Part shown: positions 1 to 64,000 of the stretch, in pieces
How the letters are laid out: every line of letters begins with the position of its first letter
How positions within the stretch are numbered: the stretch's first letter is position 1
Origin: Bradyrhizobium sp. AZCC 1610
GTDB lineage: Bacteria > Pseudomonadota > Alphaproteobacteria > Rhizobiales > Xanthobacteraceae
Direction of reading: 5' to 3'
Length of the DNA: 64,000 bases
Assembly: GCF_036924515.1 (NCBI RefSeq)
Contig: NZ_JAZHRR010000001.1
Span: 4,559,001-4,623,000, forward strand
Position numbers and translations under genes: made by a program
Notes under the pieces: generated by a model
What the model saw: only the letters and a program-made list of their open reading frames with translations
The model's database searches: none
What the model was told of the DNA's origin: nothing

Positions 1-1727
1 TCCCGGCGCTTGCTGTTTGCTTGGTCGCCGTGTTGGCTTTCGGTTTCATCTCCCTGATGCCGTCCGAGCTGGCGCAGCTGGGCAAACATGTGTTCTTCGG
101 CGCAGGCTTCCTCTCCAACATAGTGCTCTGGAGCGAAAGCGGCTATTTCGATCATGCCGCCAGTCTGAAACCACTCTTGCATCTATGGTCTTTGGGTATC
201 GAAGAGCAGTTCTACATCCTCTGGCCAGCGTTGCTATGGATGGCCTTCCGGATGAAGGCAAGGATGGGCCGACTGCTGGCCGTGCTCTTCCTGGCCTCCT
301 TCGCAATCAACATCGCCCTATCCATCAACAACATTGTCGATGACTTCTACCTACCCGTCTCACGTTTCTGGGAGCTTCTAGCAGGGGCAGGTCTGGCTTG
401 GTGGCGTCCGATTGTTCTTACGTCCAGCGCCCGGTCCTGGATTTCCTTTGGTGGCTTAACTGCCCTGCTGATATCGGTGGCGTTGTTCACACCCGAGCTA
501 CGCTTTCCAGGCTGGCTTGCTCTGCTCCCGGTGGCCGGAGCGGTTGCAGTGATCCTAGCCGGGCGCGAGGCTATGGTGAACCGTATTGTCCTCTCTAACC
601 GTGCTGTCATCTTCGTCGGACTAATAAGCTATCCGCTCTATCTCTGGCACTGGCCACTGATTTCCTATGCTTATATTATTCGCCTAGGTAAGCCGCCGAC
701 GCCTCTGATGGCCTTGGGGCTTGTGGCTGCGAGTTTGCTACTGGCTTGGGCCACCTACCGTTTCGTAGAGAATCCGGTCCGCTTTGGGGCGCACCGCCAT
801 CGTCGTACTCAGATCGTCGCGGCCTGCGTGGCTGCCCTCGGCGCCTGCGGGCTCGCAGTGTGGACGAAAAGTGGCTTCCCAGAACGGTTCCCACTCCTTC
901 CCGGAATAGATATCCGGAAGATCGGCGACGCCAAACTCGATGCGGACTTCAAAGCTACCAACGGCATGGAGGTGTTAGACCACGGTTGGACTTTGGTGAC
1001 CCAGCTGGGCCACGGCGAGCGCAAGGTGGCGTTAAGCGGCGATAGCATGCTGTTTCACTATGGTCCCCGGGTGCAGCAGCTTGCCGACGATGGGCAACTG
1101 GCGGCCAACACGTATTTCGTGACTGGCCCAAGGTGCCCTCCGGTGCCGAAGGTGATCCAGCGGGACAAATTTGCCCGTTGCATCGATTTGCCCGGCATTT
1201 TAGTCGATCTCGTGCGGCGTCAGAACGTCCAATCGGTAGTTCTCGGTGCTGCATGGGCAGGCTACAGCGACGAAGGTATGCTGATCGAGCGAGATGGTGG
1301 GCGTTTGCCCCTGAACATAAAGGAGGGCATGGACGCCTTCTACGCCAATCTTGAAGACTATGTACGGTTGCTGCAGCGCCACGGGGCCAAGGTCTATCTG
1401 GTGCTAGGGGTGCCCCAACACCAGCGGTTCAATCCCGGGGAGATGGTAACACGCGGCGTCGCCGGCGTTCGAATTGCTCCAGACGTTGAGAATGCAGTGC
1501 CCATCGCCGGCCTACGATCCGCCCATGGTGCCGCCGACGCCAAGCTGCGCACCGTCAGCGAGCACACTGGGGCGGTGCTGCTCGATCCCCTTCCTGACAT
1601 CTGCGGCGGCGGCGAAGGCTGCTCGCCCTTCTTCGGAGTGGGCGAGCCCAAATTCTCAGACCGCGTGCATCTACGTCCGATCTTCGTGCGGGAACACCTG
1701 CGCTTCCTCGACCCATTGTTAAAGTGA
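1..1727 (+). CDS. OafA/YrhL-type acyltransferase with C-terminal SGNH domain (5' partial)
   Basis: This is an inner-membrane acyltransferase 3 family protein fused to a periplasmic SGNH hydrolase-like domain, the arrangement used to O-acetylate cell-surface polysaccharides. The frame is open to the left edge of the window, so the start lies outside; the TTG at 21 is not a convincing start because the hydrophobic segment continues upstream. The family motif HLWSLGIEEQFY is encoded at 180-215, followed by several hydrophobic segments and a YLWHWPLI motif. The SGNH part has a GDS nucleophile motif at 1038-1046 and a DRVH dyad at 1659-1670 near the C-terminus. The polysaccharide substrate cannot be told from sequence. 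The gene ends 67 bases before a methyltransferase on the same strand, which may belong to the same surface-modification locus. Confidence 0.88.
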   Translation, partial: PALAVCLVAVLAFGFISLMPSELAQLGKHVFFGAGFLSNIVLWSESGYFDHAASLKPLLHLWSLGIEEQFYILWPALLWMAFRMKARMGRLLAVLFLASFAINIALSINNIVDDFYLPVSRFWELLAGAGLAWWRPIVLTSSARSWISFGGLTALLISVALFTPELRFPGWLALLPVAGAVAVILAGREAMVNRIVLSNRAVIFVGLISYPLYLWHWPLISYAYIIRLGKPPTPLMALGLVAASLLLAWATYRFVENPVRFGAHRHRRTQIVAACVAALGACGLAVWTKSGFPERFPLLPGIDIRKIGDAKLDADFKATNGMEVLDHGWTLVTQLGHGERKVALSGDSMLFHYGPRVQQLADDGQLAANTYFVTGPRCPPVPKVIQRDKFARCIDLPGILVDLVRRQNVQSVVLGAAWAGYSDEGMLIERDGGRLPLNIKEGMDAFYANLEDYVRLLQRHGAKVYLVLGVPQHQRFNPGEMVTRGVAGVRIAPDVENAVPIAGLRSAHGAADAKLRTVSEHTGAVLLDPLPDICGGGEGCSPFFGVGEPKFSDRVHLRPIFVREHLRFLDPLLK

Positions 1728-1794
1728 CTATTCCCGCGCGTGCTTTTGATGTTCTCAAGTTGGTTGTGATAGCGAGTTCCTCGCCGGAGGGTGT

Positions 1795-2526
1795 ATGCGA
1801 GACGTAGTGACAGGTTTCTATGTTGACGTTCTTCGAAAGCTGATTGCGAACGGCACCGCATCGCTGGATGACAGAGTTCTCGTGGTTTGCGGTGGCCCGT
1901 TGGATCAGCTTGCTATGGGCATCGTCGGATTTACAAATGCGACGGTCACGAACCTGGACGACGGCATGTCGAACAACCGACAGGATGTAGAGAATCTTTC
2001 GTATGAAGATGGTTCATTTGATCTCGTGATCGTTCACGCAGGCCTTCATCATTGTCATTCGCCGCATCGGGCGCTTCTCGAAATGTACCGGGTCTCCCGG
2101 AAATGCGTCGTTGCCTTCGAGTCCCGTGACAGCCTTGTGATGCGCGCGGCAATTCGCTTAGGCCTGACGCTTGAGTATGAGGTCAATGCCGTCTCAGCGG
2201 ACGGCAAAGCAGGAGGCGTTGCCAATACCGGCGTTCCAAACTATATCTTTCGGTGGACCGAGCGCGGCGTGAAAGAGACCATCGTCAGCTTTGACCCGGC
2301 GTATATTCCGAAGATAGATTTCTTCTATGACCTGAGACTGCCAGTCCAGCGTTTCGCGCGAGCCGGACAAGCGGCGCTAAGAACCTTCTCCCTGATCATA
2401 GAGCCGCTTTCGCGGCTATTTGTCCTTCTCTTCCCGAAGCAATGCAATGAGTTCGCTTTCGCGATCACGCGGACTAGGCAACTCCAGCCGTGGATGGCGG
2501 ATTCTGAGATGGTCCGCATGTCATAG
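1795..2526 (+). CDS. Class I SAM-dependent methyltransferase
   Basis: This is a 243-residue methyltransferase-like protein. The N-terminal third has a glycine-containing strand-loop (VLVVCGGPLDQL) in the position of motif I. A later segment, FDLVIVHAGLHHCHSP, resembles the motif IV region of Methyltransf_11 proteins, and is followed by a region in which a helix precedes RVSRKCVV. The ATG at 1795 is preceded by GGAGG about five bases upstream, which supports this start. It follows the acyltransferase on the same strand, so a role in modifying a glycan or lipid is possible, but the substrate is unknown. The glycine motif is degenerate (CGGP rather than GxGxG), so activity is an inference. Confidence 0.75.
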   Translation: MRDVVTGFYVDVLRKLIANGTASLDDRVLVVCGGPLDQLAMGIVGFTNATVTNLDDGMSNNRQDVENLSYEDGSFDLVIVHAGLHHCHSPHRALLEMYRVSRKCVVAFESRDSLVMRAAIRLGLTLEYEVNAVSADGKAGGVANTGVPNYIFRWTERGVKETIVSFDPAYIPKIDFFYDLRLPVQRFARAGQAALRTFSLIIEPLSRLFVLLFPKQCNEFAFAITRTRQLQPWMADSEMVRMS

Positions 2527-3295
2527 CAGCATACGCCTTTCGTTGGCCGCGCGGGCAGCGAAGAGGCGGTTGGCGGCATATTTCATGCGGCCCGCGATGG
2601 TGCGCAATCTATCTAACCTCGTGCGGGCTCCGGGCGTTCCAACCCCATGAAGATCACGGTTTCCGTATTCGACATGCGCCACCTCGCGCGCCGCCATATG
2701 TGTATCAGCTCGCATAAAATTAAGCCGAGAATGCGCGATTGCAAATATCCTCAAGGGGCGCGGTCGCGCGGTCCCCCCGGAGGGTCGCGGCCCTCACAGT
2801 ACCTTGGCGAGCGATTGCGGGGGACGCCATCCTTCGACGGTCTGCGCCAGCGCTCGCATCACCTCGACGCGCGTCACCACGACGGACACCGCCCGTCGAT
2901 CAATGCGGCCAAGTGTCCCCGTGTCGTTAACGGATCGTTAACCGGCTCGGAACACCATCGGTCCCGTTCTGAGGGGACACTGCGTCGTCACCGTTCCAAC
3001 CATGACGCATCGTCACCACGACGCGACCGTGCGCCAGCATCAAGCGCACGACCCTCACCAATCCCTCACCGGGTGAGGGACCGCACCACGACGCCATCGT
3101 CACGACGACTGCGGGAGCAAATCCCCAAAGTTTGGGGATATGGAAGCTGGCGACGACAGGTGGCAGGCAGCGCGCCAGCGTCCGGGCAGCGCCGCCACCA
3201 TCGCCAGCGCTCGCGCGCATCGCTATCCTTGCGCGGCACGACGCGGTAGGCTTCCGGCATGGACGGCATCACCATCGATCCGCGCCAGCCACCTT
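2527..3295. other. Non-coding, palindrome-containing interval
   Basis: I see no convincing gene in these 770 bases; the open frames have atypical composition and no recognisable motifs. The interval contains the 13-mer CGTCACCACGACG twice (2872-2884 and 3011-3023) plus degenerate copies near 3082-3108. It also holds two near-perfect palindromes, CCCTCACC/GGTGAGGG centred near 3071 and ATCCCCAAA-G-TTTGGGGAT at 3121-3139. It may be remnant mobile-element or replication-associated DNA, but no function can be assigned. Confidence 0.5.
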
Positions 3296-3941
3296 ATGGC
3301 GGCAATAAACCCAGTTTCAAAGACTAAGCGAAGGACCGCTATACATTCTGACAAACGAAGCCATGCTGGGTTTGATCAAGATTGGCTGTACTAACGGCGA
3401 ATTGGCCTCACGAATTAAGCAACTGTATTCGACTGGCGTGCCGCTGCCCTTTGAACTGTTTTACGCTTGCGAAGTGACCGATTGCGGTTCTGTTGAGAGC
3501 AAACTCCATGATGCCTTTGGGGATCACCGTATAAGTAAGGGCCGGGAGTTCTTTCGCATAGCTCCTGAACGGGTAAAGGCCGCTCTTTCGCTGGCCGAAA
3601 TCCGCGAGGTGCGGCTTGGCGACGAGATATTTGAAACGAATGAAATCAAGGCCGAGGTAGAAGCCGCCAAGCGCCGAAGCCGCTTCCGCCTCTCAAAGAT
3701 AGGAGTTGTGCCGGGCACTGAACTTCAACTTGCAAAAGACCCGAAGATCATTTGCACGACCGTCGATGACGCCAACAAGGTGGACTATCTGGGCAACATG
3801 ACCTCGTTGTCGGATGCGGCGCTTCAAGCACACAACGCGCTCGGCGACGATTGGCCTGCAGTTTCCGGTCCATGGGCTTGGACGTACCAAGGCAAGCGGT
3901 TGGACGACCTGAGACGAGAAATCGAGGACAAGTCCGATTGA
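3296..3941 (+). pseudogene. GIY-YIG / T5orf172-type nuclease-like protein, apparent frameshift
   Basis: The main frame from the ATG at 3363 encodes 192 residues beginning LGLIKIGCTN, the 'YIG' half of a GIY-YIG (T5orf172/MUG113-like) domain. The 'GIY' half, GPLYILTNEA, is encoded just upstream in the same frame but has no start codon before a TAA. In another frame an ATG at 3296 opens a short leader (MAAINPVSKTKR). Removing one A from the AA at 3331-3332 joins the leader to the domain and gives a 214-residue protein. The C-terminal part is mostly charged and not recognised. The gene is therefore either broken by a one-base insertion or affected by a sequencing error. Its neighbours are unrelated accessory genes. 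Confidence 0.6.
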
Positions 3942-4406
3942 GACAGCATCGACCCAACCTCAAATGAGGGCGAACGGGCAAGTCAGCGTCGAGCACGGCA
4001 CCGCCACCACGACAAGCGCAGGCATCAGCGTCGAGGCCATTAGAAGGCCGTACAGCGCGCCGCCAGCGGCGGGCTACAGGACAACACCGCGCAAGCCGCG
4101 CGAGCGCACAGGGGACACGCCGCGATCGGCCCGCCACCGGGCGCAGCCCGACCGGATCGAGCCTTGCCGGGAGCAGCCCCAACCCTCGCCCAAACGGCAG
4201 GATGTGAAACTAGGGCCTAATAGGGCCCGGCACGGTTTCGCGAGCAGAGCGGCGCGGGCCGCCAATTCGCAGAAACCTTTAATTCGCAGGGGTTTCTAGA
4301 GTTTTCCCCAAGGGTAAAATATCGCTAGACATCAAGTCGTGTGGTCCTGACGCCGCGGTGCTGGCGTCACGTTCTCGAGAAGCAAGCTTCTTGGGGGCGA
4401 CGGTGG
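3942..4406. other. Intergenic interval without recognisable gene
   Basis: I find no credible coding sequence between the GIY-YIG-like gene and the repeat that precedes the IS110 element. A short partly repeated stretch near 4260-4300 (ATTCGCAG occurring twice, 19 bases apart) is the only structure noticed. Confidence 0.4.
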
Positions 4407-4575
4407 CAAGCGAGCCGTTCACCGGGGAGAGCTCGAAGTAAGCCGTAAAGCCATTGCGCAGGGAAGGCCGGAGTGTTTCCGCTGAACCTGTATGCTCGTG
4501 TGCGCGTTTCTATGCGCAAATTGCACACGAGACCGCGGGTCCAGCGTGCACCCGGTCTTCCCTGCGCCCTCTTCT
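4407..4575. repeat. Bradyrhizobium-type dispersed intergenic repeat
   Basis: From about 4407 to 4575 the sequence matches, from memory, an intergenic repeat found many times in Bradyrhizobium and Rhodopseudomonas genomes. It includes the recurring pieces GTAAGCCGTAAAGCC, GCGCAGGGAAGGCCGG and GTCTTCCCTGCGCCCTC, and an internal inverted pair around GTGTGCGCGTTTC and TTGCACACGAGACC. Another familiar fragment (GTCATCGCCCGGCTTGACC) follows near 4640. I know no function for it; it is useful mainly as a taxonomic marker. Recognition is by memory, not by a search. Confidence 0.5.
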
Positions 4576-4724
4576 TTGGGCGAATGATTTGCAAACCTCG
4601 GGCGAAATGCGCCGCGAGAACGCCAACGCATACTCAGTCGTCATCGCCCGGCTTGACCGGGCGCCCAGATGCTATGGGGAGCGGCGGCGAGGGTGTGAAT
4701 GCCCTCGAGCGCCGTGATCACGCA

Positions 4725-5910
4725 ATGGAGCACCCCATGTCGCAATCGTTTGACGCCAGCAGGTCCCTCACCGCCTTCGAACAGGATAGCACATTGGTCG
4801 CAGTGATCGAGATGAGCCAGTCGAAGTGGCTCGTTGCGGCTGTGATCCCTGGAGTCGCGCGCCAGCCGCTGAAGAAGCTTGAGGCCGATGCGGGCGCCCT
4901 GCTGAAGCAGTTGCAGCGCTGGCAGGATGAAGCGCGCAAGGCCGGGCGGACGGTCAGGCGGATCGTCTGCGCCTATGAGGCCGGGCGAGACGGATTCTGG
5001 CTGGCGCGCTGGCTGCAGGCGCGCGCCATCGAGGCCTACGTCATCCATGCCGCAAGCATCGCAGTGTCCCGCGAGCACCGCCGGGCCAAGACCGATCGGA
5101 TCGATACGGAACTGCTGATGCGCTCGTTTTCTCGGCTGGCTGCGTGGCGAGAAGCGCCATTGCAGCATGGTCGCGATCCCGACCATGGCGGAAGAAGATG
5201 CGCGGCGGCCGAGTCGTGAGCGGGAGAGCCTCGTGGGCGAGCAAACACGGATCGTCAACCGGATCAAGGCTGTCCTCGCCCTGTTCGGCATCGGCGGGTT
5301 CAATCCGAGGCTGCGCAAGGCGGCGCAGAAGCTGGAGACACTGCACACCGCGGAAGGAACACCGTTACCGGAAAATGCCCACGCCGAATTGCGCCGCGAT
5401 CTGGAGCGGCTGCGCCTGGTGCACGACCAGATCCACATCATCGAAAGTGAACGGTTGCGCCGGCTCGCGCTCGCGCCGGCCGCAACGACAAGGCCTCACG
5501 CGATGGTTCGTCTGATCGCAAGGGTTTTTGGCGTCGGCATTGAGACCGCCGACATGCTGGTAAATGAGGCGCTGGCGCGCAAGCTGCGCGATCGCAGAGC
5601 CGTGGCGCGCTATGCCGGACTAACCGGCGCGCCGGACGAAAGCGGCAAGCGCCACCGCGAGAAGGGACTGGCCCGCGCCGGCAACGGTCGGGTCCGCCGC
5701 GGCATGATCCAACTGGCCTGGCGCTTTCTGATCTTCCAGAAGGATAGCCGGCTCGTCCGCTGGTTCCGCGAGCGCACCGCAGATGGCCGCAGCGCCACGC
5801 GCAAAACCATGATCGTGGCGCTGGCGCGCAAGCTGCTCATCGCGCTGTGGCGGCTGGCAACCACCGGCGAGATGACGGAGGGGCTCAAGCTGCGCCCGGC
5901 CGGAACCTGA
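4725..5910 (+). mobile_element. IS110-family transposase gene, frameshifted
   Basis: This is an IS110-family (DEDD) transposase of about 395 residues if intact. The first part (from ATG 4725 or 4737) carries the RuvC-like half, including YEAGRDGFWLARWL and KTDRIDTELLMR. The second part carries the Transposase_20 half, including GVGIETADML, YAGLTGAPDESGKR and GNGRVRRGMIQLAW. The halves are in different frames. Deleting one T from the TTTT at 5127-5130 changes SFSRLA into SFLGWLRGEKRHCSM, the sequence expected for this subgroup, and restores one frame to the TGA at 5908-5910. As given, the transposase is inactive. IS110 elements usually lack clear terminal inverted repeats and I could not define the ends. 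The neighbouring DNA is typical host intergenic repeat. Confidence 0.85.
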
Positions 5911-6505
5911 CCATGCAGCTTCCGCAACCCCAACACGATTGACAGTTCGGCAGCCGGCAGTCTGCCGACGACATCCGAGGTGGCGGTGATCCGCCGGAAT
6001 ACATGGCCTTTGCGCCGCGACCCAGAATGGACCCGCCGCCCCGGAGCTTCGCCCCCCCGATGCGCATGCATGCATCATGGTTCTGGTCCCGATCGATCAA
6101 CCGAATACAAGTCTGCGACGCGGTATCGCGTCCACGGTGGGCTCGCCTCGGAAGTCGTCCCTATGCCGCTAACGCCAAACCTCGTCCCGCCCTCAAGCCT
6201 GCCGCCGGGCTCACGACCGTCAAGGGCTGCGTCGCTCCGCGATGGCCTGCGGCCACCCTTGACCGTCGTTCCGCCCAGGCGGCTAGTCGTCTCGGGGTCG
6301 GGACGAGGAGATGTCGGTCTTCGTCGAACAAGGAGACGACAGCAATGATCTGACAACGATCACTCTTGATCACCCCCATACAAGTATTCCAGAGGCAGCA
6401 GTGATGGAATCGAAAGGCCGCGGCGTACTGGATCCCCCGCATGCGCGGAGGATGACGACCTGGTTTACGTCGATGGGTCTGGATAGCTTCGCAGACCGCT
6501 TGCCG
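5911..6505. other. Intergenic interval downstream of IS110
   Basis: There is no credible gene here. The interval contains a GCATGCATGCATCATG run near 6062-6077 and repeat-like fragments near 6420-6450 that resemble common Bradyrhizobium intergenic elements. It probably includes the right end of the IS110 element and the 3' flank of tctA. Confidence 0.4.
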
Positions 6506-8017
6506 CTACGCCTTCGCCGGCCGCAGCATGCGCGTGACGCTGCCGAACGCCCAGTCGATGACAGGCCAGAACAACAGCACAATCGCAAGCGTGGTGATCG
6601 AGCCGACCAGGCCGTTCGACCAGAACACCTTCAGATCGCCGCCGGCGCCGATCATCGACAGGCGGAACGCGTCCTCGGCGCGGTTGCCGAGCACGAGCGC
6701 CAGCGTGAACGGCGCGAGCGGAATGCCGATTTTTTTAAAGGCATAGCCGACAACGCCAAAGCCCAGCATCAGCCAGATGTCGAACATCGCATTCTGGATC
6801 GCGTAGGCGCCGATCGCGCAAGACACCACGATCATCGGCGCGACCGCTGCGAACGGCACGCGCAGGATCGAGGCAAAGATCGGCACCGTCGTCAGCACCA
6901 GCACCAGGCCGACGACATTGCCGAGATACATCGAGGCGATCAGGCCCCAGACGAAATCCTTGTGCTCGACAAAAAGCAGCGGACCGGGGTTGAGGCCCCA
7001 CACCATCAAGCCGCCGAGCAGGATCGCCGCGGTGCCGGAGCCGGGAATGCCGAGCGCCAGCATCGGCAGCAGCGCTGCGGTGCCGGAGGCATGCGCCGCA
7101 GTCTCGGGCGCGAACACGCCCTCGATGCGGCCCTTGCCAAAACTGTCCTGGTCCTTGGAGAAGCGCTTGGCGAGATTGTAGCCCATAAAGGACGCGGCGA
7201 TCGCGCCGCCCGGCGTGATGCCGAGCCAGCAGCCGATGAACGAGGAACGAAACAGCGTCACCCAGTATTTCGGCAGGTCCTTCCAGACCGACAACACCAC
7301 GCGCAGCGAGATGCCGGCGGCGTGGCCGCGCAGTGCGAGGCGTTCTTCCATGGTGAGCAGGATTTCGCTGATGCCGAACAGGCCGATCACGGCGACGAGG
7401 AAGTTGACGCCGCGCAACAGCTCTGCCGAGCCGAAGGTCATGCGCAACTGGCCGGACACGGTGTCCATGCCGATGCCGGCGAGCAAGAGGCCGAGCGACA
7501 TCGAAATCACCGTCTTGTGCTTGGCCTCGCGGCCGAGGCCGACGAACGAGCAGAAGGTCAGCAGATAGACCGCGAAGAATTCGGGCGGGCCGAATTTCAG
7601 CGCGAAGGAGGAGATCATCGGCGCCAGGAAGGTGATCAGCATCACCGCGACGAGCGAGCCGATGAACGACGAGGTGAACGCCGCGGTCAGCGCTTCCGCC
7701 GCCCTGCCCTGCTGCGCCATCGGATAGCCATCGAAGGTGGTCGCGACCGACCAGGCCTCACCGGGAATGTTGAACAGGATCGAGGTGATGGCACCGCCAA
7801 ACAGCGCGCCCCAGTAGATGCAGGACAGCATCACGATGGCCGAGGTCGGATCCATCGTGAAGGTCAGCGGCAGCAGGATCGCCACGCCGTTGGGACCGCC
7901 GAGGCCGGGCAGCACGCCGACGAAAATGCCCAGCACCAGCCCGAGCATCATCAGCAGCAGCGTCTTCCAGGTCAGCAGCACGGCGAAGCCGTGCATCAAG
8001 AGGCCCAAGGCTTCCAT
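6506..8017 (-). CDS. tctA: Tripartite tricarboxylate transporter large permease TctA
   Basis: This 503-residue protein is the large membrane subunit of a TTT-family secondary transporter, which imports carboxylates delivered by a periplasmic TctC-type binding protein. It has about a dozen hydrophobic segments and the family signature GVLPGLGGPNGVAILLP near the N-terminus, followed by SAIVMLSCIYWGALFGG. The length is normal for TctA. It is the last gene of the minus-strand series mtnP-mtnA-tctB-tctA, with 37 bases separating it from tctB, so it is probably co-transcribed with methionine-salvage genes. The transported substrate is unknown; the context suggests a methylthio- or C2/C3-carboxylate linked to methylthioadenosine breakdown, which is inference. 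Confidence 0.93.
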   Translation of the reverse strand: MEALGLLMHGFAVLLTWKTLLLMMLGLVLGIFVGVLPGLGGPNGVAILLPLTFTMDPTSAIVMLSCIYWGALFGGAITSILFNIPGEAWSVATTFDGYPMAQQGRAAEALTAAFTSSFIGSLVAVMLITFLAPMISSFALKFGPPEFFAVYLLTFCSFVGLGREAKHKTVISMSLGLLLAGIGMDTVSGQLRMTFGSAELLRGVNFLVAVIGLFGISEILLTMEERLALRGHAAGISLRVVLSVWKDLPKYWVTLFRSSFIGCWLGITPGGAIAASFMGYNLAKRFSKDQDSFGKGRIEGVFAPETAAHASGTAALLPMLALGIPGSGTAAILLGGLMVWGLNPGPLLFVEHKDFVWGLIASMYLGNVVGLVLVLTTVPIFASILRVPFAAVAPMIVVSCAIGAYAIQNAMFDIWLMLGFGVVGYAFKKIGIPLAPFTLALVLGNRAEDAFRLSMIGAGGDLKVFWSNGLVGSITTLAIVLLFWPVIDWAFGSVTRMLRPAKA

Positions 8018-8054
8018 TACAAGGCTTCCATGGCGTGAGTCCCACCGACCTGTG

Positions 8055-8597
8055 TTAGCGGCCGAGCGCCGCTTCGAGCGGGCCCTTTGGCATGATGACG
8101 TCGAAGGTGATGTCGAAGGTCACGAACATCACGGCGGTGAACACCAAGGCGGTGAGCAGCGATTTCCACAGCGCGATCTTGCCGACCATGCGCATGAAAC
8201 CGGCGATCAGCAGGAAGCTCGCGACATAGAGACCGAGGAACTGCATGCCGAGGCAGAACAGCACGGTCGGCACGAACACCGCCATCACGCGGCGAAGCTG
8301 CGCCCGCGTCACGAAGACCTCGGAAGCCTCCTTCCGCGACAGGAACGCGGCGACCAGTCCATAAAGGCTGCCGCCGCCGAGGATCACCGAGAGATAAAAC
8401 GGAAAGTACCCGGACTGCGGGCCGGTCGATTCCCAGCCGGCTCCCGTACGCCAGTTGTCGTACCCGAGCGTCGTTGCGAGCGCGAGCAACAGGAGGCAGA
8501 CGACGATGTCGATCGCGCGAACGCTCGTCACCGCAGGCGAATTGGCTTCGGGTGCGGTCGGATCCTCAACGACGATTTCGATGTCGGTATTGGACAT
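8055..8597 (-). CDS. tctB: Tripartite tricarboxylate transporter small permease TctB
   Basis: This is the 180-residue small membrane subunit of the TTT transporter. After a hydrophilic start there is a first membrane segment (IDIVVCLLLLALATTLGY), the characteristic GPQSGYFPFYLSVILGG stretch, and three further hydrophobic segments. It pairs with TctA immediately downstream. Only about 60 bases separate it from mtnA upstream on the same strand, which argues for one transcript. The matching binding protein is probably the TctC encoded about 3 kb away at 11480-12475. Confidence 0.9.
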   Translation of the reverse strand: MSNTDIEIVVEDPTAPEANSPAVTSVRAIDIVVCLLLLALATTLGYDNWRTGAGWESTGPQSGYFPFYLSVILGGGSLYGLVAAFLSRKEASEVFVTRAQLRRVMAVFVPTVLFCLGMQFLGLYVASFLLIAGFMRMVGKIALWKSLLTALVFTAVMFVTFDITFDVIMPKGPLEAALGR

Positions 8598-8657
8598 GGA
8601 GACAGTGAACCCTGATACGACAGACCTGAACGGGGATACGTGCCGGTGTCGCTGACG

Positions 8658-9761
8658 TCAATGTCCCGCGCTGCGCTCCGGGAATGCGCTCGCAAGTGCA
8701 GCACGCTCTGGGCGGAGCAGGCCGCGTTCGGTGATCAATCCCGTCACCAGCCGCGCCGGTGTGACGTCGAAGGCGTAGTTGGCCACAGGCGAGCCCTCGG
8801 GAACCACGCGCACGGTTTCGACGCGTCCATCGGCGGTGCGGCCGGTCATGGTCGCCACTTCGTCGGCGCTGCGCTGCTCGATCGGAATCTGCCTGATGCC
8901 GTCATCGATGCTAAAGTCGATGGTGGGCGACGGCAGTGCAACATAGAACGGCACGCCATTGTCGTGGGCGGCGAGCGCCTTCAGGTAGGTCCCGATCTTG
9001 TTGCAGACATCGCCATTGGCGGCCACCCGGTCGGTACCGACGATCGCGAGATCGACCATCCGGTGCTGCATCAGATGGCCGCCGGTGTTATCAGCGATCA
9101 CCGTATGCGGCACGCCGTGGTGGCCAAGTTCCCAGGCGGTGAGCGAGGCGCCCTGATTGCGCGGCCGGGTCTCGTCGACCCAGACATGAACGTTCAGGCC
9201 GCGATCGTGTGCGAGATAGATCGGCGCCGTCGCCGTGCCCCAGTCGACCGTCGCGAGCCAGCCGGCGTTGCAATGGGTCAGGACATTGACGGGCTCGCCG
9301 GGCCCCTTCCTCGCCGCGATCTGTTCGATCAGCGCCAGACCATGCCGGCCGATCCCCTGGTTGATCGCGACGTCCTCTTCGGCGATTTCGCCGGCGCGCT
9401 TGTAGGCCGCCGCAGCGCGCTCCGACGCCGGCAGCGGCCGAAGCAATCGTTGCATCTCGTCGAGCGCCCATTTCAGGTTGATCGCCGTCGGCCGCGCCGC
9501 CAGCAGCATGGCATAGGCGCGGTCGAGCGCCGCATCGGAAGCATCGGCGCGCATGGCGAGCGCCATGCCGTAAGCGGCCGTGGCGCCGATCAGCGGCGCG
9601 CCGCGCACCAGCATGGAGCGGATGGCCTCGGTCGCATCAGCGGCGCTTGCGACACGCGCGACCACAAATTCATGCGGCAGCCGGCGCTGGTCGATCGCGC
9701 CGACCGTCCAGCCGTCGTCCTCGAGCCAGATGCTGCGAAAATGCCGGCCGTCGACCTTCAT
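8658..9761 (-). CDS. mtnA: Methylthioribose-1-phosphate isomerase
   Basis: MtnA converts 5-methylthioribose-1-phosphate to 5-methylthioribulose-1-phosphate in the cytoplasm. The 367-residue protein has the family substrate-binding stretch [19 protein letters not shown], the catalytic cysteine in LTHCNAG, the catalytic aspartate in [12 protein letters not shown], and NKIGTY followed by [14 protein letters not shown]. The frame is open further upstream, but the start [12 protein letters not shown] at 9761 gives the normal family length and overlaps the mtnP stop (ATGA), the mark of translational coupling. Its product is the substrate for the divergently encoded class II aldolase in the DHAP shunt. 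I see no mtnB, mtnC/D or mtnK nearby, so the classical methionine salvage route is not encoded here. Confidence 0.93.
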
Positions 9762-10633
9762 GAGCTCAGCACCCTCCCCGCCACCGCATCGAGCTTGGCG
9801 AGCAACCTGGGATCGCGCGCTTCCGGCGCGGTGATCAGGGCCGTATCCAGCACCTTGTCCGATCCAACAGGACACGGCTCGTGCTCGCGTGGAAAATCCC
9901 CGGCGAGACGCGCAACGAGCGCCTTGGCCTTGCCGGCATTCGAGTTCAGCACGCGAATGATGTCCTGCACGGTGACCGCGTCGTGATGAGGATGCCAGCA
10001 ATCGAAATCGGTGACCATGGCCACGCTGGCGTAGCAGATCTCGGCCTCACGGGCGAGTTTGGCCTCGGGCATGTTGGTCATGCCGATCACCGAATAGCCC
10101 TGCGCCTTGTAGGTCAGGCTCTCCGCCAGGCTGGAGAATTGCGGCCCCTCCATGCAGACATAGGTTCCGCCCTGTACCGCTTCGATGCCTTCAGCCTTGG
10201 CGGCTGCCACGAGGTGCACGTGCAGGCGTGGCGACACCGGATGGGCCATCGAGACGTGAGCCACGCAGCCCTTGCCGAAAAACGAGCTCTCGCGCTTGTA
10301 GGTGCGGTCGACGAACTGATCGACCAGCACGAACGTGCCCGGCGGCAGCTCCTCCCTGAACGAACCGCAGGCCGAGAGCGAGACCAGGTCGGTGACCCCT
10401 GCCCGCTTCAGCACGTCAATGTTGGCGCGGTAGTTGATGTCCGAGGGCGACAGCACGTGGCCCTTGCCGTGCCGCGGCAAAAACACGATCGGCAGCCCGG
10501 CGATGACACCGCGCGTCAGGGCTGCGGACGGCTCGCCCCAGGGGCTCTCGATGGCCTCCTCGCGGACGTCCTCCAGCCCCGGCAGGTCGTAGACGCCGGA
10601 TCCGCCGATGATGCCAAGCACGGCACGCGTCAT
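9758..10633 (-). CDS. mtnP: S-methyl-5'-thioadenosine phosphorylase
   Basis: MtnP phosphorolyses methylthioadenosine to adenine and methylthioribose-1-phosphate. The 291-residue protein shows the PNP/MTAP features in order: [46 protein letters not shown], and [19 protein letters not shown] followed by VTDFDCW in the base-binding region. Length and motif order match MTAP-type enzymes rather than bacterial MtnN nucleosidases. It is the first gene of the minus-strand series and overlaps mtnA by four bases. The 91-base gap to the divergent aldolase gene must contain both promoters. I see no SAM riboswitch there. Confidence 0.93.
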
Positions 10634-10724
10634 GACTTCTCCCAGTCAGGATTTCACGCAAGATGTTCGACTATACTGCGGCGCAATAATCAAGCATTGT
10701 CGCGCGGTTGCAAGGGGTCTCACA

Positions 10725-11375
10725 ATGCCGACCACGAAGGACAGGGAAAAACGCCAATCCATCATCGATGCCTGCCTGCGCATGAATGCGCTCGGCATCA
10801 ATCAGGGGACGTCGGGAAATATCAGCCAGCGCCACGGCGATGGCATGCTGATCACGCCGACCAGCACGCCCTACGAGGCGATGAAGCCCGAGCAGATCGT
10901 CTATATGCATCTCGACGGCAACCACGATCCCGCCCAGCACCCATCGAGCGAGTGGAGGTTTCACCGCGACATCCTCAAGGCCCGGTCGGAGGTGCAGGCG
11001 ATCGTCCACGCCCATCCGCCCTATTCGACCATGCTGGCGATCATGGGCATGGAGATTCCGCCGGTGCACTACATGGTCGCCGTCGCCGGGGGCGACACCA
11101 TCCGTTGCGCACCGTACGCGACCTTCGGCACCCAGGAGCTTTCCGAACATGCCGTACGTGCGCTGGAAGGCCGACAGGCCTGCCTGCTGGCGCATCACGG
11201 CATGATCGCGGTGGGGCCGTCGCTGCCGAAGGCGATGTGGCTGGCGGTCGAGGTCGAGACGCTGGCGCGCCAGTATCACGGCTGCCTGCAGATCGGCACG
11301 CCGCCATTGCTGTCAAGTGCGGAGATCGAGAAGGTTCGCCTCCGCATGGCCGGATACGGCCACGCGGACGAGTGA
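10725..11375 (+). CDS. Class II aldolase, probable methylthioribulose-1-phosphate aldolase (Ald2-like)
   Basis: This is a 216-residue zinc-dependent aldolase of the fuculose-phosphate aldolase/adducin family. The expected elements are visible: GTSGNIS, LITPTSTPYE, SSEWRFHRDI with the acid/base Glu, VHAHPPYS (two zinc ligands) and LLAHHGMIAVG (third ligand). The ATG at 10725 is preceded by AAGGGG; upstream in-frame ATGs lack this. It is divergent from mtnP-mtnA, the arrangement expected for the 'DHAP shunt' known from Rhodospirillum rubrum and some E. coli. There an Ald2 enzyme splits 5-methylthioribulose-1-phosphate (or its 5-deoxy analogue) into DHAP and an aldehyde. Membership of the family is clear; the substrate is inferred from context. 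Confidence 0.85.
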   Translation: MPTTKDREKRQSIIDACLRMNALGINQGTSGNISQRHGDGMLITPTSTPYEAMKPEQIVYMHLDGNHDPAQHPSSEWRFHRDILKARSEVQAIVHAHPPYSTMLAIMGMEIPPVHYMVAVAGGDTIRCAPYATFGTQELSEHAVRALEGRQACLLAHHGMIAVGPSLPKAMWLAVEVETLARQYHGCLQIGTPPLLSSAEIEKVRLRMAGYGHADE

Positions 11376-11383
11376 CAATCACT

Positions 11384-11446
11384 TTAGCGTTTTCGAGCGA
11401 AGTGGATACTGCTTCGCGTCAAGAAAACGCGCCAAAACAAGAATCT
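11384..11446. repeat. Bradyrhizobium-type GCGTTTTC/GAAAACGC intergenic repeat
   Basis: The stretch GCGTTTTCGAGCGAAGTGG ... CGTCAAGAAAACGCG is a short imperfect inverted repeat that I recognise from memory as a common intergenic element in Bradyrhizobium and Rhodopseudomonas genomes. It is directly followed by a hairpin at 11447-11473. Confidence 0.5.
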
Positions 11447-11473
11447 AGAGCTTCGGTCTTAAACCGAAGCTCT
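11447..11473. terminator. Bidirectional hairpin between convergent genes
   Basis: AGAGCTTCGGT and ACCGAAGCTCT form a perfect 11-bp stem with a 5-base loop. It lies between the ends of the aldolase gene (+) and tctC (-), so it can terminate both. There is no strong T-tract on either side. Confidence 0.6.
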
Positions 11474-11479
11474 AACGCG

Positions 11480-12475
11480 TTACTTCGCGACGAAGCCCGC
11501 TTCGTTCATCAGCGAGGCGTTGAGCTTGTCGTCCTCCTCGAGGAACTTCAGCATGTCCTTGCCGGTGAGGAAGATCGGCTTCAGCGCCTGCTTCTCCATA
11601 TAGTCCTTGTACTCCGAAGTCTGCGTCACCTTCTGGAACAGGTCGACATAGAACGCCTGCTGTTCCGGCGTCACCTTGCCGGGCAGGAACATCGCGCGCA
11701 GCATCAGATACTGCACGTCGAGGCCCTCCTCCTTGCAGGTCGGGATGTCGTTCCACGACTGCGTTTCGGTGACCTTGGTCTTGTAGGCGATGCGTTCCTT
11801 GTCGAACACGCACAGCGCACGGACCTGGCCGGCGCGCCAGACTTCCAGATTCTCGGAAGGGTTGTTGACGTTGGCTTCGGTGTGCTTGCCGACCAGTTGC
11901 GTCGCCGCCTCGCCGCCGGACTTGTATGGCAGATAGGAGAATTTCGCGCCGGTCTTCTGCTCCATGAACACGGTCAACACGTGATCCTCGCGCTTGGAGC
12001 CGGTGCCGCCCATCTTGAACGGCGAGCTTGCAGCCCTGGCGGCCGTGATGAAGTCCTTCACCGTCTTCGGTCCGTCGGCATTGTCCCACAGCACGAATTG
12101 ATCCATCGCAACTACCGACACCGGCGTCAGGTCACGCCAGTTGAAGGGAATCTTCGCCGACAGCGGCAGCATGTAGATCAGCGAATAGGCGATCAGGACC
12201 TTGTTGGCGTCGCCGTCGCTGGACTTCATGTACATCAGCGCCTCGGCACCCGACGCCCCGCCCTTGAGCGATACAACCATCGGCTGCTTCATCAGATTGT
12301 TCTTCTGAATGGCCGCCTGCATCATACGCGCCATCTGGTCGGACGCACCGCCCGCGCCGGCTGCGACCACGATTTCAACCGGTTTGGTCGGCTCCCAAGC
12401 GGCAAGCGCCGGGGTGCTTGCGATCATGGCCGTCAAGGCGGCCGCAGCTTTCAGCATCTGTCCCACGAGCTTCAT
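11480..12475 (-). CDS. tctC: TTT-family periplasmic substrate-binding protein (TctC/Bug)
   Basis: This is a 331-residue periplasmic binding protein of the Bug/TctC family that captures a small carboxylate and presents it to TctAB. A Sec signal peptide is evident (KAAAALTAMIASTPALA, cleavage before AWEP). The mature start WEPTKPVEIVVAAGAGGASD is the usual Bug beta-strand and phosphate-like loop, and the ligand-loop region GGTGSKREDHVL follows later. It is convergent with the aldolase gene and on the same strand as tctB-tctA, but separated from them by mtnA, mtnP and the aldolase. It is very likely their partner. The substrate is not known. Confidence 0.9.
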   Translation of the reverse strand: MKLVGQMLKAAAALTAMIASTPALAAWEPTKPVEIVVAAGAGGASDQMARMMQAAIQKNNLMKQPMVVSLKGGASGAEALMYMKSSDGDANKVLIAYSLIYMLPLSAKIPFNWRDLTPVSVVAMDQFVLWDNADGPKTVKDFITAARAASSPFKMGGTGSKREDHVLTVFMEQKTGAKFSYLPYKSGGEAATQLVGKHTEANVNNPSENLEVWRAGQVRALCVFDKERIAYKTKVTETQSWNDIPTCKEEGLDVQYLMLRAMFLPGKVTPEQQAFYVDLFQKVTQTSEYKDYMEKQALKPIFLTGKDMLKFLEEDDKLNASLMNEAGFVAK

Positions 12476-12713
12476 CCCTATGTATTTGCAAGGCTTTGTA
12501 AAATCAGACTTGGCTGGTTGCTTGCCACATCTTGCGAGCGAACCGACGAGAGTTCAAGCTGCACCGCAATGTGCCGCCTATAACTTTCGCATGAGGTGCA
12601 AGTCCTTCCGGCAGGAGAGCCTGCGGCTACGAACAGCCGAATTCCGTTGTGCGGCGGCGAGTGAGCCCATTTAATTAATGCACGCTACAAGAAGCATCAG
12701 GAGGAGACGCTGA

Positions 12714-13085
12714 ATGAGAAGGATTGTGATGACCGCCCTCATGGGTGCGGCGCTGACCCTCGCGGGGTGCGGGCGGGATCCAGGACCGAAAGGGGATACC
12801 GGCCCACAAGGACCAGCCGGGCCGCAGGGCGCACAGGGCTTGCAAGGCGTGCCCGGCCCTCAAGGGCAACAGGGTCCCCAAGGGCCACAAGGACCGCAGG
12901 GCGCGCCCGGCGCAAAGGGCGATCCCGGACCGGCTGGCGTTTCCATCAGGTCGGTTCAGGCCAACGGCGAAGTCAGCTGCGATGCAAATGAAAACCTGGT
13001 GTCGGTGTTCTGTCCGTCTGGCGGTGCACCCGACGGCGCCAAGTGCGGCAGCGGTCCGGCCATTGGTCTTTGTCTCAAGAAGTAG
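12714..13085 (+). CDS. Collagen-like repeat lipoprotein
   Basis: This is a 123-residue predicted lipoprotein. The signal peptide ends in a lipobox LTLAGC with the lipidated cysteine at residue 19. Residues 24-75 are 17 uninterrupted Gly-X-Y triplets rich in Pro and Gln (GPQ is the commonest), i.e. a short collagen-like rod. The C-terminal 45 residues contain four cysteines ([14 protein letters not shown] onward) and could form a small disulfide-bonded head. A strong AGGAGGAGA ribosome site precedes the ATG. Such proteins are exposed on the cell envelope; function unknown. The DNA of the repeat is not a simple tandem copy, so it is maintained at protein level. Confidence 0.82.
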
Positions 13086-13132
13086 CCGTCCCATTGCGCT
13101 ACGATCCGAAGAATGACGCTCGGCGAAAAAGC

Positions 13133-13462
13133 ATGAAAGCGTTCGCGGTGGGTTTGCTCCTGGCTTGTCTTGCCACCGCCGCGGACGCCGGTTCCTCAAT
13201 AATCGGCGCGGGCTCTCAAACCTGCATGGCTTGGACCAACCGCAAGAAGAATGCGGTCGTCAAAGGAAGCTTTGAATCCTGGCTGGTTGGGTTCATCAGC
13301 GGCCTGAACATCAGCGGTGAACGGGACATGGTTGGTGGCGGCGACTTTGACGCGATCATTGCGTGGATGGATCAACGTTGCCGCACCACCCCGTCAGACA
13401 GAATAGGTATCGCGGCGCTCGATCTGGGTATGGAACTGGCAAGAAAGGCTGCCAAGCCATAG
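13133..13462 (+). CDS. Small secreted protein of unknown function
   Basis: This is a 109-residue protein with a clear Sec signal peptide (MKAFAVGLLLACLATAADA, cleavage before GSS). The mature part has two cysteines (QTCMAW and DQRCRTT) and a WLVGFISGLN helix, loosely resembling small periplasmic Rap1a/HdeA-type proteins, but I cannot assign a family. The frame extends upstream, but the ATG at 13133 gives the signal peptide. It lies 47 bases after the collagen-like lipoprotein gene on the same strand, so the two may be co-transcribed. Confidence 0.65.
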   Translation: MKAFAVGLLLACLATAADAGSSIIGAGSQTCMAWTNRKKNAVVKGSFESWLVGFISGLNISGERDMVGGGDFDAIIAWMDQRCRTTPSDRIGIAALDLGMELARKAAKP

Positions 13463-13467
13463 CGGAA

Positions 13468-13494
13468 GGGGCAGGTTTGATCGCTTATTGCCCC
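13468..13494. terminator. Hairpin between convergent genes
   Basis: GGGGCA and TGCCCC form a short stem between the end of the small secreted protein gene (+) and the enoyl-CoA hydratase gene (-). The stem is only six base pairs, so this is a weak candidate. Confidence 0.35.
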
Positions 13495-13500
13495 GTTCGG

Positions 13501-14328
13501 CTACTTACCCTTCCAGTTCGGCGAGCGCTTGTTGAGGAACGCGTCCATTCCCTCGCGGAAATCCTCGCTCATATAGGCGCGCAGGATCAGGTCTTCGCCT
13601 TCGTCGCGCGTCAGCGTCCGCCGGATGCGGCGCACCGCTTCCTTGGTGACTTCGAGCGTGATCGGCGCCTGGCTGGCAACGAGCTTCGCGGTTTCGTCGG
13701 CGCGGCGCTGCAACGTCGCGACATCAGGCACCACTTCGTTGAGCAGCCCAAGCGCCAGCGCTTCCGGCGCCTCGACCAGCCGCGCCTTGAAGATCAGGTC
13801 CTTGGTCCGTGCGGGGCCGACCAGCGAAACCAGCCTGGAGATATTCGACATCGACAGGCAATTGCCGAGCGTGCGCGCGATCGGAAAGCCCATCCGCGTG
13901 GTCTCGGTGCCGATACGGATGTCGCAGCAAGCCGCGATCCCGGCGCCGCCGCCGGTGCAGGCGCCGGCAATCGCCGCGATCGTCGGCACCCGGCATGCCT
14001 CGAGCGCGCCGAGCACGCGATCGATCCGCGCCTCGTAGTCGAGCGCATCCTGCGCGGTCTTGAAGGCGCGGAACTGCGAGATGTCGGTGCCCGACGCGAA
14101 CGCCTTGTCGCCGGCGCCGGTCAGGATCATCGCCTTGATCGAGCGATCATTGTTGACGGTCTCGCAGATCGCCGCCATTTGCTCGTACATGGCAAAGGTC
14201 AGCGCATTGCGCGCCTGCGGACGGTTGAATGTCAGCCGGGCGATGCCGTCCTCAACGGAATAAATCAGGTCTTCGGTCGAAGCTACCGGAGCGTTCATCG
14301 CAGCTCTCTCTGTTTTTGTTTCGGTCAA
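13501..14328 (-). CDS. Enoyl-CoA hydratase/isomerase family protein
   Basis: This is a 275-residue crotonase-superfamily enzyme. It shows the first oxyanion-hole region KAFASGTDISQF and the second GACTGGGAGIAACCDIRI, then FPIARTLGNCLS in the catalytic region and the conserved C-terminal FLNKRSPNW. An internal ATG (MNAPVAS, residue 11) is an alternative start. The substrate cannot be told, since crotonases act on many acyl-CoAs. It is seven bases upstream of the aminotransferase gene stop on the same strand, so the aminotransferase(s) and this gene are likely one operon. Confidence 0.88.
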   Translation of the reverse strand: MTETKTERAAMNAPVASTEDLIYSVEDGIARLTFNRPQARNALTFAMYEQMAAICETVNNDRSIKAMILTGAGDKAFASGTDISQFRAFKTAQDALDYEARIDRVLGALEACRVPTIAAIAGACTGGGAGIAACCDIRIGTETTRMGFPIARTLGNCLSMSNISRLVSLVGPARTKDLIFKARLVEAPEALALGLLNEVVPDVATLQRRADETAKLVASQAPITLEVTKEAVRRIRRTLTRDEGEDLILRAYMSEDFREGMDAFLNKRSPNWKGK

Positions 14329-14334
14329 ACGATC

Positions 14335-15534
14335 TCAGGCGACGGCAGCCTTCGGCATCGGCACGATATCGCGTCCCTTGAGCACTTCCATCGCCGCCAG
14401 CACGCCGCCACCGCGGTGCGGTACCTTGGCGAGATCGAGGCCCATCTCGACGCCCGACAGCGTGCCCATCAGCATCAGATCGTTGAAGTGTCCGATATGA
14501 CCGATCCGGAACGCCTTGCCCTTGATCTTGTTCAGGCCGGTGCCGAGCGACATGTCGAAATTTTCCAGCACCACCTTGCGGAAATTGTCGGCGTCATGGC
14601 CTTCCGGCATGACGACGCCGGTCAGCGCAGGCGAATGTGCGCCCTGCTCCTGGCATTGCGTTTCCAGGCCCCACACCTTGGCGGCTGCGCGCGTCGCAGC
14701 GCTGTGGCGCTTGTGCCGGGCGAAGACGTTTTCCAACCCCTCCTCCTCGAGCATCTTGACCGCTTCGCGCAACCCGAACAGCAAATTGGTCGCCGGCGTG
14801 TAGGGCCAGGTGCCCGCCTTGTTGATGGCGATGACTTCCTGCCAGTCCCAATAGGAGCGCATCGCGGGGTTCGCTTTCGCCACGGCAAGCGCCTTTTCCG
14901 AGATGGCGTTGAAGCCGAGACCCGGCGGCAGCATCAGGCCCTTCTGCGATCCGGCGACCGACACGTCGATGCCCCAGGCATCGTGCTCATATTCCAGCGA
15001 TCCCAGACCGGAGATGGTATCGACCATCAACAGCGCGGGATGGTTGATGCGGTCGAGAATTTTGCGGACGTCCAGCGGATGCGTGACGCAGCCGGTCGAG
15101 GTCTCGTTGTGAACCACACACACGGCCTTGATCTTGTGCGCCTTGTCGGCCGACAGCCGCACCTCGATCTGCTCAAGGTCGGCGCCGTGACGCCAGTCAC
15201 CCGGCAGGAAATCCACCTCGATCTTGAACTTCTCGGCGATGCCGCGCCACAGCACGGCAAACTGCCCGGTCTCCGCCATCAGCACCTTGTCACCGGGCTG
15301 CAGCGTATTGACGAGGGCTGCCTCCCAGGCGCCGGTGCCGGAGGACGGGTAGATGATCACCGGCTGCCTGGTGCGAAACACCCGCTGCATGGCGTCCAGC
15401 ACAGCGTGGCCGACCTCGGCGAACTCGGGGCCCCGGTGGTCCATGGTCGGCATGTCCATCGCGCGCAGCACCCGGTCCGGCACGTTGGTCGGTCCCGGAA
15501 TCTGCAGAAAATGCCTTCCAGTATGCACGGTCAT
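14335..15534 (-). CDS. Class V aminotransferase, serine-glyoxylate type
   Basis: This is a 399-residue PLP-dependent class V aminotransferase. The start MTVHTGRHFLQIPGPTNVP and the DHRGPEF motif are typical of serine-glyoxylate/alanine-glyoxylate aminotransferases. The Schiff-base lysine is in SVAGSQKGLMLPPG and the PLP aspartate in MVDTISGLGS. The frame continues upstream, but the chosen ATG matches the paralogue next door. Family members use serine, alanine or aspartate as donor and glyoxylate as acceptor; which one applies here is not determinable. A nearly identical gene lies immediately upstream (15691-16894). Confidence 0.85.
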   Translation of the reverse strand: MTVHTGRHFLQIPGPTNVPDRVLRAMDMPTMDHRGPEFAEVGHAVLDAMQRVFRTRQPVIIYPSSGTGAWEAALVNTLQPGDKVLMAETGQFAVLWRGIAEKFKIEVDFLPGDWRHGADLEQIEVRLSADKAHKIKAVCVVHNETSTGCVTHPLDVRKILDRINHPALLMVDTISGLGSLEYEHDAWGIDVSVAGSQKGLMLPPGLGFNAISEKALAVAKANPAMRSYWDWQEVIAINKAGTWPYTPATNLLFGLREAVKMLEEEGLENVFARHKRHSAATRAAAKVWGLETQCQEQGAHSPALTGVVMPEGHDADNFRKVVLENFDMSLGTGLNKIKGKAFRIGHIGHFNDLMLMGTLSGVEMGLDLAKVPHRGGGVLAAMEVLKGRDIVPMPKAAVA

Positions 15535-15690
15535 GGGCGTCCTTCCCGGTCTTGCCTTGGCGTCTTGTCTTGGCGTTTCGAGCCGCTCGAATATCACCAT
15601 TTGGCGGGCTTGTCGCCCGCCGGACGCAGCACGTCAATGCATAAGGAGCAGGGCTGGAGCGGCCCCCGCCGGGCAGGCGCGAGCTGCCGG

Positions 15691-16894
15691 CTAGCTGCCG
15701 ACGACCTTGAGATGCGCCGGGGAATTGCCTTGCGGACGCTGCTCCAGATACGTCATCGCGGCATCGACGCCTCCGGAGCGGTGCGGAACGCCGGCGACCG
15801 ACAAGCCCATCTCCACGCCGGTCAACGCACCGAGCAGCGTGAGCTCGTTGCATTCGCCGAGATGGCCGATGCGAAACACCTTGCCCGCGACTTTCGACAG
15901 GCCTGAGCCGAGCGACATGTTGTAGTTGTCGAGCACGACCTGACGGAATTGATCGGCGTCGTGCCCCGGCGGCATCAGCACGGCGGTCAGCACGGGCGAA
16001 TACTCCTGCGCGTTCCTGGCACAGCACCTCCAGCCCCCAGTGATTGACCGCGGCACGCGTCGCTGCAGCGAGCCGCAGGTGACGCGCGAACACATTGTCG
16101 AGCCCCTCTTCCAGCAGCATCGCGATCGCCTCGCGCAGCCCGTAGAGCAGGTTTGTCGCCGGCGTATACGGGAAGAAGCCCTTCGCGTTCGGCTTCAGCA
16201 TCTCCTCCCAGTCGAAGTAGGAGCGCGGCATCCGGTTGGTTCGGGCGGCGGCTCGGGCCTTCTCCGAGATCGCGTTGAAGCCGAGGCCGGGCGGCAGCAT
16301 GAAACCCTTTTGCGAACAACTGACGCTGACATCGACCTTCCATTCGTCATGTCGGTAGTCGACCGACCCGAGCGAGGAGATGGTGTCGACCATCAACAGA
16401 GCGGGATGTCCGGTCCGGTCGATCGCGGCGCGGATGTCGGCGATACGGCTTGTGGCGCCGGTCGACGTCTCGTTATGGACGACCATCACCGCCTTGATCG
16501 CGTGTGCGGCATCCTCTGCGAGCCTGGCCTCGATCTGGGCGGGGTCGGCGCCGCGACGCCAATCGCCGGCAATGAAATCGACCTCGATCCCGAAGCGGCC
16601 CGCCATCTGGCGCCACAGGGTCGCAAAGTGGCCGGTCTCGACCATCACGACCTTGTCGCCGGGCGAAAGTGTATTGACGATCGCCGCCTCCCAGGCGCCC
16701 GTCCCGGACGACGGGAAGATCAACACCGGTCCAGCGGTCTGGAAAATCCTCTGGCTGCCCTCCAGCACCGCCCGCCCGAGCTCGGCGAACTGGGCGCTGC
16801 GGTGATCGATCACGGGCATGTCCATCGCGCGAAGAACCCGATCCGGGACCGGGCTCGGCCCTGGAATCTGCAGAAAATGCCGTCCTTGCCGCAT
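15691..16894 (-). pseudogene. Second class V aminotransferase, apparent frameshift
   Basis: This is a paralogue of the downstream aminotransferase with the same architecture: HFLQIPGPSPVPDRVLRA, SSGTGAWEA, MVDTISSLGS, SCSQKGFMLPPG. Reading from ATG 16894, the frame is lost after VLCQ: it continues as ERAGVFARA, whereas the homologous continuation NAQEYSPVLTAVLMPPG is in another frame and runs to a stop at 15691. Deleting one of the two C's at 16015-16016 (+ strand) restores a 400-residue protein. As given, the C-terminal third, including residues that close the active site, is lost. It is divergent from the GntR regulator, which is therefore its likely regulator. Confidence 0.8.
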
Positions 16895-17008
16895 GACAAC
16901 CTCCCAAAAAAGCGCCTTGAGCTATTTTGCATTCATTTTTTGCCTTTTCAACTCATTTTTGGTATTCGATTTAGATCGTCGACGTCGCAGATTCCGCAAA
17001 CTACTGTT

Positions 17009-17740
17009 ATGCAAATGAAATCCACGATTCCCGAAGCCGGGGTGCCGATTGCCCAGTCCGACCGCGAGGAGGCCTCGCTGCACGGGGAAATCCTGCTGCG
17101 GCTTCGCGATTACGTCGTCGAAGGCAACATTCCAGAGGGTGCACGTGTTCCGGAACGGCAGCTCTGCGAGATGTTTGGAATCTCCAGGACGCCGCTGCGC
17201 GAGGCGCTCAAGGTGCTGGCTGCGGAGGGCTTGATCGAACTCCTGCCCAACCGCGGCGCACGCGTGCGCCAGCTTAGTGCGCGGGATCTGGAGGAGCTTT
17301 TCGACGTAATGGCCGGCCTGGAAAGCCTCGCCGGACGCCTTGCCTGCGAGGCCATCACGGACGAGGAAATCGCCGCGATCGAGCGGCTGCACTATGAGAT
17401 GTACGGCCACTACCTCAATAGCGACATGCACGGCTATTTTCAGGTCAACCAGCGCATCCACGAGAGCATCGTTGCTGCCGCACGCAGCGAGACCCTGCGC
17501 GCGGCCTACGCCAGTTTTGCCGGCCGGATTCGCCGGGTCCGCTATTCCGCCAATTTCGCGCGCAAGCGGCAGCGCTGGGGCGAGGCCATGCGCGAGCACG
17601 AAGCGATCCTGGATGCGCTGCGCCGCCGCGCCGCAAGCGAGCTGAGCGACATCCTGTTCCAGCACTTGCGCAACAAGCGAGCCGCAGCCATTGAACATCT
17701 GGCCGTGGCACGGGGCGCAGCTGCGACCGCGGTCAGCTAG
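17009..17740 (+). CDS. GntR-family regulator, FadR/FCD subfamily
   Basis: This is a 243-residue repressor-type regulator. The N-terminal winged helix-turn-helix has the usual PEGARVPERQLCEMFGISRT followed by PLREALKVLAAEGLIELLPN, and the C-terminal all-helical FCD domain contains IERLHYEMYGHYLN and a DMHGYFQVNQRIHESIV metal/ligand region. It starts at ATG 17009 (17015 is also possible) and is divergent from the frameshifted aminotransferase. The next gene downstream is the 2-hydroxyacid dehydrogenase. FCD regulators bind small organic acids, so a regulator of glyoxylate/2-hydroxyacid metabolism is a reasonable inference. Confidence 0.9.
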   Translation: MQMKSTIPEAGVPIAQSDREEASLHGEILLRLRDYVVEGNIPEGARVPERQLCEMFGISRTPLREALKVLAAEGLIELLPNRGARVRQLSARDLEELFDVMAGLESLAGRLACEAITDEEIAAIERLHYEMYGHYLNSDMHGYFQVNQRIHESIVAAARSETLRAAYASFAGRIRRVRYSANFARKRQRWGEAMREHEAILDALRRRAASELSDILFQHLRNKRAAAIEHLAVARGAAATAVS

Positions 17741-17747
17741 CTTGCCG

Positions 17748-17763
17748 ATTATGAATTCATAAT
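17748..17763. promoter_or_regulatory. Perfect palindrome, candidate GntR operator
   Basis: ATTATGAATTCATAAT is a perfect 16-bp palindrome in the 98-base gap between the GntR gene and the FAD/Fe-S dehydrogenase gene. A further half-site-like GCATAAT occurs about 24 bases downstream. Position and symmetry fit an operator for the neighbouring FCD regulator; this is inference. Confidence 0.45.
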
Positions 17764-17838
17764 GTAACTCGTCCTTAAAAAAGTGCATAATCCCGTTGAG
17801 GGGTTGCAACAGCCCTCTTGGATCACTTTGGATTTGGG

Positions 17839-20781
17839 ATGAAAAACGCCTCAACGCTTGAGCGACGCCTGCGGTCAAACATGACCGGCGACGTGTTCTT
17901 CGATGCCTTCAACCGCGGCCGCTATGCCACCGACGCCTCGTTCTACCAGATCATGCCGGCGGGCGTCGTGGTACCCCGCAGCATGGACGAAGCCCTCAGG
18001 GCGCTCGCCATTTGCCGGAGCGACGGCGTGATCGTCACCCCGCGCGGCGGCGGCACCTCGCAATGCGGCCAGACCGTCAACGAGGGAATCGTCGTCGACT
18101 TTTCCAAACACCTGAACCGGGTGCTTTCGCTCGACGTCGCAAACCGCATTTGCGTGGTCGAGCCCGGTATCGTGCTCGACGATTTAAATCGCCAGCTCAA
18201 AAAGCACGGACTCTGGTTTCCGGTCGACGTCTCCACCGCCTCGCGCGCCACCATCGGCGGCATGGCCGGCAACAATTCCTGCGGCGGCCGTTCGCTGCGC
18301 TACGGCACCATGCGTGACAACACGCTGTCCATGGACGCGGCGCTGACCGACGGCACGCTCTTGCATTTCGGCGAGGTGCCGCGGGATCTGGCGCGAGTGA
18401 ACTCGCCCCAGAGCGGGCTCGCGCTGTTCCGGGACATGCTCGATCTCGGCGAGCGCGAGGCCGCGGAGATATCGGAGCGATTTCCAAAAGTGCAGCGCCG
18501 CGTCGGCGGCTACAACCTCGATGCGCTGGTGCCGCGCAATGCGCCGAACAACATGGCGCATCTTCTGGTCGGCTCCGAAGGCACGCTGGCGTTCACCACG
18601 CAGGTCGAGCTCAAGCTGTGGCCTGTGATCCGAAACAAGGTGCTGGGCGTCTGCCATTTCGGCAGTTTTTACGAGGCGATGGATGCGGCGCAGCATCTGG
18701 TGAAGCTGCGTCCGATCGCGGTGGAATTGGTCGACCGCACCATGATTGCGCTCGGCCGCGACATCGCGATGTTCCAGCCGATCATCGCGACCGCCGTGCG
18801 CGGCGATCCCGATGCGGTGCTGGTCGTGGAGTTCGCGGAGGAAGATCAGGCTGAAAATCTGCATCGCCTCAAACAGCTCGGCGAACTGATGGCCGATCTC
18901 GGCTTTGGCTGGGACAAGCCGCAACGCAAATGGGGCGGCGTGGTCGAGATCACCGAGCCCGCACTGCAAACCGGGATCGCCGATTTCCGCGCCGCCGGCC
19001 TCAACGTGATGATGTCGATGAAGCAGGAGGGCAAGCCGGTCTCCTTTGTCGAGGATTGCGCGGTGCCGCTGCCGCATCTCGCCGACTATACCGAACGGCT
19101 CAACGCCATCTTCGCCAGGCACGGCACCCGCGGCACCATGTATGCGCATGCCTCCGAAGGCTGCCTGCACGTGCGCCCCGTCCTCAATTTGAAGCTCGAA
19201 AAGGACGTCAAGGCGATGCGGGCCATCGCCGAAGAGACCTTCGAGATGGTGCGCGAATACAAGGGCTCGCACTCCGGCGAGCATGGCGATGGGCTGGTTC
19301 GCTCCGAGTTTCACGAAGCGATGTTCGGCTCCCGCATCGTGGCCGATTTCCGGGAGGTCAAGCAACGCTTCGATCCGGACAATCAGCTCAATCCCGGCAA
19401 GATCGTCGATCCTGCAAAAATGGACGATCGTTCGTTGTTTCGTTATCGGCCGGACTATCGCATAGGTGAGCTGAAGACCGCGCTCGACTGGTCGGCCTAT
19501 CCCGGCGCCGGCGGCGGCTTTCAGGGCGCGGTCGAGATGTGCAACAACAACGGCGCCTGCCGAAAACTCGAGGGCGGCGTGATGTGCCCGTCCTATCGCG
19601 CGACGCGCAACGAGAAGGACGTCACGCGAGGCCGCGCCAACACGCTGCGGCTTGCGATTTCGGGGCAGTTGGGCCCGGATGCACTGGCCTCAGATGAAAT
19701 GATGGATACGCTGAAACTCTGCGTCTCCTGCAAGGCCTGCCGCCATGAATGCCCGACCGGCGTCGACATGGCCAAGATGAAGATCGAGGTGCTGGCCGCA
19801 CGCGCGGCAAAGCACGGGCTTTCCCTGCGCGACCGGCTGGTCGGCTATCTGCCGCGCTATGCTGATCTGGCGTCCCGCTTCGCCCCGCTCGCCAACTTCC
19901 GCAACAACAGTCCATTGCTGCGTGCGCTGTTCGAGAAACTTGCCGGCATCAGTGCGAAGCGCGCCCTGCCCGCGTTCCGCCGCGATGTGTTCAAGGCCGA
20001 CGCCGAGGTATTTGGCCCCGCAGACGGCCATGAGGTCGTGCTGTTCGCCGACACCTTCAACCGCATTTATGAGCGTGAGAATCTCGACGCAGCCTTGCGT
20101 GTTTTGGTTGAAGGCGGATATCGCGTGCATGTTCCAAGACCCATGGGCCGCGCCCGTCCGCTGTGTTGCGGGCGGACATTCCTCTCGGCCGGTCTGGTCG
20201 AACAGGCGCGCAGCGAACTGGACAGGCTGGTCGCGACCTACGCGCCGTTCGCGGCGCGCGGCGTGGCGATCGTCGGATTGGAGCCGAGCTGTCTGTTGAC
20301 GCTTCGCGACGAACTGCTCTCGCTCCGGTCGGACAATGACGCCAAGAGCGTCAGCGCGCATGCATTGCTGTTCGAGGAATTTCTGGTTCGCGAGGCGGAG
20401 GCCGGCCGCCTCAAGCTGCCACTCGGCGCTATCCAGGCAAAAGCGCTTGTTCACGGCCACTGCCATCAAAAATCATTCGGCGCCTTCAAGCCGGTCGAAA
20501 AAATACTTCGCCTTGTTCCCGATCTCGGTGTCGAAACCATCGAATCAAGTTGCTGCGGCATGGCCGGTGCGTTCGGCTATGGCGCCGACACCTATCAAGC
20601 CTCGATGGAAATGGCCGAGCTGTCGCTGCTGCCGGCAGTACGCCGCGCCGACGCTACCACGCTGATCGTTGCCGACGGCACCTCGTGCCGGCACCAGATC
20701 AAGGACGGCACGAACCGTGCAGCACTGCACGTCGCCCGAGTGCTCGCGATGAGCCTCGACAGCGCGCGGCCCAACCATTAA
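17839..20781 (+). CDS. Fused FAD-linked oxidase / Fe-S 2-hydroxyacid dehydrogenase
   Basis: This protein of about 980 residues combines a GlcD-like flavin half with a GlcF-like iron-sulfur half, like YdiJ and the large D-lactate dehydrogenases. The FAD_binding_4 domain contains VIVTPRGGGTSQCGQ and GGMAGNNSCGGRSLRYGT; the FAD-oxidase C domain contains MYAHASEGCLHVRPV. Iron-sulfur ligands follow in CNNNGACRKLEGGVMCPSY and CVSCKACRHECPTG, then two CCG-type motifs, PLCCGRTF and SCCGMAGAFGY. It probably passes electrons from a D-2-hydroxyacid to the quinone pool. The ATG at 17839 is preferred to a TTG at 17818. A candidate operator lies upstream and a GlcG-like gene downstream. Confidence 0.88.
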   Translation: MKNASTLERRLRSNMTGDVFFDAFNRGRYATDASFYQIMPAGVVVPRSMDEALRALAICRSDGVIVTPRGGGTSQCGQTVNEGIVVDFSKHLNRVLSLDVANRICVVEPGIVLDDLNRQLKKHGLWFPVDVSTASRATIGGMAGNNSCGGRSLRYGTMRDNTLSMDAALTDGTLLHFGEVPRDLARVNSPQSGLALFRDMLDLGEREAAEISERFPKVQRRVGGYNLDALVPRNAPNNMAHLLVGSEGTLAFTTQVELKLWPVIRNKVLGVCHFGSFYEAMDAAQHLVKLRPIAVELVDRTMIALGRDIAMFQPIIATAVRGDPDAVLVVEFAEEDQAENLHRLKQLGELMADLGFGWDKPQRKWGGVVEITEPALQTGIADFRAAGLNVMMSMKQEGKPVSFVEDCAVPLPHLADYTERLNAIFARHGTRGTMYAHASEGCLHVRPVLNLKLEKDVKAMRAIAEETFEMVREYKGSHSGEHGDGLVRSEFHEAMFGSRIVADFREVKQRFDPDNQLNPGKIVDPAKMDDRSLFRYRPDYRIGELKTALDWSAYPGAGGGFQGAVEMCNNNGACRKLEGGVMCPSYRATRNEKDVTRGRANTLRLAISGQLGPDALASDEMMDTLKLCVSCKACRHECPTGVDMAKMKIEVLAARAAKHGLSLRDRLVGYLPRYADLASRFAPLANFRNNSPLLRALFEKLAGISAKRALPAFRRDVFKADAEVFGPADGHEVVLFADTFNRIYERENLDAALRVLVEGGYRVHVPRPMGRARPLCCGRTFLSAGLVEQARSELDRLVATYAPFAARGVAIVGLEPSCLLTLRDELLSLRSDNDAKSVSAHALLFEEFLVREAEAGRLKLPLGAIQAKALVHGHCHQKSFGAFKPVEKILRLVPDLGVETIESSCCGMAGAFGYGADTYQASMEMAELSLLPAVRRADATTLIVADGTSCRHQIKDGTNRAALHVARVLAMSLDSARPNH

Positions 20782-20810
20782 TCCCTACTCAATCGCAAAG
20801 GAACCTATTT

Positions 20811-21239
20811 ATGGCCGAACTTACCCTCGACGTCGCTCGCAAGATTCTCGATGCCGCCCTTGCCAAGGGCGTCGAGAAGAAACTGAAGCCGCTGGTCATC
20901 ACCATTCTGGATGCCCGCGGCTGCGTGAAGGTCACGGCGGCGCAGGATGGCACCAGCCTGATGCGGGCCGAAATCGCGCACGGCAAGGCCTATGGCGCGC
21001 TCGCGATGGGCATGGGATCGCGGGCGTTGTTCCAGCGCGCCCAGGAGCAGGCCTACTTCGTCAGCGCCATGAACGCGCTGGCGCAAGGCCGCCTTGTGCC
21101 GGTGCCCGGCGGCGTGCTGATCATGAACGGCCCTACGTTACTTGGGGCGGTTGGTGTCAGCGGCGATACGTCTGATAACGACGAGGCTTGCGCGGTCGCC
21201 GGCATCGAAGCCGCCGGACTGAAGGCGAATGTGGGGTAA
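20811..21239 (+). CDS. GlcG/HbpS family protein
   Basis: This is a 142-residue protein of the heme-degrading/GlcG (DUF336) family. Typical features are the LDVARKILDAALAKG start, the ITILDARGCVKVTAAQDGTS strand pair, and the C-terminal GAVGVSGDTSDNDEACA. The biochemical role is not settled; GlcG genes accompany glycolate-oxidase genes, as here. It starts 29 bases after the dehydrogenase stop with AAAGGA ahead of the ATG, so the two are probably co-transcribed. It is the last host gene before the conjugative element. Confidence 0.87.
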   Translation: MAELTLDVARKILDAALAKGVEKKLKPLVITILDARGCVKVTAAQDGTSLMRAEIAHGKAYGALAMGMGSRALFQRAQEQAYFVSAMNALAQGRLVPVPGGVLIMNGPTLLGAVGVSGDTSDNDEACAVAGIEAAGLKANVG

Positions 21240-22346
21240 CGCTCGTCGACGGCCGCGACCGTCAGTAGGCTATCATGTCTACAGCCCGCTTCGTACGAAG
21301 CCCTATGAACCTAGCGCCCAAAAAGATCAATAAGAACAATGGTCTTTGGCCATAATTGAGTGGTCAATCGGAGTGTTGTCCGTGTTTGCCCTGCTCTAAT
21401 TCACGATAGGAACGGATCACCGACCCCTCAGGGACTTCGTCCTCGGAACCCGTTTTTAGTGTAGACACCCGCCTTGGCAACCACACATAGAGATCGTAGT
21501 GTACCAGCGGCACTACCTCGGCGGGACAAATCATGATCGAAGCCATTCTGTTGATTGTCGGCACATACATCATCGTTGCCGAAGTTGTTCGACGGTGGCG
21601 TGAAGCCGCCGAACGCGCAAAGTCCAGGAATAACCGCGCATAAGGGCTGCCTCGGTGTTGACCGTGACTGGTTATAGAACCGTCTTGTTCCCAACAGAAT
21701 TCAGCTCAGGTTCCATTCCAATATTTTCTGGTAAGTCATTTTTCGAGTGCCGACCATGCGTACCCTCGGTATTTTCCGCGATCGTCACAGCTGTGGCCCT
21801 CGCCACGCTTTCGATCATTTTCATCGGACTAGGCTCACGGCAATGGATGGTCCGGCGGTCCCATCTGCTCGATGGTTGAGAGCCTTTGCCGCCAGCCGTC
21901 CCTCATGGCCATACCCGGGTTGGCGACCATGGGCTGGGGCCTAATGTTGATGACGGACACGTAAGGCCGCCTGGTTTGGCGACCTCTTTCCTAAATTCCT
22001 GCCGGTGTCATACTCTCTTTCCTTTGCGTAGTCGAAGGAAAGTTGCGTGCGCTCGTCGCGGATGCGGCCTATCAACCTGGTCCTAAAGTCGTGCCCATCA
22101 CTGCTCAGCTTTCATATTTCATCACTGCTCCCAGATGCTCGCGGATGGTTGAATCCAAGAGGTTCTGAGCGCCGTATGGCTTGGCAGTGCGTGGCAGAGC
22201 GCGCTCGCACTCTGCGCCACCAGCGGTCGGCGATCATTGTCGCGAATAACAACGCCCACGAAATAACACAACCAGCCGCTGAAAATCACCCGATTCTGAG
22301 TATCTTGTCGGTGCTCCTGCCCGTTCAAAAGCATCAGACGATCGAG
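21240..22346. other. Left junction region between host genes and the conjugative element
   Basis: These 1.1 kb hold no recognised gene and no tRNA. The best small frame is ATG 21533 to TAA 21643, a 36-residue peptide with a hydrophobic N-terminal half and a basic tail (MIEAILLIVGTYIIVAEV), which could be a small membrane protein but is weakly supported. The junction of the element must lie here or just beyond. I found no repeat shared with the right junction near 59.0 kb. Confidence 0.4.
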
Positions 22347-23303
22347 ATGATTCACGAACCAGAATACAAGTACCTGTCTCTTCACAATAGATCATCGACT
22401 GTCGCTCTCCAGCACCTCCGATACGCAGTGGTTTCTGCGGAATATGGCAGCTTTCGCCGAGCTGCCGAGGCCCTTCTCATGCAGCAGTCGACGCTAAGTC
22501 GCTGCATTCGCCAATTGGAAGAATCCCTCGGCGTGACCGTGTTCGAGCGATCGAGCGGCGGCATATGCGCGACGACTGCCGGACGAAACTTTCTTCGAAC
22601 AGCGCGATCGATACTCGAACAAATGGATGCGCTCGTTACGTCAGCGCGCTACGACGGCCGCGGAGAGGCTGGTCGGCTAACTGTGGGTTTTTATACGTCT
22701 CTGTCAGCCGGCAACTTGCGTGCCACCTTGGTGGATTTCAGGCAGCGGTGCCCGAAAGTCGAGCTTCGCATGGTTGAGAGATCCCGGATGCGTCTCGTGA
22801 CCGCCCTACGCAACGGCGCAATTGACGTTGTCATAGCTAGGGATGCGGGGCCGCTCTTTAATAGTAAGGCTTTGCCGCTGTGGAGCGAACGCATTTTAGT
22901 TGCCCTGCCGGAGGGTCATCAACTCGCTACAAAGAAGTCGATCTATTGGACCGACCTGCGGAATGAGACAGTTCTTCTCAGCCAGTATGATCCGGGGCGA
23001 GAACTCGAAGATCTCTTGATAGCAAAACTCGTTTCGACAGTAGACCGCCCCAAAATCGAACGCCATGACGCCAGCAGAGGCATCATCAAGACTCTCATCA
23101 CTATAGGCTTCGGTGTTAGCCTCGTGGCCGAATCCGACATCGGCGTCAATTTTGCTGGCCTCACATATCGAGAGGTACGTGACGGCACGGGGCCAAGCCA
23201 AGTTCACTATTCAGCACACTGGCGCAAGGATAACGACAATCCAGCGCTCGCAAATTTCTTCAAACTGTTGAGCGAACGCTTTCCCTTGCCTTCTGCAGGC
23301 TGA
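22347..23303 (+). CDS. LysR-family regulator next to the trb operon
   Basis: This is a 318-residue LysR-type regulator. The N-terminal helix-turn-helix reads VSAEYGSFRRAAEALLMQQ then STLSRCIRQLEESLGVTVFE, followed by an effector domain from about residue 100 (AGRLTVGFYTSLSAGNLRA). The frame is open well upstream, but the ATG at 22347, preceded by GATCGAG, gives a normal family length. It is convergent with the end of the minus-strand trb operon. LysR genes in this position are common in rhizobial and sphingomonad Trb islands; whether it controls trb expression is unproven. Confidence 0.85.
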   Translation: MIHEPEYKYLSLHNRSSTVALQHLRYAVVSAEYGSFRRAAEALLMQQSTLSRCIRQLEESLGVTVFERSSGGICATTAGRNFLRTARSILEQMDALVTSARYDGRGEAGRLTVGFYTSLSAGNLRATLVDFRQRCPKVELRMVERSRMRLVTALRNGAIDVVIARDAGPLFNSKALPLWSERILVALPEGHQLATKKSIYWTDLRNETVLLSQYDPGRELEDLLIAKLVSTVDRPKIERHDASRGIIKTLITIGFGVSLVAESDIGVNFAGLTYREVRDGTGPSQVHYSAHWRKDNDNPALANFFKLLSERFPLPSAG

Positions 23304-23322
23304 CTCTTGCTTTCGCAAAAGC

Positions 23323-23523
23323 TTAATCGGTCGCCTTGAACCGCGCCAAGCATCGGCGCAACCAGTTTTGCTGGATCCGAGGTTGGCTGCCAGTCTCACG
23401 AGCAAGCAGGTCGGTGTAAGCGACGAGGTCCCGATAAACATTTGCTGGCAAATTCACAGTAGGCTTGACAGGATTGTCATCGGCAACGGCGCCGAGCTTC
23501 GGCTTGGCCCTTTCTTTTCTCAC
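23323..23523 (-). CDS. DUF2274 family protein
   Basis: This is a 66-residue basic protein (KPTVNLPANVYRDLVAYTDL then RETGSQPRIQQNWL), recognised as the DUF2274 protein that regularly ends trb operons of this type. It starts with GTG overlapping the trbI stop (GTGA), so it is translationally coupled. The LPANVYRDL segment resembles a ribbon-helix-helix strand-helix. Function unknown. Confidence 0.75.
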   Translation of the reverse strand: MRKERAKPKLGAVADDNPVKPTVNLPANVYRDLVAYTDLLARETGSQPRIQQNWLRRCLARFKATD

Positions 23524-24710
23524 ACTCTGTATGGTTCAAGGACCAGATCGCGATTGACGATTACCCGCACCGGGAAACCCGGCCGGATTGTCAGCGTAGG
23601 CTGCATGTTGAGGTTACGCCGAACGATCTGTTGGCCGGTCTGGTTGAAAGAGTCCCCTGCCCCACGGCGAAGCGCCTGGAGGACACCACTGTCACTGTTG
23701 CCGGCATCGGAGCCGAGCTCCGCCCCGACGCTGAGCAAGGTTGACAGCAGCCCCGCCTTGAACAGCTCGCCCCAATGATGATCGACCTCGTCCTGCAGCC
23801 CCGAATATCCCCCGGCGTCGGCAGCCGGCTGGCGCTCAAGGATGATCGATCGGCCATTCGGCATGATGAGGCGTGTCCAGACCAAGAGGACGCGCGACTG
23901 GCCGAAGGCAACCTGGCTGTCGTAGATTCCGATCAGCCGCGCTCCTTGGGCGATTAGCAGCGAGCGTCCCGTCGGCGTGTCATAGATGTTCTCCGTCACC
24001 TGCGCGGTGATTTGACCCGGCAGATCGGAGCGAAGCCCCGTAATAAGCGCAGCGGGGATCACGGACCCGGCCTGCACGACGTAAGGCGAAGCCGGCTTCG
24101 TCACACGATCGGGGCTCGTGGTCCGGCGATCTATCGAGGCATTGATGAACGCGAGCTTGCGATCTTGTCCGTTCTGAGCATAGGCCTCATCGGGCGATGC
24201 CACAGCATTCGAGGTGGTCTCAGCGGGAGTGATTGCCGCGGGTGGTCGAGCATTCGTTGACGCAAAGACCTTGCTGATGCGCGCGGCCTCGCTTTCCTGG
24301 TTCATTCGCTGCTGCTCGGCATCGACCGCTAGCGGACCTGCCTGCGCTTGAGCCGCAACGATTGGACGACCGAGATCGCCGGGCAATGGCGGTCCAAGGC
24401 GAGGCACGTCGCGCGGAATACCCGTATAGTCGCGCGGCAGTCCGGCCAAGCCATCGGCCACATTGTGGTGATCAGTGCTGTAGAGTTCTTCGGAAGCAGA
24501 CCGGCGTGTACGATTGTTCTGCAAGGCCCAGAGGACGGCTGCAAGGACCATAAGGAGCGCCAATGCTGTCCCGCTAGCCAAAATCTTACGCGACAGACGC
24601 TTAATAGGCGGGCGTTCTGGGCGGAGGCGCAAAGAGCGAGCAATTTCCTCAGATGTCTTCGGCGCGGTCGAATGAGGGCTGCCGGCACTATTCGCTTCGG
24701 TGCTGGTCAT
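23520..24710 (-). CDS. trbI: Conjugal transfer protein TrbI (VirB10-like)
   Basis: This is a 396-residue inner-membrane/envelope-spanning component of the type IV secretion channel. It has a short cytoplasmic start, one membrane segment (GTALALLMVLAAVLWALQ), a Pro/Gln-rich linker, and the conserved VirB10 C-terminal domain with AGSVIPAALITGLRSDLPGQ, LLIAQGARLIGIYDSQV and GYSGLQDEVDHHW. The start codon overlaps the trbG stop by one base. Length and order in the operon are canonical. Confidence 0.94.
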   Translation of the reverse strand: MTSTEANSAGSPHSTAPKTSEEIARSLRLRPERPPIKRLSRKILASGTALALLMVLAAVLWALQNNRTRRSASEELYSTDHHNVADGLAGLPRDYTGIPRDVPRLGPPLPGDLGRPIVAAQAQAGPLAVDAEQQRMNQESEAARISKVFASTNARPPAAITPAETTSNAVASPDEAYAQNGQDRKLAFINASIDRRTTSPDRVTKPASPYVVQAGSVIPAALITGLRSDLPGQITAQVTENIYDTPTGRSLLIAQGARLIGIYDSQVAFGQSRVLLVWTRLIMPNGRSIILERQPAADAGGYSGLQDEVDHHWGELFKAGLLSTLLSVGAELGSDAGNSDSGVLQALRRGAGDSFNQTGQQIVRRNLNMQPTLTIRPGFPVRVIVNRDLVLEPYRV

Positions 24711-25690
24711 TAAGACCTCCGGTCGCTTCTAACGATCCGAACTTTTTGCTGGGCATCGCCACCAAGCCGCAGCTCAGCCGCGGCAAATAGCCGATCGACA
24801 ATCAGCACATTACGATAGGTTCGGTAATTGACGATTTCAGGCTTGCCATCCGGACCGATGACGAATAGCGGCGGCATCTCGCCCTGAACTATGCCAGGAG
24901 AGAATTCCACATAGACCTTGCGACCGTCGTCATAGGCACCGACCGGCCGCCAGGGCGGATCATCGCCCTCAATGGTATAGCGATAGCGCCGCTGAGAAGG
25001 CTCGGGAAGAACTGGCGTCGGCGGAACGGCCTCTGCGCGCGCCATCCGATCCTCGGGATAGAACCAGGCCACCGAGGGCATATAGGGCTTCTCACGCGAT
25101 CGTAGCTCAATCAGATAGGTGCGCCGGTCAGTGTTGACCACGAGATTGGTCTCGATCGAGGACCGTGTCGGCTTGACCATGATATGGACGCGTCTGGTGT
25201 CGCCACTTCCACTTTCGGTGTCGCCGACAACCCAGCGCACGGTGTCGCCGGCCGATACCGGACCTGAACCCGTGAGCTGCTCACCAGGCTCGAGCGCGAT
25301 ATCGGTGATCTGTCCAGGAGCGGCATAAATCTGATAGAGGGCGCCGGGACTGAACGGAAATACCTGCACCGCGTTGAAGTAGCCCTCCTTCCGGGGCTCG
25401 ACGCGTGCGGCATCATTGGCAGTCTCGATCCGGGCGACAGGCTCTTTCGCCTCCGCCACCCCTTTCTTTCCTCCTTTGGCTGGCGTCCAGGACGGTGGAA
25501 CGTGCTGCGACCGTGGACGCCCTTCCGCTAATATTGATGGACTGGCGGGCGGCGGGATATCGGCATCGTAGCTGATCTGCGGTGGCTTGAAGGTGGTACA
25601 GCCACTGAGTGCAACTAGGCAAGCAAACAGCACGGGGCACATGATCTTGCCCATACGTCGGCTAGCGATTTTGATTGTCGGCTCGTTCAC
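24710..25690 (-). CDS. trbG: Conjugal transfer protein TrbG (VirB9-like)
   Basis: This is a 326-residue periplasmic/outer-membrane channel component. A lipoprotein-type signal (VLFACLVALSGC) follows a GTG start that overlaps the trbF stop; an internal ATG (MGKIMCP) would shorten the leader by 12 residues and is also plausible. The CagX/VirB9 core is clear: QVFPFSPGALYQIYAAPGQI, then VHIMVKPTRSSIETNLVV and, near the end, DDGRKVYVEFSPGI. Confidence 0.93.
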   Translation of the reverse strand: MNEPTIKIASRRMGKIMCPVLFACLVALSGCTTFKPPQISYDADIPPPASPSILAEGRPRSQHVPPSWTPAKGGKKGVAEAKEPVARIETANDAARVEPRKEGYFNAVQVFPFSPGALYQIYAAPGQITDIALEPGEQLTGSGPVSAGDTVRWVVGDTESGSGDTRRVHIMVKPTRSSIETNLVVNTDRRTYLIELRSREKPYMPSVAWFYPEDRMARAEAVPPTPVLPEPSQRRYRYTIEGDDPPWRPVGAYDDGRKVYVEFSPGIVQGEMPPLFVIGPDGKPEIVNYRTYRNVLIVDRLFAAAELRLGGDAQQKVRIVRSDRRS

Positions 25691-26370
25691 TGCCCGACCT
25701 CCTTCGACCAGTTGATGGCATTGACATAGACCCCGAGCGGATTCTTACGCAGGCGATCGGCATCACGCGGGGTTTCGATCACGAGGGTGAGGATGGCGGT
25801 CCAGCGTTCGGTAGCGGCAAGCTGACCGTTTTCATAGCGGCGCTCGACCCAGGCGACGCGAAAGCTCTCCGGCGAGGCGCGGATGACACTCGATATTTCG
25901 ACCGCAATCTGCAGCTTGCCGAGCTTGGCAAAGGGATCGTTGACGCGAGCGTGGTTATTGAGGGCCGCGGCACCGCGGTCCGTTGTAAAGTCATAGGCAC
26001 GCAGCCAGTCCTGACGCAGCACGACAGCGTCGGCTGGAAGTCCACGCACGTCTTCGATGAAGCGTGCCAAATGGAAGGCGATCTGCGGATCGGTCGGCTG
26101 ATAGAATGGATTGGCTGGGCTGACGCTCTGCGCCTGGCCGAGACGATCGACCTCAACGACCCAGGGCGTAACGGTGCCTTGGGTCGACTGCCAGACAAGA
26201 CCGGATGCGAGCCCTGCCGACAGGATCAGCGAACCGAAAGCCATCAGCCGCCAGTTTCTCGCCTGCACGCGCGCCGAACCGATGCGGTCGTCCCAAACTT
26301 GGGCCGCCTTCTGATAGGGCGTCACAGGCGTAGGCGTGCGGCCATAGTGAACGGACGGTCGCTTGAACAT
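25687..26370 (-). CDS. trbF: Conjugal transfer protein TrbF (VirB8-like)
   Basis: This is a 227-residue bitopic inner-membrane protein that scaffolds the secretion channel. It has the TrbF-type start RPSVHYGRTPTPVTPYQKA, a membrane segment (LMAFGSLILSAGLASGLVW), and a periplasmic VirB8 domain containing AFHLARFIEDVRGLP and NPLGVYVNAINWSKEV. The ATG at 26370 overlaps the trbL stop and is preceded by GGAAAG. Neighbouring genes overlap on both sides. Confidence 0.93.
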   Translation of the reverse strand: MFKRPSVHYGRTPTPVTPYQKAAQVWDDRIGSARVQARNWRLMAFGSLILSAGLASGLVWQSTQGTVTPWVVEVDRLGQAQSVSPANPFYQPTDPQIAFHLARFIEDVRGLPADAVVLRQDWLRAYDFTTDRGAAALNNHARVNDPFAKLGKLQIAVEISSVIRASPESFRVAWVERRYENGQLAATERWTAILTLVIETPRDADRLRKNPLGVYVNAINWSKEVGQ

Positions 26371-27608
26371 CACTGCTTTCCTTCCGAGAGATCGACGGAG
26401 GCGCCGCCTCCATCCTGATCGGCAGAACGGACTGCGTTGGTGGCGGCGGACGCCCCATGACGCATGGTCTTCATGCTCTTCAAGCGGCTGGCCCAACTGG
26501 GCTGGGTGTTCGCAGATGAAGCACTCGCAGGGGGCTGGGCTGCGCCGCCTTCACCGGCCGCAGCGCCGCCGGTTGATGCCGAGCTGCCAACTGGACTTGC
26601 CGCAGCGCGACGAAGCGGGCTCGTCATGGCGGACGCGCCGGACACACCGATCGCCCGAAACGCACCGCTCGCACTGCCCGCTAGCGTCGCAGTTCCACGT
26701 GCGGCTCCCGCGAGTGCACCAGCGCTGCCTGCAGCAAGACCCGCTCCGGCCAACACGACTCCGCCAGCAGCTAACCCCGTGCCGACGGCGGCTCCTGCGC
26801 CAAGCTGGGGGCCGCCGGATACGATGCTGTTGGCGATGCCGGGTCCAAAGACTCCCAGACCCAGCAGCGCTAATGCTGCGAGCACCAGGGCCATGGCATC
26901 TTCAATGCCGATCTGTGCACCGCTAGAGCCTGCGGTAAACTGCGAAAACAGCGTCGAGCCGATGCCGACGATGACGGCGAGCACCATGACCTTGACGCCA
27001 GACGAGATGACGTTGCCGAGCACGCGTTCGGCGGCGAAGGCCGTCTTGCCGAATAGCCCAAAGGGGATCAGGACGAAGCCAGCGAGCGTCGTCAGCTTGA
27101 ATTCAATCAGGGTGACAAAGAGCTGGATTGCCAAAATGAAGAAAGCGAGCAGCACGATCACCCAGGCGAACAGCAACACTACGATCTGAACGAAATTCTC
27201 GAAGAAGCTGACATAGCCCATCAATCCCGAGATCGAGTCCAGGATCGGCCGCCCGGCATCGATACCGACCTGTGCGATCCGCCCCGGGCGCAGGAATTCG
27301 GCCGAGGACAGTCCCGTGCCAGAGGTCTTGAGGCCGAGACCGGCAAAGCTCTCGAAAACGACGCGGGCGAGATTGTTCCAATTGCCGATCAGGTACGCGA
27401 AGACGCCAACGAACAGCGTCTTCTTCACAAGGCGGGCGATGATGTCTTCATCAGTACCCCAAGCCCAGAACAGGGCGGCCAGCGTGACGTCGATCGCGGC
27501 GAGCGTAGTCGCGAGGAAGGCGACTTCGTTACCAAGCAACCCAAAACCAGAGTCGATATAGCGGGTAAAAGTTTCCAGAAATCGATCAATGACGCCCGTG
27601 CCACCCAT
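26370..27608 (-). CDS. trbL: Conjugal transfer protein TrbL (VirB6-like)
   Basis: This is a polytopic membrane protein of 412 residues from the start MGGTGVIDRFLETFT at 27608; the frame is open further upstream, but that would overlap trbK. About six hydrophobic segments occupy residues 25-260, followed by a long Ala/Gly/Ser-rich, low-complexity cytoplasmic tail ending in a short basic region (RLKSMKTMRHG). TrbL forms part of the inner-membrane translocation pore. The composition of the tail is usual for the family. Confidence 0.92.
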   Translation of the reverse strand: MGGTGVIDRFLETFTRYIDSGFGLLGNEVAFLATTLAAIDVTLAALFWAWGTDEDIIARLVKKTLFVGVFAYLIGNWNNLARVVFESFAGLGLKTSGTGLSSAEFLRPGRIAQVGIDAGRPILDSISGLMGYVSFFENFVQIVVLLFAWVIVLLAFFILAIQLFVTLIEFKLTTLAGFVLIPFGLFGKTAFAAERVLGNVISSGVKVMVLAVIVGIGSTLFSQFTAGSSGAQIGIEDAMALVLAALALLGLGVFGPGIANSIVSGGPQLGAGAAVGTGLAAGGVVLAGAGLAAGSAGALAGAARGTATLAGSASGAFRAIGVSGASAMTSPLRRAAASPVGSSASTGGAAAGEGGAAQPPASASSANTQPSWASRLKSMKTMRHGASAATNAVRSADQDGGGASVDLSEGKQ

Positions 27609-27613
27609 CGAAA

Positions 27614-28000
27614 TCACTCGCGTTCTTGTGTTGCAACGGGTGGCCAGCCCTGGGGAAGACGATCGAGATTCTTGGGCTGCGCCAACGCCGGTGTCGGACT
27701 GCTTGATTGAGCATCGGCGGAAGTAACGGATGGCGTCTTCTTTGATCCCAGGAAGCGCCGGCGGTTCTCCGCCCAAATCAGACGGCACTCCTGGAGTTCT
27801 GCCAGCTGCTCGGAGGTGACCTTCCGGCAGTGTTCGAGTTTGGCGCCAAGCGGATTGATTGCGCGGGACGCCGACGATCCTGCTGGTGGACTATCACCAT
27901 CACCGCGAAGCTGGATTGTGCAGACCGCGACAACCAGGAGGGGCACGACAGCTGCCGTGACCACAATGATCATGCGCTTGAGTCCACCCCCTCTGCTCAT
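27614..28000 (-). CDS. trbK: Putative entry exclusion protein TrbK-alt
   Basis: This is a 128-residue protein with one N-terminal membrane segment (MIIVVTAAVVPLLVVAVCTI) and a periplasmic part containing the conserved LEHCRKVT and ECRLIWAENRRRF cysteine motifs of the alternative TrbK family. In related systems TrbK at this position is assigned to entry exclusion, preventing redundant transfer between cells that already carry the element. The start overlaps the trbJ stop (ATGA). Confidence 0.82.
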   Translation of the reverse strand: MSRGGGLKRMIIVVTAAVVPLLVVAVCTIQLRGDGDSPPAGSSASRAINPLGAKLEHCRKVTSEQLAELQECRLIWAENRRRFLGSKKTPSVTSADAQSSSPTPALAQPKNLDRLPQGWPPVATQERE

Positions 28001-28734
28001 TGGTGAAACATCCGAACCATCGAAGGCTGATAGCCTCGACCGGGTGCGAGAAAGCGGCGGAGCTGCTCCCTGCCCTGGTCCTGGGCGGCGGTACGCTGGG
28101 CAGTTTCGAGATTTTGCGCACGTCCCTGCGCGGCAACTGCTGCAGTCAAGTCAGCGAGCTGCTGCGCCTGCAGACCAAGGAGCTGATTCCCAGCCTGACT
28201 GGCTTGCAGCGCGCCGGTCGCGCCCTGGCTTGAACTGACGAGGGCCGACATCTCTTTACGGTGGGTATCGAGATTGCCGACCACGGTCGCCTGAAGGCGC
28301 AAGGCATCCTGCAAGCCTGCCACGGAATTCTGCCAGCGTGTTTGCGCATTCGCGATCAGTGCTTGATCTGACTCGCTCGTCGAGACCGGCGCATAGGTCG
28401 TCGAGAACGCGCGATCGATCTGCTTGATATCGTAGGCAATGCGCTGGGCCTGGGTGAGCAGCTCTTGGGTTCGCTGGATCGACCGCTCAAGCTGCTGCAA
28501 AGAGGAATATGGTAGGCTGGCGAGATTCTTGGCCTGGTTGATCAACATCTGCGCCTGGTTGTGCAGCGAGGTGATCTGGTTGTTGATCTGCTGCAGCTCA
28601 CGCGCGGCCGTGAGCACGTTCTGCGCATAGTTGTTGGGATCGAACACGATCAACTGAGCGGAGCTTGGCAAGGCGGTACACGCGATCGCAATGGCGAGCG
28701 CGCTCATTGCTGAAAGGTGACGGCGACGCATCAT
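27997..28734 (-). CDS. trbJ: Conjugal transfer protein TrbJ (VirB5-like)
   Basis: This is a 245-residue secreted pilus-associated protein. A signal peptide (MSALAIAIACTALPSSAQ) precedes VFDPNNYAQNVLTAARELQQ, the P-type TrbJ hallmark, and a long glutamine-rich helical/coiled-coil body. The ATG at 28734 overlaps the trbE stop by four bases; the frame is open for 24 codons further, which would bury the signal peptide. Confidence 0.92.
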   Translation of the reverse strand: MMRRRHLSAMSALAIAIACTALPSSAQLIVFDPNNYAQNVLTAARELQQINNQITSLHNQAQMLINQAKNLASLPYSSLQQLERSIQRTQELLTQAQRIAYDIKQIDRAFSTTYAPVSTSESDQALIANAQTRWQNSVAGLQDALRLQATVVGNLDTHRKEMSALVSSSQGATGALQASQAGNQLLGLQAQQLADLTAAVAAQGRAQNLETAQRTAAQDQGREQLRRFLAPGRGYQPSMVRMFHQ

Positions 28735-31172
28735 GACAAACCTTCCTGCTTGACGAGACCGGGAATGAGATCGGCGGCCCAACCCAGTCCACGCGCGGCG
28801 AGCCATCCGGTGACAAAACCGTCGCGGCCATGTTCGGCCAGCACGCGCTCGATCATTGCCTGATCGGACTTTGATGACGCCGCCGTGAAGGCGAGCGCAA
28901 ACTCTTCAAGACCTAACTCGAACAGGCGATTGCCGCGCCGTGACTGGCAGTAGTAGTCGCGTTTGGGCGTGGCGCGCGCGAGGATCTCGATCTGCCGGTC
29001 GTTGAGACCGAAGCGCCGATAGATAGCCGTGATCTGTGGCTCGATTGCGCGCTCGTTCGGGAGGAACAGCCGCGTCGGGCAACTCTCGACGATGGCCGGC
29101 GCAATCGCGGAGCCATCGATATCCGAGAGCGACTGCGTGGCGAAGACGACGCAGGCATTCTTCTTGCGCAGCGTCTTCAGCCATTCGCGGATCTGGCCGG
29201 CAAACCCTCCATTATCGAGCGCGAGCCAACCTTCGTCGATGATGAGCAGTGTCGGCCTCCCGTCGAGCTGCCCCTCAATCCGATGAAAGAGATAGGATAG
29301 GACCGCCGGTGCGGCGCCGGTGCCGATCAACCCCTCGGTTTCAAACACCTGGACTGAACTTGTTCCAAGCCGTTCGGTCTCGGCATCGAGCAAGCGCCCA
29401 AAGGGGCCACCGAGGCAATAGGGTTGAAGCGCCCTTTTCAGGCTCTGGGACTGCAGCAGCACGGACAAACCGGTCAGCGTGCGTTCGCCCGCGGGCGCAG
29501 AAGCCAGCGAAGACAGCGCCGACCAAAGATGCTCCTTGGCTTCTGGCGTCATGTCGATCTTTTCACGGGCGAGAATGGCTGCGATCCATTCCGCGGCCCA
29601 CCCGCGCTCCGCCGCATCGTCGATCATGGCAAGCGGCTGCAACGCGACCGGTTCAGCGGCGCTGTCGGACAGCGCGCCGCCGAGATCGTGCCAATCGCCC
29701 TTCATGGCGAGGGCTGCGGCCCGGATCGAACCGCCGAAGTCGAAGGCAAAGACCTGGGAGGTGGAATAACGACGGAATTGCAGCGCCATCAACGCAAGCA
29801 GCACGGACTTGCCCGCACCGGTCGGACCGACCACCAGCGTGTGCCCGACGTCCCCAACGTGAAGAGAGAATCGGAATGGTGTGGATCCTTCTGTCCGTGC
29901 GAAGAACAACGGCGGCGCGCCCAAATGCCCGTCCCTTACCGGCCCCGCCCAGACCGCGGACAGCGGAACCATATGGGCGATGTTCAGGGTAGAGACCGGC
30001 GGCTGACGAACGTTCGCATAGACGTGGCCAGGCAACGAGCCCAGCCAGGCTTCGACCGCGTTGACGGTTTCGACCATGGAGGTGAAATCGCGTCCTTGAA
30101 TGACCTTTTCGACCAGGCGCAACCGTTCATCCGCGGTGTGCGGATTGTCGTCCCAGACCGTAATGGTGGCAGTGACAAACGCCTCTCCGATGAGATCGGA
30201 GCCGAGTTCCTGCAACGCGGCGTCGGCGTCGAAAGCCTTGTTACTGGCGTCGGTATCGATGAGAGACGAAGCCTCATTGGTCATCACCTCCTTCAGGATT
30301 GCGGCGACGGATTTCCGCTTGGCAAACCATTGCCGCCTGATCCTAGTCAGGAGCTTCGTCGCGTCAGCCTTGTCGAGCATGATCGCCCGAGTGGACCAGC
30401 GATAGGGGAACGCCAGCCGATTGAGATCATCCAGGATCCCCGGCGTGGTCACGGTCGGGAACCCCACAATCGTGAGCACACGCAGATGCGCACTCCCCAG
30501 CATCGGCTCGAGCCCGCCCGTCAGCAGCTGATCGGCCAGCAATGCGTCTAGATACATCGGAATTTCGGGGACGCGGACGCGGTGGCACTTGGTCGAGACG
30601 CAGGCATGCAAATAAGTCAGAGTCTCGCCGTCATCGAGCCACCGGCTCTCCGGCATGAATCCTTCGATCAGTTGCAGTACGCGGTCGGTTCGGTCGACGA
30701 AGCCGCGCAACACTTCGTGGGCGCCGGCAGCTTGCCCGCGCTCCTGTCCTTCATAAAGGAAGCGCTCGGCGCGCGCTGCATCCTCCGCCGGCGGCATATA
30801 CAGGAAGGTGAGGAAATAGGCTGACTCGTAGTGAGCTCCCTCTTCCTCGAACTGAGCTCTGCGCTCGGCATCGACCAGGGCCGACGCCACATCCGGACAG
30901 CTGCTCGGTGGATAGGCGTTCGATGAATACCTCTGCGCTTCCACAAACACAGCCCAGCCGGATCCGAGGCGACGCAAGGCGTTGTTGAGGCGGCCGGCAA
31001 CCGCAACGAGCTCCGCTGGAACGGAGGAATCAAGATCGGGCCCCCGAAAGCGCGCAGTCCTCTGAAACGATCCATCCTTGTTGAGGACGATGCCTTCGTC
31101 GACGAGTGCGGCCCATGGCAGGAAATCCGCAAGACGCGTGGTAGAACGGCGATATTCGCTGAGGTTCATCAT
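28731..31172 (-). CDS. trbE: Conjugal transfer ATPase TrbE (VirB4-like)
   Basis: This is an 813-residue cytoplasmic ATPase that powers pilus assembly and DNA transfer. The N-terminal CagE/VirB4 region begins with the typical EYRRSTTRLADFLPWAALVD. The C-terminal ATPase has Walker A GPTGAGKS in LVVGPTGAGKSVLLALM and Walker B LLIIDEGWLALD, then the VFATQSLSDI sensor segment. Length is normal. Seven bases separate it from trbD. Confidence 0.95.
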   Translation of the reverse strand: MMNLSEYRRSTTRLADFLPWAALVDEGIVLNKDGSFQRTARFRGPDLDSSVPAELVAVAGRLNNALRRLGSGWAVFVEAQRYSSNAYPPSSCPDVASALVDAERRAQFEEEGAHYESAYFLTFLYMPPAEDAARAERFLYEGQERGQAAGAHEVLRGFVDRTDRVLQLIEGFMPESRWLDDGETLTYLHACVSTKCHRVRVPEIPMYLDALLADQLLTGGLEPMLGSAHLRVLTIVGFPTVTTPGILDDLNRLAFPYRWSTRAIMLDKADATKLLTRIRRQWFAKRKSVAAILKEVMTNEASSLIDTDASNKAFDADAALQELGSDLIGEAFVTATITVWDDNPHTADERLRLVEKVIQGRDFTSMVETVNAVEAWLGSLPGHVYANVRQPPVSTLNIAHMVPLSAVWAGPVRDGHLGAPPLFFARTEGSTPFRFSLHVGDVGHTLVVGPTGAGKSVLLALMALQFRRYSTSQVFAFDFGGSIRAAALAMKGDWHDLGGALSDSAAEPVALQPLAMIDDAAERGWAAEWIAAILAREKIDMTPEAKEHLWSALSSLASAPAGERTLTGLSVLLQSQSLKRALQPYCLGGPFGRLLDAETERLGTSSVQVFETEGLIGTGAAPAVLSYLFHRIEGQLDGRPTLLIIDEGWLALDNGGFAGQIREWLKTLRKKNACVVFATQSLSDIDGSAIAPAIVESCPTRLFLPNERAIEPQITAIYRRFGLNDRQIEILARATPKRDYYCQSRRGNRLFELGLEEFALAFTAASSKSDQAMIERVLAEHGRDGFVTGWLAARGLGWAADLIPGLVKQEGLS

Positions 31173-31179
31173 TGCCTGC

Positions 31180-31443
31180 TCACACGTTCAGATGGATGGG
31201 GATGCGCAAATGCCGCCTTGCGACCTCGACAAACAGCGGATCGCGCCTGGCGGCCCAAACGGCGACGGCATGGCCGATCGCCCAGAGCAAGAGGCCGGCG
31301 ACCCATAGCCGCAGGCCAAGGCCGAGCGCCGCGGCAACGGTGCCGTTGACGATAGCGACCGCCCGCGGCGCACCACCAAGCAGGATCGGCTCGGTCAGGG
31401 CGCGATGCACCGGTACCGCGAAGCCTTCAACGGGTCCGTCCAT
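31180..31443 (-). CDS. trbD: Conjugal transfer protein TrbD (VirB3-like)
   Basis: This is an 87-residue inner-membrane protein. The start MDGPVEGFAVPVHRALTEP is typical of TrbD, followed by a hydrophobic hairpin (VAAALGLGLRLWVAGLLLWA) and the conserved DPLFVEVARRHLR. The frame is open upstream, but this ATG overlaps the trbC stop and gives the usual size. Confidence 0.92.
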   Translation of the reverse strand: MDGPVEGFAVPVHRALTEPILLGGAPRAVAIVNGTVAAALGLGLRLWVAGLLLWAIGHAVAVWAARRDPLFVEVARRHLRIPIHLNV

Positions 31444-31766
31444 CAGATGAGCACCCCGCCGCCGAACGAGAAAAACGCCAGGAAGAAGCTCGACGCCGCA
31501 AATGCGATCGACAGACCGAACACGATTTGGATCAGGCGCCGGAAACCGCTGGAGGTGTCGCCGAATGCGAGCGCAAGACCGGTGACGATGATGATGATCA
31601 CGGCCAGGATCTTGGCGACCGGTCCTTCGAGCGATTGCAGGATCTGGTTGAGCGGCTGCTCCCATGGCATGTTGGATCCCGCCGCATATGCCGCGGGAGA
31701 GATCACTAAAGAGCTGAAAGTAGCGGCAGCCGTTTCCACCACGGCTCGCAATGTGATGTCCTTCAC
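31443..31766 (-). CDS. trbC: Conjugal transfer pilin TrbC (VirB2-like)
   Basis: This is a 107-residue pilin precursor with a signal peptide (cleavage likely after SPAAYAA), then two hydrophobic stretches (KILAVIIIIVTGLALAFG and IVFGLSIAFAASSFFLAFF) joined by a short polar loop (DTSSGFRRLIQ), the standard pilin layout. It overlaps trbB and trbD. Confidence 0.93.
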   Translation of the reverse strand: MKDITLRAVVETAAATFSSLVISPAAYAAGSNMPWEQPLNQILQSLEGPVAKILAVIIIIVTGLALAFGDTSSGFRRLIQIVFGLSIAFAASSFFLAFFSFGGGVLI

Positions 31767-32731
31767 GATCGGTCTCCTGAGAGTGAGATGAGGTAATCAC
31801 CATCGGACGTCAGGCCCTCGACGCGCGCCAGTTCTGTCAACTGTCGGTCGGTGCCGCGGCCGGAGAGAACGGCGATCACATCGATAGTTTCCGCAATCAG
31901 CGCGCGCGGCACGGTGACGACCGCTTCCTGGATGAGCTGCTCGAGCCGGCGTAGCGCGCCAAGCGCCGTGCCAGCGTGAATGGTGCCGACTCCCCCGGGA
32001 TGGCCGGTGCCCCAAGCCTTGAGGAGATCGAGCGCCTCGGCGCCACGTACCTCACCGATTGGAATCCGGCCGGGACGCAGCCGTAGGGAAGAACGAACAA
32101 GGTCAGACAGTGAGGCAACGCCGTCCTTCGTGCGCAATGCTACGAGGTTTGGCGACTTGCATTGCAACTCCCGGGTATCCTCGATTAGCACCACGCGGTC
32201 GGTCGTCCTGGCGACTTCGGCCAGGAGCGCATTCGTTAAGGTGGTCTTGCCGGTCGAGGTACCGCCCGCCACGAGGATGTTGCGACGCTCACGGACGGCT
32301 TCGCGGAGCATTTCTGCTTGAACTCCGGCCATGATGCCGGCGGCGACGTAATCGTCGAGCGTAAAGACGGCGACCGCCGGCTTGCGGATTGCGAAGGCTG
32401 GTGCGGTCACCACGGGCGGCAGCAACCCTTCGAATCGCTCTCCCGTCTCGGGCAATTCGGCCGAAACCCGCGGACTTTCCGGATGGACCTCGACGCCGAC
32501 ATGATGGGCAACGAGCCGCACGATGCGTTCGCCGTCGGCTGCGGCGAGACGTTCGCCGGTATCTGCGAGGCCTCCTGACAATCGATCGACCCAAAGCCGG
32601 CCATCAGGATTGAGCATCACCTCGATGACTATGGGGTCTTCGAGCCAGGACGCTATCGCGGGTCCGAGCGCGGTACGCAACATGCGTGCACCACGCGATA
32701 TCGCCTCGGATTGGAAAGAATGAACTGCCAC
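31763..32731 (-). CDS. trbB: Conjugal transfer ATPase TrbB (VirB11-like)
   Basis: This is a cytoplasmic hexameric ATPase of about 322 residues. Walker A is [17 protein letters not shown], the Asp box [14 protein letters not shown], Walker B-like [20 protein letters not shown] and the His box [17 protein letters not shown] chose the GTG at 32731, preceded by GGGAG, because the resulting start matches relatives; a TTG at 32743 is also in frame. A 132-base gap separates it from copG upstream. Confidence 0.93.
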
Positions 32732-32863
32732 CTTCGCTCCCAAGACGCCGAGTGCGAAAATGGCTCAGCGACGGGATTAGTAGAAAAGGCAGGTCGTGCA
32801 TCCGCGCAACAAGATCAGATCGGGCAGCGTGCCGTGGCGTAGCAAAAGAAAGGGCCTGCGAAA

Positions 32864-33298
32864 TCACTCTTGAGCAATGATTGACGACGTCTTGGCCGGC
32901 TCGACGTCGAGCGAGACCTCCTGAGCGAGGGTCTGGCCTCTGGCTAGCCGGCGCCCGAGTGCCTCGACAAAGCCCTCATATCGTTCCCGGCCCTTGGCCT
33001 TTGCGGCGGGTTGCGCCGTGTCGGGCAGCGGCAGCGTTGCCGTCAGCCAGAATCGTACGAACAAGGCCAGGGCCTCATTCGAGATCGTGATGTGACGCTC
33101 GAGCCGCTCGACCTGCCTGGTCAATCGATCAAGGCGACGGCCGAGTGCGGCCTCCATCCGCTCGGAATTGTCCGGCGACAGGAATGAGGCCAGTGCGGTT
33201 TCGACGACAAGTGCTTGGGGCACCCGCTTGCGGCTTGCATGATCGGCGAGCCTGACCGCAAGGTCCGGAGGCAAGCGAAACGTATGTTTTGTCCGCAC
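32864..33298 (-). CDS. CopG-type ribbon-helix-helix protein (trb-proximal copy)
   Basis: This is a 144-residue protein with an N-terminal ribbon-helix-helix (KHTFRLPPDLAVRLADHASR then VPQALVVETALASFLS) and a helical C-terminal half with a coiled-coil-like RRLDRLTRQVERLERH. It starts with GTG after a GGGGG tract, 11 bases downstream of traG, and is expected to be a DNA-binding regulator of the transfer operon. Its sequence is more divergent from the usual traG-copG-trbB form than the second copy at 36855-37433. Confidence 0.8.
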   Translation of the reverse strand: MRTKHTFRLPPDLAVRLADHASRKRVPQALVVETALASFLSPDNSERMEAALGRRLDRLTRQVERLERHITISNEALALFVRFWLTATLPLPDTAQPAAKAKGRERYEGFVEALGRRLARGQTLAQEVSLDVEPAKTSSIIAQE

Positions 33299-33309
33299 AA
33301 TCTTACCCC

Positions 33310-35313
33310 CTAGGGCTCGAGACCATCGCCCGGGTCCAGCGCGGCTTGGCGCGCCAGCCCAACGCCATTCTTGCGCATCGCGCGAGCCCGCACCGTGTCA
33401 CCGTCGTCCTCGTCTTCCATAAAGTCGAACTCAGGCGGAGGCTTCAAAACGTCTGGTGCGATATCGTCATGCTTGGGAAGCTCCGGCTCGCGACGAATGC
33501 CGGAATTTGCGGGATCATCGAACGATCGTTGGGTGTCCGACAGGAGTTCTGGCTTGCCAGCATTGCTATTCGGTGAGTTTAGCAACCGGCTCCAATCATC
33601 CGGCGGAGCGCCGACCTCGCGGTCGCGGGTGGATGATTCCGGCGGCGGCAGCACACGCTCAGCGAGGCGTTGATCCTCAAAATACCTCGCCTTTTTGGCG
33701 CGGATTGGAGGCGCCCCCGAAACCAGCACCAACTGATCGTCAGGTGGAAGTTGCATCACCTCGCCCGGCGTGAGCAAAGGCCGCGCCGTCTCCTGCCGAG
33801 AAACCATGAGATGGCCGAGCCAGGGGCTTAGCCTGTGACCAGCATAGTTCTTCATTGCCCGCAGTTCCGTGGCAGTCCCAAGCGCGTCCGAAATCCGTTT
33901 GGCGGTGCGCTCGTCATTGGTCGCAAAGCAAACGCGCACATGACAGTTGTCGAGGATAGCGTTGTTTGGCCCATAGGCCTTCTCGATCTGATTGAGAGAT
34001 TGGGCGATGAGAAAGCTCTTGAGTCCATAGCCAGCCATGAAGGCAAGCGCGGACTCGAAGAAGTCAAGCCTTCCAAGCGCCGGAAACTCATCGAGCATGA
34101 ACAGCAGCCGATGCCTGCGGCCCTTGGCATGGAGGTCTTCAGTGAGACGGCGACCGATCTGATTTAGCACAAGCCGCACCAAGGGCTTGGTGCGACTGAT
34201 GTCTGACGGCGGTACAACGAGATAGAGCGTCGTCGGCCGGTCATCCTCTATGAGATCGCGGATTCGCCAATCGCAGCGGCGTGTTACCTGGGCAACGACG
34301 GGGTCGCGATAGAGACCGAGGAACGACATCGCCGTCGATAGTACGCCTGATCGCTCGTTCTCGCTCTTGTTCAACAACTCCCTAGCCGCAGAAGCGATCA
34401 CCGGATGTGTCCCGGCTTCGCCAAGGTGCCGCGTAGTCATCATCGCGCGAAGCGTTGTTTCGATCGGACGCTTCGGATCGGACAGAAAGCTCGCGACGCC
34501 CGCAAGGGTCTTGTCCTTTTCCACATACAGAACGTGAAGGATAGCTCCGACCAGCAAGGCGTGGCTGGTCTTCTCCCAGTGATTGCGCCGTTCAAGCGAC
34601 CCTTCCGGGTCAACCAGCACATCAGCGACATTCTGGACGTCGCGAACCTCCCATTCCCCTCGCCTCACCTCCAAAAGAGGATTGTAGGCCGCGCTCTCAG
34701 AATTGGTTGGATCAAACAACAGCACCCGGCCGTGCCGGGCCCGAAAGCCTGAGGTCAGGGTCCAGTTTTCACCCTTGATGTCATGGACAATGCAGCTTCC
34801 TGGCCAAGTCAGGAGTGTAGGCACAACGAGTCCGACGCCCTTCCCTGATCGGGTCGGCGCGAAGCACAGCACATGCTCCGGTCCATCGTGCCGCAGATAA
34901 CGTCCCTCGAAACGCCCGAGGATCACTCCGTCCGGCCCGACGAAGCCAGCGCGTCGAATCTCAGGTCCCTTCGCCCAACGCGCGGAACCGTATGTCGCGG
35001 CCGTCTTCGCCTCACGAGCCCGCCACACCGACATCGCAAATGCGACCACTATGGAAATGATCCCGCCCGATGCCGCAACGCATGCTCCTTCGACGAACAC
35101 GTCAGGTGCATAGGCATCGAAGGCAAACCACCACCAAAGGAAGGACGGAGGAAAATAGACGGGAACACCGTGCGCGAGCTCAAACCAGGGTTCGCCGAGT
35201 TGGGGCTGATAGCCGAGCCGCCACGCGGTCCACTGCGTCGCGGCCCACATCGTGATCAGCACGATGACGAAGACGACGAGAATCTGGTCCCAGAGAATTT
35301 TGGTGGCAGACAT
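33310..35313 (-). CDS. traG: Type IV coupling protein TraG
   Basis: This is a 667-residue coupling ATPase that links the relaxosome to the Trb channel. Two N-terminal membrane segments (ILVVFVIVLITMWAATQW and a second near residue 70-95) precede the ATPase domain. Walker A is FAPTRSGKGVGLVVP, Walker B LLFMLDEFPALGRLDFF, with the VVPPSDISRTKPLVRLVLN region between. The start MSATKILWDQIL at 35313 is the usual one for the family. The C-terminal 110 residues are Pro/Asp-rich and probably disordered. Confidence 0.94.
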   Translation of the reverse strand: MSATKILWDQILVVFVIVLITMWAATQWTAWRLGYQPQLGEPWFELAHGVPVYFPPSFLWWWFAFDAYAPDVFVEGACVAASGGIISIVVAFAMSVWRAREAKTAATYGSARWAKGPEIRRAGFVGPDGVILGRFEGRYLRHDGPEHVLCFAPTRSGKGVGLVVPTLLTWPGSCIVHDIKGENWTLTSGFRARHGRVLLFDPTNSESAAYNPLLEVRRGEWEVRDVQNVADVLVDPEGSLERRNHWEKTSHALLVGAILHVLYVEKDKTLAGVASFLSDPKRPIETTLRAMMTTRHLGEAGTHPVIASAARELLNKSENERSGVLSTAMSFLGLYRDPVVAQVTRRCDWRIRDLIEDDRPTTLYLVVPPSDISRTKPLVRLVLNQIGRRLTEDLHAKGRRHRLLFMLDEFPALGRLDFFESALAFMAGYGLKSFLIAQSLNQIEKAYGPNNAILDNCHVRVCFATNDERTAKRISDALGTATELRAMKNYAGHRLSPWLGHLMVSRQETARPLLTPGEVMQLPPDDQLVLVSGAPPIRAKKARYFEDQRLAERVLPPPESSTRDREVGAPPDDWSRLLNSPNSNAGKPELLSDTQRSFDDPANSGIRREPELPKHDDIAPDVLKPPPEFDFMEDEDDGDTVRARAMRKNGVGLARQAALDPGDGLEP

Positions 35314-35542
35314 GGGCACCAGCAGATCAAACGATCCCGCCCCCCACACACAAGCCTTTTGGAATGGTCAGCGCATTCCCGAGCATCCCGGCGAACAAAT
35401 CGGCTAGTCTACCCCGACCGAAAGCATCCTCCAAAGAGCTCGCTCATCTGAAATTCGGGCCGTCATAGCCTCGTCAAGCATGGCCAGCCCTGACGCGCCT
35501 TGAGAGCACATCGCAACTGCTATGCGCCGCATGGTATCGCCA

Positions 35543-36811
35543 TCACCTGCGCAAGCGTGGCAAGATCCAAGGTAAAGCAAACCAGATGCCCGCTGCGAAC
35601 TGGAGGCCGACATTGACGGCAAACGCCGTCTTGTAGGCTACCTCAGGGTAGTGCCCCTCTATAGGGGTCCAGAGCTGAACCACCATGCCAGTCATATACT
35701 GCGCGAAAAACGCACCACCGATGTGGAGCACGTTCAGCGCCGCGTTGGCCCTTCCAGCAATTTCCTTGGGAAAATACTCGGCCAGGATCGCATAACTGAG
35801 AACGGTCGCAGTACCGACCGCCGCGACGACGGCCCATGGAAGATACGATGGAATGGGCAACCGGAAGATCAGCGTCAGTTGAGCCACAATGAATACCATA
35901 GCGACGAGGCCCAATGGCACCCTCGGTCCGATACCGCGCCGGCCCAACCAATCGACCGCGATACCCAATAGAAGCGCGCCCACACCCAATGCGATTGCCA
36001 TGACGAACAAATGCCGGAGCAATCCGGTCCGGTCGAGCCCTTCGACATCGCTGAGCCATGGCGCCACCCATAGTCCCTGCAACGCCCAAGCGGTTCCGAT
36101 ACAGGTCGCCGAAAGCGGAGCCAAGCGCCAAAAGCGCGGGTCGGCGTAAACCGTCGTTATACTGTTGGCGGTCGCACCGCTTGCAGCCGGCGCCTCAGGC
36201 ACGACGACGTAGACGATAAGAGCGCATCCAGCCGACGCCACTGCGAGCAGCTCAAACAACCCTCGCCAACCGATCGAATCTATTAGGTTTGCGGCGGGCA
36301 GCGTTGCGGTCAGGGCGCCCAAGGCCCCCAACATGATCATTAGGCCGTTGAGCAGCGGGATACGTTCGCTGGGAAACCAGAGAACGAGAGCCTTCAAGCC
36401 AGCCGTCAATGCCGCCGCGACGCCTAGACCGATCAGCGCCCGGCCGCCGAGCAGCAGGAAATAATCGTTCGAGAAAGCAAATAACGCCGCGCCCAGCGCT
36501 GCGGCGACCAACACAGCGCACTGGATTCGTCTCGGGCCGTATCGATCTAATAAGATGGCGATCGGAATCTGAGCAGCCGCGAAAGTCAGGAAGTACACCG
36601 ACGTCAGCAGGCCAAGATCGCCGGCGCCGAGGCCAAATTCCGACGCAAGCGAGTTCGCGATCGTCGCATTGATAGTCCGGAACAGAAACGCGAGGTAATA
36701 GGCGGCAACGAACGGCAGGAACACGCACAGAATAAGACGCCAATTTGCTGTCAGGTTTCCAGTAGGTCGGCGTGAACTCGTGTCCTGAGATGGTCCAGAT
36801 CGTCGCAACAA
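35543..36811 (-). CDS. Major facilitator superfamily transporter (cargo)
   Basis: This is a 422-residue protein with 12 hydrophobic segments and MFS signatures: a first-loop motif AILLDRYGPRR after helix 2 and a duplicated equivalent VDWLGRRGIGPR in the second half. The substrate is unknown. It sits between traG and a second copG on the same strand, a place that usually holds no such gene, so it is probably cargo inserted into the transfer region. Confidence 0.85.
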   Translation of the reverse strand: MLRRSGPSQDTSSRRPTGNLTANWRLILCVFLPFVAAYYLAFLFRTINATIANSLASEFGLGAGDLGLLTSVYFLTFAAAQIPIAILLDRYGPRRIQCAVLVAAALGAALFAFSNDYFLLLGGRALIGLGVAAALTAGLKALVLWFPSERIPLLNGLMIMLGALGALTATLPAANLIDSIGWRGLFELLAVASAGCALIVYVVVPEAPAASGATANSITTVYADPRFWRLAPLSATCIGTAWALQGLWVAPWLSDVEGLDRTGLLRHLFVMAIALGVGALLLGIAVDWLGRRGIGPRVPLGLVAMVFIVAQLTLIFRLPIPSYLPWAVVAAVGTATVLSYAILAEYFPKEIAGRANAALNVLHIGGAFFAQYMTGMVVQLWTPIEGHYPEVAYKTAFAVNVGLQFAAGIWFALPWILPRLRR

Positions 36812-36854
36812 ATCGCTGGAATTTGCGCGAGCGATTTCCCACGTCGCGGCGACC

Positions 36855-37433
36855 TTAGTGCAGAGGTATCCCCGCCTTGCCTGGAAAGTTGATCAAGCTG
36901 CCGCCCTCCCGAACAGCAGCGGGGTTGTGTGTGTCACTGCCAAGCTGATTTGACGCGTGGACATCTGGCTCTTGAGCTGGGGAGTACGCCGCTGGCATCC
37001 CCTCCCCGACGCTAGCCTGAGTATCCCGTTTCGTCGTACCAATCCGATCTATCGTTTCCTGCATGAGCGATGTTCCCAAATGAACGCGTCGCTCGACTTG
37101 TGCGGCAAATTCGTCAAAGCGTTCCGCCCCTAGCATGCAGGCAGTGCGCAGAGCGGCGGCTGGCAGCGGTGGCGTCACTGCAAGGTGGTATCGGGCCTGA
37201 AGCGCGACAGTCTCGTTTACGATTCTAAGATCGCGATCGAGTTGCTCGAGTTGGCGGCCCAAAAGGGTAAGGCGATGGTCGACCGAGAGGTTATCAGTGT
37301 CGTCGTCAGCACGGAGGAACTGAGCGAGCGCGGCCTCAACAAGCGCTGATTTGCTGGCACCGGGACGCTTGGCCGCCGCCGTCAGCCGTGCGGCCATTTG
37401 TTCAGAGAGGTAGACGCCAATCCTGGGCTTCAT
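36855..37433 (-). CDS. CopG-type ribbon-helix-helix protein (second copy)
   Basis: This is a 192-residue paralogue of the trb-proximal CopG protein. Its ribbon-helix-helix, KPRIGVYLSEQMAARLTAAA then GASKSALVEAALAQFL, and the following VNETVALQARYHLAVTPPLP and LGAERFDEFAAQVERRVHLG match, from memory, the standard CopG protein that normally lies between traG and trbB. Here it is separated from traG by the MFS gene. This suggests that the traG-copG unit was rearranged or duplicated. Confidence 0.8.
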   Translation of the reverse strand: MKPRIGVYLSEQMAARLTAAAKRPGASKSALVEAALAQFLRADDDTDNLSVDHRLTLLGRQLEQLDRDLRIVNETVALQARYHLAVTPPLPAAALRTACMLGAERFDEFAAQVERRVHLGTSLMQETIDRIGTTKRDTQASVGEGMPAAYSPAQEPDVHASNQLGSDTHNPAAVREGGSLINFPGKAGIPLH

Positions 37434-37696
37434 GCTTGGACCTTGTTTGAAACGCTATTGAACTGTGCTTGCGGCGCGCACCTTGGGATCGGAAATTCGG
37501 CAACTGCCGAAAGTACCTCGACCGCCAGGAACGTGACCTACAAAAGGCGCTACGCCCGTCGCCGGGCAATCTCTCAATTGCTGTCGTCGCATGTTCGGAT
37601 AGATCCGGGTACAGAAACTGACTCAGGCTTGTGAGTGCCTTGGAGTAGCGGCACCACGCAGAGTTCGCACGCCGAAATGCGCGGCGCGTCCGGCGA
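37434..37696. other. Gap between second copG and relaxase gene
   Basis: No convincing gene is seen. Short open frames here have no recognisable motifs. The stretch may hold the promoter of the copG copy. Confidence 0.35.
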
Positions 37697-39455
37697 TCAA
37701 ATTCCGAGACCAATTTTCCTTCCGAAGGTCCAGGTCACACCGCCCCCTTTCGTTGCGATGCCTGACACCTCCCGACCAAGATGCTGCTCCAACGCCGGTC
37801 GCCAAGGTACAAGCTGGAATCCAAATCCATCGTCGATCATGGCAAACCGCCCCGACGCCAGCGTTACGCGTTGACGATAGATACCTGCGACATGCTCACC
37901 TTCAGACGAAGGATGATGGAGCAATCCGGTCTCGGCCGAGAGCCTCGACGCAGCCGCATCAAGGTCCCGTTGTCTTAAAGTATTGAGGAGATCGCGGGCG
38001 AAGATAACGCGCTGCCCTTGTCTCCGCGCGACACCTTCGTCTGCGAGATGGTCGATCCGGCGCTCCATCGCATCTTGCACTACTGTTCCGAAACCGGCGC
38101 CGCCGACCTCCGAATCACGGGCAAGCAACTGCCGGTCGATCCAGGTCGCGCCCTGCGCCGTGACCTGAGCCTCGATGCTGAGATCCGATCGCGTGGCAAG
38201 CTCGAGGCGTTTGCGGCCTTGCGCATCCTCGTATGCCCGTGCTTCCACGATCGCGCCGGGCGTGGCATCGCCGGTCATTTCTAGATCAGTGAACCTGATG
38301 TGATGCGTTCGTCCATCTATGCCCTCGATGATCGCATAGGCCGAACCTTTCAGCTCGTCGTGTAGCCCGCGCTCGACCAGGCGGCCAACCACTGCGTCTG
38401 CCGGCTCATCGCCGTGCAGGGCAAAGCCCGAGACATCTGGTTCGCGACCGATGCCGGCGATAGCCCGATGCATGGTCTTGAGAATATCGCCACGAATCGA
38501 GAGATCACGAAGCTTGTCCTCGATACCAGGTTTGAGGGTCCAGCAACCGGGTGCAATCTGCTCGGCAAGCCCGAAACGTTCCAGCCTGGTTGCCCGGCCG
38601 ACCATCAGACGGCGAAGTTCGGGGTCTTCACCTGTTGCATTTGGCCGAAGGTCCACCACGCCGGCCCCTTCGTCGGCGACAATACGCAACGCCTGATCTA
38701 GACTCGTCCAACGCTCGGCCTCAACGTCCCTCGTCAGGGCGGATCGGATCTCTCGCTCGCTGCGTGGCCCGAGTTCGAGAGTAACGCGCTCAGTGGCGCG
38801 ATTCCGAAAGCCGCGACTGATGTAATCACGACTAATGACCAAATCCTGGCCGTTCGCGTCGCGGCCGCGGATCAGGACGTGGACATGGGGGTTGTCGGTA
38901 TTCCAGTGATCGACCGCAATCCAGTCCAGTTTGGTTTCGAGGTCCGCTGCTACATCGATCATTAGCTCTCGCGTGAAGGTACGGAGATCGCCGAGTTCGG
39001 CGGCGTCCGTCTGGAGATATGATGAAGCGGAAATGATGCCGATCGTCCTCACAGCGTTCGGCAAAGGCGCGCTCATCCGCCACATCCGATCTCGCGTTGA
39101 ACATCCGGGCGTCGGCACCGTCCCGCGTCACGCCCTCCCGCTTCAAATACGTGATATGCTTGAACAGAGGCGCTGAACGAAAGCGCGTGCCGTGGTGGCG
39201 GACCACGCGCGCCTTCATTGCCACACGTCGCGAGGTCGGTCGTAGCGACGACAAGGAGAGAGCGGCACGCCGGCCTCGTCCAAAGCGGGACCGGCTCGCG
39301 CCGCCCTTGCCGCGTCCAAAACTGTCCCCGACATGTCCGGCCCTCTTCGCAGCTCGCATGACCTGGCCGACAAAGCTTTTCGGACGCAAGTCGCGGCGCC
39401 CGCCGTCGCGAATGCGGCCGGGGCGAACGCGAAAGTCATTATCGCCGCGGCTCAT
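37697..39455 (-). pseudogene. rlxS: VirD2-like relaxase with DUF3363 (RlxS-like), apparent frameshift
   Basis: The relaxase nicks oriT and pilots the strand into the recipient. The first ~148 codons (start ATG 39455) encode a basic, Gly/Arg-rich lead and the catalytic-tyrosine region FKHITYLKREGVTRDG; the frame then runs off after IISPDGRRR. The rest, in another frame, carries the metal-binding histidines in DWIAVDHWNTDNPHVHVLIR and the DUF3363 C-terminal domain down to the stop at 37697. Removing one C of the pair at 39007-39008 (+ strand) joins SPD to DAAELGDLRTF and gives a 585-residue protein of normal length. If the indel is real, the relaxase is dead because the Tyr and His motifs are separated. 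Confidence 0.85.
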
Positions 39456-40003
39456 GATGCTACCCCGCCGACTTGCGCTAAGAAGGGCGGCTCTCGATCC
39501 GTTGATTTTCTTGACATTTCCCGATGGAGCGACGCCATGACCATTCCAGTCGTCCCCTAAAACTTAAGTTCCATCAACCACATGGGCCCGACCGAAGGCG
39601 GCGCTTTTACCTTGCCTTCCTAATCGGGCGTGCAAAGTCAACTCCGTCCTACGCTTTTTTGCGACTTCTCTAAACAAGCAGCGCTCCTTATCCCGCTGCT
39701 TCGATTGCGAGCAGCGTTCGCCATCAGCACGGTCGCGATTTGCATTCTCCAGGCGGGGTCCATGCGTTCCTTCGCGTTCAGCACTTGGGCTGTCGCATAC
39801 TCTTCATCAGGTTCGTAAACAGGGCTGTCCAAGCAGTCCGGCGCTCTCGTCCCCGAAGGGCGGCAGCAGGCAAGAGATAGCGGACATTCCCCGTTTCGCG
39901 GCCCCGCCAGGGGACGCTCACCGCGCGCGCGGATCTTTAATCTTTGCTCCTCCTCAACATGCTGGGTGCAACACCAGGCTAATCTTTCGTGCTGCTACAG
40001 CAG
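39456..40003. other. Relaxase-upstream interval, possible oriT region
   Basis: No clear gene is present. A TTG-started frame at 39638-39832 (minus strand) reads PDEEYATAQVLNAKERMDP and then degenerates; it may be a gene remnant. By position, upstream of the relaxase, an origin of transfer is expected here, but I could not identify a convincing nic site or inverted repeat. The IS110 copy begins at the right end. Confidence 0.35.
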
Positions 40004-41068
40004 TTACTGTGCAGGCCTCAATCGCAATCGTTGCGTGACCTTGGCGCCGAACCCGACGTGGAAGTCGGTTTCGCTGACCCACATCCTGTACAGGATACCG
40101 GCAAGCTTGCGCGCGACCGCGACGATCGCGCACAGCATGCTCGACCGTTTGGCGATCCGCAGGCCCCAGGCCCGCAATGCCGACCATTTCCTGACCCGTA
40201 GCAACAGGCTTGCGGCCGCCTCGCATAGCGCCTCCCGAACCGCAACGTCGCCCTGCTTGCTGATGCGGCCCTCATAGTCGATCGACGTTCCAGACTGATG
40301 TCGCCTCGGCGTCAGGCCAAAATGCGCTCCGACCGTTCGAGATCGCGCAAAGCGTCGGGGATCATCTAACCCCACTTTGAACGAAAGAGCGGCAACGGGC
40401 CCGACGCCGGGAACCGTCATCAGACGCCGACAGACCGGATCATGTTGGACCACTTGCAGGAGCACGCGATGTAACCGCTCGTAGCCCTCGAAGGGCGCTC
40501 GCCGCACGTCGAGCATGGCTTCGATGGTCATCACGAAAATCGGATCGCTACGTCAGAGCAGCTCGCGAATGCGTGCTTCGTAGGCACCTCGAGCGACGGC
40601 TCCAACCAGTAACCCATAGGCCCGCAGCGCGCCACGAATGTGGTTTTCGATGTCGATCAATTTGCGTTTGAGCAGCTTCCGATTGGCCAGCAGCGTACGC
40701 ATCTTCTGCATGTCGATGTTCTTGACGTGAACGGCGCGGTACCAGCCCAAGCGCATCATCTGTGCGATGCCGCGCGCGTCGTTCCGGTCGGTTTTGTTGC
40801 GCATTGTCGACAGTGAAACGCGCATATGACGGGCTTCGACAACGATGATCGGGATCCCGACCGGTTGTAATTCGCGGTACAACCAGATGCCCAGCGAGGA
40901 CGCCTCGACGCCCACGCGATCGAGGCGATCCGCGGAGCCTTCAAGAGCGCAGCGGATCGCCTCTGGCTCCGTGCTAACCTTCAGCTCGCGCACCGTCTGG
41001 CCCTCGCTGTCGACAACGCAAAGACTGGTTTCCTCAAGGCCGACGTCCAATCCAACGTAAAGTTTCAT
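40004..41068 (-). mobile_element. IS110-family transposase gene with in-frame stop
   Basis: This is a second, different IS110-family transposase (about 354 codons). The RuvC-like half has LYVGLDVGLEETSLCVVD, GVEASSLGIWLYREL and KTDRNDARGIAQMMR; the C-terminal half has LMTVPGVGPVAALSFK and HFGLTPRRHQSGTS. Unlike the first IS110 copy, the two halves are in the same frame but interrupted by a TGA at 40553-40555 (IRELL-stop-RSDPIFV). It is therefore a nonsense-mutated copy. It lies between the relaxase and traF genes and may have displaced the gene normally found downstream of traF. Confidence 0.85.
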
Positions 41069-41353
41069 CGGAGCTCTCCTTTGTGCCAACTACCACCTAA
41101 GTCGTTGCACCCAGGCTCCAGATTCGGCCACCAGTGGGCTAAACCCGTGCACCGGTTTCTCGAAGCCCGATTTGAAGAGCCGTCCACGGTCAGTCTGCCC
41201 CTGCTCCCAACCACGCACCGCCAAGAATGCGAATAGCTTCGACAGAATGCGATTCAGCTCACTGGCGGCGGACGCAACCGTCAGAACTGCAGACAAGACA
41301 GCCGCCACAGCGGAACAAGCGGCAATCCCAACAGAAGATGAGCGTGCCCACGA
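41069..41353. other. Short interval between IS110 and traF
   Basis: One minus-strand frame (GTG near 41308 to 41090) begins like a signal peptide (AAVLSAVLTVASAASELNRI) but then matches nothing I know. It could be the stump of a gene that followed traF, truncated by the IS110 insertion. Confidence 0.35.
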
Positions 41354-41866
41354 TCAATCCTCCCAAGTCCACACGGGAAGTACGCGACCGATGACAGCCT
41401 TTGCCGGCATCATTCCGAAGTAACGGCCGTCGAGCGAGGTTGCCGACTGCCAGTTCATTAGAAAGAGCTCGGCGTCTCCGACGACGTTGCATCCGTGCCA
41501 GATCGGCAATGGCTGGCCGCGTCTGTCGCGCTCCCGCGCCTCGCCCATCTCGATGCCATCGATCGTAATGGTGCTCCCGGTTCTGCAGACGGTTTGTCCG
41601 GGAAGCGCCAGCACACGCTTCAACATCGGAACTCCTGTCGGCAGGTAGCCATTTCGGTCCAGGTAGGTCGCCAGCGGCTCGGGCGGCTGAACGGCGACGA
41701 GTTCGGTGACGTAGTAATTGCTGGCCGCGCGCATGCGATAGAGGCCAAGAGGGACACTCTCAGAACTGTTCCAGATGCAGATTGGGAACGGCTTTGCGAC
41801 GATTGTCCCAGCGAGAATGGCAGCTGCGCCGATCGTCACCGCGAGTGTTCGGTTTCGGGGCGTCAC
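41354..41866 (-). CDS. traF: Conjugal transfer signal peptidase TraF (S26 family)
   Basis: This is a 170-residue membrane-anchored S26 peptidase that processes or cyclises the TrbC pilin. A membrane segment (LAVTIGAAAILAGTIVA) is followed by the catalytic serine region NSSESVPLGLYRM and the catalytic lysine region MLKRVLALPGQTV; the C-terminal DGRYFGMMP is also conserved. A GTG start at 41866 overlaps the DUF2840 stop (GTGA) and gives the expected length. Confidence 0.92.
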   Translation of the reverse strand: MTPRNRTLAVTIGAAAILAGTIVAKPFPICIWNSSESVPLGLYRMRAASNYYVTELVAVQPPEPLATYLDRNGYLPTGVPMLKRVLALPGQTVCRTGSTITIDGIEMGEARERDRRGQPLPIWHGCNVVGDAELFLMNWQSATSLDGRYFGMMPAKAVIGRVLPVWTWED

Positions 41867-42327
41867 AGTGCGACCCTCCGCCGACGGAGCCAGGCCTGAT
41901 GGCGTGACTTTGTGTAGGCGCGCGGGGTTTCGTTGACGGACAGGCGGTTGTGAACGTGATGCCAATAGTCGGGTGCGGCGTCGGCAGGATCAATGCCGAG
42001 GGCCTCTACGGCATCGATCAACTGCAGTACGCGTTCGACCTTTGGCCAGCCTGAAAGGCGCAAGAGACTCTCGCCGCCGGGTTTGACATAGGGGACGGTC
42101 GAGCAGCGTTGGCCGGTTGCGACCGCCCGCAAGATGTCGATGCGGGAAACGTTCGTTCCGAAATCGTTCGACATCCAGCGAACGAAAGCAAAGATGCTGC
42201 CGGGTGCGAATGACAGGACGCGCCTGTTGCGATCGAGGATTCTCTCCTCGGCAGCGCGACCGAAACGAATTCGGTTCTCGATGCGCCTTTCAAGCCAGAG
42301 AAGCTCGACCTGCGTGAGATCGCTCAT
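41863..42327 (-). CDS. DUF2840 family protein
   Basis: This 154-residue protein is recognised as DUF2840 (start TQVELLWLERRIENRIRFGR, later FVRWMSNDFGTNVSRIDILR and DYWHHVHNRLSVN). It is always found next to traF in this class of element and is co-translated with it. Function unknown. In relatives I recall a parA gene just upstream; here there is only a 250-base gap with iterons. Confidence 0.82.
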   Translation of the reverse strand: MSDLTQVELLWLERRIENRIRFGRAAEERILDRNRRVLSFAPGSIFAFVRWMSNDFGTNVSRIDILRAVATGQRCSTVPYVKPGGESLLRLSGWPKVERVLQLIDAVEALGIDPADAAPDYWHHVHNRLSVNETPRAYTKSRHQAWLRRRRVAL

Positions 42328-42429
42328 GAGGCCCCTCCGTCTACCCGGAGGTCCAACGCTTGCGGACGCGCACGCAGATCGCGCGGCGACGGGTTATGCA
42401 CAGCAGGGAAAACGGCGCGGTCCGTTAGA

Positions 42430-42448
42430 AGAAATCCGAAGGATTTCT
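42430..42448. repeat. Hairpin flanked by GTTAGAAG direct repeats
   Basis: AGAAATCC-GAA-GGATTTCT is a perfect 8-bp stem. The octamer GTTAGAAG occurs on both sides (42424-42431 and 42450-42457). It lies between repA and DUF2840, next to the iterons, and may be part of an origin or a weak terminator for repA. Confidence 0.4.
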
Positions 42449-42507
42449 GGTTAGAAGAGTTACGGCGGCTCGAACGCACGTGATCACAAGCGCTTAAGCC
42501 CGATTCC

Positions 42508-42572
42508 GGTCCCCGATAGCACGAGGATCCGGTCCCCGATGGCACGAGGGTTGTGGTCCCCGATAGCACGAG
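42508..42572. repeat. Three iteron-like direct repeats, candidate replication origin
   Basis: The 18-mer GGTCCCCGATAGCACGAG occurs at 42508-42525, 42531-42548 (one mismatch, GATG for GATA) and 42555-42572. The period is 23-24 bases, about two helical turns. It starts five bases beyond the repA stop codon. Direct repeats of this spacing next to a RepA gene are the classical layout of iterons bound by the initiator. Confidence 0.7.
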
Positions 42573-42577
42573 TTGAT

Positions 42578-43459
42578 TCACAGCTTATCTCCAGCCTCCG
42601 GCGCCAGCCCGCGCTTGCGAAGCCGCTCCTCGAACGGATCGGTGCAACGCGGCGCAAAGTTCAACCGTTCGACGCCGTTTGGGTCGCGCGTGATCACGAG
42701 CTCATAGCCGGGCAAGGTCTGCCGACTGACGATTTCGCGCAGGTCGAACGCAAAATGCTTGAGAGGCGAGAGACTGCCGGACTTGGCGTGGAGATGCAGA
42801 AAGTCGAAACTCCAGCCGCCTTGCTGGCGGCCGCCATGCTTGCGGACGAGCCGGTAAAGCCAACGCTCGAGCCCTCCGGTTAAACCAAAATAGGCACGGT
42901 CGATGGTCAGCACGAGCGCGTCATCCAGAACGCCGGCAAAGAACCAGTCCGGCAGGATCAGTTCGAGACCCGTTGGGCGCCCGTTGGCGTCGGCCGTCTC
43001 CTTCCATTCGTTGATCCAGGAAAAACGATGCCGCCGCCGTTCTGCCGGCTGGCGGATCGACGTCAGCACCGACGTCGCCTGCAGCCGGTCAAGACCTGCC
43101 TTGAGGCGCTCGTAGTTGCGCGCGCTGGTGCCGCGGCCAGCAAAGGTCAGGATTTCATAAGGCGTCGCCGCCATCAGACGCGAGGTCTTCAGGCCGGCGT
43201 CGCGCGCCTCGACAATTTGCGAGGCGGCCCAGATCAGGACATCAGCATCCCAGATCGTCGCCATGCCGTGTTCGGGCACCGCTTCAACGCGAATGGAGAT
43301 TGCCCCCGCCCGGAAATCGATCGGTACAATCCGCTTTGACTTTGCGAGCGAGAAGAACGGATAAGCCATCAGGTCCTGGGCGTCGCGCGGCGCGAGATCG
43401 CCCGGCAAGGCACGAAACAGCTCGAGCTGGCTGCGCTCGGATCGAGATTTGCGCCGCAT
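42578..43459 (-). CDS. repA: RepA-like replication initiator (RPA family)
   Basis: This is a 293-residue plasmid-type replication initiator. Recognisable segments are RSERSQLELFRALPGDLAPR at the start, DLMAYPFFSLAKSKRIVPID, IWDADVLIWAASQIVEAR (winged-helix region), ATPYEILTFAGRGTSARNYE and GLERWLYRLVRKHGGR. Such proteins let some ICEs replicate as circles after excision. Three iteron-like repeats follow the stop codon directly. It lies 21 bases after the excisionase gene and is probably in its operon. Confidence 0.88.
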   Translation of the reverse strand: MRRKSRSERSQLELFRALPGDLAPRDAQDLMAYPFFSLAKSKRIVPIDFRAGAISIRVEAVPEHGMATIWDADVLIWAASQIVEARDAGLKTSRLMAATPYEILTFAGRGTSARNYERLKAGLDRLQATSVLTSIRQPAERRRHRFSWINEWKETADANGRPTGLELILPDWFFAGVLDDALVLTIDRAYFGLTGGLERWLYRLVRKHGGRQQGGWSFDFLHLHAKSGSLSPLKHFAFDLREIVSRQTLPGYELVITRDPNGVERLNFAPRCTDPFEERLRKRGLAPEAGDKL

Positions 43460-43480
43460 TTACCAATGCTCCCGCAGCAA

Positions 43481-43762
43481 TCAGCGACGTTCGTGGCCCG
43501 CATAGGGGCGCAGTGCCGGATGCTTCTTGGCAGGCAGGACCGTCCCCTTCCCGGGATCGGACGTCGATGTCTTGGACCCGAGATCGGCCCAGGCTTTCAG
43601 ATCATCGAGCGCATAGACGACCCGGCCGCCAATCTTCCGATAAGTCGGACCGGTGCCGTAGGTACGGTGCTTCTCCAAGGTGCGGCCGGAGAGCCCGAGA
43701 TATCGCGCGGCCTCGGGTGTGCGCAGGAAACGTGGCGGCAGACCGGCCATGGGATCGGGCAT
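43481..43762 (-). CDS. rdfS: Helix-turn-helix excisionase, RdfS-like recombination directionality factor
   Basis: This is a 93-residue AlpA/MerR-like DNA-binding protein. The helix-turn-helix and wing read PRFLRTPEAARYLGLSGRTL, then GPTYRKIGGRVVYALDDLKAW. Its place, between an fseA-like gene and the repA-DUF2840-traF-relaxase series, is that of rdfS in ICEMlSymR7A, where the protein directs the integrase to excise the element. The ATG at 43762 (MPDPMAGLPP) is chosen; an ATG 21 bases upstream is possible. The name is by context and fold, not by a search. Confidence 0.75.
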   Translation of the reverse strand: MPDPMAGLPPRFLRTPEAARYLGLSGRTLEKHRTYGTGPTYRKIGGRVVYALDDLKAWADLGSKTSTSDPGKGTVLPAKKHPALRPYAGHERR

Positions 43763-43894
43763 TTGAGAACTCCATGAAGACATCGCGCGAATGCTGGCGG
43801 TGCCAGCGTGTGTGCAGTGATCATGGAGGAGCAGCCCTTCGCAGGGGGATGCCGAAGATCGAGGGGTGGATTTTCGACACCCCCAAGCGAGCGG

Positions 43895-44664
43895 CTATTT
43901 GTCCTTGCGTCTTGGACGCAGGAGTTCGCGATAACCGCCGCGCATCAAAGCGAGGCCGCGCTGCACGAGGCGGATGGTACGATTGCGCAGATCATGCGTC
44001 TTCCAGGCGCCGCTCCGGGATGCGCTTCTTGCCAAAAAGACCTTCGGCAATCGCACGATAGCTCTTGTTTTCATTGCGCCCATCCAGGGCGCGCAAAACC
44101 AACGTAAATCGCTGGCGCCGCTCCGGAGAAAAGCCGGACGGCGGTGGTCCAGGCGAACGGCCACTCAGCGTACGCCAAAGCGATTGGGCAGCCTGGGCGC
44201 GGAGCTCGAACGACGAGTCCATTGGCAGCTCAATCGCTTGCGGCGAGCCGGCGGCAGGCAGTTTCCTCATCCACACGCGATGCGTGGCGCCATCGAACCG
44301 TAGCACGGCATGCCAGCCGTCCGCGTTCTGCCGCAACTCGCCGGGCGGCAGTCTTGTTAGATCCAGAGCGATCGGTTGAGCTGAAGTTTGCGACGACGAA
44401 GGCCCTACCGACAAAACGGTCGGCAGAACTTCAGGCGCCCAAAAGACGATCTGCTCGTGACAGGCCTTCTGCGGATCAGCCGCGAAAAGACAGGCCCCAT
44501 TTTTTCCGGAATTCGGCTGGCGCGCCGGCAAGCGGGTTTTCAAGCGCGCGATAGTGTTTTTTGTATTCGGGATTACGACGGAGGCATTCCCAGGCGAGAC
44601 CGGTCAGGTCGGCGTTCTGCAGTTTTGAATAGGCCTCGGGCGAGCGCCAATCGAAATCCGGCAT
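43895..44664 (-). CDS. fseA: FseA-like excision activator (DUF6499-DUF2285), +1 programmed frameshift, second indel near 3' end
   Basis: Two overlapping frames encode one protein. Frame 0 (44664-44476) gives a 62-residue DUF6499-type domain (MPDFDWRSPEAYSKLQNADL ... RKKWGLSFRG-stop). The continuation, AADPQKACHEQIVFWAPEVL onward, is in the +1 frame and is a DUF2285 domain. The junction is TCT-TTT-CGC, where tRNA-Phe can slip from UUU to UUC, as described for msi172/msi171 (FseA) of ICEMlSymR7A. The fusion activates rdfS there. The DUF2285 frame ends early at 43992; removing one C of the pair at 44010-44011 (+ strand) restores the conserved tail WKTHDLRNRTIRLVQRGLA down to 43895. That second shift looks like a true or artefactual indel. 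Full length would be 255 residues. Confidence 0.8.
44484..44490 (-). promoter_or_regulatory. +1 programmed ribosomal frameshift site UCU-UUU-C
   Basis: On the minus strand, codons TCT (44490-44488) and TTT (44487-44485) are followed by C at 44484. Slipping one base forward re-pairs tRNA-Phe with TTC (44486-44484), and the next codon, GCG, opens the DUF2285 frame. The zero frame stops two codons later (CGC GGC TGA). This matches the UUU-to-UUC slippage reported for FseA. Confidence 0.75.
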
Positions 44665-44817
44665 TGTGCTTGATCCTCACGCGTAACAATGCCGCATTGC
44701 AACACTGCAAATATGGGCCATTTATGGTTGCATAACGTATCCCACCGTTTAGTTACGCGAATTATCTGCAGTTCAGAAGATTTTTCCCTCCCGATTTTAT
44801 TTTGCAGATTGTTTGTC

Positions 44818-45099
44818 CTACTGATCGGCGGGTCCACCGCGCAGCAAATGTCCATAGCCGTGATTCGTCATCCATCTGGCGCGAGCCAAATGACTCTCGA
44901 AGGCGCTGCGCGCACGCTCCGGGTAGCGTTCGGGATCGATGTGAAGAACGATTCTTGCAACGTCCCGCCAGTCCGCATTGTCGGCGTCAGCATCCAGCAG
45001 CCGGAGATAGGTGACGACGTGTTGCTCGTCGTAGGCCGTCAGCACGGGATCAACCGGTGCCAGGTCCGCAACATCGGGATCAAGCGGGGGTGACGGCAT
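44818..45099 (-). CDS. qseM: QseM-like antiactivator (small DUF2285 protein)
   Basis: This is a 93-residue standalone DUF2285 protein: AYDEQHVVTYLRLLDADADN, WRDVARIVLHIDPERYPERA, and FESHLARARWMTNHGYGHLL. In ICEMlSymR7A the protein of this type, QseM, binds and blocks both TraR and FseA, keeping the ICE silent in most cells. The ATG at 45099 is preceded by AAGGAG. It is divergent from a small XRE regulator, as qseM is from qseC. The frame extends upstream, but without a comparable ribosome site. Confidence 0.78.
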   Translation of the reverse strand: MPSPPLDPDVADLAPVDPVLTAYDEQHVVTYLRLLDADADNADWRDVARIVLHIDPERYPERARSAFESHLARARWMTNHGYGHLLRGGPADQ

Positions 45100-45248
45100 G
45101 TAGCTCCTTCGAGACGGCGCGCAGCTGCGGCTGTCCCCATTCAGTGATAGCCCCACTTTAGTCCTATTCGGCACAGTTTCGCAGCCAAGCTTTACGAAGG
45201 CAGCCATTCCTGGAGGACATTCGAATGCCGACGCACTTGGGAATACAC

Positions 45249-45272
45249 ACTATAGGAGATAAACCTCATAGT
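45249..45272. promoter_or_regulatory. Imperfect palindrome, candidate QseC operator
   Basis: ACTATAGG-AGATAAA-CCTCATAGT is an imperfect inverted repeat between the divergent qseM-like and qseC-like genes, about 24 bases before the qseC start. XRE regulators of this type usually autoregulate through such sites. Assignment is by position only. Confidence 0.45.
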
Positions 45273-45295
45273 ATGTAAAGAAGCAACTTGCGCGA

Positions 45296-45547
45296 ATGGA
45301 TATGCGCAAGTTGGTTGGCCGAAACTTCGAGCGATTGCGGAAGCAGAAGGGCTTCACGCAGGAGAAGTTTTCGGAAGCATCCGGCTTTACCCAACAATAC
45401 ATCAGCGGTCTCGAACGCGGACGTCGCAATCCGACCATCGTTACACTGTTTGAACTCGCAACGACCTTGGGCGTGAGCCATATCGATCTTGTGCTACCAG
45501 ATGATGAAGCACGTAGCGAAAGGTCCAAGCTGACCAGGAAAAAGTGA
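45296..45547 (+). CDS. qseC: QseC-like XRE-family regulator
   Basis: This is an 83-residue helix-turn-helix protein: LRKQKGFTQEKFSEASGFTQ then YISGLERGRRNPTIVTLFEL, with a basic C-terminus. It is the only plus-strand gene in the core of the element and is divergent from the qseM-like gene. This reproduces the qseC-qseM pair of ICEMlSymR7A, where QseC sets the level of the antiactivator. A second in-frame ATG lies six bases downstream. Confidence 0.75.
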   Translation: MDMRKLVGRNFERLRKQKGFTQEKFSEASGFTQQYISGLERGRRNPTIVTLFELATTLGVSHIDLVLPDDEARSERSKLTRKK

Positions 45548-45711
45548 ACGATTCCATCCGAATATCTAGCACTGACGAGTGTGCCTCTCAGCTCTTCCGC
45601 GAGCCGGACCGAAGGTCCGGCGAGCGCCGGCGCGGACACGCGTCCGCCCCTGACCCGCTTGCCGGATCCGCAGCTACGCGCTTGGGGCGCCTGGGCAATA
45701 AATGAAAAATG

Positions 45712-45739
45712 GCCGCGCAATTTTCTCAGATTGCGCGGC
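45712..45739 (+). terminator. Hairpin downstream of qseC
   Basis: GCCGCGCAAT and ATTGCGCGGC form a perfect 10-bp stem with an 8-base, T-rich loop, 165 bases after the qseC stop. No T-tract follows. Confidence 0.4.
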
Positions 45740-45840
45740 TCACGTTCTAGACAGCGCGTTCCATCAAGCGTTTGGCTGGCCGGAACGGAGCGAGGAGTAA
45801 AGAACCCCTGACTGTTCGATTTCACCTCACAGGTGAGGAA

Positions 45841-45867
45841 GCCCCGCCGGGCGGATCCAGGCGGGGC
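45841..45867 (-). terminator. Hairpin downstream of DUF736 gene
   Basis: GCCCCGCC and GGCGGGGC form an 8-bp GC-rich stem with an 11-base loop, 19 bases beyond the DUF736 stop codon in the direction of transcription. Confidence 0.5.
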
Positions 45868-45885
45868 ACTTGCCGATGCAGATCC

Positions 45886-46206
45886 TCACTTGCCGTTCTT
45901 GCGCGGCCGCGACCAGATCAGCGTGTAGCCATCGCCTTCCTCGTCGTCGAACAGGTTCGCGTAGATCGGCGCGTTGAACGAGGGATCGTCGAGCTTGAGC
46001 GAGAGGTAATCGCGGCCCTCTTCGGAACGCTTCGCCCAGGCGGCCCCGATCTCAGCCCGGCCGACGAAGACGCGGTGGCTGGGGGCGTTCTCGTTGGTGC
46101 GGTTGGTCTCGGCGACGATCCGGACACCGCGGGCCGGCATGCTGAGGGTGACGATCTCACCCTGGAAGTCGTTGCCGACCTTCTTGAAAGAACCGATGTT
46201 AGCCAT
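45886..46206 (-). CDS. DUF736 family protein
   Basis: This is a 106-residue DUF736 protein: start MANIGSFKKVGNDFQGEIVT, then NAPSHRVFVGRAEIGAAWAK and YLSLKLDDPSFNAPIYANLF. The family is a constant companion of ArdC, DUF2493 and relaxase genes on alphaproteobacterial conjugative elements. The fold is probably a small beta-barrel; function unknown. AAGGAGAAG precedes the ATG, and the leader carries a hairpin shared with the DUF2493 gene. Confidence 0.88.
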   Translation of the reverse strand: MANIGSFKKVGNDFQGEIVTLSMPARGVRIVAETNRTNENAPSHRVFVGRAEIGAAWAKRSEEGRDYLSLKLDDPSFNAPIYANLFDDEEGDGYTLIWSRPRKNGK

Positions 46207-46742
46207 GTTACTTCTCCTTAGCTAGTTTCGAGCCGCGACCACCGCGGCCTCGATGGCGATCTACAGGCCGAGGACGATCGACGACGCACCCGCCTGCGGG
46301 CCGGAGCGCAGCGGAGGACGCCAAAGGGGAGACTTTCTTGTCTCGCGAGGAATGGGCGTTAGCCCAGGGGAAGAAAGTTGACCCGCGGCGTTGCGGTTAG
46401 GCGATCGAGGCGCAGCCGGTCTTCGGCCAGATCAAGCCATCAAAAGGCCCGGTGCGTCCGTGCGCTGAACTGTACCCTCAGGAGAAGTCGTGGCGAATCT
46501 CGGTTGTGCTGCACAAGATGTCGCTACGTTCAACCAAAGAGAAGGAAACAAAAGCGAAGGAATAGGCGGAATCGATTGTCTTGAACAAATCGCGATGAGA
46601 TGCCCGTGCCCTGCATTAGTGGTCCGAGCAAGGTGAGACGCCAGGAACCAAGCGTTCCAAGACCGACCGCATTACCCAGCGGTCCATCACGCGGCCAATC
46701 AACGCCCCGATTGCAGGTAACCTTGCTCGACGAGACAGAGGC
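46207..46742. other. Leader and intergenic region upstream of DUF736
   Basis: No gene is seen. The DUF736 leader hairpin is at 46232-46248. Further upstream are a GGAGCGCAGCGGAGGACGCC stretch resembling sequences upstream of other genes in this block (48470s, 53900s) and an inverted pair ACTTTCTT/AAGAAAGT at about 46331 and 46371. Confidence 0.45.
46232..46248 (-). promoter_or_regulatory. Leader hairpin, type 1 (DUF736)
   Basis: GCCGCG-ACCAC-CGCGGC, a perfect 6-bp stem with a 5-base loop, ends 26 bases before the DUF736 start codon. The same stem with loop CCCAT occurs 24 bases before the DUF2493 gene start. Confidence 0.5.
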
Positions 46743-47243
46743 TCATCCCTGTTGCGTGGAGGCAGTGAGAGCCGGCTGAGGTCCGTTCGGCAAAGCGTCG
46801 ACCGGTCGCACGGGCTCGGCAAACATGGTCATCCGTGTCCAGGCTGCGGTGCCGATCGCTATAGCGCCGATCCAGGCAAAGGCGTCCCGCCATAGCAATG
46901 ACGACATCCCGATTTGCGATAGGCCATGACCGACGTAATAGCCCGCGACGGCTGCCGGAACTACAAAAGCAGCCGCAACTATGGCACGAAGAATTGCGGA
47001 TCGAGTGAAGGCAAAGGCCGTCTGCCCAATGACAAGAGTGAAAGCGCCGGAAAGAATAGCGATAAGAACTGCACCGGGGATGCCCGCACCATGAACCGCA
47101 GCTAGCCCCACAGAAAGCGCGACGAAGAACGGCAGCGCGTAGACAGAGAGGGTGAAGATCAGCCAGCAAAACAGGCCGATGCCGAGCATATTGAGAATGG
47201 GTCCGAGGATAAGCATGGTGGCGGTCTCCGCGACAAAGGACAT
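46743..47243 (-). CDS. Hydrophobic membrane protein of unknown function
   Basis: This is a 166-residue protein from the ATG at 47243 (a GTG eight codons upstream is also possible). It has four or five hydrophobic segments (for example MLGIGLFCWLIFTLSVYALP and AIVAAAFVVPAAVAGYYVGH) and a Pro-rich polar tail. I do not recognise the family. A GGAAGG precedes the ATG. It lies between the DUF736 and DUF2493 genes on the same strand and may be an envelope function of the element. Confidence 0.65.
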   Translation of the reverse strand: MSFVAETATMLILGPILNMLGIGLFCWLIFTLSVYALPFFVALSVGLAAVHGAGIPGAVLIAILSGAFTLVIGQTAFAFTRSAILRAIVAAAFVVPAAVAGYYVGHGLSQIGMSSLLWRDAFAWIGAIAIGTAAWTRMTMFAEPVRPVDALPNGPQPALTASTQQG

Positions 47244-47440
47244 GACGGTCGCGCCTTCCACCACCACGGCGCAGTCGTGAATATAACGGAGAACAACCGG
47301 GTTATGGGAGTGATAATCTTCACTCGCCGCCCGTGGGCAAGAGCGGGACCTTTCTGCTCATGCCTTGATTCTGTCGAGGTCAGACGATCTACGGGGGCTT
47401 AGTAGCGTCGACGCTTAACCCCCCACCCGTTCGGCGGCGC

Positions 47441-48373
47441 TTACGCGCCGCCGAATTTCCAAACGGGAATGCCAAGCTTCTTGGCCTTGTCGGCAAGATT
47501 GTCCTGTATTCCGGTGCCGGGGAAGTGCATGACGCCGATCGGCAGCACCGCAAGCATGGCATCATTGCGTTTGAACGGAGCTGCCTTGGCATGCTTGGTC
47601 CAGTCGGGCTTGAATGCGATCTGCGGCACCTTGCGGTTGGTCGCCCATTTGGCGGCAATCAGCTCAGCGCCCTTGGGCGAGCCACCATGCAGCAGGACCA
47701 TGTCAGAGTGCTTGGTGTGGACCTTGTCGAGTCGATCCCAGATCATGCGGTGATCGTTGAAATCGAGTCCACCGGTAAGCGCGATCTTGGGTCCGGATGG
47801 TAGCATCGTCTCGGTTTCGGCGCGGTGTTTGGCGGCCAGAAAGTCGCGGCTATCGATCATCGCTGACGTGAGCGTGCGATGATTGACCAGTGATCCTGAA
47901 CGGGGACGCCAGGGCGAGCCGGTGTGAAGTTCGAATTGCTCGGTGGCGAGGTCGCGGAACAGCTCCATGGCGTTGCGGCGTTCGATCAACGTGATGCCTT
48001 CGGCCGTCAGCCTTTCGAGTTCGACCGATCGCACCTCCGATCCATTCTGCTCGCGCTGGCTCTTCTGCTGCGCCTGCTCGTTGTCGTCGAGCTCGCGCTC
48101 GATGCGGCTGGTGGCGCGGTGGAACAGGTTGACGGTCGACCAAAGCAGATTTTCCAGGTCGGGTTCGAGCCGGGTATCGCTCAGCGTCGCTACGAAAGCG
48201 TCGAAGATATCGGCGATGGCACCCGCGATGACCTTGCCTTCGGGTAGCGGCCTCGGGTCAGGTTCGTCTTGGAAGGGACGGTGACCGTAAAGCTGAAGCT
48301 CGTTGAGGATGTGATCGGTCGGTGATGAGTCGTGCCGCGGTTCGAACTCGGTATCGTCATGGTCGGTCGTCAT
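47441..48373 (-). CDS. DUF2493 domain protein
   Basis: This is a 310-residue protein whose C-terminal ~120 residues are a DUF2493 (SLOG-like) domain: KIALTGGLDFNDHRMIWDRL, MVLLHGGSPKGAELIAAKWA, and IGVMHFPGTGIQDNLADKAK. The GG and GGSPKG loops suggest nucleotide or nucleotide-derived ligand binding. The N-terminal part is helical and acidic with a short coiled-coil-like EDNEQ-rich region. It is common on conjugative elements next to DUF736 and ArdC. Role unknown; defence modulation is one possibility by fold relationship only. Confidence 0.85.
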   Translation of the reverse strand: MTTDHDDTEFEPRHDSSPTDHILNELQLYGHRPFQDEPDPRPLPEGKVIAGAIADIFDAFVATLSDTRLEPDLENLLWSTVNLFHRATSRIERELDDNEQAQQKSQREQNGSEVRSVELERLTAEGITLIERRNAMELFRDLATEQFELHTGSPWRPRSGSLVNHRTLTSAMIDSRDFLAAKHRAETETMLPSGPKIALTGGLDFNDHRMIWDRLDKVHTKHSDMVLLHGGSPKGAELIAAKWATNRKVPQIAFKPDWTKHAKAAPFKRNDAMLAVLPIGVMHFPGTGIQDNLADKAKKLGIPVWKFGGA

Positions 48374-48396
48374 GATGAGAGGTCCTTTGCCGGATC

Positions 48397-48413
48397 GCCG
48401 CGCCCATCGCGGC
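48397..48413 (-). promoter_or_regulatory. Leader hairpin, type 1 (DUF2493)
   Basis: GCCGCG-CCCAT-CGCGGC, a perfect 6-bp stem, ends 24 bases before the DUF2493 start codon and is enclosed by an outer GATCGCC/GGCGATC pair. It matches the DUF736 leader hairpin. Confidence 0.5.
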
Positions 48414-48490
48414 CTTCCTGGCGATCACCAGACGGCGGGCGGAGTGGACCAGAACCCGAAGCGAAGCGCAGGGCCGGAGCGAGGCGGAGG

Positions 48491-48568
48491 ATGGCTGAGG
48501 TGCGGCTATTTTGTTTCGCGATGCAAAGGCGCGACAGCGCCGGCGGAAAATAGCCGCACCTCAGCCAT
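48491..48568. repeat. Perfect 22-bp inverted repeat with 34-base spacer
   Basis: The arms are 48491-48512 and 48547-48568, beginning ATGGCTGAGGTGCGG and ending with its complement. They are perfectly complementary over 22 bases. The repeat lies between the toprim gene and the DUF2493 gene on the transcribed side. It could be a strong terminator/attenuator, an RNA-processing site or a single-strand origin. Confidence 0.6.
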
Positions 48569-48688
48569 TGCCGGTCCGGGCCGCTTGCCGTCCGATCGCC
48601 CTCTAGAAGGCCGTGCGCGCGACTCTGTCCGGCAACTCTGACCGCGCACTGACAGTCGATGACGATATCAAGTTCAAATCGCCTGCCA

Positions 48689-49756
48689 TTACCCCGTATC
48701 GGTTGCAGATCGAGGAAGGTAGCGGGCGACGTCCTCTGGCAGAAGCTGTACGCGTGTGGCTGCCCGAAGTTCTTCAACGCCTAACGTGCGAAGATCCTCG
48801 TTAAAGTCGCCGAGCCTGGGCGACAGTGGAAACGCCTCGATGCCGGCCTCTTCCGCGCGCGTCGTCAAGGTCCTCGCCGCGCCCATCCCGGCCGCATCCC
48901 CATCGCAAGCGATGTAGAGGCGTCGCAGCGTCAGCGGGAGCAGCAGGGCCGCGAGGTGGTTGGCTGAGAGTGCCGCCGCCATCGGCATGGTCGGAAGCAC
49001 ACAGCCAAGCGAGAGCATGGTCTCGATGCCCTCGCCCGCAATGAGCACGTCACTCGCCACACCGAAGCGAACTGCGTTGCCGAGTAGATCACCCATCGCC
49101 CGTCGTGGCGTTTCGATCGGCGCCTTGCCGAGCCGATTTGGATCAAAGCTCTCCGGATCGAGCCATGTGCGGTGGACGCCAGTGATAATGCCGTCAAGAT
49201 CGCTGACGCAGGCGATCATTGCCGGCCAGATCTCAGGAGGTGACGCTTCATCGGCCCCCCGGTAATAGCAGCGAGGCTGATACCGGAGACTGCCACCGTG
49301 GTGCAGCTCGGCAATACCCCGACGGTGCAGATACAGCTCCACGAGAGTCCCCTCAGTCGGCCGAGATATCGCAAAGAGGCGTCTCGCCGCTTCTCGCGAT
49401 CCGCGCTGCACCGCTGGACGAACCGCTTTTTGGGCAAGCTCTGGGCCGGAACGAGGCAGATTCAGAAATCGCCTCGCTTCGTTGGCAACATCGCGGAAAT
49501 CGTGGAGACCAAGACGTTCGCGAATGATGTCGAGCAAATCACCATGTTCGCCGGTGGCAGCATCAGTCCACTTGCCCGCCGGCCCCTTCGGGGATTCGTA
49601 GAGTCGCACAAACAAGGAGCGGCCCGGTGTATTTTGGACGTCACCCACCAGCCAATAGCGCCCCTCGCGCTTGCCGTTGGAGAGATAGTGGCGGCATACC
49701 CCCTCGGCCTCACGCGCGAGACAGCGTGCGAGTTCGGAAGCATCGCGGGGCATCAC
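48689..49756 (-). CDS. Toprim/primase-like protein
   Basis: This is a 355-residue protein with an N-terminal region typical of DUF7146-type primase-like proteins (CRHYLSNGKREGRYWLVGDV) and a C-terminal Toprim domain: IAGEGIETMLSLGCVLP carries the catalytic Glu, and RRLYIACDGDAAGMGAARTL the DxD. Such proteins accompany the large helicase on these elements and probably act in conjugative or vegetative DNA replication. The start overlaps the helicase stop by four bases. Confidence 0.85.
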   Translation of the reverse strand: MMPRDASELARCLAREAEGVCRHYLSNGKREGRYWLVGDVQNTPGRSLFVRLYESPKGPAGKWTDAATGEHGDLLDIIRERLGLHDFRDVANEARRFLNLPRSGPELAQKAVRPAVQRGSREAARRLFAISRPTEGTLVELYLHRRGIAELHHGGSLRYQPRCYYRGADEASPPEIWPAMIACVSDLDGIITGVHRTWLDPESFDPNRLGKAPIETPRRAMGDLLGNAVRFGVASDVLIAGEGIETMLSLGCVLPTMPMAAALSANHLAALLLPLTLRRLYIACDGDAAGMGAARTLTTRAEEAGIEAFPLSPRLGDFNEDLRTLGVEELRAATRVQLLPEDVARYLPRSATDTG

Positions 49757-52599
49757 GCGGCCTCCCGTCCGCCAACGCGGTTGACGGGATAGCGTTCGAG
49801 TACTTTGGCGAGAACGCCGACGCCGCCGGCGTCCGTCGGCGCGAACATGCGCAGCTTCCAGGAGATGATCTCACTTAAGAGTCCATAGGCGCACAAGCGG
49901 TCGCGCATGGTGTCGCTGAAGTCAGACAGCTCTATCCGATAAGCGCCCATGACGCGCACGCGCCTAAGTTTCAAACCTTCGGCGAGGTCGAGAACCGTGC
50001 GACCTTCGAGCAGCGCGGCGAAGGCTTCCTCGGGTTTGAGCGCCGGCCGCTCCCCGATCAGTGTGTTGGCGACCCAGGCGGGCGAAACCTTCCGCCCAAT
50101 GATGCGCTCGCCGGCGTCGGTCTGGAGACGATAAACAGGTGTCGACTCGTTCGGCAGCCACTTCCAGATCGGCAGGAGCAGTCCGGCGACGACATGAATC
50201 GTGCTCTTCGTGAACTCCGGCACCTCGGAGAACTCGGCTTGCCAGACTGCGCCGAATCGCTCGCGATCGGTCTCGATCCAATGGCTTTCCGCCATCGCCT
50301 TCAGCGGAACACCGTGGCTTTCCATCGGCCGGATCAACCGCACGCGTTGCTCGATCTCACCGTCATCGAGCATGAGGCTCGACGCCGGGACCTGCACGGC
50401 GGCGCGGCCGGAGCGCTCGTTGACCAACAGGACGGCGCGGCGGTCCGATAGACGGCGGAGCGCGTCATCTAGAGTCAATGGCCGGTTGCGCTCCCGCTGC
50501 GCAATGGTGAGCAGCCACGTCTGCGCGCCGGTACCGGGATGGGTGTAGATCGCGCGGCGGTCCGTGACCACGAAGCTTTCGGCCCCGAGGGTCTCCAGAC
50601 CGAGGTCGTAGATCCCGGACGCCGTGGCGCCTTCGATCCGAGCGGTCAGCAACTGCTCGAAGGCGGTGAACAGCACGTTTTGCAGGTCGATGGTCAGCGC
50701 CAGCAGGCGGTTGAGGAAGGTGGTGATCGGCGGCAAGTCATCCCTGATGCCGTTGGAGTCGGTGAGCTTCAGCCCGGTCGCATCCTCGAACGTCTGAAGG
50801 GAGCAGCCGTCGACCTTGCCCCGGACCAGGAGCATGTAAAGCTGGCGGAGAGCATCACGCCCGTAGCTGCTCTCGAGATTATCTTCGGGCCGGAAGAGCC
50901 CCTGCCCGCCGGTCTGGCGTTGACCGCGGGTGATCGCCCCGAGCGTGTCAAGCCGGCGCGCGATGGTGCTGAGAAAGCGCTTCTCGGCTTTCACATTGGT
51001 TGCAATGGGACGAAACAGCGGCGGCTGCGCTTGGTTGGTCCTGTTCGTGCGGCCGAGACCTTGGATCGCAGCATCCGCCTTCCAGCCGGGCTCGCGCAGG
51101 TCGTGCACACGGAGGCGCCGATTCCGGGCAGACAACTCGGCATGATAGCTGCGCCCCGTCCCGCCGGCGTCCGAGAAGACGAGGATGCGCTTGACGTCAT
51201 CCATGAACGCCGCGGTCTCGGCGAGGTTCGCCGACCCGGCGCGGTTCTCAACCATGAGGCGCTCGCTTTTGCGGATGATCCGGCGCGAGCGTCCGGTGAC
51301 TTTGGCTACCATGTCGGAACCGAAGCGCTGGACGATCTGGTCGAGCGCGCCGGACACCGGTGGGAGCGAGGCGAACTTCTCGATCAGCCGGTCGCACCGG
51401 CTAACGGCCTCCCGGCTCTCGACCGGATGACCGTCGCGGTACACGGGCCGGGAAGAAAGATTACCTTCCGAGTCGGTGAAGGGTTCGTACAATTGGACCG
51501 GAAAGGAATGGGCGAGATAGTCGAGCACGTATTCTCGCGGCGTAATATCGACCTGGACGTCGCCCCACTCCTCGGTTGGGATCTCTGCAAGCCGCCGCTC
51601 CATCAGCGCTTCGCCGGTCGAGACGATCTGGATGACGGCTGCGTGTTCTTGTTCAAGATCTTGCTCGATCGAGCGGATCAAGGAAGGCGTCTTCATCGAG
51701 GTGAGAAGATGGCCAAAGAAGCGTTGCTTCGCGGATTCAAACGCCGACCGGGCCGCCGACTTGGCCTGCGCGTTCAGCGTCCCCATCTCGCCGGTGATGT
51801 TCGCCGCCCGCATCGCCGCGTCGAGATTGTTGTGAATAATTCTGAACGCGCCGGCATAGGCGTCGTAGATGCGAATTTGCTCGGGCGTGAGTTCGTGCTC
51901 AACCAGCTCGTATTCGACGCCGTCGTAGGAAAGTGAACGCGCCGCATAGAGGCCGAGCGCCTTGAGATCGCGCGCCAGCACCTCCATCGCCGCAACGCCG
52001 CCCTCCTCGATCGCCTCGACGAATTCAGCGCGCGTCGCAAACGGGAAGTCTTCGCCGCCCCAGAGGCCAAGCCGCTGAGCATAGGCGAGGTTGTGGACCG
52101 TCGTGGCGCCGGTCGCTGAGACGTAGACCACGCGCGCATTGGGCAAGGCGTGCTGGAGCCGCAGGCCCGCACGCCCCTGCTGCGAGGCGGCCTGGTCGCC
52201 GCGGTCACCCTTTCCGCCGACGGCATTCTGCATCGCGTGGCTCTCGTCGAAAACGACCATCCCGTCGGAGTCGGAGCCCAACCATTCGACGATCTGCCGG
52301 ACGCGCGAAATCTTCTCGCCGCGCTCGTCGGACCGCAGCGTAGCGTAGGTCGTAAATAGGATGCCTTCCGACAATCGGATCGACGTGCCCTGGCGGAAGC
52401 GCGAAAGCAGTGTAACCAGGAGCGGCTCCATGCCGAGCGCGGACCAGTCTCGCTGCGCGTCGTCGATCAGCTTGTCGCTCTTGGAGATCCAGACTGCCCG
52501 GGGACGTCCCTTCAGCCAGTGTCGACGCCTGAACAGGAGCTTGTTGAACGGGATGTAGCGCGATCGCGAGAAGACGATCTTCTTGGCAGCCTTGGCCAT
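49753..52599 (-). CDS. Strawberry-notch-type helicase C-terminal part fused to a ParB-like start
   Basis: This is a 948-residue protein. From about residue 27 it matches the large strawberry-notch-like helicases of these elements: WLKGRPRAVWISKSDKLIDD, LFTTYATLRSD, MVVFDESHAMQNA (DExH), VVYVSATGATT and DAAIQGLGRTNRTNQAQPPL. The full family protein, as I recall it, has ~1,440 residues with an N-terminal methylase-like region and a Walker A (GDGTGxGKGRQ) just before this point; both are missing. Residues 1-22, MAKAAKKIVFSRSRYIPFNK and following, instead resemble the first residues of the ParB protein that normally lies upstream. A deletion has thus fused parB's start to the helicase body in frame. 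Without Walker A, helicase activity is unlikely. Confidence 0.82.
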   Translation of the reverse strand: MAKAAKKIVFSRSRYIPFNKLLFRRRHWLKGRPRAVWISKSDKLIDDAQRDWSALGMEPLLVTLLSRFRQGTSIRLSEGILFTTYATLRSDERGEKISRVRQIVEWLGSDSDGMVVFDESHAMQNAVGGKGDRGDQAASQQGRAGLRLQHALPNARVVYVSATGATTVHNLAYAQRLGLWGGEDFPFATRAEFVEAIEEGGVAAMEVLARDLKALGLYAARSLSYDGVEYELVEHELTPEQIRIYDAYAGAFRIIHNNLDAAMRAANITGEMGTLNAQAKSAARSAFESAKQRFFGHLLTSMKTPSLIRSIEQDLEQEHAAVIQIVSTGEALMERRLAEIPTEEWGDVQVDITPREYVLDYLAHSFPVQLYEPFTDSEGNLSSRPVYRDGHPVESREAVSRCDRLIEKFASLPPVSGALDQIVQRFGSDMVAKVTGRSRRIIRKSERLMVENRAGSANLAETAAFMDDVKRILVFSDAGGTGRSYHAELSARNRRLRVHDLREPGWKADAAIQGLGRTNRTNQAQPPLFRPIATNVKAEKRFLSTIARRLDTLGAITRGQRQTGGQGLFRPEDNLESSYGRDALRQLYMLLVRGKVDGCSLQTFEDATGLKLTDSNGIRDDLPPITTFLNRLLALTIDLQNVLFTAFEQLLTARIEGATASGIYDLGLETLGAESFVVTDRRAIYTHPGTGAQTWLLTIAQRERNRPLTLDDALRRLSDRRAVLLVNERSGRAAVQVPASSLMLDDGEIEQRVRLIRPMESHGVPLKAMAESHWIETDRERFGAVWQAEFSEVPEFTKSTIHVVAGLLLPIWKWLPNESTPVYRLQTDAGERIIGRKVSPAWVANTLIGERPALKPEEAFAALLEGRTVLDLAEGLKLRRVRVMGAYRIELSDFSDTMRDRLCAYGLLSEIISWKLRMFAPTDAGGVGVLAKVLERYPVNRVGGREAA

Positions 52600-52610
52600 G
52601 TCGGTTACTC

Positions 52611-52657
52611 CACGACGGGCGGCCGAAAGCCTCTCTCTCGGCCTCCAACCCGTCGTG
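52611..52657 (-). promoter_or_regulatory. Leader hairpin, type 2 (helicase/ParB-like start)
   Basis: An outer 9-bp stem CACGACGGG/CCCGTCGTG encloses an inner 6-bp stem GGCCGA/TCGGCC with loop AAGCCTCTCTC, ending 12 bases before the start codon. The same architecture precedes ardC. Confidence 0.55.
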
Positions 52658-52704
52658 GCGCTCCGCGCCGCCCTCTTCCTCTCGACGGCGTTGACGGAAA
52701 GCGA

Positions 52705-53667
52705 TCACGCCGCCTCCTGATCCGCGTCGTCACACTGGGTCGAGACGTCCATTGTCATTTTGGGGAGGAATCCGAGCAGGTAGTCCGCGGCCTTGCTCGC
52801 GCAAGACGCGGCCCGCACAATCGCTCGGTTGTCTCCACGCAGCACCTCGAGCCATGAGCCGATATAGTCGGCGTGGCGCACGGTAGGCACGATGCCGAGC
52901 GACGCGCAGGAAAATGCAGCGCCCAGTTCGGCGATCAGTTCCTCGAAGGCATATTTCTTGGTGCCGTAGGCGCCGCCGAGATCGCGATTGAGGCGCGAGG
53001 GATGACCGCTGGCATGGCAAAGTTCATGGAGCGCGGTGCGGTGCCAATTGATCGGCTCGAAATAGGCCGCCGGCGGCGGCACCTGTACGTAATCTTCGGC
53101 CGGCGCATAGAAAGCACGATTGCCGCCGATGCGGAAGTCGATACTGATCGTCTTGATCAGGACCTCAACCGTCGGTTCGATCACGCCGGGAAGCGGGGGC
53201 GGCGCGGTGGTCGCGATGTCCGCAGGCAACCCGTCGCATTGATCGGTGTTGAAGACGGTAAAGCGCTTGAGAAACGGGATGGCGCCCGGCTCCTCGCCGG
53301 CCTCCGCAGCGCGCCGACGTTCGTCTTCCGGGGTGAAGCGATCGGCATAGACAACGGTCGTTCCCCGTTCACCCTTCCTGACATGGCCGCCGAGGCTGAG
53401 AGCCTGGCGAAAGGTGAGCCAGCTCTGTCCGGAGAAGCCGCGCTCAACTACGGCGCCCCACAGGATCAGCACATTGATCCCCGAATAGCGGCGCTGCGTG
53501 GCGGCGTTGCGCGGCATAGCGAGCGGCGCCTTGATCGCCGCCGTCCCCCATGGCTGCACCCAGGGGACACGTCCGGCCTCCAGCTCGGCGATGATCTTGT
53601 TGGTGATTTCGGTGTAAAGGCCTGCGCGGTCGTTGCCGTCGCCGACTTGTGTGGGGTGTCTGGACAT
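52705..53667 (-). CDS. ardC: ArdC-type antirestriction zincin
   Basis: This is a 320-residue ArdC family protein (N-terminal DUF1738 domain plus zincin-like metallopeptidase). The ssDNA-binding domain starts AGLYTEITNKIIAELEAGRV, PWVQPWG and includes GINVLILW. The metallopeptidase has HRTALHELCHASGHPSRLNR with the HExxH-type HELCH motif, followed by AFEELIAELGAAFSCASLGI with the third ligand Glu. It protects incoming single-stranded DNA from restriction. The frame is open upstream, but the ATG at 53667 lies just after the leader hairpin and matches relatives. Confidence 0.9.
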   Translation of the reverse strand: MSRHPTQVGDGNDRAGLYTEITNKIIAELEAGRVPWVQPWGTAAIKAPLAMPRNAATQRRYSGINVLILWGAVVERGFSGQSWLTFRQALSLGGHVRKGERGTTVVYADRFTPEDERRRAAEAGEEPGAIPFLKRFTVFNTDQCDGLPADIATTAPPPLPGVIEPTVEVLIKTISIDFRIGGNRAFYAPAEDYVQVPPPAAYFEPINWHRTALHELCHASGHPSRLNRDLGGAYGTKKYAFEELIAELGAAFSCASLGIVPTVRHADYIGSWLEVLRGDNRAIVRAASCASKAADYLLGFLPKMTMDVSTQCDDADQEAA

Positions 53668-53678
53668 CGCGGTTCTCC

Positions 53679-53722
53679 GCGACGGGCGCCGGAAGCCTCT
53701 CCTCCGATCTTCAACCCGTCGC
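53679..53722 (-). promoter_or_regulatory. Leader hairpin, type 2 (ardC)
   Basis: An outer 8-bp stem GCGACGGG/CCCGTCGC encloses a short inner stem around the loop AAGCCTCTC, ending 11 bases before the ardC start. It matches the hairpin before the helicase gene in size, stem and loop. Confidence 0.55.
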
Positions 53723-53905
53723 GCAGTCCCGGCCCGCACTCTCACTCTCAACGGCGGTGACGCCCCACGCACTTCGGGGGGAAATGGACTGTGCATTCGC
53801 ATGGCTTTTCGACAGGGATGGACGCCAAAGGGTGACGACCCGCGAAGCGGGGCCTCAGCGCAGCCGGAAAGACCATTCTCGCAGGGAGCCGCCGAAAAGC
53901 GCCGG

Positions 53906-54120
53906 AGCGAAGCGCAGGCAGCAAAAAGAGGCAGCCGCAGGAGCGTCAGCATAGCGCCGACGCGGAAACCGCGGCGGGACGCGGGACCGACTGCAGTCGC
54001 GAGACCGGTTAAGAGGGCACCCGCAGAGGGGCAGTGATAGCGACGCCGGAATGAAATGACGGCGGGACCCGAAGGCGAGTGCCTCCGGCGAGCGACTCAT
54101 GACCGCGCGAGGGATCGAAG
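53906..54120. repeat. 215-bp direct repeat, copy A
   Basis: This copy runs from GCGAAGCGCAGG to GGGATCGAAGC and is matched over its full length, without gaps and with roughly a dozen mismatches by eye, by copy B at 58803-59017. The two copies flank the nuclease/SRAP/RES-Xre/HipBA cargo. Copy A is part of the ardC upstream region. Confidence 0.8.
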
Positions 54121-54423
54121 CCGGATGGCCGAGACGCCTTGCGGCTCGGTGCACGAGAGCCCGGTCCGCGGCCAGCGGACGCGCCCACTCCGTGCGGCTT
54201 GCACGCACGATACTCCGGCGCGCTGTTGCGGATGGACGCGTGATGATCCGAAGCGTCAAGATCATAATGGATTTTGCTGGGCATTAGCCAGCAACGCTCA
54301 CGTCCTACCTGATCGGTGCAGAACAACTTCGGCCACAAGTCATGAACGTGATTTAGTCCGAACGATACCGTTCGGCTCATGACGGCGATTGGTCGCACGC
54401 TCAGCAAACGAGCGAACAGAAAA

Positions 54424-54621
54424 TTAGGCTCGTGGAAGCGGGACTTCCTCCCTGGCCTTTGTCAGAGCGTCGTAGATTCTGACCTGAAGCATGGGAAAAC
54501 GCTTCTTTAGCTCCTCTGCTCCCGCCCAAGCCCCATCTTTGGTCGCGAATTCGGCTTTCAATCGGCCGTCGACTTCGAGCGCATAACCAGGAGCGGGTAG
54601 TTCACGAGTAGCTGCAGCCAT
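54424..54621 (-). CDS. Small hypothetical protein
   Basis: This is a 65-residue acidic/basic mixed protein (MAAATRELPAPGYALEVDGR ... EELKKRFPMLQVRIYDA). It is composed like a real soluble protein and resembles short hypothetical proteins common in Bradyrhizobium mobile regions. The frame extends ten codons upstream. No function can be proposed. Confidence 0.55.
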   Translation of the reverse strand: MAAATRELPAPGYALEVDGRLKAEFATKDGAWAGAEELKKRFPMLQVRIYDALTKAREEVPLPRA

Positions 54622-54759
54622 TTTATTCCCTTGGCGCATTGGACTGATCAATAACTTTGCTTAACCTGAGTCGCCCGGACCGGACCAGCGGCTGGTGATT
54701 GGCATCTTCTTGCAACGCGATGTTCCAGCGCAAGTTTCTGCTGGTCTCCGAAATGCCGG

Positions 54760-55332
54760 TCAAGGATGCGCATTCACGTCATCTGAACAGCCGGCAGGAC
54801 GGCCGCCCAACCGAATGCACGCGCGATATAACCAAGGTTCGACATAGCTGCCCGCCCACACCCCGCGTCCGGCACGATCGGCGGCGCGCTGCGCGACCGC
54901 GTACTGCCCCCTCGAATACTGAGGCCAATCGAGCGCGAGACCATTGCGCACCAGCCACTCTCCGAGATCGATGTCGCCGACGAAACACTTCGCGACGGTC
55001 CGCTCGTATTGGTCCTGGGAGACTGGCTTGCAGCTCGCCGGACGCTGCGCAATGAAGGCATCAAGATCGTTTGCGGCCTTTGCTCCACATCGATACAAAT
55101 TGCTGTCGGCGCCTCGGCATAGTTGAGTGCTTTCTGGCGCGTCGACCCCCCAAAGACGAACGCGCATCCCAAGAATTTCGAGCGTGTCGCCGTCGATGAC
55201 GCTGGCCTGCCCCGTCAATTCGGTCGGCAATGCGGCGTTGCTCAAGGCAAGGATCATCGATGCAGCGAACAATCCAACACTCGCGCTTGCTCTAATGCCG
55301 ATCACGCTGCTCTCCCGGATACCAAGGCTCAT
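54760..55332 (-). CDS. Thermonuclease (SNase-like) family protein
   Basis: This is a 190-residue protein with a hydrophobic N-terminal segment ([19 protein letters not shown]) likely to be an export signal and a staphylococcal-nuclease-like fold: [20 protein letters not shown] then DAPES carries the family's metal and catalytic residues, and [10 protein letters not shown] and [20 protein letters not shown] follow. Six cysteines in the mature part suggest disulfides. Probably an exported nuclease; common cargo in rhizobial elements. Confidence 0.82.
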
Positions 55333-55375
55333 CGACTTCAGCCGTCGTGATGTTCGTTTTGCTTACCCGCACCAG

Positions 55376-55657
55376 ATGGCCGCGCTATGGACGGAATTCA
55401 AAGGTGACCGCGGCACGAAGTCAAAACCGATTCCCGGCCCTCACCTTGTCTACGGATTTCTGACATCTGCGCCGAATGCAATCGTTGAGTCGATCCACCC
55501 TAAGGCGATGCCTGTCATCCTGACCACGGAAGAAGAGCGCGATGCGTGGATGTGCGCACCTTGGGATGAAGCAAGGGAATTGCAGCGACTGCTACCCGAG
55601 GCAGGTCTGAAGATCATTGCACGCGGCGCGGAGAAGGAGGACAGAGCCGCAGCTTGA
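55376..55657 (+). pseudogene. C-terminal fragment of an SRAP/YedK family protein
   Basis: About 93 codons encode the C-terminal part of a SOS-response-associated peptidase (SRAP/HMCES): [19 protein letters not shown], then [32 protein letters not shown] and [11 protein letters not shown]. The N-terminal catalytic part, which starts with Cys2 in this family, is missing; upstream sequence overlaps the divergent thermonuclease gene. It is a remnant, not a functional DNA-crosslinking protein. Confidence 0.7.
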
Positions 55658-55717
55658 AGGGTCCCCTCAGAATGGAAAGGTGCAGTAGCGAGCACGACGC
55701 CAATGTCGAAGATGGCC

Positions 55718-56413
55718 CTATTGATCTTGACGAGTCACAGTCGGCGTTGGCGCTCCCTGCCATTCGAGACGCCAAATGCTACCTTGCCGAAGATTCTGGA
55801 CAAGGTCGGGTCGAAAGCAAACAAGACAGGTGCCCCTGGCGTGCCGAATTGAGGGGTAGATAATTCCGTTGCTCGCGTGATCGATCCGCAACTGTCGGGC
55901 CAGGTTCTGGCCAGCCGGATAAGCAATTGCCGGGTCCTTGTGCAGGACGGGGTCGACCTCGACATCGACATCACGCAAATCGTGAAATGGGCCAAAAAAG
56001 TCGGCAATCAGTTCGGCGTAGTCGGTGATGTTTTCAAAGCGACCGACAGCTTCGAGTTCGCGTGTCAGGTGATAGGAGACCTCGCCAATCGCGGTGTCGC
56101 CATCGAAGGCGCAATACCAGGCACCGCGATCGTCATCATTGAAACGATTGCCGCCCGGGCGCGTATGCGTGAACGCAGCGTTGATGAACGTGAAGCCGGC
56201 CCGACCAAACACGAGTTCGCGTGGATCTAGCTGCGGAAGCCCCGTCTCCTGCGCGACCAGGCGACCATTTGTAGCACTCTCTAGCGCAGCTAGATCTTCA
56301 AGCGCGCCGTGATTGGCAGCAAGCGGAAGCAACACCGGGTCTTTGAGCCGACCGGTTGAGATCAGCCGCACCGTGTCGCGCTGTGTCAGGTTGAACGTTG
56401 GTGGCAAGGGCAT
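55718..56413 (-). CDS. RES-domain toxin (NAD-degrading)
   Basis: This is a 231-residue RES family protein. The core has THTRPGGNRFNDDDRGAWYC with the conserved Arg and the Tyr/Ala following, and GEVSYHLTRELEA with the conserved Glu. RES toxins deplete NAD+ and are neutralised by a cognate Xre/MbcA-type antitoxin, which is encoded immediately upstream: the antitoxin TGA is directly followed by this ATG. The length is somewhat above the family norm. Confidence 0.85.
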   Translation of the reverse strand: MPLPPTFNLTQRDTVRLISTGRLKDPVLLPLAANHGALEDLAALESATNGRLVAQETGLPQLDPRELVFGRAGFTFINAAFTHTRPGGNRFNDDDRGAWYCAFDGDTAIGEVSYHLTRELEAVGRFENITDYAELIADFFGPFHDLRDVDVEVDPVLHKDPAIAYPAGQNLARQLRIDHASNGIIYPSIRHARGTCLVCFRPDLVQNLRQGSIWRLEWQGAPTPTVTRQDQ

Positions 56414-56857
56414 TCATAAACCGCCGCGTAGCGCGTCGATATGCCGGCGCACTTCCAGCATCCTCGGAATGCCGCCTTCTATCATCGTATCGAGTGGACG
56501 TCGGCTGCCATAGAGCGGCCCCTTGTTGGGCAACCGCACCCATTCATCCGATAGGGGCTCGGAAAATAGCAACCGAAGGCCCTTGAAGATGCCGATAAGC
56601 GCACTGATCCTGGTCAGCGTGTCCTGCGATAGCGTGCCAGACCACTCACCTTTCTTCATTCGGAACCAGGTTCGTTCCGACACGTCACCGAGCAGTGCGC
56701 AGACCTCGGGCCCAGTTAGACGCCAGATTTCGGCAAGACGAACCATGCCGTCGACCGCAGACGGCGTCAGTCGTTCACGCGTGGAAGCATCCGAGAGGTT
56801 CGGCACTGACTGCCCCACCCCTGGGTCTATCACCGGTCTAACCGCTGCCTGATTCAT
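56414..56857 (-). CDS. MbcA/ParS/Xre-family antitoxin
   Basis: This is a 147-residue antitoxin of the RES-Xre type. An N-terminal helix-turn-helix-like region (LAEIWRLTGPEVCALLGDVS, ERTWFRMKKGEW) precedes the C-terminal toxin-binding domain (LTRISALIGIFKGLRLLFSE, plus NKGPLYGSRRPLDTMIEGG). The ATG at 56857 (MNQAAVRP) is the best start; the frame continues upstream through the operator. It lies first in the operon, as usual for such pairs. Confidence 0.85.
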   Translation of the reverse strand: MNQAAVRPVIDPGVGQSVPNLSDASTRERLTPSAVDGMVRLAEIWRLTGPEVCALLGDVSERTWFRMKKGEWSGTLSQDTLTRISALIGIFKGLRLLFSEPLSDEWVRLPNKGPLYGSRRPLDTMIEGGIPRMLEVRRHIDALRGGL

Positions 56858-56876
56858 TGAAGCGAGCCTCCGCCAT

Positions 56877-56905
56877 TTGGCAGACAAAATACTGCCAATT
56901 GGCAG
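56877..56905. promoter_or_regulatory. Candidate operator of the RES-Xre operon
   Basis: CTGCCAATTGGCAG (56892-56905) is a perfect palindrome, and a further TTGGCAG half-site lies at 56877-56883, giving three half-sites 20-50 bases before the antitoxin start. This is the layout expected for autorepression by the antitoxin. Confidence 0.6.
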
Positions 56906-57041
56906 GAATTTCAAGTCATTTGAAATGGAGCTTCTAAGCTATTGTGAATAAATAGGAATTCGCAACCAAACTCGGACTCCATTTGCCTTATTCGACATTG
57001 AGCCGCCCCAGGCGGAAGGCGCAGCGTGTCCGAGATGATTT

Positions 57042-58337
57042 CTAGTCAATCAACTTGGTCAGGGCTTTCGGCGCTTCCAGGAAGGCAAATGGGTTCAAGA
57101 ACTGGCGGCGCCAGAGGAAATTTCGATCTACCTTGCTCAGATTTGCCTCGTCACAGACGGCAGACCAGCGCTGCTTGATTGTTTTGACCTGTTTGGTCGC
57201 GAGCAGGGTTGCCTCGGCGTCGCTCATCAGAAATAGCGGCGCCGCTTTCAGGCACAGAGCGATTTGGCTTGTACGCTCCTGGCCCATGATCAACATGGCT
57301 TGCGTTGCCTCCCCACCCGTCCGATTTTGCGGACAGATATCATAGGCAGGGGTCAAGGACAGTTCGTTGCCGTTCCAGAAAGCGGCGTGATTGCGGGCAT
57401 GGTCATCGGTATTTCCACAGAGAATGTTGAACAGCATTCGTGCAAAGAGTTCTTTAAGCGTTTCCCTTGGCGCCTGAAACCGATGACGAATGATGGTCGC
57501 GAGTTGCTCATAGCTGGCATAGCGGGCCATTAGTTCGTCGAGCTCAAGGAGCGTGAGGGCAGAAACCATGGCTTTCCGGCTCCAGCCTCCTTCCACTTTC
57601 ACGCGATCAAAGCGTTCGATAAGGAGAACGTCCTTTCCCGCTGCGCGCTTAAGGTGCGCCGGGACAACGGTCAGGCCAACTTCGGAGGCCAGACGCATGG
57701 CGACGTACTCGGCTTTGACGACGCCGTAGAGGTCGTTTTGCGATGAGAACTTCGCAACAAATTTCTTGTTGTCCGATGTGATCGTCGCCTTGGGGCGAGC
57801 CCCCCCGATCGAGCTTCCATGGAGAAGAGCCCGATCGAGCTCGGCCGTGAGCGGAACTCCCTTCTCCACCAGCGCTGCGGCGTTCAGGAGTTCGTGGAGA
57901 GGGACCTCGGCTCCTTCTCGTGCCACGTAATTCGCGGAGGATGCCTGAAAATCCAATGCGCCGATGCGGTCTGAGCCGGATTCCAACAGATAGGTGAACT
58001 CGTCGATGCTACCCGGATCGACGTTCTTGCTTTGCACACCGAATTTTCGATTGATGATGATGCGGCGGCCCCATGCGTCGGGAGCCGCATCGCGAATACA
58101 GTTCGGCATGCTCAACCCCGCCGTGAGCGGCAAGATTCCGCTCCGCAGCGGCAATTCCGGTTCGTAGAGGGGAATGGCATCCTTGCGCGCGAGGTAACTT
58201 CGCCCGTAGTTGAATACGAGTTGCTTGCCACTTGCCGATAGAAGGCCGGCGACGACGGGTTCTGTTTGATCCGGAAGCCAGACCCAGACAAAGGCCTGAG
58301 TGTAGTTGGCGTCAGAAGTCATCGTCGGCCTCGACAC
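57042..58337 (-). CDS. hipA: HipA-type serine/threonine kinase toxin
   Basis: This is a 431-residue HipA family kinase. The N-terminal HipA_N region ends with SDRIGALDFQ. GSSIGGARPKATI is the P-loop-like segment, KFVAKF carries the ATP-binding lysine, and NTDDHARNHAAF and LTPAYDICPQ supply the catalytic Asp/Asn and the DFG-equivalent. Classical HipA phosphorylates glutamyl-tRNA synthetase and causes dormancy; the target here is not known. Its start overlaps the end of the regulator gene by 26 bases. Confidence 0.88.
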   Translation of the reverse strand: MSRPTMTSDANYTQAFVWVWLPDQTEPVVAGLLSASGKQLVFNYGRSYLARKDAIPLYEPELPLRSGILPLTAGLSMPNCIRDAAPDAWGRRIIINRKFGVQSKNVDPGSIDEFTYLLESGSDRIGALDFQASSANYVAREGAEVPLHELLNAAALVEKGVPLTAELDRALLHGSSIGGARPKATITSDNKKFVAKFSSQNDLYGVVKAEYVAMRLASEVGLTVVPAHLKRAAGKDVLLIERFDRVKVEGGWSRKAMVSALTLLELDELMARYASYEQLATIIRHRFQAPRETLKELFARMLFNILCGNTDDHARNHAAFWNGNELSLTPAYDICPQNRTGGEATQAMLIMGQERTSQIALCLKAAPLFLMSDAEATLLATKQVKTIKQRWSAVCDEANLSKVDRNFLWRRQFLNPFAFLEAPKALTKLID

Positions 58338-58659
58338 GTGGATTTCGAACCGATTTCGGCAGCAGCGTCATTATTTCGCGACTAGCCTCGACCGCCTTTG
58401 AAAGTGCTGCTTCATCGGTATCGAATAGTCGCACGCCGACTATTGTTGCGACTTCGAAGACCGCCCCGATCGCGCATCCGGGATCACCCGTTTCGATGCG
58501 CCGCAGGAGACCACGCGAGATCCCTGCCCGGTCGGTCACATCAACGGCCTTGAGCTTGCGTTCGATACGCGCCTTGCGAATGAGCTGACCAAGGAGGGCC
58601 ACCCCGTCAGCGGCATAGGGAGAAAGAGGGCGTTGGGCTTTCGACATTTTGCGGTCCAT
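58312..58659 (-). CDS. hipB: HipB-like XRE antitoxin/repressor
   Basis: This is a 115-residue helix-turn-helix protein (LGQLIRKARIERKLKAVDVT, DRAGISRGLLRRIETGDPGC) with an acidic C-terminal tail. It overlaps hipA by 26 bases, so the two are translationally coupled. A second ATG four codons in (MSKAQRPL) is possible. Palindromic sites upstream indicate autorepression. Confidence 0.82.
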   Translation of the reverse strand: MDRKMSKAQRPLSPYAADGVALLGQLIRKARIERKLKAVDVTDRAGISRGLLRRIETGDPGCAIGAVFEVATIVGVRLFDTDEAALSKAVEASREIMTLLPKSVRNPRVEADDDF

Positions 58660-58679
58660 AAACGGCGCATATTTGGCTC

Positions 58680-58762
58680 TGTGCTCTTTTTATAGCACAA
58701 AACGCAAAATTGTCCAAGTTATTGCTTCATAAATGGACCATTTTACCTTAAATGGACTATTT
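58680..58762. promoter_or_regulatory. Candidate HipB operators
   Basis: AAATGGACCATTT (58731-58743) is a perfect palindrome, and AAATGGACTATTT (58750-58762) is a near-copy 19 bases further on. TGTGCT ... AGCACA (58680-58699) is another inverted pair closer to the gene. Spacing of about two helical turns fits paired repressor dimers. Confidence 0.55.
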
Positions 58763-58802
58763 ATGGGTCGCGTGTCAGCTTGATTGGAGAAATCGCGCCG
58801 AA

Positions 58803-59017
58803 GCGAAGCGCAGGCCGGAGAAAGAGGCAGCCGCAGGAGCGTCAGCATAGCGCCGACGCGGGAACCGCGGCGGGACGCGGGACCGACTGCAGTCGCGAGA
58901 CCGGTTAACAAGGCACCCGCAGAGGGGCAGTGATAGCGACGCCGGCATGAAATGACGGCGGGCCCCGAAGGCGAGTGCCTCCGGCGAGCGACTCATGATG
59001 GGGCGAGGGATCGAAGC
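58803..59017. repeat. 215-bp direct repeat, copy B
   Basis: This copy corresponds base for base to copy A at 53906-54120. It is the last element-like sequence before host genes resume at 59097, so it probably marks or lies near the right end of the element. Confidence 0.8.
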
Positions 59018-59096
59018 GGGATGCCGTGCCCCGTCGAGGCGTGGAGAAGAAGGGGACGTTCGGAGGAATGCAGCTCTGGTCCCTTCTCGGAATGAT

Positions 59097-59879
59097 CTAT
59101 TTGCCCGGCCACGATGGTTTGCGCTTTTCGCCGAAGGCCTTGAGGCCCTCCTTGGCGTCTTCCGTCATCGCCAGCAACGCGATCTGGCTTTCGGTATAGG
59201 CGATGCTCTCGTCGAACGACATCGAAGCGATCGCCCGCATCGCATATTTGCCGCGCCGGATCGCGGTTGGCGACTTGTCGACGATGCGGCTGACCAGCCA
59301 GTCGACTTTGGCGTCAAGCTCGGCCAGCGGCACCACGTAGTTCAGAAGTCCGGCAGCCTGCGCCGTGTGCGCATCGAACGGCTCGCCGGTCAGCGACCAT
59401 TCGCTGACCAGCCGCTTTGGCGCGATCGACTGCAACAGGCTCAACACCTGCATCGGGAATACGCCAACCTTCACCTCGGGCAGTCCAAAGATCACGTGAT
59501 CGGCGGCGACAGCCATGTCGGTCATGCACAACAGACCCATGCCGCCGGCCATGCAGACGCCGCCCACACGTGCGATCGCGGGCTTGGTGGCGTTCTGCGA
59601 CAGCCGAAGCAGATCGGCGTAGTCGACGTTCGGCCTGGAATAATCCATCGCGAAGGCAGCGCCGCTGTGCTGCAGGTCGGCGCCGGCGCAAAACGCCTTG
59701 CCCCCTGCGCCAGTCAGCACGATGACGCGGACATCCTTGTCGTCATGCGCTTCACGATATCCGCGGGCGATGCCGGCAACCACATCGGCATTGATGGCGT
59801 TGCGCTTGTCCGGCCGGTTGATGGTAATCCAGAACGCCTGTCCGCGCTTCTCGCGTATCACGCTGCTCGTATCAGTCAT
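59097..59879 (-). CDS. Enoyl-CoA hydratase/isomerase family protein
   Basis: This is a 260-residue crotonase-superfamily enzyme with the oxyanion-hole regions KAFCAGADLQH and GGVCMAGGMGLLCMTD, and LPEVKVGVFPMQ in the catalytic region; the C-terminal FGEKRKPSW is conserved. The ATG at 59879 (MTDTSSVI) is preferred to one 11 codons upstream. It is followed by host genes for a molybdoenzyme, an SDR and an MmgE/PrpD protein on the same strand, suggesting a catabolic operon. Substrate unknown. Confidence 0.88.
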   Translation of the reverse strand: MTDTSSVIREKRGQAFWITINRPDKRNAINADVVAGIARGYREAHDDKDVRVIVLTGAGGKAFCAGADLQHSGAAFAMDYSRPNVDYADLLRLSQNATKPAIARVGGVCMAGGMGLLCMTDMAVAADHVIFGLPEVKVGVFPMQVLSLLQSIAPKRLVSEWSLTGEPFDAHTAQAAGLLNYVVPLAELDAKVDWLVSRIVDKSPTAIRRGKYAMRAIASMSFDESIAYTESQIALLAMTEDAKEGLKAFGEKRKPSWPGK

Positions 59880-59950
59880 TGTCCCGCTCGCCTGTTTGCC
59901 ATGAAATGGCAATCATTTGCGGCAGTATGGCGGTGGACTGCAAGCGGGAA

Positions 59951-62047
59951 TTATGCTGCGGGCGCAGCCTTCCTGACCCAGACCTTGTTGTCATGGAACG
60001 CCGCGCCGCCGACCGGAGCAACCGCTTCGGCCCCGGTCAGCATGTTGATGCCGCGGCCGCCGATATGGGCCTTGTTCGGATGGATGGACTCGGCGATCAG
60101 CACGCCGCGGCGCAGGCCGTCGAACAATTTCACGGTCAGCGTGGTTTCGCCTCGCATGTTTCCAAGCGTCACGGCGTCGCCATCGGCGATCGAAAGGCTT
60201 GCAGCGTCTTCCGGGTGCATCATCACCGAAGGCATACCCTCGCGGGCCTGCGACCCCGGCGTCTCGTTGAAACTGGTGTTGAGATAGCTGCGCGACGGCG
60301 AAGTCGCTAAGCGGAACGGATGCTTCTCATCCGCTTCCTCGATGATGGTCCAGTGATCAGGTAGCGAGGGCATCTCTGCCCAAGGGCCCAGGCCCGGATT
60401 GCCCCACGGCGGGTTCGCCCAGTCGGCCTTGAAGTGGAATTGCCTGTCCGCGTGCGCGAAGCCGTCGAGATAATGCGAGGTGCGAAAATCCGGCTGGATG
60501 TCGCGCCATAAATCGGCCTCCAGCGTTTCGATATCGCCGTGGCCGCTCTTCTTCAACGTCGCGTCGATCAGCTCACGCGGCGTCATCTCAAACCCGGGAT
60601 GCACGGCGTTGAGACGGCGGCCGAGGCCTTGCAGCACCTCGTGATTGGAACGGCACTCGCCGGGCGGATCAATCAGCTTCGCGCCCACCGAAATATGCTG
60701 GTGGCCGCCGCCATAATAGAGATCGTCATGCTCCATGAACATGGTGGCCGGAAGCACGATGTCGGCCATGGCGGCTGTCTCGGTCATGAACTGCTCATGC
60801 ACCGCGACGAACAGATCGTCGCGCGCAAAGCCCTGACGTACCAGCGCCTGTTCGGGTGCTACCGTCACCGGGTTAGTGTTCTGGATCAGCATCGCCTTGA
60901 CGGGACCGCCGCCCTTCAGGGCGTCGGCATCGCCAGTCAGGATGCGGCCGATTTTGGACTGGTCGAGCCAGCGCGTCGTGCGATCGATCGCATCGTGACC
61001 CTCGATGATGGATTCGTCGAAGTTCCAGATCCCGGCATTGTTGAAGAACGCGCCGCCGCCTTCGTACTGCCAGGCGCCCGTCACCGCCGGGATGCATAGC
61101 GCGGCATGCATCTGCGCCGCGCCGTTGCGGCTGCGGGTGAAGCCGTAGCCGAGGCGGAAGAACGTACGCTTGGTCTGGCCGACGAGGCGGGCGAAAGCTT
61201 CGATTTCCTCCACCGGCACGCCGGAGATCCTTGAGGCCCATTCCGGCGTGCGCATCGCCAGGTGCGCTTCCAGTTCGTCAGGGCAATCGGTGTAGCGATC
61301 CATATAGGCACGGTCTGCGTAACCTTCGCGAAACAGCGCGTGCATGACGCCGCAGGCGAAAGCGCCATCGGTCCCCGGCCGCAGGATGATCTTGATATCG
61401 GCCTGCTTCATGGTGTCGTTGTTGTAGATGTCGATGGCCGCTATTTTCGCGCCCCGCTCCTTGCGGGCGCGCGAGGCGTGCGTCATCACGTTGACTTGGG
61501 TATTCACCGGATTGGTGCCCCAGATCACGACGAGATCGGAGACACCCATCTCGCGCGGATCGACGCCGGCGATCTTGCCGGTGCCGATGGCAAAGCCGAC
61601 ACGCGCAATGTTGGCGCAAATGGTCGAATAGAAGCGCGAATACTTCTTCACATGCGAAAGGCGATTGATGCCGTCGCGCATGACCAGTCCCATGGTGCCG
61701 GCGTAGTAGTAGGGCCAGACGGATTCGGCGCCGAATTCGCGCTCGGCCTGATCGAAGCGCGCGGCGATTTCATCGAGCGCCTCATCCCAGGAAATCCGCG
61801 CGAACTGGCCCGAACCCTTTGGGCCGGTGCGGCGCATTGGATGGAGCAGCCGATCAGGGTGATGAATGCGCTCGGCGTAGCGCGCGACCTTCGCGCAGAC
61901 GACACCGGCGGTATAGGTTTGCAGCTTGGAGCCGCGGACCCGGCCAATCGAATGACCGTCGATCACCTCGATGTCGAGCGCGCAGGCCGACGGACAATCG
62001 TGCGGACAGGTGGAGTGGCGGATATCGACCTTGGCGTGCTGGTTCAT
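59951..62047 (-). CDS. Molybdopterin-dependent oxidoreductase
   Basis: This is a 698-residue enzyme of the DMSO reductase/formate dehydrogenase superfamily. The N-terminal [4Fe-4S] motif is STCPHDCPSACAL with the fourth cysteine in AGVVCAKVA. Molybdopterin-binding segments include VVIWGTNPVNTQVN, GAKIAAIDIYNNDTM, LIQNTNPVTVAPEQ and the C-terminal molydop-binding domain (SLSIADGDAVTLGNMRGETT). No Tat signal is visible, so it is probably cytoplasmic. The substrate is unknown. Confidence 0.9.
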   Translation of the reverse strand: MNQHAKVDIRHSTCPHDCPSACALDIEVIDGHSIGRVRGSKLQTYTAGVVCAKVARYAERIHHPDRLLHPMRRTGPKGSGQFARISWDEALDEIAARFDQAEREFGAESVWPYYYAGTMGLVMRDGINRLSHVKKYSRFYSTICANIARVGFAIGTGKIAGVDPREMGVSDLVVIWGTNPVNTQVNVMTHASRARKERGAKIAAIDIYNNDTMKQADIKIILRPGTDGAFACGVMHALFREGYADRAYMDRYTDCPDELEAHLAMRTPEWASRISGVPVEEIEAFARLVGQTKRTFFRLGYGFTRSRNGAAQMHAALCIPAVTGAWQYEGGGAFFNNAGIWNFDESIIEGHDAIDRTTRWLDQSKIGRILTGDADALKGGGPVKAMLIQNTNPVTVAPEQALVRQGFARDDLFVAVHEQFMTETAAMADIVLPATMFMEHDDLYYGGGHQHISVGAKLIDPPGECRSNHEVLQGLGRRLNAVHPGFEMTPRELIDATLKKSGHGDIETLEADLWRDIQPDFRTSHYLDGFAHADRQFHFKADWANPPWGNPGLGPWAEMPSLPDHWTIIEEADEKHPFRLATSPSRSYLNTSFNETPGSQAREGMPSVMMHPEDAASLSIADGDAVTLGNMRGETTLTVKLFDGLRRGVLIAESIHPNKAHIGGRGINMLTGAEAVAPVGGAAFHDNKVWVRKAAPAA

Positions 62048-62131
62048 GCGTTTCTAGGTAACATCAAACGCCGCGGTCGCCGAGAGGGTTTGTCCGGCAG
62101 TGCACCTGCAAAAACGGCCTTTAGCCATGCA

Positions 62132-62884
62132 TCAGGCGCCCAAATAGGCGCCGCCATTGGTGTGGATGGCCTGCCCGTTGATGTAGCGCGCGCCGGGCCC
62201 GCACAGAAAACGCACGGTTGCAGCGACGTCTTCCGGCAGGCCACGATTGCCGGCGATGGTCTGATGGATCAAATGGTGCGCCGGCTCCGGTTTGTCCTTG
62301 GGCCGTGGCGTGCCGATAAGGCCGGGAACCACGCAGTTCACGGTGATGCCGTCATCGGCAAGATCGTGGGCCAGCGCCCGGGTGAAGCCGATGATACCGG
62401 CCTTCGCTGTCACCACATGCGCGCGATTCTTCGCACCCGTATGCGCGCTGAGGCCACCGATGTTGACGATGGTCCCGGCACCGGACTTTCGCAAAGCCGG
62501 CAAGCAGGCCTTCACGCAGTGGAACGTTCCATCAAGAGTCACATCGAGGATTTCGCGCCACGCCGCGTAGTTCATCTCGGCAAAGGGCTTTTCGCGCCGC
62601 AGCGCCGCATTGTTGACGAGGATATCAATGCGGCCGAATTGCTTCACTGCAGCATCTGCCATGGCCTGCACCGCGCCGGCGTCGGCGACGTCGCCGATAT
62701 GAACCAGCGCCTTGCCGCCGGCGGCCTCGATCTCGCGGGCGACGGCGTCCGCCTCGGCGCGGTTGCTGCGCGCATTCACCACCACGGGCGCGCCGCCTTC
62801 CGCCAGGGTCAGGGCGATCGCGCGGCCGATATTGCGGCCAGCGCCGGTGACGACAGCAACCTTGCCTACGAGTTCCTGGGTCAT
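62132..62884 (-). CDS. SDR-family protein lacking the catalytic tyrosine
   Basis: This is a 250-residue short-chain dehydrogenase fold: VAVVTGAGRNIGRAIAL (cofactor glycines), NARSN after beta-2 (favours NADP), DILVNNAALRR, and the serine in NIGGLSAHTG. Where the YxxxK catalytic motif is expected, the sequence is HVVTAKAG, with Val in place of Tyr while the lysine is kept. It may be non-catalytic, use a different residue, or act on an atypical substrate. It sits in the molybdoenzyme/MmgE-PrpD gene set. Confidence 0.85.
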   Translation of the reverse strand: MTQELVGKVAVVTGAGRNIGRAIALTLAEGGAPVVVNARSNRAEADAVAREIEAAGGKALVHIGDVADAGAVQAMADAAVKQFGRIDILVNNAALRREKPFAEMNYAAWREILDVTLDGTFHCVKACLPALRKSGAGTIVNIGGLSAHTGAKNRAHVVTAKAGIIGFTRALAHDLADDGITVNCVVPGLIGTPRPKDKPEPAHHLIHQTIAGNRGLPEDVAATVRFLCGPGARYINGQAIHTNGGAYLGA

Positions 62885-62890
62885 GAGCCG

Positions 62891-64000
62891 CTACCCGCGC
62901 AATGAGGAGAGATCGATGCGGCCACTATACAGCCCCGCCATCACTTTCAACGCCGCATCGCTTTGTGCAGCGCTCCAGCCGCCATGCTTGGCGTTGAGCC
63001 AAAATTTTTCGATCACGTCCTGCCGCGTCAGCGGCTCCTGCGCGCCGCCCCGCAGATATGGCTGCCGCTCTTCCACCACGCTGCCATCCCGGAGCGTGGC
63101 TCGGATATGGCCGGTGTAATTGTTAGGATAGGGGTTGTCCGGATCGATCACGAACGTCACTTTGGCGGCGAGCGCCAGCACGCGCTCATCGCGGATCGCG
63201 CTTTCCGTGAACGCCCCGAGCCCGACGCCGCCATGCACGAATCCAGTCGCCAAAAGATAAGGCACCGCGAACTTGGCGGCATAGCCGTTGCGCGGACGGT
63301 GCTTGTCGGCGAGCGGCTCCCATAGCCGGTGCACCGTTCCCTCCGCCACCTCGCAGAGGATCTCGGCGACGTCCTCGGGTTTGATGCCGCGCGCGGCCAG
63401 CCGGCGTGCGCAATCGATATAGGGCTGCGCCATGGTCCCGCATGGATATGGCTTGAAGGCCAGCGTGTTCGTCACCCAGCGCGTGCCGAATTCGCCGGTC
63501 AGCGCATCGTAATCGCCCTCCGTGGTGTGCGCGAAGCCGTGGAACAACCCGTGCACGCCCTCGAACACCGTGCGTGGCCCGACGAACCCTGCCCGCGCCA
63601 ATAGCGCCGCGCGAATCCCCGATTGCGCCGCCCATCCGGCATGCAGCCGTTTGGTCCAGGCGCCTTCCGCGAGATATTCGATGATGCCGCCGGCCATGCT
63701 GCCGGCGACGCCGAGCGCATCGACGATCTGCCTGGCGTTGAGGCCGAGCGCTGCGCCGACACCGGCGGCCGCGCCCATCGCGCCAAAGACCGCTGTCGGA
63801 TGGAAACCGGTCTTGTGAACGGCCTTCGGCACCACGAGACTCAACCGGCACAGCACTTCGGTGCCGACGGCGATCCCGAACAGCGCCATGCGGCCATCTG
63901 GACTGTGCCGCTCGCAGGCCGCGAGCACCGCCGGCACGATCACGGCGCCTGCATGGACCGGGCCGCCCTCAAAAGTATCATCGAAATCCTCGCCATGCGC
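62891..64000 (-). CDS. MmgE/PrpD family protein (5' partial)
   Basis: This is the C-terminal part (about 370 residues) of a MmgE/PrpD-fold protein; 2-methylcitrate dehydratase, cis-aconitate decarboxylase and iminodisuccinate epimerase belong here. Seen are HKTGFHPTAVFGAMGAAAGV, GSMAGGIIEYLAEGAWTKRL, HAGWAAQSGI and YPCGTMAQPYIDCARRL. The frame remains open to the right edge, so the start is outside the window. It ends six bases before the SDR gene and is probably co-transcribed with it. Confidence 0.88.
   Translation of the reverse strand, partial: AHGEDFDDTFEGGPVHAGAVIVPAVLAACERHSPDGRMALFGIAVGTEVLCRLSLVVPKAVHKTGFHPTAVFGAMGAAAGVGAALGLNARQIVDALGVAGSMAGGIIEYLAEGAWTKRLHAGWAAQSGIRAALLARAGFVGPRTVFEGVHGLFHGFAHTTEGDYDALTGEFGTRWVTNTLAFKPYPCGTMAQPYIDCARRLAARGIKPEDVAEILCEVAEGTVHRLWEPLADKHRPRNGYAAKFAVPYLLATGFVHGGVGLGAFTESAIRDERVLALAAKVTFVIDPDNPYPNNYTGHIRATLRDGSVVEERQPYLRGGAQEPLTRQDVIEKFWLNAKHGGWSAAQSDAALKVMAGLYSGRIDLSSLRG

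Follow-up and report, generated by a model that had tools for sequence, protein, structure and literature searches.

An fseA-type gene with a conserved +1 slip site and a second frame break in a probably decaying ICE-like element of Bradyrhizobium

The fseA locus and its neighboring genes

The stretch of 64,000 nucleotides analysed here, called the window, comes from the genome of Bradyrhizobium sp. AZCC 1610 (G000), a single 7.75-Mb contig. On its minus strand, a frame of 62 aa at 44476..44664 matches Pfam PF20109 (DUF6499; E 1.4e-20) and carries the N-terminal motif AWECLRRN, being the counterpart of msi172 of ICEMlSymR7A. Its last codons are TGG GGC CTG TCT (44490-44488) TTT (44487-44485) CGC GGC TGA. 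The slip site, TCT TTT C, occupies 44484..44490 on the same strand, where a +1 slip from UUU (44487-44485) to UUC (44486-44484) would give the reading SF-AADPQKACHEQ and lead into a frame of 163 codons (43992..44483, minus strand). This slipped frame contains the middle region and the first half of DUF2285, as found by its match to PF10074 (now RovC_DNA-bd; E 5.3e-18) and in the ORF list, and it ends prematurely in RRLEDA and a stop. No match was found for it among solved structures.

A preliminary description of this DNA, made from the letters alone, had proposed both the 62-codon frame ending TCT TTT CGC GGC TGA and the entry into the DUF2285 frame by this slip; the coordinates are exact, and the two profile matches agree with the sequence. 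The FseA slip of ICEMlSymR7A was reportedly described as UUU-to-UUC in a PNAS paper of 2015. The context required for the slip site (TTT C before the stop, after TGG GG) is present in the window, where the pattern TGGGGNNTNTNNTTTCGCNNNTGA occurs once. A chance origin was rejected, given its absence from all 100 shuffles together with the presence of the motif in 31 of the 33 distinct genes described below. A second DUF6499 match, at 29463-29573 (E 0.015), falls within trbE and was discarded as a probable chance hit.

In Mesorhizobium japonicum R7A, the FseA of ICEMlSymR7A (msi172-msi171) consists of DUF6499 and DUF2285 joined by a +1 slip, and its gene adjoins qseM, qseC and rdfS (PMC10359603, PMC5009743); the DUF6499 motif published for it is AWEFLRRN (PMC10359603), similar to that of the window. 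The window has the same two frames, the same +1 slip site and the same neighbors, so far as these reports describe them, but differs in a second break that strands the DUF2285 end. We conclude that the window gene is of the fseA type, with a +1 slip site at which slippage would join DUF6499 to DUF2285.

Downstream of fseA, on the minus strand, are an rdfS-like excisionase gene (HTH_17; 43481..43783, likely start near 43759), assigned by profile match and gene order, and the replication initiator protein A gene repA (42578..43459; PF10134, E 1.1e-86). Upstream, profile matches revealed a qseM-like gene on the same strand (44818..45099) and a divergent qseC-like HTH_3 regulator gene on the plus strand (45296..45547). 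The qseM-like protein has DUF2285 as its sole domain, measures 93 aa when counted from its likely start, carries a net charge of -7 and resembles the published antiactivator QseM. The known qseC-qseM-fseA-rdfS order is kept, bearing out the earlier proposal that these neighbors belong to the known circuit, and an identical gene order is annotated on the Bradyrhizobium guangzhouense plasmid NZ_CP030054.1. Upstream of rdfS, alignment of 7 of 8 elements, the eighth having no rdfS in its stretch, yielded no common inverted repeat that would represent the FseA box, a pair of inverted hexamers with a spacing of 15-16 bp. In contrast with the control of ICEMlSymR7A, no TraR-type autoinducer-binding protein was found over the cut-off in the window's genome by PF03472, with one match below it (E 6.7e-4).

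Conservation of the slip site in Bradyrhizobium

The comparison of the junction across DUF6499-DUF2285 homologues, which the preliminary description had proposed, covered 38 loci: the window, a second copy in the same genome (copy 2), 7 named loci and 29 of the best 30 same-genus loci. The same-genus search matched 163 of 265 genomes, the best matches alone entering the motif count. A DUF6499 match was present in 37 of the 38 loci (L023 has none), corresponding to 33 distinct genes; L001 and L010 are the window itself and were left out of the motif count, while the pairs L003/L012, L004/L013, L005/L011 and L006/L015 each represent one gene and were counted once. All 7 named loci found are from Bradyrhizobium, and some same-genus genomes carry genes identical to theirs.

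The slip motif was found in 31 of the 33 distinct genes, window counted, in the form TGG GGN NNN NNN TTT CGC NNN followed by a stop. Of these 31 slip-type genes, 29 have a shifted frame of 193-196 codons that reaches its normal end, with the window (163 codons) and L035 (101 codons, broken elsewhere) falling short. As for the two non-slip genes, L030 is fused in a single frame, and in L031 the DUF6499 frame continues to 79 codons. The frequency of the motif among the sampled genes agrees with the conservation published for FseA-like proteins, in which the +1 site is present in about 61% of 4709 curated homologues of Proteobacteria (PMC10359603). Compared with those proteins, the window has the same slip site and domain order but a truncated product, a break after the slip being seen in 2 of the 31 sampled slip-type genes. 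The slip site in the window is a real feature of an already published kind, the FseA arrangement, and it adds Bradyrhizobium cases to a known and widely conserved translational switch.

A second frame break strands the DUF2285 end

At 44008..44013 (minus strand), the window is 1 nucleotide longer than all 7 aligned relatives, and the frame breaks for a second time. The slipped frame terminates early at 43992, with the ending GKKRIPERRLEDA, while the conserved DUF2285 end AWKTHDLRNRTIRLVQRGLALMRGGYRELLRPRRKDK sits in the third frame (43895..44008, minus strand; 37 codons and a stop), in an ORF that matches PF10074 positions 60-107. In the 7 relatives aligned at this point, both DUF2285 parts share one frame. 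The slip site proposed for the span 43895-44664 is thus at the proposed place, but reading the full span requires a second frame change, which the preliminary description overlooked. A second break was also sought in the viral_contigs scan and none was found there.

The window product would have 60 + 163 = 223 residues, against 60 + 195 = 255 for the unbroken form, and its slipped frame does not contain the complete helix-turn-helix (HTH) of DUF2285. In the model of the FseA DUF2285, as presented in PMC10359603, H2b ends at the conserved Trp235, after which come H3 and H4; the cleft that receives DUF6499 is built by H1 and H4 (alpha5 and alpha9). Half of the HTH, with its recognition helix, should lie in the stranded 37 residues. 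When mapped on the published model by motif and order, the break would deprive the DNA-binding domain of its conserved tryptophan, its recognition helix and its last helix, and the truncated 223-residue product should be unable to activate rdfS.

The stranded codons are very well preserved. Relative to copy 2, they show 6 synonymous and 0 nonsynonymous differences, and relative to AUGA SZCCT0283, 4 and 0. The corresponding values are 6 and 1 for CSA112, 5 and 1 for both valentinum and G233, 9 and 4 for the MAG, and 12 and 3 for G091. This comparison used the C rows, leaving out the N and M rows of copy 2 and valentinum, misregistered through a wrong ATG, and also the M row of G091, in which the lengths are unequal. 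The absence of any amino-acid difference from copy 2 and AUGA SZCCT0283 indicates that the break is either very recent or an assembly error.

A second copy in the same genome

Only two PF20109 loci were found in the genome, the window and copy 2. The fseA of copy 2 (C1:6608875-6609405) is full-length, with the slip site and the complete end. The element that contains it (G000:C1:6588-6616 kb) has frame-broken trbE and repA, and inspection by eye of the ORFs near its ends revealed no obvious integrase.

Element bounds, ends and transfer genes

The relative G192 has an empty site in which the sequences that flank the element in the window (on the left, to 21235; on the right, from 59104) are 11 bp apart, so the element corresponds to about 21236..59103 (about 37.9 kb). 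A sister element occupies the same site in G160, whose fseA gene is common to AUGA SZCCT0283. At the right end of this sister there is a 427-aa integrase-like gene whose end lies 66 bp short of the hydratase stop; on the sister's left side, the 3' end of the hydratase is duplicated over 341 bp (326/341 identical). It was not possible to identify end repeats of the attL/attR type in the window element, where the longest shared words are 9 bp (direct) and 10 bp (inverted). The sister's integrase-like gene was searched for in the whole genome, the sole match being 28% identical, at 905 kb.

The integrase-like protein did not match Pfam, PHROGs or NCBIfam models or solved structures, so that its identity rests on the R250, R364, H387 and Y396 residues, invariant in 22 aligned sequences, and on its genomic place; with this R, R, H, Y signature it looks like a tyrosine recombinase. 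PF00589 found no match in the window, a weak test since this model also misses the sister's gene, which matches no family model. Beyond the window, this model finds its nearest integrase at a distance of 74 kb. A protein of about 425 aa at L062:13478-14761, which resembles a tyrosine recombinase but has no match in Pfam, PHROGs or NCBIfam, has 1773 relatives at E<=0.001 among 8000 scored, and relatives on six Bradyrhizobium plasmids. The sole serine recombinase match (PF00239) in the genome is at G000:C1:4556499-4556879, about 2.1 kb to the left of the window.

The relaxase gene (DUF3363; 37697..39455, minus strand) is frame-broken at 39007-39009 in comparison with five relatives (copy 2, G091, G208, G233 and G257), in which it is intact in one frame of 584-592 aa. 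The trb/traG conjugation genes (23520..35349, minus strand) were assigned by NCBIfam models, order and homology: TrbE and TraG are over the NCBIfam cut-off and TrbI below it, the other trb genes being assigned by order and homology. They are homologous to those of the relatives and mostly in one frame, with an ambiguous trbL start. Compared with self-transmissible ICEs of the ICEMlSymR7A type, the window element has the trb pilus genes and traG, but has no integrase match, no end repeats and no unbroken relaxase.

Other features were observed in the window. A 229-bp direct repeat (94%), at 53899-54127 and 58795-59023, surrounds a block of SNase, RES, Xre-like (below cut-off) and HipA genes, with related copies beside the second element and in G160; this repeat is a possible oriT or recombination scar. 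Two same-frame ORFs parted by a stop are found at 40004-41089, a pair that looks like a split IS110-type transposase. The strawberry-notch-type helicase at 49753-52599 looks N-terminally truncated, its PF13872 match beginning at profile position 84 of 306.

Frame breaks in the element and in the host genes

Among the matched genes of G000, 7 of 134 in the vicinity of rpoB and 4 of 77 around the window showed apparent frame breaks before inspection. The same search in G192, taken as a yardstick, gave 3 of 130 and 3 of 74; these are raw counts with two of the six flagged regions aligned, unlike the inspected G000 set. On inspection, 3 of the 11 host breaks of G000 were kept as genuine: a CoA-transferase (near 4027505), a FAD monooxygenase (near 3990623) and an aminotransferase-like gene, the second member of a tandem pair (14335-16894; break at about 16009 of the window), which is broken relative to G192, G208 and G257. 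The remaining 8 were put down to ORFs in antisense or spacer DNA, ambiguous start regions or insertions in non-coding DNA and were dropped, 7 of them judged by eye from alignments and the eighth (an 857-codon ORF near 4649 kb) by the hit list alone. An unfiltered host census near the window yielded 8 apparent breaks in 70 genes, with no further one kept.

The two ICE copies carry 4 breaks, those of the relaxase and fseA in the window and of trbE and repA in copy 2, with split hits at the trbL start, and antisense ORFs, having been dropped. The filtered ICE search flagged the window fseA (from G091 only), among others, and the relaxase break appeared in the unfiltered search alone. When four other ICE relatives were compared among themselves, 1 gene was flagged in 12 comparisons. 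The resulting density is 4 breaks in roughly 47 kb of the two ICE copies against 3 in roughly 200 kb of host coding DNA (p 0.028), or p 0.098 for the window element alone against the host. Since both coding lengths are estimates and the search of the ICE was less strict than that of the rpoB region, a bias toward decay, the enrichment speaks weakly for decay.

Is excision still under control of the slip site?

The preliminary description also held that the switch keeps excision of this element in check, a claim that the sequence does not support: the FseA frame is cut by a second break shared with no near relative, and the element has neither the sister's integrase-like gene nor its end duplication, besides carrying a frame-broken relaxase. 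Because fseA is broken again and the parts for excision seem to be lost, the slip site, although inherited, probably does not control excision here. We suggest that the window holds an ICE in decay that has lost the ability to excise on its own, with the second copy keeping a full-length fseA, and give this reading a probability of roughly 0.64. In this reading, the ICE-like element of Bradyrhizobium carries an fseA-type gene with the conserved +1 slip site, in which a second, single-nucleotide break would shorten FseA to 223 residues instead of 255. The shortened protein, devoid of the recognition helix, would fail to activate rdfS. The element also seems to have lost the integrase-like gene and one end repeat, and its relaxase is broken, while the second copy in the genome has a full-length fseA.

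The main alternative is that the second break is an assembly error and the true gene a normal, functional fseA that has the +1 slip. We regard this as rather unlikely, although it deserves serious attention, since the stranded DUF2285 end is perfectly conserved and host genes of G000 also show apparent single-nucleotide breaks, 3 of 11 of which were kept. On the other side, the two ICE copies seem to contain breaks at a higher density than the host coding DNA, a weak argument for the reasons given above, and a base-calling error cannot yield the missing integrase-like gene and repeat. Decay is favored over assembly error for the second break. That the break is instead a second programmed frameshift, so that a full FseA would need two slips, seems hardly credible to us. 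The stranded end is indeed conserved and open, and the shift required is +1, as in the first. But the extra nucleotide is missing from all seven aligned relatives, 29 of the 31 slip-type genes attain their normal end without a second shift, and at GAG CGG CGC CTG no tRNA appears, on inspection, to re-pair well one base further.

It is also conceivable that the short FseA and the 62-residue DUF6499 peptide still act, by binding QseM or by mis-pairing with the FseA of copy 2, thus linking both elements. The ICE activator would then have turned into a short form that slips and binds QseM through DUF6499, but not DNA, tuning the FseA of the second ICE. According to PMC10359603, FseA residues 15-55 are necessary and sufficient for QseM binding; this part is unbroken in the window, and the fseA of copy 2 is full-length. 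Nothing points, however, to the short form having been selected for, and no near relative shares it, making both the residual activity and such a tuning role very improbable.

Decay of the transfer-control genes of a resident ICE has precedent in Mesorhizobium ICEs, for which PMC8627217 describes pseudogenised quorum-sensing genes, naming traI2 and qseC variants. The same process would be seen here, but the case differs from those named there in affecting fseA, along with the loss of the integrase-like gene and one end repeat. It calls for caution in reading such loci, because a conserved slip site alone does not show a working switch and the downstream gene can be broken. Since the genome of this Bradyrhizobium holds both a full-length and a short fseA, it would offer a natural test of ICE cross-talk.
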